Shown piece by piece: positions 1 to 40,663 of a stretch of 40,663 bases of DNA. The position numbers and the translations under genes are program-made. This stretch comes from Chrysophaeum taylorii (Eukaryota; Sar; Pelagophyceae; Pelagomonadales; Pelagomonadaceae): assembly GCA_029834535.1 (NCBI GenBank), contig JAQMWT010000596.1, forward strand, positions 1 through 40,663, in the 5' to 3' direction. Within the stretch, counting starts at the first letter, position 1. Every line of letters begins with the position of its first letter. The notes beneath the pieces are model-generated. The model had not been told where the DNA came from and did not search any database. It saw only the letters and a program-made list of their open reading frames with translations.

Positions 1-1306
1 AACATCGTAGATCCTTTTCTTTCTAACCTTTGTCCGCTGTTCATGACTGGGATTTGCACAAGTTGATGTCAGCTCCGCTTTTATCCAAGCTCCCATTGAC
101 GAAGACATCTATGTCTGGCCACCCGAAGGCTATGCTCCTCGCCAACCCACCGATGGTTCCAAAATCGTTTTACAAGCTCCGTCGCTCTTGGTATGGTTGC
201 AAACAAGCTTGTCGCAATTGGTGGCTTTATTTCGAACGCTTCCTTCTCAATGATTGTGGCTTCGTCCGCGGATCTGGTGACACTTGCCACTACAAGCTCG
301 TGCTCAATTCTACCGTTGTCCTGCGTCTCGTTCTTGTCGTTGATGATCTTCTTGTGGCGCACCCTCGTCATTGCATTGGCCATTACCAAGCCTTTTTCCT
401 CCGTTTCCGCGCTTTCACTGACGTCAATGAGCTTGATCTCACCTCTTACGTTGGTCTTCGCATTACGCGTGATCGCTCTCAGAAAACCCTCACTCTTGAC
501 CAATCTCATGCTATCCGTGAAATCCTTACCGAACATCGCTTCATCAACAGTAAACCTGAACTAACTCCAGCTCCCAAAGGCCTTCATCTTTCTGCGGCAG
601 ATTGTCCTGCTCCTGGTTCTCCAGATCACATCTTCATGGCGCGCATCCCTTTTTTCGCCGTATTGTTGGCTGTGTCCTCTTCATCTCCATCATGACTCGC
701 CCTGATATCACTTGGTCCGTCAATCAGTGTGCGCGTTTTTCCCACAATCCTGGTAAACCCCACTGGCGCGCTTTATCCCACACTCTTCGTTACCTCGATG
801 GTTCTCACGATCTTGCCCTTATTCTTGGTCGCGATTCTACCCTTCGTCTCTGTGGTTATTCCGACTCCATATGGGCCGACGACCATGATGACCGCCACTC
901 TACAACTGGTTTTTGTTTTCTCCTTGCTGGCTCTATGATAGCCTACTGCTCCCGCTCGCAGTACTTACTTGCTCGCTCTTCTTTTGAAGCTGAATTGCTC
1001 GCTCTTTACGCTGCTACTGCTGAACTCTCTTGGCTTCTCAAACTTTTTGATGACTTTGATCTCCCTCGTCACACGGTCCCAATGTATGTCGATAATAGCA
1101 CCACCGTCACTCAAGTCCGTCTCCAATGTCTCACACGGCGCACCCGCCATATTGACATTCGCTTTTATAGTACCGCCGAATATCATCGCAACCACATCAT
1201 TGATCTCCAACACATTTCCCGCCTTCACAATCTTAGCGATATTTTCACCCGGAGTACGGAAGCTCCTTCCTTCCTCCGGCTTCGTGCTCTTTACCTCACT
1301 TCGTGA
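1..1306 (+). pseudogene. Ty1/copia reverse transcriptase-RNase H, 5'-incomplete and frameshifted
   Basis: C-terminal part of a copia-type pol polyprotein; the element begins left of the window. In order I see the RT segment QVDVSSAFIQAP, the KLRRSWYGCKQ block (family K-x-SLYGLKQ), the catalytic LVVDDLLV (family YVDD), a TRPDITWSVNQCARF block, then RNase H with GYSDSIWADD, SSFEAELLAL, a YVDNS aspartate and RTRHIDIRF, and the closing DIFTRS. All four RNase H acidic positions are present. The reading frame changes three times. Near 58 one base seems missing and near 167 one extra T restores the frame, so the two compensate; a third shift lies in a T6 run near 650. Open segments are 30-695 and 602-1306. 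Either a decayed copy or one with uncorrected homopolymer indels. Family assignment is secure; activity is unlikely as written. Confidence 0.88.
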
Positions 1307-1596
1307 TCTTCGCCCTGATCTCTGTTGTTTCTTTCTTGCCACAATGCCTCTATTGACGTCTTCCTCAAAGCTTCTCCTCTGTGAGCGTCTCACTTACCCC
1401 TTTTTCCTTTTCTTCCTTTTTCTTTTTCCAGCACCTGTGTGAGGACCTCACTTACCCCTTTTTCCGTTTCTTTCTTTTCCAGCACCTGTGTGAGGAAGCT
1501 ATGACACTTACCCCTGCACCACGTATCACCACGTATCCAGTATCCCTACGTCTTTCTCTTATCGCTAGTCTAACGCCTCATTCCAGTCGTAACAAT
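1307..1596. repeat. Pyrimidine-rich downstream region of the copia copy with a tandem duplication
   Basis: No gene is supported here. The stretch is T/C-rich and contains a direct duplication of about 50-57 bp (about 1389-1445 and 1447-1496). Each unit starts CTCACTTACCCC, runs through a pyrimidine tract and ends CAGCACCTGTGTGAGGA. It follows directly on the RNase H stop and could be 3' untranslated or LTR sequence, but no second LTR is in the window to confirm this. Confidence 0.5.
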
Positions 1597-1912
1597 ATAA
1601 GTTCACCTGGTCAGTAAGTCCACCTAGTTTAAATCTCTTACCCCCGTAAGTTCACCTGGTCCCAGTAAGTTTCATATAAGTTCACCTGGTCAGTAAGTTC
1701 ACCTAGCTCACACCCACTCCTTCGAGCTCGTCGCTCTCGCCTCCGTCAATCTAAGGCGCTTTGATCCGCACACGCCGCAAACCTTTGAGTTTACTCTAAA
1801 ACCCTCAGTAAGTTCACCTGGTCCCAGTAAGTTCACCTGGTCACTCAGTTCACCTAGTCCCAATCTCTAACCTCAGTAAGTTCACCTGGCCCAGTAAGCT
1901 CACCTACAGTGC
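1597..1912. repeat. GTAAGTTCACC motif array A
   Basis: About ten imperfect copies of a 17-19 bp motif, CAGTAAGTTCACCTGGTC, alternating with a CACCTAGTCCCAATCTCTAACC variant. They are broken by a non-motif spacer (about 1707-1800: CTTCGAGCTCGTCGCTCT ... TTGAGTTTACTCTAAAA) that recurs in arrays B and D. The array lies immediately 3' (in minus-strand sense) of a Helitron helicase fragment, and the same arrangement recurs at arrays B, C and D. I infer it is the 3' subterminal part of that element. Confidence 0.75.
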
Positions 1913-2495
1913 GCGTGTAGACGCCGGGAGGGGGCTTGTCGGTATTGCGCAGCACGTGTGGGGTAGGGTGGAGTCGTCGACCCGGAAGAGGATAACCTCG
2001 GGGTTGCCGATCGACAGAGAGCCACGTAGAGCTGGACGTGGCAGAAGACGGGCTTGGGCAAGAGGACGCCGACCTCGCGGGGCGTCTGGCCCTGGCTCTT
2101 GGTGATCGTTTGGCGTCGGCGGGCCTTAAGGGATACAGGTTGGAGGAGCCTCGGTGACACGACATGATCGATCATGTATATGGTACCGTTGCAGTGGCCG
2201 TGCGACGGGTCGAGGTTGCGAAGACTTTAAGCTCGCTATCAAAGTTAGCATGCCGTTGGTTGTCAGGGAGTGGAAAACTCGACTCTTGAGAGCGAGGCGT
2301 CGTCTTCCGACCCAACCTAGTCGGCCGAAAAGAACTCCGACGCCTCGTCTCCGGGAAAAAAGGCCGCGGTCATGCGCGCGTTGTCAGCATCGACAACATC
2401 GTTTCGACGGGGCGTGAGAATGGCGCGCTGAAAGAGCCGCCGCGGGTCGTGGAAATAGTCTGCGAGGTCGCCGTAGACGGCTTCGAGGATCAATG
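1905..2495 (-). pseudogene. Helitron-type (PIF1-like) helicase C-terminus, copy A
   Basis: The minus strand encodes the end of a Helitron Rep/helicase. From high to low coordinate: YGDLADYFHDPRRLFQRAIL and TPRRNDVVDADNARM (family RAILTPRNDDVDAIN), FPGDEASEFFSAD, then in another frame [20 protein letters not shown] and [20 protein letters not shown] (family NKSQGQTL..VGVYLP.PVFSHGQLYVALSR, helicase motif VI region). The frames are joined by shifts, so this copy is dead. It ends abruptly at a G30 tract, whereas the other copies continue for about 30-50 bp of shared sequence. The closest alternative is a host PIF1 helicase, but four dispersed copies argue for a transposon. Confidence 0.8.
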
Positions 2496-2500
2496 GTTGG

Positions 2501-2501
<1 letters not shown>

Positions 2502-2531
<30 letters not shown>
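2502..2531. repeat. Poly-G tract, G30
   Basis: Thirty consecutive G residues interrupt the sequence exactly where Helitron copy A loses homology to copies B-D. It may be a real G-quadruplex-forming tract or a sequencing/assembly artefact at a join. Confidence 0.9.
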
Positions 2532-2532
<1 letters not shown>

Positions 2533-2559
2533 CATGGCGAAAATGAAATTTTCTACCTC

Positions 2560-2745
2560 TAAAACATAAAAGGGTGATTGATCAAACTTAATGCAACTTC
2601 GGAGTGACCAAACTTAACTGATCAAACTTCTATTGAAAGTGACCATACTTGTGAATTGTTCCTTAAACATACATCAAATCGAGCAAACTTGAAAGAAATT
2701 GACCAAACTTGTTGACCAAATTTGACCGATCCCTATAATTTTCGG
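2560..2745. repeat. Dispersed AAGTTTGGTCA-motif repeat, inverted relative to 28850-29010
   Basis: Contains several TGACCAAACTT or TGATCAAACTT motifs (reverse complement AAGTTTGGTCA). Read on the minus strand, the block matches 28850-29010 over about 160 bp with modest divergence, including the distinctive GTTTGCTCGATTTG and CACTCCGAAGTTGCATTAAG segments. It is therefore a member of an interspersed repeat family. No coding potential is visible. Confidence 0.8.
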
Positions 2746-2762
2746 GTAAATACAAGTGCAGG

Positions 2763-3106
2763 CCAGTAAGTTCACCTAGTCCCAATCTCCAACCCCAGTA
2801 ATTTCACCTGGTCCCCTTACGTTCACCTGGTCAGTAAGTTCACCTAGTCCCAATCTCTAACCCCAGTAACTTCGGCGTAAACCCACTCGTGCTCACACCC
2901 ACTCACCCCACTCTCCTTCGAGCTCGTCGCTCTCACCCCCGCCAATCCAAGCTGCTTTGATCCGCACGCGCCGCCAACCCTTGAGTTTACTCTAAAAACC
3001 CCAGTAAGTTCACCTGGTCCCAGTAAGTTCACCTGGTCACTCAGTTCACCTAGTCCCAATCTCAAACCCCAGTAAGTTCACAGTACCAGTAAGTTCACTT
3101 ACAGTG
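2763..3106. repeat. GTAAGTTCACC motif array B
   Basis: Same structure as the array at 1597-1912: copies of CAGTAAGTTCACCTGGTC and the CTAGTCCCAATCTC variant, around a central spacer with CCCACTCGTGCTCACA, CTTCGAGCTCGTCGCTCT and GAGTTTACTCTAAAAA. It abuts the 3' side of Helitron helicase copy B. Confidence 0.75.
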
Positions 3107-3705
3107 CGCGTGTAGACGCCGGGAGGGGGCTTAACGGTATTGCGCAGCACGTGTGGGGTAGGGTGGAGTCGTCGACTCAGAAGAGCATATCCTCGTGGTT
3201 GCCGATCGACAGAGAGCCACGTAGAGCTGGACGTGACAGAATACGGGCTTGGGCAAGAGGACGCCGACCTCGCGGGGCGTCTGGCCCTGGCTCTTGTTGA
3301 TCGTTTGGCGTCGGCGGGCCTTAAGGGATACAGGTTGGAGGAGCCTCGGTGACACGACACGATCGATCATGTATCTGGTACCGTTGCAGTGGCCGTGCGA
3401 CGGGTCGAGGTTGCGAAGACTTTAAGCTCGCGATCAAAGTCAGCATGCCGTTGGTTGTCAGGGAGTCGAAAACTCGACTGTAAAGAGCGAGGCGTCGTCT
3501 TCCGACCCAACCTAGTCTGCCGAAAAGAACTCCGACGCCTCGTCTCCGGGAAAAAAAGGCCGCGGTCATGCGCGCGTTGTCAGCATCGACAACATCGTTT
3601 CGACGGGGCGTGAGAATGGCGCGCTGAAAGAGCCGCCGCGGGTCGTGGAAATAGTCTGCGAGGTCGCCGTAGACGGCTTGGAGGATCAATGGCTGGCTCG
3701 CGGGC
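3100..3705 (-). pseudogene. Helitron-type helicase C-terminus, copy B
   Basis: A near-duplicate of the fragment at 1905-2495. Minus-strand motifs are [49 protein letters not shown] in one frame (family LRNLDPS.GLCNGTRL), [12 protein letters not shown] and [17 protein letters not shown]. The run of A after the NARMTAA segment is one base longer than in copy A and shifts the frame. A second shift separates the two halves. Between them the ancestral domain order of a Helitron/PIF1 helicase C-terminus can be read. The fragment is flanked at its high-coordinate side by CCTTACCCTAAATCGAGGGA, shared with copy D. Confidence 0.82.
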
Positions 3706-3729
3706 CTACCTGATCCTTACCCTAAATCG

Positions 3730-3866
3730 AGGGACAAACAGAAACGTACTTATCTCAGCCCGTCAGGCACATCCCTCATACCCCACAAACCCACCCACAT
3801 CCTTCATGCTCCCCACACACACCCCCCTCTTAGCAGTCGACATTTAAAGACAAACACAGACGGACT
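3730..3866 (+). mobile_element. LINE 3' tail fragment
   Basis: A short, 5'-truncated copy of the LINE 3' end: TACTTATCTC, GCCCGTCAGGCACATCC, CCACAAACCCACCCACATCC, CCCCCTCTTAGCAGTCGACA, TTTAAAGACAAACA. The same string ends the LINE copies at 5155 and 18432. A longer truncated LINE begins directly after it at about 3867, so insertions are stacked head to tail at the GACAAACA boundary. Confidence 0.75.
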
Positions 3867-5146
3867 TCGGGCTGATCTCCGTACCACGCTGGCTTCCCAC
3901 GGCGGCGCTGGTTCCGGCGACCTCGCCAACGTTCATCTCGTCGACGGTCCTCTCTCCCACGAATTCGTCTCCATGGGCGTCCTCGTCGACCCCACCATCT
4001 CGACACCCGTGCTCATACCCCAACTCCAGCGTGCTCTAACCTCCCAAGGCGAGACAGCTCGGGCCGCTGCACTCCAGCGCCTTGCGGCCACCTTTCCCAT
4101 CACCGATGCACTTCGAGTAGCGGCGTCCTCATGGGATCGCTTCTCGACCACGCTCATCAGCTCGTGGCCCAGCTCTGCCCATCAAAACCCCCAACCGCTG
4201 CTGGGCTGAGATGTGTGCCCAGTACTTTGGCTACCCCTCTCCAGCTTTTTCGGGCCTCGTGGGCACTCGCATTCTGGGCACTGACGTCGTTCTCGACGCT
4301 CACGGCAAGGTGCTTCTCACGCAGGCCAACCTTGTCAACCGCGGAGGAGCGCGGACCACCTGGAACGACAGCTTGCTCGATTGCGCCCTCTCCACCATCA
4401 AAGAGGCCGGCATCCCAGCCCTGTCCGAGGTTCTCGGCATCTTTGCTGACGTCGTCGCCCCTACCATTCGCACGCGCCTCTACGGCCGGTACCGAGGCAA
4501 TCTCGCCCGTCGCCACGTCGTCCCAGACATCCTCACCACGCTCGACAACAAGGAGCAGCTCTACGACATCAAAACCCTCGCTTGGGGTTCGTTCTACACC
4601 GCCCACGCCCTCCATCCCTCCCACCCGTCGCCTGTCGATCGGCGCGCAGCGCAAGTCCACTCCGAATACCTCGCTCACGCCCGCGGCATCGACGCCATCA
4701 TCCCCCAGCCGGGCACAGCACCACCGCCTGGCTTCTTGGGCCCTGTCGAACAGCGGCTACGTAGCTACGGCACCGTCGCCGGCCTCGTCTTTGGTGCCTT
4801 CGGTGAGGCCAGCGCGGCGTGCCACGCTCTCGCCCAAACATGCGCAGAGCGCATCGCTGCGCGAACCTGGGTGGCACGCGGCTGCGCCAACTTCACAGAG
4901 GCAAAGGCGGCCCAAACTCGCCGCATCTATCGTGAGTGGGGGATCGCCAACGCATTAGGCCGGGCTCGCTGTGCCCTCACCGCCCTCACCCATGTCGCCG
5001 CCTCGGGGAACCCCACCCAGGCCGCCCGATCCCAGCAGGACGTCACCCTTCGTCGCACATACGTCCGGCGGCAGCATGTGTACGACCTACGGGCGGGGCC
5101 CGTCCTCTCTTCGCCTGCCCCACGCCTCGGCGATGACCCCGACTAG
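3867..5146 (+). pseudogene. LINE (RLE-type non-LTR retrotransposon) C-terminal region, 5'-truncated
   Basis: Downstream part of a non-LTR retrotransposon polyprotein. The frame read from about 3901 (HLVDGPLSHEFVSMGVLVDP) runs to near 4188, where a C5 run causes a shift. The next frame, open to the TAG at 5144-5146, starts near CWAEMCAQYFGYPSPAF. It contains RRHVVPDILTT and YDIKTLAWGSFY (residues 105-106 PD and 119-121 DIK, counting from the Met at 4211), a layout matching a PD-(D/E)XK restriction-like endonuclease core, followed by PVEQRLRSYGTVAGLVFGAF and GEASAACHAL. I recall this C-terminal block from LINE-like elements in other protist genomes. RT itself is missing, as expected for 5' truncation. 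The last 390 bp closely match 18030-18425. Confidence 0.75.
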
Positions 5147-5352
5147 GTCCCGCGTACTTATCTCCGCCCGTCAGGCACATCCCTCATACCCCACAAACCC
5201 ACCCACATCCTTCATGCTTCCCACACACACCCCCCTCTTAGCAGTCGACATTTAAAGACAAACAGACAAACAGACAAACAGACAAACAGACAAACAGACA
5301 AACAGACAAACAGACAAACAGACAAACATCTGTCGATTTGTAGTAAGGAAGA
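5147..5352 (+). mobile_element. LINE 3' UTR and (ACAAACAG)n tail
   Basis: Directly follows the LINE stop codon. It carries the 3' UTR (CGCCCGTCAGGCACATCC ... CTTAGCAGTCGACATTTAAA), then about nine ACAAACAG units at 5258-5328, then CATCTGTCGATT. A microsatellite tail is common for non-LTR elements. The GTCGATTAGTAGTTAGGA sequence after the tail also follows the tails at 18603 and 24045, so it is either part of the element end or a preferred target. Confidence 0.8.
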
Positions 5353-5530
5353 TGCGGATTGACCAAACTTAAGTGACGAAACTTGTTGAGGGTTTACGGT
5401 GACCAAACTTATATGGTGGTTTCTAAATGTCGACTGCTAAGAGGGGTGTGTGTGTAGGGGGCATGAAGGATGTGGGTGGGTTTGTAACTTATATGGTGGT
5501 TGGCAACTTGACTTTTCCCAAAATTATATT
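5345..5530. repeat. AAGTTTGGTCA-family repeat carrying a LINE-tail insertion
   Basis: Matches 33445-33535 (GCGGATTGACCAAACTTAAG, GACGAAACTTGTTG, TTTACGGTGACCAAACTTAT, ATGGTGGTTGGCAACTTGAC, TTTTCCC) but is interrupted by a 64-bp insertion at 5422-5485. The 33-kb copy is the empty version of the same sequence. Confidence 0.8.
5422..5485 (-). mobile_element. Very short LINE-tail insertion with 16-bp target site duplication
   Basis: On the minus strand this 64-bp piece reads ACAAACCCACCCACATCC ... CTCTTAGCAGTCGACATTTA, the LINE 3' end. It is flanked by a perfect direct repeat, AACTTATATGGTGGTT, at 5406-5421 and 5486-5501. The homologous repeat at 33.49 kb lacks the insertion. These are the marks of target-primed reverse transcription with extreme 5' truncation. 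Confidence 0.85.
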
Positions 5531-5836
5531 CCTGTTGATGGAATCAACATTTACGAATCGAATAATCCTTTGGTTGAAAAACTAGCCCTCTCGAAGAGAG
5601 GCTTGTTTGCCAAAGCTCTTCGGGTGATTAATGCGTGCGCGAAACCGTCGTCGCCAGCTCAGTATATCAGTATGTTCGATACTAAACGGATCGCAAAAAA
5701 CGGGAAGTTCAATGTGCGTCCCGTCTGTCTGTCTGTCCTGTCAGTCTTCCGTATTTTCTTTTTAGCTCAAACAGAAAGAACGAAGATAAAGAAAAAAGAT
5801 AAGTCGTAAGTAACTTCCTTGAAAGAGAAATTACCT
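5503..5836 (+). other. Short unassigned open segment
   Basis: An open frame across about 5450-5809 contains GINIYESNNPLVEKLALSKR, GLFAKALRVINACAKPSS and MFDTKRIAKNGKF (about 5545-5712). The composition looks protein-like, then it degrades into TCTGTCTGTC and A-rich sequence. It may be a broken exon or a chance frame; I recognise no family. A 19-bp string AATAATCCTTTGGTTGAAA at 5561-5579 recurs at 7150-7168, so part of it is repeated DNA. Confidence 0.25.
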
Positions 5837-6489
5837 AATGGACGCAAGACTGCTTAGGACGGTTTTTCTTGCGGTTAGCCGCGTCGTGGCTCGCCCCTTC
5901 GTGGAGAGCGACGGCGGACCGCCGCGCGGCCCGGGATGACGTGAGAAACCGTCCGGCGCTCGGCGAGGCGGGAGATCGTGCGGGAAAACGAAAGAGGCGC
6001 AAGTTCCTTTGAAAAGGAACTGGTACTCGAGTGTCCTCGCCCAGGAGTGGGATGGTTCCCGAGCGCGAACGTGCGGTCCGTCGCGACAAGATGGGGCGAT
6101 TGCGGGCCGCTCGTCGTGAAGCTCTTGCCGCCGGCGACGAGGATGCGGCGATGCTGCTTGAGCGTCAACGCGAGGCCAAGCGTATTGCAATTGCAGAGCG
6201 GCGTGATGATCGTCTAGGAGAAGCGCACGCCGGCAACGAGTACGCGATGCGCGCGCTCGAAGACGAACGCGAGGCTCATCGCCACGTCGCAAGGCGCGAC
6301 AAACCGGCGACGAGGACGCGATGCGCGCGCTCGAGGACGAACGCGAGAGTGATCGTCAGCGCCACGCCGTATGCCGCAAGAGTTGCAGGGAAGCTAAACG
6401 AGCTCGTCGTAGTCACCAGCAGCGCTCCTCCCCCCCCCCCCCTTTCTAACTTTTTTTTTTCAACCAAAGCCCTGCCGCGCCGGCCCTAA
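5837..6489 (+). pseudogene. Arg/Glu/Ala-rich coiled-coil-like remnant
   Basis: The plus strand reads ERERAVRRDKMGRLRAARRE, GDEDAAMLLERQREAKRIAI, AMRALEDEREAHRHVARRD and, after a frame change near 6310, a second DEDAMRALEDERESDRQRHA. So a charged segment of about 40 residues is present about twice. Such basic/acidic repeats occur at the N-termini of some Helitron Rep-helicase proteins, and Helitron remains lie on both sides, but that link is only inference. 5837-6030 holds no clear gene. The end is C- and T-homopolymer rich (6427-6460). Confidence 0.35.
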
Positions 6490-6494
6490 TAATT

Positions 6495-6530
6495 CGACGA
6501 CCGACCGACCGACCGACCGACCGTCCGACC
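6495..6530. repeat. (GACC)n microsatellite
   Basis: About eight GACC/GACG tetranucleotide units, GACGACCGACCGACCGACC and onward. Confidence 0.9.
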
Positions 6531-6578
6531 AGTATAGAATTTATTAAATAGTCATGTTGGATGGAAGCTTAAAATATC

Positions 6579-6985
6579 TTGCCGATCTTAGCATATCTTG
6601 CGTGCTTGCCCCGGAGAAATGATGGCGACGCCTCGTGGGACGAGCCACGGCGTCTCGTGCCTAAAGAGCGCCGCGACACCGAGGGACGCGCGCGGCTTGC
6701 GCGGCACCGCCCGAGCGAAGCTGAGAAGCAGCTGAAGCACCGCGATCTCGACGCGGACCAAAAAGCGACATCGCGTGGGAGCGTGCGGCAAGACTAGGAA
6801 AAGGACCGCGAGCGAGGGCGAGAGCGTCGTGCTGCTACCGCGCGGCCGCAACACGAGGAAAATCAACGCGACCGAGCGCGAGAGCGTCGTGCTACCGGGC
6901 TGCCGCAACGGTAGGAAAAGGACCGCAAGCGCGCGCGACAGCGTCGTGCTACCGCGCGGCGGCAACACTATTGAAATGGAACGTT
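6579..6985 (+). repeat. Arg-rich coding-like tandem repeat, about 57-60 bp period
   Basis: From about 6783 there are three units that translate to versions of EKDRERGRERRAATARPQH, EENQRDRARERRAT and EKDRKRARQRRATARRQH, separated by TAG stops in two units. Upstream, 6606-6797 is an open frame with KERRDTEGRARLARHRPSEA and KQLKHRDLDADQKA. The amino-acid pattern is better conserved than expected for random DNA, so this was probably a basic coiled-coil region of a transposon protein, perhaps the Helitron. No intact product is possible. Confidence 0.4.
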
Positions 6986-7404
6986 CCACCGTCCGTCTAC
7001 TATTGTCGGAGTGTGAAATGGGACGTTCCACCATTCGTCTAGTATTCCACCATACGTCTATGTATGTCTCTAAAGGTCGACTGCGAAGGGGGGTGTGTGT
7101 GTGTGGTGCATGAAGGATGTGGGTGGTTTTGTCCATGCGCTTCCATAAAAATAATCCTTTGGTTGAAACGAGTTGAGAGGCGCAGACTTTATTTTTTTTT
7201 CCAGTACCCATACATCTGCTTTTTTATGATATCATGTTCTTTTTTTTTTTTTTTTTTTTATGAGATCTCTGCTACGCCCTTCTGGCACATCCTCACACGC
7301 GACACAACGCACCGTAAGACCACGGTGGGGGGAGAGTGCGAACGTGAGGGCCGCCGCTTCGCGTCGAGTGTGCTTATGGCGCTGGCATCGCGAGCGTTCG
7401 CGTG
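6972..7404. other. Non-coding mosaic with an inverted LINE tail and a T20 run
   Basis: At 6978-7060 a degenerate unit GGACGTTCCACCATTCGTCT occurs about three times. At 7067-7132 lies an inverted LINE-tail piece; the minus strand reads ACCACCCACATCCTTCATGC ... CGCAGTCGACCTTTAGAGA. A T20 homopolymer lies at 7240-7259. I see no gene. Confidence 0.6.
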
Positions 7405-7470
7405 ACTGAGTTCACCTAGTCCCAATCTCTAACCCCAGTAAGTTCACCTGGTCCCAGCAAGCTCACCTAC
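7405..7470. repeat. GTAAGTTCACC motif array C (short)
   Basis: Three motif copies (GAGTTCACCTAGTCCCAATC, CAGTAAGTTCACCTGGTCCC, AGCAAGCTCACC) directly 3' of Helitron fragment C on the minus strand. The array is shorter than A, B and D and lacks their central spacer. Confidence 0.7.
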
Positions 7471-8075
7471 AGTGCGCGTGTAGACGCCGGGAGGGGGCTT
7501 ATCGGTATTGCGCAGCACGTGTGTGGTAGGGTGGAGTCGCCGACCCTGATGAGGATATCCTCGGGGTTGCCGACTCGACAGAGAGCCACGTAGAGCTGAA
7601 CGTGGCAGAAGACGGGCTTGGGCAAGAGGACGCCGACCTTGCGTGGAGTCTGCCCCTGGCTCTTGTTGATCGTTTGGCGTCAGCGGAGCTTAAGGGATAC
7701 TGGTTGGAGGAGCCTCGGTGACACGACACGATCGATGATGTATCGGGTGCCGTTGCAGTGGCCTTGCGACGGGTCGAGGTTGCGAAGACTTTAAGCTCGA
7801 GATCAAAGGCAGCATGCCGTTCGTGGTCAGGGAGATGAAAACTCGACTGTAAAGAGCGAGGCGTCGTCTTCCGACCCAACATAGTCGGCCGAAAAGAACT
7901 CCGACGCCTCGTCTCCTGGAAAGGCCACCGTCATGCGCGCGTCGTCAGCATCGACAACATCGTTTCGACGGGGCGTGAGAATGGCGCGCTGAAAGAGCCG
8001 CCGCGGGTCGTGGAAATAGCCTGCGAGGTCGCCGTAGGCGGCTTGGAGGATCAATGTTTGGCTCGCGCGCCTACC
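7465..8075 (-). pseudogene. Helitron-type helicase C-terminus, copy C
   Basis: Most diverged of the four copies, but it keeps the longest clean upstream frame: ILQAAYGDLAGYFHDPRRLF, QRAILTPRRNDVVDADDARM, TVAFPGDEASEFFSADYVGS and EDDASLFTVEF. Here the A-run that breaks copies B and D is short and in frame. The motif VI region ([23 protein letters not shown]) is in a different frame. It therefore shows best what the ancestral helicase looked like just upstream of the conserved NLDPS box. Confidence 0.8.
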
Positions 8076-8098
8076 TGAGCCTTACCCTGATTCGGGGG

Positions 8099-8230
8099 AC
8101 ATACCCCACAAACGCTCCCCACACACTCCCCCCTCTTAGCAGTCGACATTTAAAGACATACCCCACAAACCCACCCACATCTTTCATGCCCCCCACACCC
8201 AACCCCCTCTTAGCAGTCGACATTTAAAGA
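8099..8230 (+). mobile_element. Two tandem LINE 3' tails
   Basis: Two successive copies of CATACCCCACAAAC ... CCCCTCTTAGCAGTCGACA, TTTAAAGACA. The first is cut by the second, and the second is followed directly by a LINE ORF fragment. This again shows insertion at the end of a previous tail. Confidence 0.75.
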
Positions 8231-8347
8231 CAGACTCCTGGCCCGCCACCCCACTACGCAGCGGCCCTTCTTCAGCACCAATTTCGAGCCTGGAAGCGAT
8301 AACGTCCTCGTCGATCCCTGGCAATATTCCGCCGCTTCCTGCGCCAC
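8231..8347 (+). mobile_element. LINE internal ORF fragment (plus strand)
   Basis: 117 bp matching the reverse complement of about 20265-20382: CAGACTCCTGGCCCGCCACC ... TTTCGAGCCTGGAAG ... CGCCGCTTCCTGCGCCAC. It encodes the end of the third IQ-like repeat (QFRAWK) and the lead-in to the RING-like finger. At the point where the minus-strand LINE has TGA, this copy has CGA, followed by TAA where the other has TTA. It ends exactly at the gypsy LTR. Confidence 0.8.
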
Positions 8348-8677
8348 TGTAGTGGTTTTCTCGGATACCCGCCCCTCCTGGCCGGACCGGGGGCCTCAAC
8401 AACCCTTCCTCCCAACCCGAACCGCGGGTGAAACCACCACACGCCCGATCTCCGCGCAATACCTCACGCCATCACGAAATCGGACAAACAAACGAGGGTA
8501 ATATCAAGAAGACAGCAAGAAAGCAATACAAATGCCCGGTACATTGGGTCCCGTGGAAGCGCAGGTGAAGATGTCGAGATGACACCCCCCCATAAATGCA
8601 ATATCAATACCAGGGCAACAATCAGGGTAAGTCAGGTGGCAGGCAGGCAAGTGGGGGAAATGGGCGTTACTGCCACA
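8348..8677 (-). repeat. Gypsy 3' LTR
   Basis: 330 bp beginning TGTAGTGGTTTTCTC and ending GTTACTGCCACA on the plus strand, aligned end to end with 17699-18029. On the sense (minus) strand it starts TGTGGCAGTAACGCC and ends ACCACTACA. Its left neighbour is a LINE fragment. Confidence 0.93.
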
Positions 8678-8712
8678 GGAGCCCCCTACTTGAGATGAAG
8701 TCGTCCTCGACT

Positions 8713-8925
8713 TCAAGGGTGACGAAGGTCACGCTCACGAATGGTACGATAAGCTCGTTCAGCTACATCAGCAGGAACTTTGTTGCTGTGGAGACCGAAG
8801 TTAGTGACGAGGACATCGATTTCATCCGGGCGAAAATCAGTCACACAGCGTTCGCAGCCCTCCATGTTTGGTCGTGGGCGTGTGAAGCTACCTCCGTCAG
8901 GATCTTTGTATTTTGGTCTTAAGCG
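8713..8925 (-). pseudogene. Integrase C-terminal extension beyond an in-frame TGA
   Basis: After the TGA at 8926-8928 the integrase frame stays open for about 70 more codons (RLRPKYKDPDGGSFTRPRPN ... RAYRTIRERDLRHP) to a TGA at 8713-8715, close to the 3' LTR. The first TGA would be CGA (Arg) after one CpG transition, so the ancestral pol probably ended here. Confidence 0.6.
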
Positions 8926-10365
8926 TCACTCAGCCAGAGGCTTAGTAGGATCAAAGACGCGAGGATCATCGCGTGGTCCCAAATCGGTATAGTAGTGAAG
9001 CGCAACTGTATCATTGTCGTGGTCATATTCTTCGTAGACTTCGGCAACATAGATACGCTTCTTCCACGCGTTGGATCGTCCTTTCACCCTGAAAATCACG
9101 AACTTACCATGTTTGAACCGGTCACGGTCCGAGGGTAAATGCAGAGGGGCTGAAGAAGTGTCGATGGTTGGCACTTTCAAAGGCACAATCTGCTGTACAG
9201 ATACTACAACCGATTCAGCATCATCGTCGTTAACGTCTTGAATTTCATAAACGACGGGAGAGATCTTTCTAGTAACCATGTAAGGTCCGCGCCAAATGGG
9301 CCGTAGCTTGTGGCGTGTCTTAGGCACGAAACGCAGAACATAATCACCTGGGGAAAACTGGATGTCAATTTGGTGGGCATCATAGTTGAGTTTTTGACTC
9401 TCCTGTGCTTTCTGATGAGCTCGTGTAACGAGTCGACTATAAAATTCAAACTTGTTCTTAAAGTCCACCAAAATCTGATGACGTGATTGCGGTAGATCAC
9501 GCTGTTCACTCAAAAGATTGTAATCGGGTGGTGACAGGGGTTGCTTGCCAGTACGCATCATGAAAGGTGAAATCTTCGTTCCCGGAATGTACATTCTATT
9601 GTACATGAATGACACATATGGGAGGAAACTCGACCAATCTGGCTGACGCTGTTCATCGATCGCAGCTCGCAAGAAGGCTTTGATGAATCGATTGACACGC
9701 TCAGTATGATTACTCTGAGGATGATACGGAAGGGTAGTACGATAACGTACGTTGAATTGACGAACAAACGTGCGAAATAACCTGTTCGCGAACTCATTTC
9801 CATTATCCGTGACTATGCACCGTGGGAGACATCCATCAAGTAAAATCTTGTCCACAAACGCGTTCAAAATCGAATAATCATGCTTCGTGTTGATCGGAGC
9901 TAATTTCAAGAAATGTGATGCTGCATCGTACATTGCGAGTATGTACGTGTACAGGTCAGCGCCTCGCAGAGGTCCAATCAAATCCATACCTAGGACATAG
10001 CAGTCTCCGACGCGATTCGGTTGACAGAGCAAGCCATGGCGCCTAGGCATGGCGGATCGAATCTTCTGGCAAATAATGCAGGCATTGACGAACTCATTAA
10101 CGGATGATGAGACGCTTGGCCACCAATACCGTTCTAAGATTTGATTCGCTGTGGAACCTCGTCCTACATGGCCTCCGAACAAGCCTCGGTGATGCATGGC
10201 GATCACACGCTTCTGCCTAGACTGAGGGTCCACAAGACGTTGAGAAGCTGAAATCATCGACCTTATACAACACGTTGTCATCAATCTCACATGGTACGGA
10301 TGACTGCTCGTCTTGATCTTTCTGTTCAGAGTCGAGCTTTCGTCTGATGCGCTTGCCTGTTTCAT
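8926..10365 (-). CDS. Ty3/gypsy integrase
   Basis: Inserts element cDNA into the host genome. Residues are counted from the first codon of this open segment (at 10365); the homologous part starts near residue 40. The N-terminal zinc-binding HHCC motif is seen as H59/H66 and C96-x2-C99 (GLFGGHVGRG ... NACIICQ). The catalytic triad is D128 (GMDLIGPL), D187 (VTDNGNEF) and E222 (HTERVNRF), with 34 residues between the last two, typical of DDE integrases. A PGDYVLRFVP ... WRGPYMVTRK segment (residues about 330-380) matches the gypsy C-terminal DNA-binding region. The tail FRVKGRSNAWKKRIYVAEVY may be a further module that I cannot name. A frameshift near 10250 separates it from RNase H. Confidence 0.88.
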   Translation of the reverse strand: MKQASASDESSTLNRKIKTSSHPYHVRLMTTCCIRSMISASQRLVDPQSRQKRVIAMHHRGLFGGHVGRGSTANQILERYWWPSVSSSVNEFVNACIICQKIRSAMPRRHGLLCQPNRVGDCYVLGMDLIGPLRGADLYTYILAMYDAASHFLKLAPINTKHDYSILNAFVDKILLDGCLPRCIVTDNGNEFANRLFRTFVRQFNVRYRTTLPYHPQSNHTERVNRFIKAFLRAAIDEQRQPDWSSFLPYVSFMYNRMYIPGTKISPFMMRTGKQPLSPPDYNLLSEQRDLPQSRHQILVDFKNKFEFYSRLVTRAHQKAQESQKLNYDAHQIDIQFSPGDYVLRFVPKTRHKLRPIWRGPYMVTRKISPVVYEIQDVNDDDAESVVVSVQQIVPLKVPTIDTSSAPLHLPSDRDRFKHGKFVIFRVKGRSNAWKKRIYVAEVYEEYDHDNDTVALHYYTDLGPRDDPRVFDPTKPLAE

Positions 10366-11464
10366 CCTCAGCTTGTTCTTTCGCTATCTCATCGAGAGTG
10401 ATCTCATCCTCCGCTTGATCCGCAAAAGGGAGACGTTCGACGGAGTCAACTGGCTCAGATTCGTACGAAAATTGAGGCGGCTGTACGTTCTGTCGCGTAC
10501 TAACTGCTACCATAGCTGCGGTGGGTCCGCTGTCCGTCGGCATAGGCATCGTCACCGAAGAGAAGGTGAAGCAAGCTCTGCCAGGGACATCGGTGGGGGT
10601 TTCTTGGAAAATCAAAAAAGCTTCATTGATCGGTTCCCCGTCTTCATCTTTCTCGATCAATTTGTCGATAGGGTTGCGCGACAGACAATCCGGAATACGC
10701 ATGCCAGGGGAGCTTCCAGGTTTGTATCCGAGCTCCCGGTCGAACGCACCAAGCCGCATAGCCCATCGTGCTAACTGTTCAGACGTATGATTCGAACCCC
10801 GCAGAAACGTTAAATTACGATGATCCGTCTCTAACTTCGTCTGATGACCTTCGATATAAAATCGGAAATTTTCGAGAGCAGAGAGTACTGCGAGGAGTTC
10901 CAAGCGCCGAGGATCGTACTTCCTCATCGACTTAGGCACGGTTCGACTCCAGTACTCGATAGCTCTCTCTTCGATTCTTTCTCTTCCATCGTCGTCAACG
11001 ACTGGTACTTTTTGAAATAGGTAAGCACCCAGCCCATGTGCGGAAGCATCAGTTCGAATGTAAAAAGGTAACGAGTAATCAGGATGATAGACGCCCTTCG
11101 AAGTGACAATAGCCTCGATGATGGCATCCCAAGCTCCCTGACACTCTTTCGTCCACTTGAATTTCACGTCCGGCAACGTCAGTTGTCTTAATGGCTCTGC
11201 AACTTTCGCAAAATTCCTTACATAACGCCGGCAAAAACTCCCCATTCCAAGGAAAGATCGCACTTGCTTCTTAGGGTCAGCATCCGACAAAGTGCCAGGA
11301 ATTGGCATGTGTCTGATGGCTTCTAAAGACCTTGGTGATGGAAGAAGTCCGTTCGGGGTAGATAAATGACCCAAAAACTCAATGACTTCTTGCATAAAAT
11401 GAATCTTCTTGATCTTGGCGCTGTACCCCTTCAAGCGAGATGGGGAATAACTTGCACAAGGCAC
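10217..11464 (-). CDS. RT C-terminus, RNase H and linker of gypsy pol
   Basis: Continues RT after a frameshift near 11438. LKGYSAKIKKIHFMQEVIEF and GHLSTPNGLLP match the RT thumb and connection. Then comes RNase H with FYIRTDASAHGLGAYLFQ (first Asp), RRLELLAVLSALENFRFYIE (Glu) and TKLETDHRNLTFL (Asp), which degrades RNA in the RNA-DNA hybrid. A 100-residue acidic linker (PFADQAEDEITLDEIAKEQA and similar) leads to integrase. The DNVLYKVDD end is the usual entry to the integrase zinc finger, after which the frame shifts. Confidence 0.87.
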   Translation of the reverse strand: MPCASYSPSRLKGYSAKIKKIHFMQEVIEFLGHLSTPNGLLPSPRSLEAIRHMPIPGTLSDADPKKQVRSFLGMGSFCRRYVRNFAKVAEPLRQLTLPDVKFKWTKECQGAWDAIIEAIVTSKGVYHPDYSLPFYIRTDASAHGLGAYLFQKVPVVDDDGRERIEERAIEYWSRTVPKSMRKYDPRRLELLAVLSALENFRFYIEGHQTKLETDHRNLTFLRGSNHTSEQLARWAMRLGAFDRELGYKPGSSPGMRIPDCLSRNPIDKLIEKDEDGEPINEAFLIFQETPTDVPGRACFTFSSVTMPMPTDSGPTAAMVAVSTRQNVQPPQFSYESEPVDSVERLPFADQAEDEITLDEIAKEQAEDETGKRIRRKLDSEQKDQDEQSSVPCEIDDNVLYKVDDFSFSTSCGPSV

Positions 11465-11952
11465 TGAAAGTGATTCTTTGTATCTGCGTGACCGGCGAGA
11501 ATATCGTCGATATATGCCACGAGATCACGATATAGCCATTGCGACAAGTCAGTGTTCAACTGCTTGCAAAACAAACTTCCGGCTGGTTTGACTCCCAAAG
11601 GTAGACGCATGTAGCTGTACGCTCCCAGAGGACTAGTGAAGGTGACCACATCTTGTGCATCTAGCGACAATCGTAAATTGTGATAGCCCCAACGAATATC
11701 CAAACTGGAACGACAAAACTTGTCAATGAGAAACATCAACGCGTCAGCCATGCTCACACTCGGCCAGCTATCATCCTTGAGCAATGCATTGAGGCGCCGT
11801 AGGTCGACAGCTGCTCTGTAAGCATTGGAAGTGCCAGGCTCGGCACCTTTCTTAGGCAACATCAAAATAGGGAAACCCCATGGAGAATTCGCGGGACGAA
11901 TAACTCCGTCTCGGGTCCATGCTTCAATCTGCATCCGCAAACATTCAATCTT
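11431..11952 (-). CDS. Gypsy reverse transcriptase, fingers and palm
   Basis: RNA-dependent DNA polymerase core. Visible motifs: GVIRPANSPWGFPILMLPKK, YRAAVDLRRLNALL (family R.C.DYR.LN), SSLDIRWGYHNLRL (catalytic first Asp), TFTSPLGAYSYMRLPLGVKP and the catalytic YIDDILAGH. The preceding segment ends PVKLSPCRLSK then TAA (11953-11955), then KIECLRMQIEAW in the same frame. The family continues without interruption here, so the TAA replaces a sense codon, most simply CAA (Gln). I start this entry right after that stop; no independent initiation is implied. Confidence 0.9.
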   Translation of the reverse strand, partial: KIECLRMQIEAWTRDGVIRPANSPWGFPILMLPKKGAEPGTSNAYRAAVDLRRLNALLKDDSWPSVSMADALMFLIDKFCRSSLDIRWGYHNLRLSLDAQDVVTFTSPLGAYSYMRLPLGVKPAGSLFCKQLNTDLSQWLYRDLVAYIDDILAGHADTKNHFQCLVQVIPHLA

Positions 11953-13755
11953 TTATTTCGACAACCGACATGGCGAGAGTTTGACGGGAGTCGGGTTCTC
12001 TTCTTTGAACCGGAGCGTCACTTCAGGTGAATCAACAGGTCTCATCACATCATCGAAAAATGCCCACGAATACGAGATTAAATGCTTCATCATCAGCTTC
12101 TCGTCATCATCTAAAGCAGGATGCTCTGTAATACCCAATTCAGTCATCACCTCTTCGACCTGCGCGACGGTCGGAGGGATGACCTGCATGCTCTCCTGAT
12201 CCGCTAAATGAGGAGGCATCACCGGTGAAGGTTGACCATGTTCGTCGTGAGGCGCGTCCGCCCACGGAACGTCGTACGTATTGAAATACGCTGGTCGCTC
12301 TTTCGCGGTGCCTTCTTCTTCAGCAGTTGCGGAGGGCTGGTTATCAACTTGGTTGCTCTGCATAACAGCAGTGGCGACGGTGCCCCCTGCAAAAGATGAA
12401 GCCGTCCCAGGCGATGTAACTGAAGGTGGTGGCGGGGTGGTGGGGGCAGCAGCTGATGGTGCAGGACTCGCAGGAGAATAGAGTTCATCGGGCGCAATCC
12501 ATGATACACTTCGAGTGGCAGGGTCGAGCGTTGGAATGCGCGACTCTACAGCAAAAGGTGAAAACCGTAGAATATGGTGATCAGGTTGGGCTAGCGTAGT
12601 CGTCGCAATATTCCGCAACTTACCCAAATTTCGAAGTGAAGGGTCAAACGAATTGTGCACTGCTAGCGCAATCCGCGTCATAGTCGCGGGTGGCACCATA
12701 CTGCCAAGCATCTTCATAGCTACTGTCTCGGAAACTGTCGCACCCCATTGCCACGTAGGAGGAACGGTCATAATTTCCTGGTGCATCTGCAACGTGAGTG
12801 GACGGGTGTTCGAAAAATGAGGTCCTAGGTGGAGCTTATTGCGCGTCACCGTGAAGGCAGGGCCGATAGCCGGGCGCGTAGATGAGAAACTGTTTACTAT
12901 AATGAGCGGGTGACCACCTGTAAATCCCAACGCTGGCCCAAAACGGTCCCGTAAATTCGGTGGTACACGCGATAATAACGGCAGTTCCAAGCGAACATTG
13001 CAAGCAAGTAGGCGCGTGCGCGAGCACAGCAATTCGGGTGTAATACTATAAAAATCAACAATACGCGGCACATAAAATTGGTGATGCACAAAAGGGATCA
13101 CTGATGGTTCCTGCTCGAGCGTCCATCGTCCAATCACATAAGGTGCGTTGCGGAAGTGACGCAGGACCCAAGAAGTAATAGTAGCGCCCTTGCGTGCGTC
13201 CCTGTAGTGCAAATTGGCAGTCGATCCATAGATACACGGCGGACTGGCGTGAAAATAAGAATGCTTCCAAAAATCTGAGTGTAAATACGACAACACCAAG
13301 TCGTATGTACGACGATGAGATTTCCCCAACTCATGCAAAACATAGGGAATCTTCGGAAAATTGAGCTCAAAGGTGGCTCGGGCTTGAGGACAAGCATCCA
13401 AAGCCAGGACAATGCGAAATGAACTGCCATATAGCTCATTGCATCGCCGGATACCCAACGTTGATCCTCCAGCGCCAGCAAAGTAGACGACGACAAAGGT
13501 GTAGGTGATGGGTATCCAAACCAAGGAGGCGTGCTTAGATAGCAGCTCCTTAGCAGTCGCCTCCATCTCCATTTCTGGTGTTTTTTTCACTTCTTCATCT
13601 GGAGGTGGCTGAGGAGGAGGTCTGTCACTCAAGACATCCTCCTCGACTTCATCGTCGTCAACAGCAGCCGTAAGAGTGGCATGACACACGTCATCAGTGG
13701 CTTCTAGCTGCATGTTGACACATCCTTCATGCGGCATGATCTCGCCTTCGACCAC
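11953..13755 (-). CDS. Cytosine-5 DNA methyltransferase domain within gypsy pol
   Basis: Residues are counted from 13755. Residues 85-370 (about 12646-13503) hold a full C5-methyltransferase fold: motif I VVYFAGAGGSTLGI (88-102, SAM binding), motif II-like IVLALDACPQARATFELNFP (115-134), motif IV FHASPPCIYG with catalytic Cys174, motif VI-like WTLEQEP (211-217; Glu kept, family ENV), motif VIII-like CSRTRLLAC (244-252), a short target-recognition stretch (about 255-315), motif IX RPLTLQMHQE (318-327) and motif X LGSMVPPATMTRIA (350-363). It would methylate cytosine in DNA. It is followed by a Pro/Ala-rich linker and ISYSWAFFDD ... NPTPVKLSPC, the normal RT lead-in. A frameshift near 13780 joins it to the upstream frame. 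The key catalytic residues look intact. Confidence 0.88.
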   Translation of the reverse strand: MVEGEIMPHEGCVNMQLEATDDVCHATLTAAVDDDEVEEDVLSDRPPPQPPPDEEVKKTPEMEMEATAKELLSKHASLVWIPITYTFVVVYFAGAGGSTLGIRRCNELYGSSFRIVLALDACPQARATFELNFPKIPYVLHELGKSHRRTYDLVLSYLHSDFWKHSYFHASPPCIYGSTANLHYRDARKGATITSWVLRHFRNAPYVIGRWTLEQEPSVIPFVHHQFYVPRIVDFYSITPELLCSRTRLLACNVRLELPLLSRVPPNLRDRFGPALGFTGGHPLIIVNSFSSTRPAIGPAFTVTRNKLHLGPHFSNTRPLTLQMHQEIMTVPPTWQWGATVSETVAMKMLGSMVPPATMTRIALAVHNSFDPSLRNLGKLRNIATTTLAQPDHHILRFSPFAVESRIPTLDPATRSVSWIAPDELYSPASPAPSAAAPTTPPPPSVTSPGTASSFAGGTVATAVMQSNQVDNQPSATAEEEGTAKERPAYFNTYDVPWADAPHDEHGQPSPVMPPHLADQESMQVIPPTVAQVEEVMTELGITEHPALDDDEKLMMKHLISYSWAFFDDVMRPVDSPEVTLRFKEENPTPVKLSPCRLSK

Positions 13756-15752
13756 CGGGACTTCGGGTCGATACCAATGGGTTCGTCACCAATGTGCTCC
13801 ACAGCCACATGAACTTCGTTGGGCTCATCAGCGCAATACGATGAATAGGAACCAGGTATAAGGCGGAGATCTTGGAGGAGTGATCGATAAGGTCGGAATA
13901 CGTGACCCTTTTCCAGCGGCACATCGCACTCCATCTCCAAGAAGTACGGTTGGCTTGGAAGAAGAAATCGAGTACTCGTCACGTACGCGAAATGAGGGAT
14001 GATATCTTCCTCGTCTGCAGGGCATTCAAGTTGGTCTTCCGCTTTTTCAGCAGTCTGATCACCGGGAGGAATGTGATGGTGATTCGCTCTGATACGAATA
14101 GAACGCAATAGACTGTCATAACTCCACGGTTTACCAACTGGCGTCCAAGTTTGGATATTTCCGTATTGCACAGCAAGCTTAGCTGTCGGGAACATCTGCA
14201 CTACCTGCGGAGTCGCATCGAATGCATCATTGTAAAGGACAATTCCATGCTGGTCTTGTGGCGAGGCGGAAGTCCGATTCTCGAGAACTCCAATGGTCAC
14301 TTCAGAACGCCGAAAAATAGCTCTCTCTGTCGCATAATCCAAAATCGTACTCAAGAGTCGTAATTCTCGTGCTCCTAATAGTAACTGCCCATTCGTTTGA
14401 CCAACGAAGAACATGAGCAGCATGGATGTCGTCGGCACCAAGGAGATTCGGAGAATGACCCATTCTCGAATAGGAGCTCCCGAACCTCCTGATCCATTTA
14501 GAGCACGAATAGTAGGGAGTGGCTGAAGATAGATGATTTTGCCGTCACGGTCAAGTTTGCGATACAAGCGGTGATCGATGTAGGGGGAATCAGCCATGCC
14601 ATCCAAACCGGCAGCGATGATGGAATATTTCGAACCATCTTGCGAAGAGATAGCCACAGGCACATACGTCAAAGAGGCGGATCTCGTGCCATCGTACCTT
14701 ACGGCTTTATTTTCACGGTGGTCGGGATCCTGAGTGATATTCAACGCAGTCTGAGGGCAGAAATTCTCGAAATCCGATGAGATAGAAGGGTGAGCAACAT
14801 AACGCTCGGCACAGTCGTCCCTCGGTGGCACTATATCCATGGCAACCAAGGTATCTTGTCCCACACGAACAATCGTATACCCCGATTCGTCACGATTATC
14901 TTCGTCTTCCGAGAGAATTCTAGATGCAACTCCAGTCACTTCGGTACTTTGCTCCTGCTCCTCCACCCATGCATCTTCAGTGATGACCAAAAAGGAAGGA
15001 GGTTCCAGGGGGTCACCAGGGGAATAGCCTTCTGCAGAGAAGCTATCATCATCGCCCCCAACCTCATCATCGTCATACACGTTGCCCTCCATGAGCTCAG
15101 AATACTGCACAGTGCAGTAGTCCGCTCGCTTAGTGTCATCCTGATCTTCGCCAAGCACTTCAAGCCACTGAGCGGCGACACCATCATTGTGCTGGCTAGG
15201 GTTCGCTCTCTGAGATTGTCGCCCTCTATCCGGCGGAGCCGTCTGCTGTGCCTGACGAATCAAGTTCATCGTGTTGAGAGCCGTAGTCAGATCCTCCAGG
15301 CGCACCGAGGTCTGAGCGGTCCGCTGCACTGCGGGCTGCCTTCGGACCACCTGTTGTTGAGAGCCTGCAACCAGCTGCTGTTGACCTGCACCTGGCACCT
15401 GTGCTGCTGTGTAAACCACCTGCGGCTGTTGCACAACGCGCGGCGCCAGCTGAGTCATTGAAGCCTGTCCTGCTGCAGCTAAAAGCGTACGTCGGTATTG
15501 CTCCTGTTCCTCTGGCGTTGCTGGAAAACCCGCAGTCGTCAACGTCTGAGCAGCACGCCTCTTCCTCGAGGGATTGTCCGGCACAGGACACACACCACAG
15601 TCGTGGTTAACACTACCATGCCGGCCGCAACTGAGGCACGTCGTAGTTGCTTGACGCGTATGGTTATCTATCCCCTGTGGTAGCCAGGTTCCAACTCCCG
15701 AGTCAGTAACATAACCAACCCGTTGGACTGGCTGCAACTGCTGCCTCTGCTG
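13704..15752 (-). CDS. Gypsy nucleocapsid zinc finger and protease-like region
   Basis: In the same frame as gag, directly after its TAG. Numbering from the TTG at 15737, C34-x2-C37 ... H45-x-C47-x2-C50 forms a zinc-finger candidate that is not the standard CCHC spacing. A Gln-rich segment (QQQLVAGSQQQVVRRQPAVQ) and an acidic segment follow. Near residue 370-460, SIIAAGLDGMADSPYIDHRL (14600 region) and GQLLLGARELRLL resemble the two halves of a retropepsin (active-site loop, and ILG). The expected D-S/T-G is replaced by D379-G-M-A. The C-terminal 120 residues (FLEMECDVPLEKGHVFRPYR) lead into the methyltransferase frame. This is plausibly a diverged aspartic protease; the assignment rests on position and the ILG-like box. 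Confidence 0.65.
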   Translation of the reverse strand, partial: QQRQQLQPVQRVGYVTDSGVGTWLPQGIDNHTRQATTTCLSCGRHGSVNHDCGVCPVPDNPSRKRRAAQTLTTAGFPATPEEQEQYRRTLLAAAGQASMTQLAPRVVQQPQVVYTAAQVPGAGQQQLVAGSQQQVVRRQPAVQRTAQTSVRLEDLTTALNTMNLIRQAQQTAPPDRGRQSQRANPSQHNDGVAAQWLEVLGEDQDDTKRADYCTVQYSELMEGNVYDDDEVGGDDDSFSAEGYSPGDPLEPPSFLVITEDAWVEEQEQSTEVTGVASRILSEDEDNRDESGYTIVRVGQDTLVAMDIVPPRDDCAERYVAHPSISSDFENFCPQTALNITQDPDHRENKAVRYDGTRSASLTYVPVAISSQDGSKYSIIAAGLDGMADSPYIDHRLYRKLDRDGKIIYLQPLPTIRALNGSGGSGAPIREWVILRISLVPTTSMLLMFFVGQTNGQLLLGARELRLLSTILDYATERAIFRRSEVTIGVLENRTSASPQDQHGIVLYNDAFDATPQVVQMFPTAKLAVQYGNIQTWTPVGKPWSYDSLLRSIRIRANHHHIPPGDQTAEKAEDQLECPADEEDIIPHFAYVTSTRFLLPSQPYFLEMECDVPLEKGHVFRPYRSLLQDLRLIPGSYSSYCADEPNEVHVAVEHIGDEPIGIDPKSRWSKARSCRMKDVSTCS

Positions 15753-16934
15753 CTACTGCTCTCTCCTCATCCGTGGAGCGTGCTCCTTTCCTTTCTCCTT
15801 CTTAATCGCCTCTTCGATGTTGGCAGTAGGGTTGGCTTCCAGAATCTTGGAAATTTGGATGGTCAATTGAATGACATCGTTGAGGGTGAGAGTAGATGCT
15901 TTCATATGCGGTGAGGCCTGAGCAAGTTCGACGCTCGTCCGCAAGCGCTCAGAATTGAGACCAGCAATGAAGTGCGAACGGAACGCAGCCGGATCAGTAT
16001 CGCGACCTGACATTGCTCTCCACTGGCCGAATTTCTGCACCCATCGCGCAATATACTTATTCAATGACAAATTCCCCTGCCGTAAATTGAACCATTCACG
16101 TTCAAGCTCCTCAACCGTAGCCCGAGGTGGACAAGGAAGCTTCGTCGCCTCTTGCATAGCATCCAGACAGTCCTCATCATGCTGGCGCAACTCTTTCATT
16201 GTGATGGTCCCGTCCTTGTATTGTTTCCACATCTGCGGCCGTTCAACTTCCCACTTGCGATAAGCTTCCATAGGGGCGAGTTGATACTCGCCTCCAATCA
16301 CATTCATCGCTATTGAGGGTTTATCAATCTTGCCTTCCATCATACGCCGCAATTGCATCCACCACGCGTCCACCTCATCACGGTCCTTGGTAATTTGCCC
16401 CGTGAGATTCGAAAATGTGATACGTGTCATACCAGCAGCTCCCTTCTTGACACGAAGTATCTCTTCTTCGTCACGAGGACGCGCCGAACCGGGGTCAGTA
16501 TGATGGTGCGGGGTAGGCTCCGGTCGACTTCGCGGTGGCTGATCGTCGGTCAGTGCCGATACAGCGTCATCATCGTCGGGCATAACACGCGTAGCATTCG
16601 GAGAGGTTGGCCGTGCCTCTCGAGCATGCGCCCGCATGGATTCCTCCACCATTCGCCGAAGTCGATCGTTGTCGATCCGCTGTCGCTCCACTTCTGAGCG
16701 TTGTTGTTGAGCGTCGCGGCGGGTGTTCTCAAGTTCACGTATGACTTGCTCAATCTGCGACTGGTACATCTCGAATCGTTCGTTGATGGTCTGCAGAACC
16801 TCGGGGTCGACATCCACGCGAAAATCTGTCGCTCTCGTATTCGCAGATGGTGGCCTAGGAGGTGCACTCTCCTCTGGTCCACGCATCGCCGTAAACGGTC
16901 CGGGTTCCGCTCGAGATGACTCCGTAGCATTCAT
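15753..16934 (-). CDS. Gypsy Gag capsid-like protein
   Basis: 393 residues from a true ATG at 16934. The N-terminal half has a likely coiled coil (residues about 55-105, QSQIEQVIRELENTRRDAQQ, QRSEVERQRIDNDRLRRMVE). The C-terminal half matches the retrotransposon gag capsid pattern: TKDRDEVDAWWMQLRRMME, EELEREWFNLRQGNLSLNKY, IARWVQKFGQWRAMSGRD and AFRSHFIAGLNSERLRTSVE. It would assemble the virus-like particle. It ends MRREQ at a single in-frame TAG (15753-15755) followed by CAG CAG, and the frame continues into the zinc-finger/protease segment. The ATG overlaps the stop of a 100-codon upstream ORF as ATGA. Confidence 0.85.
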   Translation of the reverse strand: MNATESSRAEPGPFTAMRGPEESAPPRPPSANTRATDFRVDVDPEVLQTINERFEMYQSQIEQVIRELENTRRDAQQQRSEVERQRIDNDRLRRMVEESMRAHAREARPTSPNATRVMPDDDDAVSALTDDQPPRSRPEPTPHHHTDPGSARPRDEEEILRVKKGAAGMTRITFSNLTGQITKDRDEVDAWWMQLRRMMEGKIDKPSIAMNVIGGEYQLAPMEAYRKWEVERPQMWKQYKDGTITMKELRQHDEDCLDAMQEATKLPCPPRATVEELEREWFNLRQGNLSLNKYIARWVQKFGQWRAMSGRDTDPAAFRSHFIAGLNSERLRTSVELAQASPHMKASTLTLNDVIQLTIQISKILEANPTANIEEAIKKEKGKEHAPRMRREQ

Positions 16935-17233
16935 CGCACGTTCGTAGGGTCGTGTGTACGGGAACGTCGGCTCACCCGGTCTGGCGCAACCGTAGCTCCC
17001 CCTTCGCCGCCGCGTGGATCCGGAAGGATGACCACGCTTGGGGGGCTGTCGAGGCTATCAGATGATCTTGCCTCTCTTCCGATGCCGCTTTCCTCGGCTT
17101 CCGGCCGTTGAAAGGGCGTACTGAACGGTGTTCTTCCAATAGACGCAAATGGAGTCCCTGCACTGAATCGTTGCAGACGCTCCTGTGCGTCCCGAAACCA
17201 CTGCGATCGTTCTGTCATTGGCCTCTCTGCCAT
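16931..17233 (-). CDS. Upstream ORF in the gypsy leader, overlapping gag by ATGA
   Basis: A 100-codon frame with a true ATG at 17233 (MAERPMTERSQWFRDAQERL) and its TGA stop interlocked with the gag ATG (ATGA at 16931-16934). Composition is Ser/Arg/Pro-rich with repeated TPF segments (GTPFASIGRTPFSTPFQRP). I recognise no family. It may be an alternative Gag N-terminus lost by frameshift, or a real upstream ORF coupled to gag by reinitiation. Confidence 0.5.
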   Translation of the reverse strand: MAERPMTERSQWFRDAQERLQRFSAGTPFASIGRTPFSTPFQRPEAEESGIGREARSSDSLDSPPSVVILPDPRGGEGGATVAPDRVSRRSRTHDPTNVR

Positions 17234-17698
17234 GACCGCGATTTGCCCGGATAATAGGTTTGATCCGGACGTTCACAACTCACTTGTTGTATTCTTTTCG
17301 TCAGACGACAATTTCCGGCAGCCGTCTGACTACTGCGCGCTGTACCGGTGCGCTGGTCTTATGGAAGCACTTGCCTTGCGCGTGAAGACTATGGACGGCC
17401 TTCCCGGTGTTGTCGCTCGCCGTCAGGGAGGTGGTCTGCCTCGCGCGAGCTAGGTTAGGACTTATAACAATGCCTTACGATATGCAAAAGTATGCAAAAT
17501 GAGTCGTAGTGACTCCGCTCCCCGTTCGATCCGAATCACGTAAAATGAACCCCGCGGCGGTACCCGTGATCCTCTGGATCTTCATCCACAAATGCGTCGG
17601 CTTCGCACTCACTCGACCGTTACGAACCGACTCGCCGCCGAAAAACAGGAGATCGATAGTCCGGGTGTTGGACTATCGATTCCCGTTTCTGAGACCAC
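17234..17698 (-). promoter_or_regulatory. Gypsy 5' leader with candidate primer-binding site and hairpin
   Basis: Untranslated leader between the 5' LTR and the upstream ORF. Immediately inside the LTR the sense strand reads G then TGGTCTCAGAAACGGGAA (plus 17680-17697). It starts with the TGG expected of a primer-binding site complementary to a tRNA CCA end; I cannot name the tRNA. Next to it is a perfect 11-bp inverted repeat, ATCGATAGTCC (17652-17662) and GGACTATCGAT (17670-17680), with a 7-nt loop. It could act in RNA dimerisation or packaging. Nothing else is identifiable. Confidence 0.6.
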
Positions 17699-18029
17699 TG
17701 TAGTGGTTTTCTCAGATACCCGCCCCTCCTGGCCGGACCAGGGGCCTCAACAACCCTTCCTCCCAACCCGAACCGCGGGCGAAACCACCACACGCCCGAT
17801 CTCAGCGTAATACCTCACGCCATCATGAAATCGGACAATAATATGAGGGTAATGTCAAGAAGACACCAAGAAAGCAATACAAATGCCCGGTACATTGGGT
17901 CCAGTGGAAGCGCAGGTGAAGGTGTCGAGATGACATCCCCCCTATAAATGCAAGATCAATACCAGGGCAACAATCAGGGTAAGTCAGGTGGCAGGCAGGT
18001 AAGTGGGGGAAATGGGCGTTACTGCCACA
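17699..18029 (-). repeat. Gypsy 5' LTR
   Basis: 331 bp, TGTAGTGGTTTTCTC to GTTACTGCCACA on the plus strand, in the same orientation as 8348-8677. Differences from the other LTR include several CpG to TpG/CpA changes (see findings). The sense strand would carry the element promoter; a TTTATAG string (plus CTATAAA near 17941-17947) is a weak TATA candidate. Confidence 0.93.
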
Positions 18030-18425
18030 CAGCGGCTACGTAGCTACGGCACCGTCGCCGGCCTCGTCTTTGGTGCCTTCGGTGAGGCCAGCGCGGCGTG
18101 CCACGCTCTCGTCCAAACATGCGCAGAGCACATCGCTGCGCGAACCTGGGTGGCAAGCGGCTGCGCCAACTTCACAGAGACAAAGGCGGCCCAAGCTCGC
18201 TGCATCTACCGTGAGTGGGGGATCGCCAGCGCATTAGGCCGGGCTCGCTGCGCCCTCACCGCCCTCACCCATGTCGCCGCCTCGGGGAACCCCACCCAGG
18301 CCGCCCGATCCCAGCAGAACGTCACCCTTCGTCGCACATACGTCCGGCGGCAGCATGCGTACGACCTACGGGCGGGGCCCGTCCTCTCTTCGCCTGCCCC
18401 ACGACTCGGCGATGACCCCGACTAG
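18030..18425 (+). pseudogene. LINE C-terminal fragment, second copy
   Basis: Starts abruptly at the gypsy LTR and encodes RLRSYGTVAGLVFGAFGEAS to RLGDDPD, nearly identical to the last 130 codons at 4756-5146. Only the block downstream of the PD-(D/E)XK-like core remains. Substitutions such as RIAARTWVARG to HIAARTWVASG show that it is a separate copy rather than an assembly duplicate. Confidence 0.8.
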
Positions 18426-18625
18426 GTCCAGCGTACTTATCTCCGCCCGTCAGGCACATCCCTCCTACCCCACAAACCTACCCACATCCTTCATGCTCCC
18501 CACACACACCCCCCTCATCCTTCATGCTCCCCACACACACCCCCCTCTTAGCAGTCGACATTTAAAGACAAACAGACAAACAGACAAACAAACAGACAAA
18601 CATCTGTCGATTAGTAGTTAGGACA
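18426..18625 (+). mobile_element. LINE 3' UTR and (ACAAACAG)n tail, second copy
   Basis: Same 3' UTR as at 5147, with an internal duplication of CATCCTTCATGCTCCCCACA. It then has CTTAGCAGTCGACATTTAAA, a shorter run of ACAAACAG units (about 18567-18600) and GTCGATTAGTAGTTAGGA. Confidence 0.8.
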
Positions 18626-18626
18626 T

Positions 18627-19335
18627 CCCCATTTCAGTTCTCACACTCAAGGTTGTCGATTTTGTCCATCGCCGAGCGTGCCTTGACGTTGCTCGGGAAG
18701 GGCTGGGCGAAAACGGAGAGGAATTCATTGCGGCACTGGTCGGGGCCCACACCAGCCTTCGGCCGGAGCGTGCGGTAAGTTTCACGCAGGGCGACCGAGA
18801 GTGTGGCGAGCCCTTCCGGTGGTTGGGGAAAGTGTGAAGGTCCTCCTTGCGAGCAGGATGTTTGGACACGAGTTGGCGCATGACGTCTGGGTGGCATGGG
18901 TCGGCGATGCCCAGGCTGGTGAGAATACGGCATGCCCGAGAGAGGTCGCCAGATTCCGCGAGTCGCAATGCACGAAGTGCGTCCGCGTCATCGTCGGGGG
19001 CCGCCCGTGAGCGTACATGGGAGCGCACGCGAGTCACGTCGTGGAGGTAGCCGTCAATGAGGAGGTCGTAACGCCCAGCGGCGAAGGCTGCAAAGCGGTC
19101 AGTGAGCACGTCGGGCCGACGGGCGCCGCCTCGTGGTGCTCGCCGAAGAAGTAGGCTGTGAAGGCTCATGCACCAAAGGAGGGCACGGTCACGAGCGTTA
19201 TCGGAAGTGGCGTCTTCAAACCACGAACACACCTCGGCCATTGCGCACGCCCATGCCTCGCGGAATTGGGCGAATGCACGAGCACGGCGATATAATGAGG
19301 TCTTTGATGGAGACCTCGTCGATCGCAGAGCGCAA
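18627..19335 (-). pseudogene. LINE pre-RT and start of RT
   Basis: Minus-strand frame RRARAFAQFREAWACAMAEV, FEDATSDNARDRALLWCMSL, HSLLLRRAPRGGARRPDVL, DALRALRLAESGDLSRACRI and LTSLGIADPCHPDVMRQLV. This is the region just upstream of the RT palm in protist LINEs (AL..GELSRA.R.L pattern). A shift follows, then LATLSVALRETYRTLRPKAG and VGPDQCRNEFLSVF resemble the first RT motif. The element stops at 18627 against the GTCGATTAGTAGTTAGGA flank, so the RT palm and endonuclease are absent. A frameshift near 19285 joins it to the upstream segment. Confidence 0.6.
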
Positions 19336-20315
19336 ATCGCTCAGGTCACGTGGACGGCGTGTCGGGAGGGAGGGGGCTGGCCCGGATGACGTAGGGTGGG
19401 CGGGGGCGACAGACGGTGGCGCCGAATGTGACCGTGGCCCAATGGGAGAAATGCCAGGAGACGCGCTCGTGGAGGCTGCAGCCGTGACAGGGGTGTTGCG
19501 GTGGCTGGTGGCAGGGGCAGGGGCGCGGCGGCTGCCGGCGGCAGCGGCGGGGGTGGAGGGGGTGCTAGTAGTGGGGGTGGTCCGGGTGCCAGCGGCAGGG
19601 GTGTTGCGGTTGTCTGGTGCATTCGCAGCGCGGTTGCCAGACGCAGTGGTGCGGCGGTTGCCAGCGGGAGGGGTGGTAGGTTGCGGGTGCCAGTGGATCG
19701 CGTGCGGGAGCCAATGAGGGAGAGGCGGGCGGCACGGGCAGCCTGAGCAGCGTGGGCGGCAGCGCGATGGGCGAGGTAAGCGTCGGCGCTGGCAGCAGCG
19801 GCGGCGGCCCGTCCCGCGTCGAGTTGGAGTGCCGCAGCAGCGGCAGCAGCAGCGTGCATAGCGGCGAGATGGCGTTCCGTAGCAGCAGCGGCAAGGGCGG
19901 CGTCGCGCATACGCGCTCGAATGCGATATCGGGCGGTAGTGGCGGCAAGGGCTGCAGCAAGTGGGAAAATGCGGTGAGGTGCGGCAGCGCGGACCTGGGG
20001 GAGAGAGTGCACAGACACCCAGCTTTGATGAGGGCGGACCATGCGTATAGGACTGCGGCAGTTGGGGCACGGCGGAAGGCGCGCGCGGTTGGTGGGCGCC
20101 ACGTCAGGGTCGCCTTGGTCGCCGGCGAGGTTGCTTAGCGCCCACTGACCAACGCAGGCGGGGTGCAGGACCACGCGACAGCAGCGGACTTGGCAACGGG
20201 TAAAGCAAGGGCTGGAGCATATAGGACAAGCGCGGTCCCGGAGGTAGCTGACATAGCGGCCGGCCGTGTGGCGCAGGAAGCGGCGGATTATTGCCAGGGA
20301 TCGACGAGCACGTAA
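19336..20315 (-). pseudogene. LINE segment with a RING/PHD-like zinc finger and Ala/Pro-rich linker
   Basis: After the TGA at 20316-20318 the same frame reads LRARRSLAIIRRFLRHTAGR, YVSYLRDRACPICSSPCFTR, CQVRCCRVVLHPACVGQW and RARLPPCPNCRSPIRMV. The spacing C-x2-C-x7-C-x3-C-x5-H-x2-C-x(about 28)-C-x2-C fits a C4HC3 RING-variant/PHD-type zinc finger. A long Ala-rich helix-like stretch follows, then Pro/Thr-rich low complexity, then RPRDLSDLRSAIDEVSIKDL before the pre-RT region, with at least one further frame change. The finger may bind nucleic acid or recruit a host ubiquitin factor; function is inference only. Confidence 0.6.
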
Positions 20316-21146
20316 TCACTTCCAGGCTCGAAATTGGTGCTGAAGAAGGGCCGCTGCGTAGTGGAGTGGCGGGCCAGGAGTCTGGCGCAAGGCCGCGACG
20401 CGGTTTTGCCGGGCAGCACGTGCTTGAGCGTGTTGAGCGCGGGTGCGTATGACGCGGGCGACATCCGGATGTGCAGAGTTGGTGCATGCGCGTGAAGGCG
20501 AGGCAGATAGCGGCGGCTGAGAGGTAGGTGACGGGCCCGAGGGTGGCGAGGAATTTGGCGTGGGTGTGGCAGACGCCGGGGAAGTATTGGTGGCAGTGGG
20601 TGTGACGGACTGTGTGGGCGTAGCAGGTGAGCGACGGGCACGGAGGTGCTGCCGAGCGCGAACAAAGCGCTGAAGACGGAGCGCGGCGGTGTGACGTGGC
20701 TGACCAGGAGCGCGGCGCAGGGTCGCAACGAGGTTCTGTCGAGCAGCACGTGCAAGAGTATGATGAGCGCGACTTCGGGCAGCACGAGCGGTGGACGAGA
20801 AAGTAGAGTGCGGGGCAGGGGTCGGAGGCAGAGCCGGTTGTGGTGGCGGAGGGGGAGTTGGCGAGATCTGGGTCGCGGAGGCGGGCGGCGAGTGAGCCGG
20901 TGTGGCCGCAGCAGACGATGGAGGGCTGTCGGTAGCGAGAGCTCCCTGGGGTTGAGTCCGTGCGCGAAAGCGGCGCTGGAGACGAGTCGCAGCGTGGTGG
21001 CGAGACTCACCAGGATCGTGGCGCCGAGCTGCGACGAGGCTCAGCCGGGCTGCACGCGCCTGGGCGTGTAGATGTTGGGTGCGTGCAGCGCGGGCGACCG
21101 CTGGCAAAGTGGGATGGGTGCAGGCTCGAGCACGATCGGTAGGCAA
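20316..21146 (-). pseudogene. LINE ORF segment with three IQ-like repeats
   Basis: 276 codons ending at TGA (20316-20318). Three repeats of about 48 residues (18-64, 109-155, 228-276) share the plan ARAARQNLVATLRRAPGQPR then HTAALRLQRFVRAR. The variants end TRLQRRFRART and ALLQHQFRAWK. The AA-x2-LQ-x2-[FV]RAR core resembles calmodulin-binding IQ motifs, though the Ile and RG are not canonical. Linkers are Pro/Ser/Thr-rich. The stop interrupts a frame that continues into the zinc finger. The fragment at 8231-8347 has CGA at the TGA position. Confidence 0.55.
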
Positions 21147-22341
21147 GGCGTGGAGACGCGGTAGGGGGCGTGCGACGAGCCAGGAGCCTCGACAGAGGGC
21201 GAAGGCGTTGGCGTGGGTGCGGGAGATGGCGGAGAGATGTCAGGGGCAGCGGTGTGCGCGGGAACCGGTGGCGGAGGATGGTCGACCTCAAGGTCCATGT
21301 CCGTGCCGGTGGGAAGAGGGTGTGTGCCAGACGATGGGAGGTTCTCGGCGGCAATGTGGGTGTACATGAAGGACGGTTCGAGGTCCATAGGCGCAGGCTC
21401 AAGTGGGACGGGGTCATGAACTGTGGCGGAGGGCCGCTGGCGGTGTGGGCGGCGGCGACGCGATGCAGGAGAGTTTTCGGCAGAGGGGCCGGGAGGGTGG
21501 CTGGCTGGCGCCGTGGTGGGTATTGGGAGGGGCGCGGTGGTATTGGCGATCCCCGCGTTCGGTGGAGGCGCGATGTCCGTAGCAACAGACCCGGATGGTG
21601 GCGCGCGGCGGCGGGGGCCATGGCGGCGCGGTGCCGGTGTCGCAGCGGGCGGAGGGGGAGTCGCATTGGTGGGTTCCCGGCGGCGAGGGGGGGAAGTAGC
21701 GGACCCTGCCTCCGATGACTCCAGGTCCATAGCCACAGGCCCAGGAGGCGTGGTGTCAGTGGGCGTGGGGGAAGACCTGCGGCGACGGGAGTGGTGTCGG
21801 TCTGGTCCGGGTGCGGGAGGAGGGGAATCCGGCCCCATGTCCGTGGACGGTGGAGTGGTGAGCTCCTGTCGGCGCTGACGACGACGACGCGGAGCATGCG
21901 GACCTGAGGACGTATCCGAGGTTGCAGGAGACTCCGCACGAGGGGCGGACTCCTGTTGGTGCCGGTGGGGAGGATGAGGAGCAGGCGTGGCTGGGGGCGC
22001 AACCGAGGGTGCCGGTGATTCCACACGGGGGCGGACTCCTGTCGGCGTCGATGGCGAGGCCGACGAGCGGGTGTGGCTGGGGGTGGCTCCGAGGTTGCAG
22101 GTGACGCCGCACGAGGGGCGGACTCCGAGGCAGCTCCACGAGGATCGCGATGTTGCTCGTAAGGGAGAAACGCGTCAAGAGCAAGGCCAAGGGCCACGGA
22201 AGTGGCATGGCGCGAAACAAAAGCGACGCGTTTGAAGAAGGTGGCGAAAGGCCACGGGATATGACCGTAGACTCTGCGTGCCTCGGCGTGCGTGAGAGTA
22301 AGGCAACCATAGACGGCAAGGCACCGGGCGGATCGATGCAA
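21041..22341 (-). pseudogene. LINE N-terminal Pro/Ser-rich region
   Basis: The upstream part reads HAEARRVYGHIPWPFATFFK, RVAFVSRHATSVALGLALDA and FLPYEQHRDPRGAASESAPR in the frame open at 22341. It then switches near 22030 to a Pro/Arg/Ser-rich frame with repeated acidic spots (VAMDLESSEAG, APMDLEPS, TDMDLEVDHPPP) that runs to 21041. I read this as the disordered N-terminus of the LINE protein with one frameshift. The initiation codon is uncertain. G+C is high, so many overlapping frames are open by chance. Confidence 0.45.
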
Positions 22342-22984
22342 AGATCACGCTGAACCGCACGGCGGAGCGACCAGAAGCCGCGCATGAGACGCAGCTGGGC
22401 CGCCCGCGAGTAGAAGCAATGGCGGTGGCAACGATGATTGCGGTGGGCGAGGCGGTGACGAGCACGTGCGTGTGAGATCCGCACGAGCGTGCTTACCAAG
22501 TTGCAGAGGGCGGTAAGAGGTCCAATGCAAGCGGCCTTGAAGGGTGCGCAAGGCAAAGAGTTGCAGGCGGTGGCTACAGATGAGCCGGTAGCACCAGCTT
22601 GCGAGATAGTAACCATACAACTCTTAACCAGGAGGAGAGTCAAGAGCCGTACTAACGTAAGCACAGTAAAGCCTATGGGGAACATGAGACGCTGGGACCA
22701 AAAAAAATCGACGTCGGTGGGGAAGACATCGAGCCGCTTGACGCCGCAGGAGACCTGCACCGAGAGCGAAGGCCGAACAAGGAATGGATGACTCGCGGGG
22801 GCTGATGGCGAGCTGACAATGAGGAAAATGGCGAAGATGGTGGAAAGGAGCATGAGACGCCGGAAGCACGAGAAAGCCAGTCCCCGACTGCCCGAAGCCA
22901 TGGTGGCGGGACTTGCGTCAGCTATGGCACAACCCGTGTCGACGTGCACACTGAGCTCACATCGCGATTCTGTCTGTTTGTCTT
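22342..22984 (-). mobile_element. LINE 5' end / 5' UTR (minus strand)
   Basis: Sequence upstream of the recognisable LINE N-terminus. A frame open across 21756-22949 includes RGFWSLRRAVQRDLCIDPPG, but I cannot decide whether it is coding. The upstream boundary is near 22976, where minus-strand GACAAACAGACAGA precedes the element. That suggests this LINE also inserted next to a GACAAACA tail. Confidence 0.35.
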
Positions 22985-23029
22985 ACACACCCCCCTCTTA
23001 GCAGTCGACATTTAAACACAACAAGTGCA
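22985..23029 (+). mobile_element. LINE tail remnant
   Basis: ACACACCCCCCTCTTAGCAG, TCGACATTTAAAC: the last 35 bp of the LINE 3' UTR in plus orientation, without the microsatellite, head-on with the minus-strand LINE and followed by array D. Confidence 0.7.
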
Positions 23030-23370
23030 GGCCAGTAAGTTCGCCAGTAAGTTCACCTGGTCCCAATCTCTAACCCCAGTAAGTTCACCTGGTCCCAGTA
23101 AGTTCACCTAGTCCCAATCTCTAACCCCAGTAAGTTCGGCGTAAGCCCACTCGTGCTCACATCCACTCACCCCACTCTCCTTCGAGCTCGTCGCTCTCAC
23201 CTCCGCCAATCTAAGCTGCTTTGATCCGTACACGCCGCTAGCCCTTGCGTTCACTCTAAAAACCCCAGTAAGTTCACTTGGTCCCAGTAAGTTCACCTGG
23301 TCACTAAGTTCACCTAGTCCCAATCTCAAACCCCAGTAAGTTCACCTGGTCCCAGTAAGTTCAACTACAG
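23030..23370. repeat. GTAAGTTCACC motif array D
   Basis: Same organisation as array B, including the central spacer (CCCACTCGTGCTCACATCC, CTTCGAGCTCGTCGCTCT, GCGTTCACTCTAAAAACC). It abuts Helitron copy D. Confidence 0.75.
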
Positions 23371-23985
23371 TGCGCGTGTACACGCCGGGAGGGGGCTTAT
23401 CGGTATTGCGCAGCACGTGTGGGGTAGGGTGGAGTCGTCGACTCAGAAGAGGATATCCTCGGGGTTGCCGATCGACAGAGAGCCACGTAGAGCTGGACGT
23501 GGCAGAAGACGGGCTTCGCCAAGAGGACGCCGACCTCGCGGGGCGTCTGGCCCTGGCTCTTGGTGATCGTTTGGCGTCGGCGGGCCTTACGGGATACAGG
23601 TTGGAGGAGCCTCGGTGACAACGACACGATCGATCATGTATCTGGTACCGTTGCAGTGGCCGTGCGACGGGTCGAGGTTGCGAAGACTTTAAGCTCGCGA
23701 TCAAAGTCAGCATGCCGTTGGTTGTCAGGGAGTTCAAAACTCGACTCTTGAGAGCGAGGCGTCGTCTTCCGACCCAACCTAGTCGGCCGAAAAGAACTCC
23801 GACGCCTCGTCTCCGGGAAAAAAAGGCCGCGGTCATGCGCGCGTTGTCAGCATCGACAACATCGTTTCGACGGGGCGTGAGAATGGCGCGCTGAAAGAGC
23901 CGCCGCGGGTCGTGGAAATAGTCTGCGAGGTCGCCGTAGACGGCTTGGAGGATCAATGTGTGGCTCGCGGGCCTACCTGATCCTT
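23360..23985 (-). pseudogene. Helitron-type helicase C-terminus, copy D
   Basis: Closest to copy B. It holds YGDLADYFHDPRRLFQRAIL, TPRRNDVVDADNARM, then a frameshift at the A-run, RSLTTNGML-like sequence, and in another frame [20 protein letters not shown] and [17 protein letters not shown]. One open frame of 204 codons crosses most of it, but it leaves the helicase frame part-way, so its length is misleading. The upstream flank CCTTACCCTAAATCGAGGGA is shared with copy B. Confidence 0.82.
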
Positions 23986-24000
23986 ACCCTAAATCGAGGG

Positions 24001-24067
24001 ACAAACAGACAGACAGACACACAGAGACAGACAAACAGACAAACATCTGTCGATTAGTAGTTAGGAT
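24001..24067 (+). mobile_element. (GACA/ACAAACAG)n tail remnant with the common LINE 3' flank
   Basis: GACAAACAGACAGACAGACA and further GACA/ACAAACAG units, then CATCTGTCGATTAGTAGTT and AGGATAT. It is the same tail-plus-flank arrangement as at 5330 and 18603. The ankyrin gene ATG lies 3 bp beyond. Confidence 0.7.
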
Positions 24068-24069
24068 AT

Positions 24070-25428
24070 ATGGAGGCGTCTTCGAGCGCGCAGCAGCTTA
24101 TCGAGGAGGGCTTCGAGCTTGAGAAAGCGGCGATCGACACGAGCCCGCTCCACTTGGCGTCTTGGTGCGGGCACGTCGAGGTCGTGTCGCGGCTCTTGAT
24201 GGCCGAGGGCGCCGAGGTTGATAAAGCGACGACCGACGTCGGCGCGACGCCACTTCATCTGGCGTCAGAGAACGGCAAGGTCGAGTGCGCGCAGATTTTG
24301 ATCGAGAATGGCGCAGGCGTCGATCGATCGCGTTCCATCGATGGCGCGACTCCGCTTCTTTTGGCGTCAAAGAATGGCCACGTCGAGTGCGCGCGGCTGT
24401 TGCTCGAGAAGGGCGCCGAGGTCGACAAAGCGACAACAGAGGTTGGCTGGACGCCGCTTCATCTGGCGTCTCAGAACGGCTTTGTGGAGTGCATGCGGCA
24501 CTTGATGGAAAAGGGGGCCGAGGTCGACAGAGCGACGACGGATAACGGCGCGACCGCGTTGCACCTTGCGTCTTGGAACGGCCGCGTCGAGTGCGCGCAG
24601 ATTTTGATCGCGAAAGGCGCCGAGGTTGATAAGACGACGACCGATGTCGGCGCGACCCCGCTTCACCTGGCGTCTCAGAACGGCAAGGTCGAATGCGCGA
24701 AGCTCTTGATCGAGAAGGAGGCAGATCAAGCGAGGGGGGAGGTTCTCCTGGAAGCTCGGGACGGAGAACAGAGCGCCGAGGCGACGGGCAACCCGACGGA
24801 GAACGACTGCGTGCAGCTCTTCATCGAGACGGGTGCCGATGTCAACGAAGTCACGACGAACAACGGCGCGTCTCCCCTCCACCTCGCGTCCCAGAACGGC
24901 CACGTCGACTGCGCGCGACTTTTGATCGCAAAGGGCGCCGAGGTCGACGAGGCGACGACCGACGACGGCTCTACGTCGCTTCAACTCGCGTCTCAGAACG
25001 GTCACGTCGAGTGCGTGCGTCTCTTGATCGAGGCGGGCGCCCAGATTGATAAAGCGAGGAGCGACAACGGAGCGACCCCGCTTCAACTCGCGTCTCTAAA
25101 AGGTCGCGTCGAGTGCGCGCGGCTCTTGGTCGCGTCGGGCGTCGACGTCAATACGGCAACGACGAACGGCGGGATGACTTCCCTCCACCTCGCTTCCCAG
25201 AATGACCACATCGAGTGCGTCCGCTTTTTGATCTCCAAAGGCGCCGACGTCAGGGCCACTACCTATCAGCGGCACACACCTCGCTTTCTTGCCAGAATGC
25301 CGGAAATTAGAGGCCTTTTGCTCAAGGCCGAAGCAATCTCTCACATCCGCTGTTGGCGTACGTGGAGGCAACAAACCTCTTCCTTTCGAGATGATGGCAA
25401 GAGGTTCGCCTTTTCGCGGCTCGCTTGA
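24070..25428 (+). CDS. Ankyrin-repeat protein
   Basis: 452 residues with about eleven 33-34-residue ankyrin repeats from residue 20 to about 405, each close to GATPLHLASQNGHVECARLL then IEKGAEVDKATTDN. The TPLHLA and G..EC..LLI...A.VD signatures are clear. Repeat 7 is partial, after a 20-residue non-repeat insert (EADQARGEVLLEARDGEQSA). The C-terminus (ISHIRCWRTWRQQTSSFRDD) is non-repeat and basic. Such proteins are protein-protein interaction scaffolds; no catalytic domain, signal peptide or membrane segment is seen. The ATG at 24070 is the first in frame and lies just after a LINE tail, so the gene may have lost its original 5' end or promoter. The repeats are very similar to each other at DNA level, indicating recent internal duplication. 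Confidence 0.88.
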   Translation: MEASSSAQQLIEEGFELEKAAIDTSPLHLASWCGHVEVVSRLLMAEGAEVDKATTDVGATPLHLASENGKVECAQILIENGAGVDRSRSIDGATPLLLASKNGHVECARLLLEKGAEVDKATTEVGWTPLHLASQNGFVECMRHLMEKGAEVDRATTDNGATALHLASWNGRVECAQILIAKGAEVDKTTTDVGATPLHLASQNGKVECAKLLIEKEADQARGEVLLEARDGEQSAEATGNPTENDCVQLFIETGADVNEVTTNNGASPLHLASQNGHVDCARLLIAKGAEVDEATTDDGSTSLQLASQNGHVECVRLLIEAGAQIDKARSDNGATPLQLASLKGRVECARLLVASGVDVNTATTNGGMTSLHLASQNDHIECVRFLISKGADVRATTYQRHTPRFLARMPEIRGLLLKAEAISHIRCWRTWRQQTSSFRDDGKRFAFSRLA

Positions 25429-26155
25429 CTACTAAGTGCTTACACCTTTTTCTGGCCTGCGGCATAACCACCGACCGCTTTTCTTTTCGGCGAACGAACG
25501 AAGGAACGAACGTGCGAACGAATGAACGAACGAACCCGGCTAGTTTTTTTTGCTGTGAGGTCCTTTAAGTTCTAAATGAATATCGAGTACCCGCATGTCC
25601 CTTCTTGAATGGAAAATCCACAACGTGAAGCTTTTTCGATCCAGGCTTAATAATAACTTTGGAATAATCGTTGAGCCTGCGGCGGGTCTTTCTTTGTTCT
25701 CTTCAAACGAAACATCTGCATTCTACTACAAGCTCTATAAAACTCTTTGATCTCGGCGCTAGCTAGCTGGCTAGCTTGCTTGCTTGCTTGCTTGACCTCG
25801 GCGCTAGCTAGCTAGCTAGCTAGCTTGCTTGCTTGCCTTGCTGGCTTGGCTTGCTTGCTTGCCACGAAACCTACTTTTTTTTGCCAAGTCCAAGATAATG
25901 TCGAAGAAGTAAGTTCTAGCAGCACCCTCTTGAACAATCAGCTTTCTACAAGAACACTGGGTCTCACTCTCGGGCGTGAGTGCGCGAGCGGAGGAGTGAG
26001 ACTCGTTCTTGTCACCAACCTCGGGGTGCACCATACAAAGGCCTACTCTCTGGCTGCATTGATGTATTGATTGATAAACCACGTCGAGGAGAGAAGCAAC
26101 GAGGGCATCAGCGGCGGCGGCGGCGGAGGGTTAATGACGAGATAGTCTCGTCGTC
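25429..26155. other. Intergenic region between convergent ankyrin and PRMT genes
   Basis: Apart from microsatellites I see no gene. A duplicated block with CTCGGCGCTAGCTAGC followed by TTGCTTGCTTGC occupies 25751-25862. A CGG run (26113-26127) lies near the PRMT stop. Polyadenylation signals for the two genes must lie here; no canonical AATAAA is obvious in sense for either. Confidence 0.5.
25491..25535. repeat. (CGAA)n microsatellite
   Basis: CGAACGAACGAAGGAACGAA and further imperfect units in the convergent intergenic region. Confidence 0.85.
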
Positions 26156-28816
26156 CTAGGTGGAAAAAAAAGAGAGGGCCATGTCCTGGGCAGTCGCGCC
26201 GTCGATGCAAAAGCCATGAGTCGCGAAGCGCGCCGGGTCGAGCGCGATAGATAGGAGGGCATCAGCAGCCTGTTGCTTGGCCTTAGAGTTGAAGGCCAAG
26301 GTTTTTTCGAGCTTTTTCGCGCGGTCAGCGAGAGAGGCATGGAGCTGGACCCACCGAGGATCGAGGGGGACGTGGTGGTGGACGTCGAGTCCAAAGGTAC
26401 ATCTCGAGCCCTGGTGTCGCGCTCGCACGGAGACCGCGGCGCCCTCGACGACCTTAGTCGGCGGCAGAGGCTGGCACGCCTGGAGCCAGCAGCTCTTGCG
26501 AGGGCCGTCGGGGCTGGTGGTGATCTCGACGCCGGGCGCCAGCTGGAGGTCGTGCCAGAAAACAACCGCGTTGGCAACGCCCGATTCGACAACGCGCGCG
26601 TCGATAAGGCGCTCGTCGCCTCTTTCGGGCGGTAGCTTGAATTTGCTCTGGTCGTCGAAGTCAAACTCAAAGACCGCGAAAGGATCGGTGAGGCGAGAGT
26701 GTGGCGTCGCGGAGAGGTCGATCCCGTAATAATCGGGTGCGTACTGGTAGGGCTTCCAGGCGTCGTCGTCGACGGGCAAATGGACGAGCTGCGCTCGAAT
26801 TCTGCCGCCTCGCGGAACTACGCGAGCGTTCTCAGCGAGACAGGATCGCCACGCGAAGTGCACGAAATGGAGCACGCCTTCGCCCAAGAATCCGTAGTCG
26901 AAGAGTTCCAGCACGAGGACGTCGCATTTGTGCTTGAGGTCCTTGCCCATCACGAGGTGTCTGCAGTCTTTGTGGACGAACTTACATTTTGTCATGTTAT
27001 TTATTTTCGCGAGCCGTCGGGCCAGAGAAACCAAATGGCCCCGGGTCTCGAAGCCCGTCACGCTCGCGGCACCGTGGCGCTCGGCGAGGAAGGCGAGGAG
27101 TCCCGTGCCAGTCCCGAAGTCGACGACCCGCTTTCCTTTCACTACGACGTGCTCGATACCCTTCTCGAAGGCCGCGTTCCGCGAACCGTCCGATACCATA
27201 TCGAGATGCCAGCGTGAGACGTAGGCCTCGTAGACCGCGGGGAGCGGCCGGGGCTCGAGGACGCGGAATTTGAGCCTCGTCGAGTTGTGCGAAGCGCGTA
27301 TGCGGAGCACGCCGGAGCCGCACGAGACGGGATCCACCCACTGCACGGCCTTTTTCTTATCCCCGAACGGCGACGACCACGCTTTTTTTCCCTCGCCGCC
27401 GAAGCCACCGCCGCCGGGAAGAAGCTCCGCCGAGAACCAGAAGGCGATGCCGTTGACAATCGAACTTTCTGGGACGCGGAACTCGAGGTCCGAAGCATCC
27501 GAGACGGGGAGATCGCCGCCCATCAGCTCGAAGCAAAAGACTTCCTCCCCGGCCGCCAACAACTCCACCGTCTGGAGGCCACCTTCATCGACCTCGTCGT
27601 ACCACGGGCCCCACCTGTACTCGTCGTCGAGGATTCCAAAGTCAAAGCCGCAGGGCGACGGTATCGAGACGCGCACGGGTGTCGCAAAGACTCGCGCGCG
27701 CCTCGGGATGACCAGAGCGTGCGGCACGGCGAGGTGGCGGCGGCAGTGGCGCACGAACGGCACCAACCCTCTGCCGAGCAAGCCCGCGTCGAAACAGCCC
27801 GCCAGCACGACGACAGTCGCCTTCTCTTCCACCTCAAAGGTGGCCAGAAGCGGCTGTTCCTGGACGAAGCGCGCCCGCGCGTTGGCTCGCGACCGGCACG
27901 CTTTCGTGACGAAGGGGCCCTGCGTCGGATAGACGTCTACTCGACGCCCACCGCCGACCTTCTCTAGAGCGGCGCCCGAGCCGCAGCCGACGAAGAGCCA
28001 GAGGCCATCGACGCCGCGGGCATCCATCTCGCGCGAGGCCATCTCCACGGCCTCCTCGAGCCACCGCTCCGAGGAATCTAGGACGCGCCGCGGCTCTTGA
28101 AGCGCGCTCGCCTCGTCCAGCCACCTCACCATCGCCGCCGTCGACTCTTCTTCGATCGAATCCGACAGATCCCCTTCCAACATCGCCGCGGTGAACCCAA
28201 GTTCGACCGCCGGCTGCTGGTCGAGCTGGGCCTGCTGCTTCTTCGCCATCAGATCGTGCATCTCCTCGATCGAGTTGATCACGGGCTTGTTGTCCTCGAC
28301 GGCCCCGATCTCCGCCTCCTCCTCCAGACGAAACTTGCTGTAGTCCGTTTGGTACCTCCGCTTCTTCAACTCGGCCGCGCGCTGCTCGGCCATCTTCTCG
28401 CGGGCCTTGGCGCGCCACCGGATCATCTCGGCGTTGGACGTGTCGAGCTGGATGCCCTCCGCGAAAGCCGCCTCCGCTTCTGCCGCCGCACCCTTCGCCA
28501 GCAGCGCCCGTCCCAGCCGGAACCATGACTTCTGCCACTCGGGCCGCAGCCGCACGCACTCCCGCGCGTCGCTCAGAGAACCCTCCACGTCGATCCTCAG
28601 CCGGCTCGCCGACCGGTTCGAGACCGCCGTCGTGATCGCCTTGATGTTCGCCGCGTCCTTCTCCGCGAGGTATTGAGTCCCGGCGATCACGGTCGTGTAG
28701 TACTCGGTCGCCTTCCCGAAATCGCGCGCCTTGAACGCCTGCGCCCCGAGCTCCTGGCTCCGACCGACAACGCGTTCGATTTCTCCCAAAGGCATCTTCT
28801 CGAGCGCCTCCCACAT
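26156..28816 (-). CDS. TPR-containing tandem-domain protein arginine methyltransferase (PRMT7/PRMT9-like)
   Basis: 886 residues from the ATG at 28816; the frame is open to an ATG at 28948 (930 residues), but those extra 44 codons lie in a dispersed repeat, so I prefer 28816. Numbering from 28948: TPR-like helices 64-175 (AQAFKARDFGKATEYYTTVI, ECVRLRPEWQKSWFRLGRAL), a charged linker, then two Rossmann methyltransferase halves. The first (about 314-500) has LWLFVGCGSG and AGCFDAGLLGRG (383-394). The second has motif I VVDFGTGTGLLAF (608-620), TGFE, and ELFDYGFLGEG (681-691). The parallel FDxGxLGxG boxes mark the internal duplication typical of PRMT7/PRMT9, and TPRs favour a PRMT9-like architecture. 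Expected role: SAM-dependent arginine methylation of proteins. The first half lacks a good double-E loop and may be structural. Stop is TAG. Confidence 0.85.
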   Translation of the reverse strand: MWEALEKMPLGEIERVVGRSQELGAQAFKARDFGKATEYYTTVIAGTQYLAEKDAANIKAITTAVSNRSASRLRIDVEGSLSDARECVRLRPEWQKSWFRLGRALLAKGAAAEAEAAFAEGIQLDTSNAEMIRWRAKAREKMAEQRAAELKKRRYQTDYSKFRLEEEAEIGAVEDNKPVINSIEEMHDLMAKKQQAQLDQQPAVELGFTAAMLEGDLSDSIEEESTAAMVRWLDEASALQEPRRVLDSSERWLEEAVEMASREMDARGVDGLWLFVGCGSGAALEKVGGGRRVDVYPTQGPFVTKACRSRANARARFVQEQPLLATFEVEEKATVVVLAGCFDAGLLGRGLVPFVRHCRRHLAVPHALVIPRRARVFATPVRVSIPSPCGFDFGILDDEYRWGPWYDEVDEGGLQTVELLAAGEEVFCFELMGGDLPVSDASDLEFRVPESSIVNGIAFWFSAELLPGGGGFGGEGKKAWSSPFGDKKKAVQWVDPVSCGSGVLRIRASHNSTRLKFRVLEPRPLPAVYEAYVSRWHLDMVSDGSRNAAFEKGIEHVVVKGKRVVDFGTGTGLLAFLAERHGAASVTGFETRGHLVSLARRLAKINNMTKCKFVHKDCRHLVMGKDLKHKCDVLVLELFDYGFLGEGVLHFVHFAWRSCLAENARVVPRGGRIRAQLVHLPVDDDAWKPYQYAPDYYGIDLSATPHSRLTDPFAVFEFDFDDQSKFKLPPERGDERLIDARVVESGVANAVVFWHDLQLAPGVEITTSPDGPRKSCWLQACQPLPPTKVVEGAAVSVRARHQGSRCTFGLDVHHHVPLDPRWVQLHASLADRAKKLEKTLAFNSKAKQQAADALLSIALDPARFATHGFCIDGATAQDMALSFFST

Positions 28817-28849
28817 AGTAGTGAGGTTCCGCACGATAAAAAAAAGGGA

Positions 28850-29115
28850 TCCGTCAAGTTTGGTCAAAAAGTTTGGTGAATTTCTTTCGTGTTTGCTCGA
28901 TTTGGATGTATGATTAAGGAAAAACTCATATGTGTGGTCACTTTCCATATAAGTTAGGTCAGTTAAGTTTGGTCACTCCGAAGTTGCATTAAGTTTGATC
29001 AATCAACTCTTCAAGTTTGATTAATTTCCTTGTAAGTTTGGTCAACAAGTTTGATCACTACTCCTCAAACTTCCACAGTATTGACCAAACTTCGGCTTTT
29101 TTAATCAAACTTAAG
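28850..29115. repeat. AAGTTTGGTCA motif array at the PRMT 5' end and MULE left side
   Basis: About ten AAGTTTGGTCA/AAGTTTGATCA motifs, mostly in plus orientation, with the last two reversed (TTGACCAAACTT, AATCAAACTT). Positions 28850-29010 match the inverted block at 2560-2745. It begins about 35 bp upstream of the preferred PRMT start codon, so it must supply PRMT 5' UTR or promoter sequence. It may also be the terminal region of the adjacent MULE. Confidence 0.75.
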
Positions 29116-29185
29116 GAGGCTTTTTAAGGGCGCGTGAGCGCTATTGGTGCGAAAATGCTTTTAAAACGAAAGCTAGGTGCTGCAG

Positions 29186-29892
29186 CTACGCAGAATCTAC
29201 CGTGGCGTTACACGCGCGGCATGGACACCCCCCCATGACCGTCTTAGAAGGAGATCCTAAGGCAGCGCGGCGATACGCAAGGAGCTTCGCATATTGAGGG
29301 CTGCGACGCGCGGCCTCGCCAGCAGTTTCCCACGGCTTGACGCGGTTAAGCTGGGCCCATTCTCGCACCTTCCATCGTAGGAGCATCCCATACCGCGACT
29401 CACCATGGTGCTGTTGCCGTGGTCGTCCGCCATTCTTCGGCAAGAGGCAGACGCCAAAAGACAAAGGTAAATGGTCAGCGTGACACGGATCACCCCATTC
29501 TGGATCCCAAAATCCGAGAGGGAGAGCGTCTTTGCGAATCGATTCAGGGTCGAGAGCGCGCATCAGAGGTTCTAAGGAGGGTGCCTCTTGATAGTGTTGT
29601 GGAGGTTGTCGTTGGCGGTCTTGTCGAGGCAACCACACGGCTATGTCGAAGTGCCCCCCGGGCGTTAATGAACCATGGATTTGAAGTCGACGCGGGAGCT
29701 TGGAAATAAACAAGTCACCTGTGAGCCTTGTTGAACGAGCGGAGAACATGGCGCACTGGGTCCTTTTCTTGGAGCGAGGCTTTCCGCCCGGTGGAGCACG
29801 CGTAGGCCGTCCTGATTGATTGGATTCCTGCACGAAGCCTGTTGTTTCCGTGTCGAGTGCGTTGGGTGTACATGCCCGATAGGACCGTGGGG
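29186..29892 (-). CDS. Unassigned ORF directly downstream of the MULE transposase
   Basis: An open frame of about 235 codons starting immediately after the MULE stop (GTGA overlap, GTG first codon, so the true start is unknown; the first ATG is at about residue 50). Text such as RLTGDLFISKLPRRLQIHGS, LTPGGHFDIAVWLPRQDRQR and DALPLGFWDPEWGDPCHADH has protein-like composition. The C-terminus ends GGCPCRACNATVDSA. I recognise no family. It may be a second gene of the MULE, a 3' exon or a chance frame. Confidence 0.35.
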
Positions 29893-31189
29893 TCACACGA
29901 GCTCGCTGCTACAAACATTCTTGGACACTCCCATAAAAACACACATCATTGAACTCGGCTTCAAATATCGCACCGAATCGTTCTCGAAAGGTAAGAAGTA
30001 CCCCATACTCAGCTCGGCAAGGATTCCCTTGTCTTCGTCGTTCGCATCATATCGCTCCGTATCGTCCCCGTTGTCGTACGTGACGGCGAACTTGTTTCTG
30101 GCGTAGGTGACTGTTCCAGGAACGTAGTGTTTAGGCTGCGCAGCGGGATATGGCACATCCGAAGCCATCACCCGGACTGATTTGACACTCCTTCCGCGCG
30201 CCGTAAGCATATTGAGGGTGGTGGTGAGCTCGGCGCGCGCACGGTCCCACGCTTCTTTGTCTGTTGGCCACCAGGGAGGAAACGAGCTTGTAGACGACTC
30301 TTTCTGCTGCTTGTTTGGGGGCTCGGTCGACGCGGGAGGCTCGGTATACGCGGGAGGCTCGGTCGACGCGGGAGGCTCGGTATACGCGGGAGGCTCGGTA
30401 GGCTCGGTATACGCGGGAGGCTCGGTAGGCTCGGTATACGCGGGAGGCTCGGTAGGCTCGGTAGACGCGGGAAGCTCGGTAGACGCGGGAGGCTCGGTAG
30501 GCTCGGGAGGCTCGGTTGCTTTGCGGCCTCCTTTCCTCCGCTTTTTACTGGCGACCCGGGCTGCAGTTCCTTCTGGGTCCAACCCGGCGAACGTCTTGGC
30601 CATTTCTTTTCGTGCTCGCTTCCGGTCCTTCTTTGACCCCGACCCCGTATTCTTCCGCAGCGAGGATTCTTGGCGTTGGTCGTTCTTTGGCCTGCCTGTC
30701 CGTCGGGGCCCGATCGCGGATGGCAGCCAAGGCTCAAACTCCTCACCAGCTTCTTTGCATTCGGCTTCAATTTCTCCTTGCGCCGATTCAATTTCCGTTG
30801 CGTTGAGAATCGGAAACACCCCCCCGACCCGATATTGATTTTCCCAACGCTGCGTCGTGGTCCAAAGTGGATAGAGATCCTCAGCATGCTCACCGCGAGC
30901 TATCTGAGCTCCAATCATGCAAACGCACGGCAAGCGAGAGAACGCGTAGTTGCCACAGCTACAGGAAAGTACGTCGAGCTGCTCCGAATCTTCAAAATTC
31001 ACGTATCCCTTCTGCCCGATAACAACGACGGACGTAAGTTGCTGATTGTTGCCACCTTTGACATACACCAAGAACGTCCCCTTATTGGCCCCAGCGCCGC
31101 CGCCGTAAGGCTGAACTCTTGTTATCCGGGTCTTGCTTTTTGCAACCTTGACTTGGGCATCATTATTGTAGTTGGGCCTACGGTTCACG
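29893..31189 (-). CDS. MULE transposase last exon: SWIM-like finger and Tudor-like C-terminus
   Basis: About 431 codons. The segment LDVLSCSCGNYAFSRLPCVC, MIGAQIARGEHAEDLYPLW and TTTQRWENQYRVGGVFPI is the C-terminal SWIM region of Mutator-like transposases. The finger reads C-x-C ... C-x-C rather than C-x-C ... C-x-H. A basic nuclear-type stretch follows (SGSKKDRKRARKEMAKTF, RVASKKRRKGGRK), then about thirteen TEPPAYTEPPAS-type repeats, then HYVPGTVTYARNKFAVTYDN, GDDTERYDAND, matching the pattern of Tudor/chromo-barrel-like domains (G-x-V ... V-x-Y-D-x-G-D). Joining to the upstream exon at 31189/31391 keeps the frame. It probably binds the element ends and perhaps chromatin. Confidence 0.7.
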
Positions 31190-32363
31190 CTTAGATATCA
31201 CATAGAACAACCCGACAAGTGTGAACATAACAACGGGAGTTTGATCTGAAAAGACAAAGGCCCGTAGGCCCGTACGTATTTGAGATGGTTGAGACCCTTG
31301 AGATTATTGGCCGAAAACACGCTATTTTGATCGAAGACAAGACGAAACTAATGACGCAACAATTTGCATCCGAACACGAGGAAGACTCACGTGAGTCTCT
31401 CGCCGGTTTTTGCGCACCGGATGGCCGCTGCGCTCGTATCCGCGTAGGTCGTTGCCTGCTCAGCGAACAAGGTCTGGAGGGACTTGGGTCCGTTGCATAA
31501 CCTCGCGTTGATGTGCTTCTTGTTGAAAGCCTCCGCCGGGTTGTTCGTACTCGTGCCATAGAGTGCCCTGGGCCCGTCTAACACTGTGACGGTGTCTCCT
31601 TCCTGATCGTTCAGATGCTTTCGCGCATATTCACGCCGACTGGCAACCTGTAGTGCCAGAAAACTCAATGCCACGAGGAGATTATGACTCACCCAACGCT
31701 GGGCCTTGGGAGAAAGTTCGGCATGAAAAGCGTCGCTGGCCGCCTTCGTAGGCGCCTCAACAAAGCGACGAAAGATAGCGGCGTCCCCGGATTCCGCGAT
31801 CTTTGCGATGTTCTCGCTGCCGTGGTTCACTGTGAATAGGACGTATTCACGAAGAGTAAACAGGTCATCAAAGACTTACTGCACGAGAAGGCGTCGGCCT
31901 CGGGCGTATGCTGCGCAGGAATCGGAATTAGACGAGGAATCAAATGGTGCTAGCGAGGTCACTCACGGTGACGTGCGCTATGAGGCCTCCCTTTTGGAAG
32001 TCCTGTACTATGACGAATCCCTGACAGTTTCTGTGCGGGATGTTCTCGACGGTCAGTTTAATGACTGGTGACTGCAGCGTTTCAGGGATCTTGTAGTCGT
32101 TGAGGTCTAAGCTCTTGTACCGGCCCCTGTCGGAGCCATGCCTGAACTCTTGTTCCGACTTGTGCTCAGACTTGAGCCTCTTCATGAATACCTTCAGGAG
32201 ATCTCCTTGTTTCGCGCCATACAACTTAACCGCATGACCGTGGGCTCGCAACGCGCGCTGGCAAGCGTGCAACTCCGCCTAAGAGAATGACAAGTGTGAC
32301 TTTGATGCACACACGTGAATGTAGATGTGGCGAAGTATACTAACACACTAAGCTACGATTTTC

Positions 32364-32565
32364 AAGTGTGGTCACGAAACCAAAAGAGTTTGATCAGAAA
32401 GCTACAAGTTTAATCACAAAGTTTGATCACACGGACATAAGTTTGATCATAAAGTCACAAGTTTGGTCACCAAGTCAAAAGTTTGGTCATAAAGTCACAC
32501 ATTTGGTCATACAGTCACAAGTTTTGTCACAAAGTTTGGTCAGAACATTACAAGTTTGATCACAC
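32364..32565. repeat. AAGTTTGGTCA tandem array inside the MULE gene
   Basis: Eleven copies of AAGTTTGGTCA or close variants, spaced about 14-25 bp, often followed by CAAAGTCAC or TAAAGTCAC. It is the densest such array in the window. It lies upstream (gene sense) of the acceptor at 32279, so it is probably intronic. Confidence 0.85.
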
Positions 32566-33419
32566 ACATGCACCTCCTCGCAGGACAACAGCCACAAACA
32601 AGACCTGCGCAAGACACCGCTGATACCGCGTTCCTCTCCTCGTTTCCCAAGAGCGCTAGGATGGACTTGAGCTAGATGTTCTCGACGGATGAGAGTGTAT
32701 GCTCACGGTTCGTCATCTCATTGAGCCTTTCCTTGATGACGTTGTTGTGGACATCTACCAGACGCCTTTCCGAGTAGTGCCTCCTGACTTGCTCTCCATA
32801 GAGTCCTTCTTGATGATGGTCGTCACGGCCTCTAAGAAGTGCTCTGCGCGGTAGTTCGACTTGGGCTGGGTTTTCGTCGGTGTAAAAACTCCTGTGTGAG
32901 GTTCATCATGCGTGACGACGAAGTCTATAAGCCCATCACGACGAGCAGCGCGCTTAAAGAAGCCGCAGCCCTCTACTTTACACTTGAACGACAACGCCGT
33001 CGCGGTATTGATCATGTTATGCACGCTGTTGCTTGCCCCCCGTGTCGACCATCTTCTGCTGCAACTCGGCCTCTTCCCGAACGCACATACTAAATTCGGA
33101 TTTCGTCGGGTAGCGTGAAAGCAGCGAAACGTGGTGCTTGAACATTCTGAGCTGCGACAGCGTACGCGGCGATCTGTCACAGTCGTTAACCTTCGTCAGG
33201 CCACGCTTGCCGTTCTTGGTGTCGTCGTCGCCCGACGTCAGCTTGATACCAGCACGGTCCCGCTCGACCTGAGCGAAGCCCTCGTCGATATCGACCTCCT
33301 CGTCATCCGTTTCGAAGTCGAAGGACGCTCCGGAGTCACGACGCGACATGCAGAACCTCCAAATGCTTGATCACAGCGGGCCTTGTTTTGTCAGCGAGGC
33401 CTATCCTTGCTTTCCTCAA

Positions 33420-33535
33420 GCATAAGTTTAGTCAGCCAAGATACGGATTGACTAAACTTAAGTGACCAAACTTGTTGGGGATTTACGGTGACCAAACATA
33501 CATGGTGGTTGGAAACTTGACTTTTCCCTAAAAAA
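33420..33535. repeat. AAGTTTGGTCA-family repeat, right side of the MULE
   Basis: Contains TGACTAAACTTAAGTGACC, AAACTTGTTGGGGATTTACG and GTGACCAAACATACATGG, homologous to 5345-5530 and representing its uninterrupted form. Motifs face opposite to those at 28850-29010, so the two blocks flank the MULE as inverted arrays. Confidence 0.75.
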
Positions 33536-33699
33536 AACATAGAGCTGTTTATAGTCCGTTGCTTTTCCGAAAACTTTCCGAAACGCCTGGAAAAGCGTGA
33601 CACTGTGCTGACATTATCTATAAGTTTGTAGAGCCGTTACGTAGCCGTTTTAGAGTCGTTGAATGACCGTTCGCTTTTTTTTTTCAGGGTTTCAGCCCT
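33536..33699. other. Short gap between MULE side and hAT remnant
   Basis: A/T-rich sequence with weak repeats (CCGTTACGTAGCCGTTTTAGA) and a T-run. No gene is seen. Confidence 0.4.
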
Positions 33700-35722
33700 G
33701 CGGAACCTCACTAATGTCTTGGAGTTCTTTCTTCGATGAGGAGGCTGTGCTTGACGTCCCCGAAGTCTTCGCGCGGACTAGGACGCCGTCGAAGTTGTCG
33801 GTCAAAAAATCGAACGTCAAGACGAAACTCACGCTCGAGGCCGACCGGAATTGTTCCCACAAGCGTTGGCGATCAACCCTTTAACCGAGCTCACGGAAGT
33901 CGTGCTGCTGAAATGCAGGAGCGTCTCTGAACACAGCAAGTCCGTGCTCGCGAAGGCGGCCAAGGACTGGCTGATTGCGTTCGAACAGCGGCGCAATAAG
34001 CAGCAGCTTATACGGCGCCGGAGCAGGATCTTGCTCGTGCCGAGCAGAGATCCAAAGCGGCGGCTGCAGAGCAAACGATCGACGAGCGCCAACAAACCCT
34101 TGACCAGCATCTGAAGTTCCATCGTCTCACATCGGTACTGCAAATCGCGACCCTTTACATTCTTCATCGGCGCTTTCTTCTTCTTTATCTGCCGCGTTCC
34201 GTTCTTCGTCGTTGAGAGCAATGGGCTTTTCGTCGAGCTATCAAGGCCCTAAACCCGGCGTATGCAGTGCACATGCCACGGGCTTGCGCGCTGCGCACGA
34301 CGCATACCTGGAGCGAACGCAAGCCGAGACGCGGGAGAGGGTCGATGCAAAGATGAGCAAACTCTTCGGGAAGAAGAAGACGGCGATCGTGGACGGCTTC
34401 AAGAACCGGCGCAAGCGCCATGTCATGAACATCTCCTTTGCGAAGGTTGCCTTCACGGCGCACTTCACCACCGTTTGGTTCGGGCCGCGCTGCCGTCAAA
34501 CGGGGGAGACTTACTCGAGGGAGCTCATCGCGGCCATGGGCGACTGCAAGGAATTCATCGCGATGGTGGCCGACAACACGGGTTCGAAGTGGTCGCTTCG
34601 CTTGGGCCTCTTCGGCTACATCAAGGACCAGTTCCCCAGGTTATATCTTATCGGCTGTTGCGTCCATGTGTTCGATCTCCACTGTGAAGACATCGCTAAG
34701 TTCGCCGAGATGAAGAATATCATGGCGGACTTTAAATTCCTCGTTGTCTTTCTGGAACGGCTCTCGCTTCTCCACGAGACTTTTTCCAGCAGAAGAAGAA
34801 GGAGCACCGGCGGGCTGACTCGTCGGCCAGCATGCTTGACATCAAGACGTTTCCGGACACGCGATTCGCCTACGCCTGCCTCGTGCTCCTGTCCATCACC
34901 CGGAACTGGTCGATCGTGGGCTCGCTCGCTGATACTCCCGAGTACAAGCTGCTCAAGCGGCACAACAACAACACCAAGGCCCGCCGCGACTTCAGACGTT
35001 TCAAGGATCTCGCCCAGTCGGCTTCAACCAAACGCCGCGGCGACGCTGTCGCCTGCCTCTTCCACCCCCTCTCAAGCGGGCGGGCTCCACTATCGAAGGC
35101 GATGAGGTCCCGCTGTCGCATGTACTCCCCGTCTTCCTCCACCAACAAGTCCAAGTCCTGCCCGAAGACGTCACCGACGAGCTTGACGTTCGTCGACATC
35201 ATCCGCGCCACCCGTGAACGCTGGCTCGGCGCCGGCAAACGCGCTGGCGTCCGCCACGTCGCGCACTGCCTCGCGCCTTCAAGCTCGACCTCACTATCCG
35301 GTTCATCGTGCAGTACGCTCTGGGCGAAGGGATGCTCGAGGCCGCCGACGCGTCGTTCACCGAACTGGATGTGCAGTCGGCCCTCCTCAACTACTGCGGC
35401 GGAGAGCGTAACGGCAAATACGGCATGCTTCTCTCTGGGTGAGCTCGCAACATTCGAAGCCAAGGAGTCCATCTACGGCCCAAAATGGGAGGCCATCCGG
35501 TCTGTCACCAGGCCCAAGGTTGCTCGCATCATCGAAAGGCTCGACGACGAAGTGGAGGTGGAAAATTTCTGCAGAGCATTAGCAAGCAGTGGTAAGTCAC
35601 CTGGGAAACCATCCCGTCTCATCATGAACGTCTGGAAGTATTTAATTCGGGGAATGAAAAGGTATGTTCCCTATATCCTCAGAACACGACAGGCGGCATC
35701 TAGAACTACACTAGAAAGGTAA
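33700..35722 (+). pseudogene. hAT-like (DUF659-type) transposase, frameshifted
   Basis: Plus-strand frames in order: FFDEEAVLDVPEVFAR; INPLTELTEVVLLKCRSVSE and LAKAAKDWLIAFEQRR; SSYQGPKPGVCSAHATGLRA; HVMNISFAKVAFTAHFTTVW; then ELIAAMGDCKEFIAMVADNT, GSKWSLRLGLFGYIKDQFPR, LYLIGCCVHVFDLHCEDIAK. This matches the hAT/DUF659 core (VVTDN ... PHLFFIGCCAHCLDLLLED). A T5-run shift near 34785 leads to SSASMLDIKTFPDTRFAYAC and LVLLSITRNWSIVGSLADTP (family TRF-A-S). A further shift gives LDLTIRFIVQYALGEGMLEA and LNYCGGERNGKYG. The C-terminal hAT dimerisation block is not clear. At least four frame changes; some may be introns (GTAAGT near 35591) or assembly indels. Confidence 0.65.
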
Positions 35723-36229
35723 AGTGTATAGTGCTACATACCTCGGGACGCGTTAGACAATGATGATGAGCGTAGGCACAAATCAGAGGACTATTTGATT
35801 GTGTAGAAAGGAAGAAGAAGGGTAAGGAAGAGATCACGTTCTCAACGGACGGATAAGGGTAAGAGGCAGCAGATTTCTCTGGCTAGGGTCGGATAAGAAA
35901 ACGAGACTAGCCCGCGCCGCAACGACGGGTCCTACAACGCGTGGGCTTTTCCCTTTTTTTGCGCGAGGGGACGAAAGGATGCCGACTTCACTATGGGGAC
36001 TAGCTCCATCGCGACGATCTCGCGGCGTGGCGGCACATACTGCTTGAGTACAAATGAACATAGCTCAGCGATCCGTTGAGTGTGTCTTAGTACAAACTGA
36101 AACATAGTTAACAGCTCGTACGAACTTTCTTATCCGACCCTGTCCTAAGACTCTGCACCCCCTCGAGATGTCTTAAGCGCAAGGTGCGACTGTATAGTAT
36201 CTCTTGAGAAAGATGATGATGAAGAAAAA
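35723..36229. other. No gene seen
   Basis: Roughly 500 bp with purine-rich stretches (GGAAGAAGAAGGGTAAGGAA; AAAGATGATGATGAAGAAAA) and no recognisable coding or repeat homology within the window. Confidence 0.4.
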
Positions 36230-36298
36230 AGAGGGAATACAGTCTTGATGGTCACAGTCACAGTCTGTGACTGTGACCATCAAGACTGTATTCCCTCT
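36230..36298. repeat. Perfect 33-bp palindrome with 3-nt loop
   Basis: The left arm starting AGAGGGAATACAGTCTTGAT (36230-36262) is repeated exactly as its reverse complement at 36266-36298, around GTC. It is followed by a smaller palindrome, CCTCTGTGACACAGAGG (about 36294-36310). It would form a very stable hairpin in RNA or a cruciform in DNA. Confidence 0.92.
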
Positions 36299-36310
36299 GT
36301 GACACAGAGG

Positions 36311-36879
36311 TCACATACGAAGCATCAAGAGTATAGCAGGGTCTTGGGACTTGGACTTGGACTTGATGGAGCTGAGAGTCGATTTGACCCTTTTGAACAG
36401 AACATTAAGAAACACAGATACAACAGACATGTGTTAGGATTATCAATCATCGTCAGCTTCTGCTGTAAGGTGGTGAACACCAATAGCTGAATGATGTGGT
36501 GCCAAGAGAAGGGTGAGTGCAAGTAGAGCATTCAGTATGGATGGCGACAGAGAATCTAGTTGAAAGGTGTCCAGTTGGTTTTCCAAAAAAAAGGTTGGAC
36601 TTGGCGAACGAAGATAGAAGAGTCTTCAGATTCACATGAGGGCGGACGGAATGCTCTGAAGCATGAGAGCAACTTGTCACGTAGATAAAGGAGGTGATCG
36701 TCCGGGGAGGAGTGGTTGGTAGCATGTTGATCATGAGCGGTGAGTGTTAAGCGAGACAACAGCTCTGTGATCTTGTACAGTGTATAAGTAACACGTGGGT
36801 GTTGGTTTTGCTCTGTGATCCTGGACCGGCTACTGCCGGCCCAGCCTGGCTCCCATGCCCGGGAGAGGTCCGAAGTTAG
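36311..36879. other. No gene seen
   Basis: Short open frames only. A G/C-rich foldable patch (about 36825-36872, CCGGCTACTGCCGGCCC and CCCATGCCCGGGAGAGG) precedes a GTTA tetranucleotide run (36875-36890). I could not match the patch to tRNA or 5S RNA. Confidence 0.35.
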
Positions 36880-38040
36880 TTAGTTAGTTAGGGTGTTGGC
36901 TGTAGGAGGGAAGAGCCGGTTCTCCAGGGTGGTGATTGAAGCAATGGCAGCCTCGGTAATATAGATTCGAAGAGTTTCCTGGAGTTGGTCGACTTGTTGG
37001 CACAAGACGTCGAAATCAGCAAGCGAAGCAGAAGACGTAGGTAACGATGGCGAAGATATCTCCAGAGTAGCGTCTAGCGTGGAGTATGAGTAGTTTAACG
37101 ACGTTTCGGTCAACGTTAAAAAAAAGGGGGTGCAGGAAGCCTTAATGTTCTGCATGAGCATAAGTGTGGCCGAACATTACATCCAGGAGTGATAGCGGTT
37201 CTGTATCATCAGAGGATGATGCGTAGTCGTCAAGATGTTGTACGCGCGATCGAGCAACAGTGGTAATCAAATGCTGAATGCATGGCTTGTATAGCCTGAG
37301 CTGTGCGACTCTGTGTTCGAACACGAGTCACAAGTAAACTGATCGGTGTTGTGATAATGGGGATGTCACCATTCTTCTTATGGTCGTCCGTGTTGAGGTG
37401 ACTCAGCACTTCAGTGGGGAGTTCACGAGGTGTTTGTGCCTTGGAACTGTACGTGGTCGAGACTAGGAAAGTCGGTTGTCCACGATCATTGAGGCACTGC
37501 GCAAAAAAAAAAAGGAAAGCGACAAAATGAAACGTTCGCGTTTGGGGCATCTGTAGCAGCCAATAGAAGCAATAGCAGGAGCAGCTTCCCAAAGTATAGT
37601 AATGGGTAAGCGCATGGATATGAATGTGGTCAGGTCTACAAACAATGAAAAGTCAGTAGACTCATAGGTCAGTGTGAGTTCCACTCGCATAAAAGAAGAG
37701 AAAATGGGGTGACAGGGACACGGAAGTTCTCAAGGAGAGAGATTCCTCGCTCGTAAGCAGCATAGTCAATACTGAGGCCGTCCTGGAACGTCGTCAGCGA
37801 CTGAGGTGAGATATGCACGGCTAGTGTCGGTGCAAACGCAGCAGCCAGTGTGGTAGCAGTTGTAGCAGTCATGGTTCGTTGCTTTTGCGACAACCTGGGG
37901 AAAGGTTCGGCCGTGGAGAGCGAGAAAGGACTGTCCTTCAACCGACTAGTGAGATGCCGCGGCCACGGGAGTGTCAAGAAAAGACATGAACAACACTCGC
38001 CCGCGTACAAAAATTTGTGGCAAAAGAAGGTAAGGCCAGG
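36880..38040 (-). pseudogene. Decayed coding-like segment 3' of the copia pol
   Basis: Minus-strand frames with a protein-like look: MTATTATTLAAAFAPTLAVH, ISPQSLTTFQDGLSIDYAAY (from about 37872); CLNDRGQPTFLVSTTYSSKA, EVLSHLNTDDHKKNGDIPII; RVQHLDDYASSSDDTEPLSL; SLADFDVLCQQVDQLQETLR. They are in different frames with stops between. The TATTLAAAF start and later coiled-coil-like text could be gag of a neighbouring copia element, but I see no zinc knuckle or capsid signature. Unassigned. Confidence 0.3.
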
Positions 38041-38080
38041 GCTAGTTTAACGACGTTGCGGTCACTAGAGTTCGGCATCT

Positions 38081-40090
38081 TCAATCCTGTAAAGGCTTGT
38101 CGTCAGAAGCATGATGCATACCGAGTAGAGGACGAAAAGTGGAGAACTCAGCAGCAAGTGGCTTTGTAAAACCATCCGCCACGTTCAGCTTGCCGGGAAC
38201 ATGATGGACTCGTATTTTCTGTAGCGAGATGTACTCACGGATTTTAAACCATCTGGTCGACAGTGCCTTGGATCGAGAGGACCCATCTGGGTTATTAAAG
38301 GTGTGAACAGCGGCAGCATTGTCAGACAAGAGAGGTAGGCTTCTGATGAAGCGCATATCTTCAGCAACTGGGTTGTCATTGTCATCGAAGTCAACAGGGT
38401 CAGCGGTGTTCTCACCATTAGCATTGTTGACGTAGAATGTGGGGTTGGCGACAAAGGAGAGTTCCAACAGCAGCTTGCGTAGCCAAACAGCTTCATCAGC
38501 ACAACTACTGAGGGCAATCAACTCAGCTTCGTGAGTTGAGCTGGAGACAATCGGTTAAAGTTTGCTTTTCCAACCAATAAGGCAGTTGAAAAGATAGAAG
38601 ACAAACCCGGTGGTAGATTTCCTATCTTCCTGTGCTAAGGAAGGGGCGTTGTCAGCGTCAACCATGGCGACTAAGGGATCAAACTGTCCAGTGGATACAT
38701 CCTGCGGTTGGTAGTCGACCACAGTGGAGAGATCAATTCGATTAGCGGAGACAGTGCGAAGGTGAGCTTCAATAGCATTACCTTTAGGATGGAACCAGAG
38801 GCGAAGTGGGCGGTTTTCCGGCTTCTTGAGGTAGCGAAGCAAATGCTCTAGCATTTGGACGTGAACATACGTGGGTGCATGCATACCACGCGAACATCTG
38901 CCCAAGGCTTGCGAGAAGTCAGGTCTGCAGGCAACTTGCATGAACACCAGCTTGCCAAGGAGGGTGGCAAAGTGCGAATTGATGTACAACTCTGTTTCAG
39001 AGCTGGGAGTGCCATCTTTATACTTGAAGGACGATGACATAGGATATTTAAGCGGGGTCAGTTGCTGCAAGACTGGGTGATCAGCGAAGAGTTCATCCAG
39101 CTTGGCTTGCACATCCAGAGAAATGGAACCGTCAGATGTGCGACACACACGCATGCCTAGGAGGGTATGGACAGGTTCAAGCTGCTCTACAGCATACCGT
39201 TTGTGGAGGGCATCCTGTAACTCGGTACGAAGAGGGTCATCATTGGACACAATAACAATGTCGTCTACAGACAGACTGCATACGACGAACTTAGCATGTG
39301 CGGATACTCGAGCATATAGGCAAGAGTCCGAATGCAGGCGTTTGTAGCCAAGGCTACGGAAGAGGCCGTCTGTCTCTTTGTTCCAAAGAGACGGTGATTG
39401 CCGATGTCCTTAAAGTGACTTCAGCAGTTTCGGTAGGCGTCGGCCCTTGTACTTAGCGTCATCGGGGTCGATAAGCTTGATGCCGTCTGGTAACTGAACA
39501 TAGACGTTGGCATCAATGTCAGACTGAACGAATGCGTTCGGGACGTCTGCATGGTAGACAGGCAATTGCTTGTATGCTGCAATAGCCAGTAGTACCCGGA
39601 TTGCGGTCATGGTGGCCATGGGGCTGAAGGTGCCAAAGAAATCGGCGCCAAGAGATGCTAGGAAGCCACGTAGTACGAGGCGAGTCTTGTGCTTAACGTA
39701 TTTGCCTGCAGAGTCTGTTTTAATCTTCAGCACCATCTTGCTGTCAATAGGACGAGAGACACCGTCGGGTAAGGAAAGTTTGAAGCAGCCAAAGCGGATA
39801 ATGTCGTGGAGTTCCTTGGCGATGGCCTTGAGGTAGGCGTGTCTGTTTTCAGGCGACATACCATGGAGGCGCTGGCGTTTATATTCGTCAATGGAAACGT
39901 CCGCTTCTTGGACCTTATATTCGTCAGGACCAACAGTGGCTGGTGAATTATAGCTTAACGACGTTGCGGTCGAGGCAATGTGCGCAACTTCGGGATAAGC
40001 GGAAACAGCGTCAGTAGGAGGAGTAGTAGGAGAAGCAGATTCCAGTTGAATATGGATAGTAGAGGGTCGGTATGTAAGACTGGGTGACAA
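38081..40090 (-). pseudogene. Ty1/copia reverse transcriptase-RNase H with two in-frame stops
   Basis: One continuous minus-strand frame broken only by TAA at 39410-39412 and TAA at 38555-38557. RT: PIDSKMVLKIKTDSAGKYVK, HKTRLVLRGFLASLGADFFG, VYHADVPNAFVQSDIDANVY, KLLKSL-stop-GHRQSP (family KSLYGLKQSP), SDSCLYARVSAHAKFVVCSL, SVDDIVIVS (catalytic DD). Then LGKLVFMQVACRPDFSQALG, VDADNAPSLAQEDRKSTTGF, IGWKSKL-stop-PIVSSSTHEAELIAL (family SKLQPTVALSSTEAEY), LLSDNAAAVHTF and STRWFKIREYISLQKIRVHH. The second stop fits CAA to TAA; the first replaces a Tyr codon. The usual HID before the last RNase H block reads ALS. Distinct in sequence from the copia copy at the left edge. Confidence 0.85.
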
Positions 40091-40663
40091 TACTCTGCAG
40101 AGACCAGAAGGTATTCCTCCAAGTCAGCCAGAGATGGGAAGTAGCGCCAAACTCGGAGGAGTTAGATCAATAAGCTGGTCGGCCGCCAGGTACGTAAGTG
40201 CATATTGTAAGGAAGAAGTGCCAATAGGACGCAGCGGTGTTCAGTGAACGCAGATAGGAAGGGGCGAGGAAGAGGGGCACGCAGGTGAACCATCAGCAGT
40301 TAAAAAGGTGCCCTGGGATGCTGGATGCGCACTTGGCGTGGGCGAAGTAACCATCGAGTGCGGGTAGCGGGCAAGTAATCGTCAGTGCGCAACGGGAGAA
40401 GAAGACGAGAACTAACATTGCGCTGTTACCCCTCTGAGCAGATAGCAGACCAGAGGATACCACACTGAGATGAAGGGCGGAGAGGGCGGGAAGACTTGAA
40501 CGTAGAAACTGGGGTGGCGAAGATACCACGCACGGAAAATCGGCGAGCTTGCCACCAGCGGCTTTGTAAGCACCAATAGTAGACGCTTGTACCGGGCTCG
40601 GATAGTTTTCATAGAAGTGGCCTTGCGGGTGTTGGGCTGTTTGGAACCTGGGACAAGAATGAG
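40091..40663 (-). mobile_element. Probable upstream copia pol sequence, unresolved
   Basis: Sequence 5' of the copia RT on the minus strand, running off the window. It should encode the integrase-RT linker, but the open frames (PPQFLRSSLPALSALHLSVV, KTIRARYKRLLLVLTKPLV) match no integrase motif I know. It is assigned to the element by position only. Confidence 0.35.

Follow-up and report, generated by a model that had tools for sequence, protein, structure and literature searches.

A Ty3/gypsy retrotransposon lineage of a plastid-bearing alga, Chrysophaeum taylorii, has a predicted C5-cytosine methyltransferase (DNMT) domain fused within Pol, in the interval between the protease-like region and reverse transcriptase (RT). 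The domain is old within its lineage and is kept together with RT by purifying selection. DNA methylation is usually a weapon of the host against transposons, and a retroelement with its own methylating enzyme is a rare inversion, known, in the portions of the literature available, from dinoflagellates and one charophyte.

The domain and the element that carries it

The window, by which we mean the whole 40,663-nucleotide stretch of C. taylorii DNA that was analysed, holds on its minus strand a gag-like frame followed by protease-like, DNMT, RT, RNase H and integrase parts, between two LTRs that are identical at 326 of 348 positions (94%; Table 1). The Ty3/gypsy order RT-RNase H-integrase was recognised with Pfam both in this element and in a second locus (L056), and the rve integrase together with the LTRs makes the backbone neither LINE nor DIRS. 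The window copy is decayed, since by their coordinates its coding parts are split over more than one open frame; no target-site duplication was recognised by eye around it. The same domain order recurs in further members, as the preliminary description had proposed to check. L035 has a natural open frame of 1737 aa that holds DNMT and RT, with PF00145 and RVT_1 both over cut-off, and in L056 a natural frame of 3026 aa, running to the end of its stretch, takes in the DNMT as well as RT, RNase H and integrase. Over that whole frame PF00145 scores 18.9 bits, under the cut-off. No Pfam protease family matched the protease-like part at E<=1. Where retropepsins carry D[ST]GA, the protease-like stretch GLDGMADSPYID has DGMAD. 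The host genome includes, on contig C697, a plastid-type rbcL whose PDB matches are Rubiscos (best 7yk5, 1.7e-299), presumably of the red-lineage form.

Table 1. Parts of the gypsy element in the window
Feature	Position	Strand	Remarks
LTR, 5'	17683..18029	-	starts TGTGGCAG at 18029; inner end approximate
Gag-like frame, 433 aa	15756..17054	-	weak Retrotrans_gag PF03732, E 0.019, below cut-off
Pol N-terminal part with protease-like stretch	13707..15752	-	GLDGMADSPYID ... QLLLGARE; by position and resemblance
Open frame, 610 aa	11956..13785	-	DNMT domain, fast-evolving linker (about residues 371-520) and pre-RT part
Predicted C5-cytosine methyltransferase domain, 296 aa	12646..13533	-	motifs I, IV, VI, VIII, IX, X
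RT (RVT_1)	11434..11952	-	Pfam E 4.4e-9
RT C-terminal part and RNase H	10220..11524	-	PF17917 7.2e-25, PF17919 7.9e-23
Integrase: H2C2 zinc finger, rve core, p58-type C-terminal domain	8929..10383	-	E 1.1e-15, 6e-8, 1.8e-6
LTR, 3'	8332..8677	-	paired with 5' LTR

The claim with which this work began, that DNMT motifs stand in canonical order within a Ty3/gypsy pol, is confirmed. The domain reads FAGAGG at motif I, SPPC at motif IV with the nucleophile Pro-Cys (Cys100), LEQEP at motif VI (Glu140), SRTR at motif VIII with its Arg-x-Arg (Arg172, Arg174), RPLTLQ at motif IX and LGSMVPP at motif X. The four residues C100, E140, R172 and R174 are invariant in 13 aligned sequences, including three stand-alone DNMTs, and 28 of 30 family copies retain all four. 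A C5-methyltransferase profile search, named beforehand as a test that could overturn the assignment, matched PF00145 at 33.8 bits against the curated Pfam cut-off of 22, and six of nine aligned family members were matched at E<=1; at that threshold no match was found in P0001 or P0003, two relatives described below. ENV at motif VI and PCQ at motif IV are the usual, not universal, letters of C5-methyltransferases. Motif VI is indeed non-ENV here, being Glu-Gln with the Glu kept, and the Gln of PCQ is absent at motif IV from the gypsy lineages, P0001 and P0003. Other variants are TPPC in L078, SPSC in P0001 and an altered motif I in P0003.

Structure prediction, from an input alignment that took in three canonical DNMTs, gave a C5-methyltransferase fold with the motif order of M.HaeIII, M.HhaI and phage enzymes; the loop after Cys100 has a pLDDT below 50, and fold Z scores do not separate the families. 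Alike in fold and motif order, the domain nevertheless shares only 16-20% identity with these enzymes by structural alignment, and differs from them in lacking the PCQ Gln, in the EQ of motif VI and in a short target-recognition region, the last a feature already described from the first reading. Searches of the PDB were sparing: the 610-aa ORF had no match as a sequence query, profile searches gave only weak matches (DNMT2 chains 9hgm and 1g55 at E 1.5-1.6), and no DNMT3 chain in the PDB matched the gypsy DNMT profiles at E<=10. A homology search with the 610-aa ORF scored 8000 candidates, none of them at E 0.001 or better; this whole-ORF query was outperformed by the domain alignment, as well as by a search with the region. 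The existence of the domain, its conservation and its catalytic residues are all that is established, and methyl transfer by it is a prediction from sequence and model.

Copies, selection and relatives

The domain occurs in many copies of three gypsy lineages, which excludes a one-off insertion, the other outcome that the preliminary description had named as refuting a capture; its reading of the domain as another such capture is supported. In the assembly searched (70.8 Mb, 697 contigs), lineage A, that of the window, gave 83 matched stretches, or 72 loci when neighbouring ones are merged by eye. Thirteen of the stretches are stop-free from residue 7 or earlier to residue 610. Lineage B (L034), 42% identical to A in the domain, has at least 133 stretches, a lower bound because this is the number scored among 1007 candidates. 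The third lineage, C (L078, C95:9100-12200), reads TPPC and IIEQEP at motifs IV and VI, respectively; 23 loci with 79-100% identity were counted by eye, two of them possibly allelic, and the remaining rows of that search, at 45-50% identity, were assigned to lineage B. Eight gypsy RT loci that had not been noticed among the DNMT stretches were examined upstream of RT: six had the domain, frameshifted or diverged, and two lacked it. Three gypsy DNMT lineages and one copia-like DNMT family (see below) are a heavy load for one 70.8-Mb assembly.

By Nei-Gojobori estimates for 30 copies against the reference L035, the domain (residues 95-370) has a median dN/dS of 0.063 (0.049-0.094) at a dS of about 1.6, and the other parts of the ORF have 0.239 (residues 7-94), 0.372 (linker) and 0.065 (pre-RT). 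Pooled pN/pS among the 30 copies is 0.243 in the domain against 0.534, 0.413 and 0.521 for the remaining three parts, a milder contrast among close copies that is as expected if many are already dead; a stop or unreadable codon lies within the domain in 12 of the 30. For the window copy against L035, dN/dS is 0.061 [0.034-0.092] in the DNMT and 0.025 [0.014-0.055] in RT; within lineage B (L034 against L056), the values are 0.054 [0.033-0.093] in the DNMT, 0.038 [0.021-0.059] in the RT frame and 0.166 in the 200 aa preceding the domain. Constraint on the domain is thus almost as strict as on RT, whereas adjoining pol sequence drifts. Comparisons between lineages A and B, which are saturated at synonymous sites, and the second, frameshifted piece of L018 (dN/dS 0.53 over the domain) were left out.

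DNMT-less derivatives of the same family provide a natural experiment. In L075 (C248) and L071 (C335) the part before the DNMT is joined directly to the part after it, and the L075 join lies in an open frame. A junction search (154 stretches listed) found eight DNMT-less loci of three junction types, into none of which the 0.9-kb domain can fit; two of them, C248 and C335 at 27 kb, were inspected in sequence, and the other six are taken from search rows. C248 and C394 are contiguous over the entire junction query, and C209 and C335 at 27 kb have overlapping pieces in two frames, apparently with a common junction. The two parts lie 219 bases apart in C335 at 14 kb and in C627, and 117 bases apart in C311 at 80 kb and in C51. 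Junctions common to different contigs point to copying of DNMT-less forms after loss of the domain, allelic duplicates being possible for any single pair. Eight such loci indicate that the element does not require the domain in cis, and its activity would be either dispensable or supplied in trans.

Relatives were also found outside this genome. A domain-profile search (8000 scored candidates) returned P0001, the 332-aa product of a transcript from a marine eukaryote, which starts after motif I (1.3e-34, 30% identity), and P0002, a DNMT that matches the domain profile at 7.2e-5. The region search returned P0003 (982 aa), in which a DNMT-homologous stretch (1.7e-41, 34% identity over 97% of the domain) is followed by RT and RNase H. 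P0003 keeps the SPPC, LEQEP, RRR and VPP letters and extends the DNMT-RT order beyond the C. taylorii genome. In a tree of 14 sequences, a set that includes no Dnmt3, lineages A, B and C group with P0003 and P0001 (100/99, with a program warning of long branches), and the copia DNMTs, the phage DNMTs and the host's own DNMT2 and DNMT5 fall outside this group. Within it, under a midpoint root, P0003 and P0001 associate with B and C more closely than with A (90/89), so that the order of splitting is provisional. DNMT identity to A is 85% within A, 42% in B, 37% in C and 36% in P0003, and RT identity is 91%, 65%, 66% and 48%, respectively. Since the two fall in like order, they are consistent with one old DNMT acquisition that would have travelled with Pol.

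The source of that acquisition was sought among host, viral and prokaryotic sequences. Against host DNMT2 the gypsy DNMT gave E 0.002-0.15 and against host DNMT5 E 0.39 at best, and no clear homology to these two host genes (L031/L032) was found. In the search for a viral or prokaryotic source, two of 63 candidate stretches matched the gypsy domain, both phage-type DNMTs; none of 124 candidate stretches from prokaryote genomes matched it, and none matched in viral contigs for P0003 (nine candidate stretches) or for the copia domain (39).

The copia domain belongs to a copia-like element (L033, C96:61000-68000; pol 2097-7001) with a DNMT of its own, matched by PF00145 at 8.5e-8 and reading LPCQ, ENVPP and SKTR, so that the PCQ and ENVP motifs are kept. 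It lies between a protease-like motif and a sub-threshold rve integrase match, with no RT match between DNMT and rve; it occurs in 149 stretches of the genome, and dN/dS in its core is 0.11-0.14. Motif VIII stands at about pol residue 467 and motifs IX-X, placed by eye, probably at about 782-820. This gap is much larger than in the gypsy domain, and the copia DNMT was apparently captured independently within the one host. Neither this second DNMT nor the domain-loss derivatives had been foreseen in the earlier reading.

What the domain may do

Two host DNMTs were found. One is a DNMT2 whose best PDB match is 1g55 (human DNMT2; 3.9e-39), and the other a DNMT+SNF2 protein that matches 7r76 (listed as Rad8, which we take to be Cryptococcus Dnmt5; 4.8e-198) and is assigned to DNMT5. 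Sorted by eye, the 57 PF00145 matches above 25 bits comprise one DNMT2, one DNMT5 and 55 in the copia-DNMT list; no further host DNMT is present among these best candidates, which intron-split genes may escape.

If elements had been methylated at CG over the long term, their CG sites should have decayed to TG. Per-site transition rates in 107 close pairs are 0.0219 at CG, 0.0185 at CHG and 0.0220 at CHH, and the sixteen flanking contexts, in 12 disjoint pairs, range from 0.66 to 1.28 times the mean without an outlier. Private changes number 777 for C>T (368) plus G>A (409) against 877 for T>C (453) plus A>G (424); 229 of the 777 fall at CG, which makes up 28% of sites (107-pair set). The element has a CpG o/e of 1.06 and the remainder of the window 1.12 (for TpG/CpA, 1.12 and 1.01, respectively), against 1.04-1.16 in other DNMT loci and 1.21 and 1.47 in two gene loci, so that the elements are slightly CG-poorer than genes, which serve here as the control in place of DNMT-less elements, and are not depleted. 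No clear 5mC footprint is seen in transition rates, contexts or private changes, in what is a test of low power, and the earlier suggestion that the element might write CpG methylation on its own DNA, at least as lasting CG self-methylation, finds little support in the mutation patterns. Hypermutation of L029, considered for its TGA-type stops, was rejected, because its private changes are unremarkable: 11 C>T, 10 G>A, 14 T>C and 8 A>G, with 28 transversions.

With somewhat less than even confidence, we propose that the DNMT is made in gag-pol, packaged with RT and directed at the element's own cDNA or pre-integration DNA. The domain would be translated as part of gag-pol, would be carried into virus-like particles alongside RT and integrase, and would methylate cytosines of the double-stranded cDNA (or pre-integration DNA) using S-adenosylmethionine. 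New insertions would then arrive pre-methylated, with host DNMT5 able to propagate the mark. The element would probably benefit in that incoming DNA would resemble host DNA, or in that the daughter copy would be quickly quieted and its cost to the host lowered.

It is unlikely, in our judgement, that the domain instead methylates RNA (genomic RNA or primer tRNA) or mainly binds nucleic acid, in the manner of DNMT2, and leaves DNA alone. The weak profile matches to DNMT2 chains, the unusual motif VI and the lack of a clear 5mC-type mutation bias are all in keeping with such a role, as is a precedent in the accessible text of PMC5890265, where a tested SymbioLINE DNMT gave no DNA methylation in yeast and an RNA role is discussed.

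We regard as improbable, too, an enzyme that acts mainly on the host genome, laying down de novo marks that DNMT5 would keep, with the element quieted or surrounding chromatin changed after integration. Hundreds of DNMT stretches are present in the genome, the host genes among the PF00145 matches above 25 bits are DNMT2 and DNMT5, and the DNMT5 of Cryptococcus, in the part of PMC9246332 available, maintains methylation without de novo activity. That list, however, holds the best candidates, traced throughout above 25 bits, and intron-split genes can escape it. One could go further and speculate, at rather long odds, that the retrotransposon DNMTs (the EQ-motif gypsy clade and the separate copia-like DNMT) supply de novo methylation to a host in which the maintenance-type DNMT5 is the one DNA-acting methyltransferase recognised. 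If so, the methylome would be started by mobile elements and not by host genes; with DNMT5 and DNMT2 alone recognised in the host, the source of de novo methylation becomes directly testable in DNMT5-alone lineages.

Quite doubtful is the view, already in print in the available text of PMC5890265, that such a domain shields cDNA from a host nuclease or deaminase attacking unmodified cytosines. Selection on the domain of the same order as on RT and the lack of any C-to-T excess would fit it, but DNMT-less derivatives were apparently copied in the same genome. As for a chance motif match, a misassembly or a one-off insertion, the modest Pfam score, the two relatives without a PF00145 match and the whole-ORF search without a homologue are all that could be cited in favour, and the present results refute it.

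Comparison with known systems

Retroelement DNMTs are known as SymbioLINE-Dnmt, SymbioDIRS-Dnmt3 and KnitGypsy-Dnmt3 (de Mendoza et al. 2018, PMC5890265, in the portions available, as throughout), CG methylation being stated for the SymbioDIRS-Dnmt3 enzymes, and DNMT3s in retrotransposon structures termed LTR Copia and DIRS were mentioned in 2025 (PMC12344493, likewise in part). The closest likeness is to KnitGypsy-Dnmt3 of Klebsormidium nitens, in which a DNMT with conserved functional residues also lies inside an LTR gypsy Pol under purifying selection (Ka/Ks < 0.2, against about 0.06 for the gypsy DNMT here; PMC5890265). That enzyme, however, is Dnmt3-related by phylogeny (PMC5890265), whereas the gypsy DNMT here stands apart from the DNMTs compared, a set without Dnmt3, and has EQ at motif VI and profiles that reach no DNMT3 chain in the PDB at E<=10. 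Further differences are a host that is not a charophyte (its plastid Rubisco is presumably of diatom/red-algal type), the hundreds of DNMT stretches and the second DNMT in copia-like elements.

The SymbioDIRS-Dnmt3 and SymbioLINE-Dnmt elements of Symbiodinium resemble those described here in their hundreds of copies, in more than one independent capture per host lineage and in the coexistence of DNMT-less relatives (PMC5890265). They are DIRS and LINE elements, whereas ours are LTR gypsy and copia-like, and their enzymes are a Dnmt3 and an orphan lineage, respectively, the latter with a CG depletion that is not seen here (PMC5890265). Like the orphan eukaryotic DNMTs as described in the available text of PMC12344493, the gypsy DNMT forms a restricted clade apart from the DNMT2 and DNMT5 compared with it. 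Within the accessible text of the open-licence literature, we recognised no report of retrotransposon DNMTs in other algal groups and no EQ-motif DNMT clade, and the available parts of PMC12477816, PMC9998398, PMC6338049, PMC11105155, PMC11453091 and PMC9246332 describe no further retrotransposon DNMT of this kind. C. taylorii adds another kind of host to those known.

Other repeats and genes were seen in passing. The copia-like pol with a DNMT has no match in the window, which does hold RVT_2-type copia fragments at 38081-40123 (minus strand) and 27-1306 (plus strand; RVT_2 under cut-off at 27-695); the RT at 38-39 kb is one member of an abundant copia family (138 stretches), whose loci, by eye, are distinct from the copia-DNMT loci. 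Contig C696 has eight high-scoring RT domains, in all likelihood ORFs of organellar group II introns. A remnant at 34104-35722 (plus strand) has a sub-threshold match to DUF659, presumably as in hAT-type transposases. A long ankyrin-repeat open frame lies at 24061-25428 (plus strand), and a 938-aa frame at 26156-28972 (minus strand), with a TPR-like start and a methyltransferase domain (Methyltransf_25/PrmA), resembles by eye a protein arginine methyltransferase.
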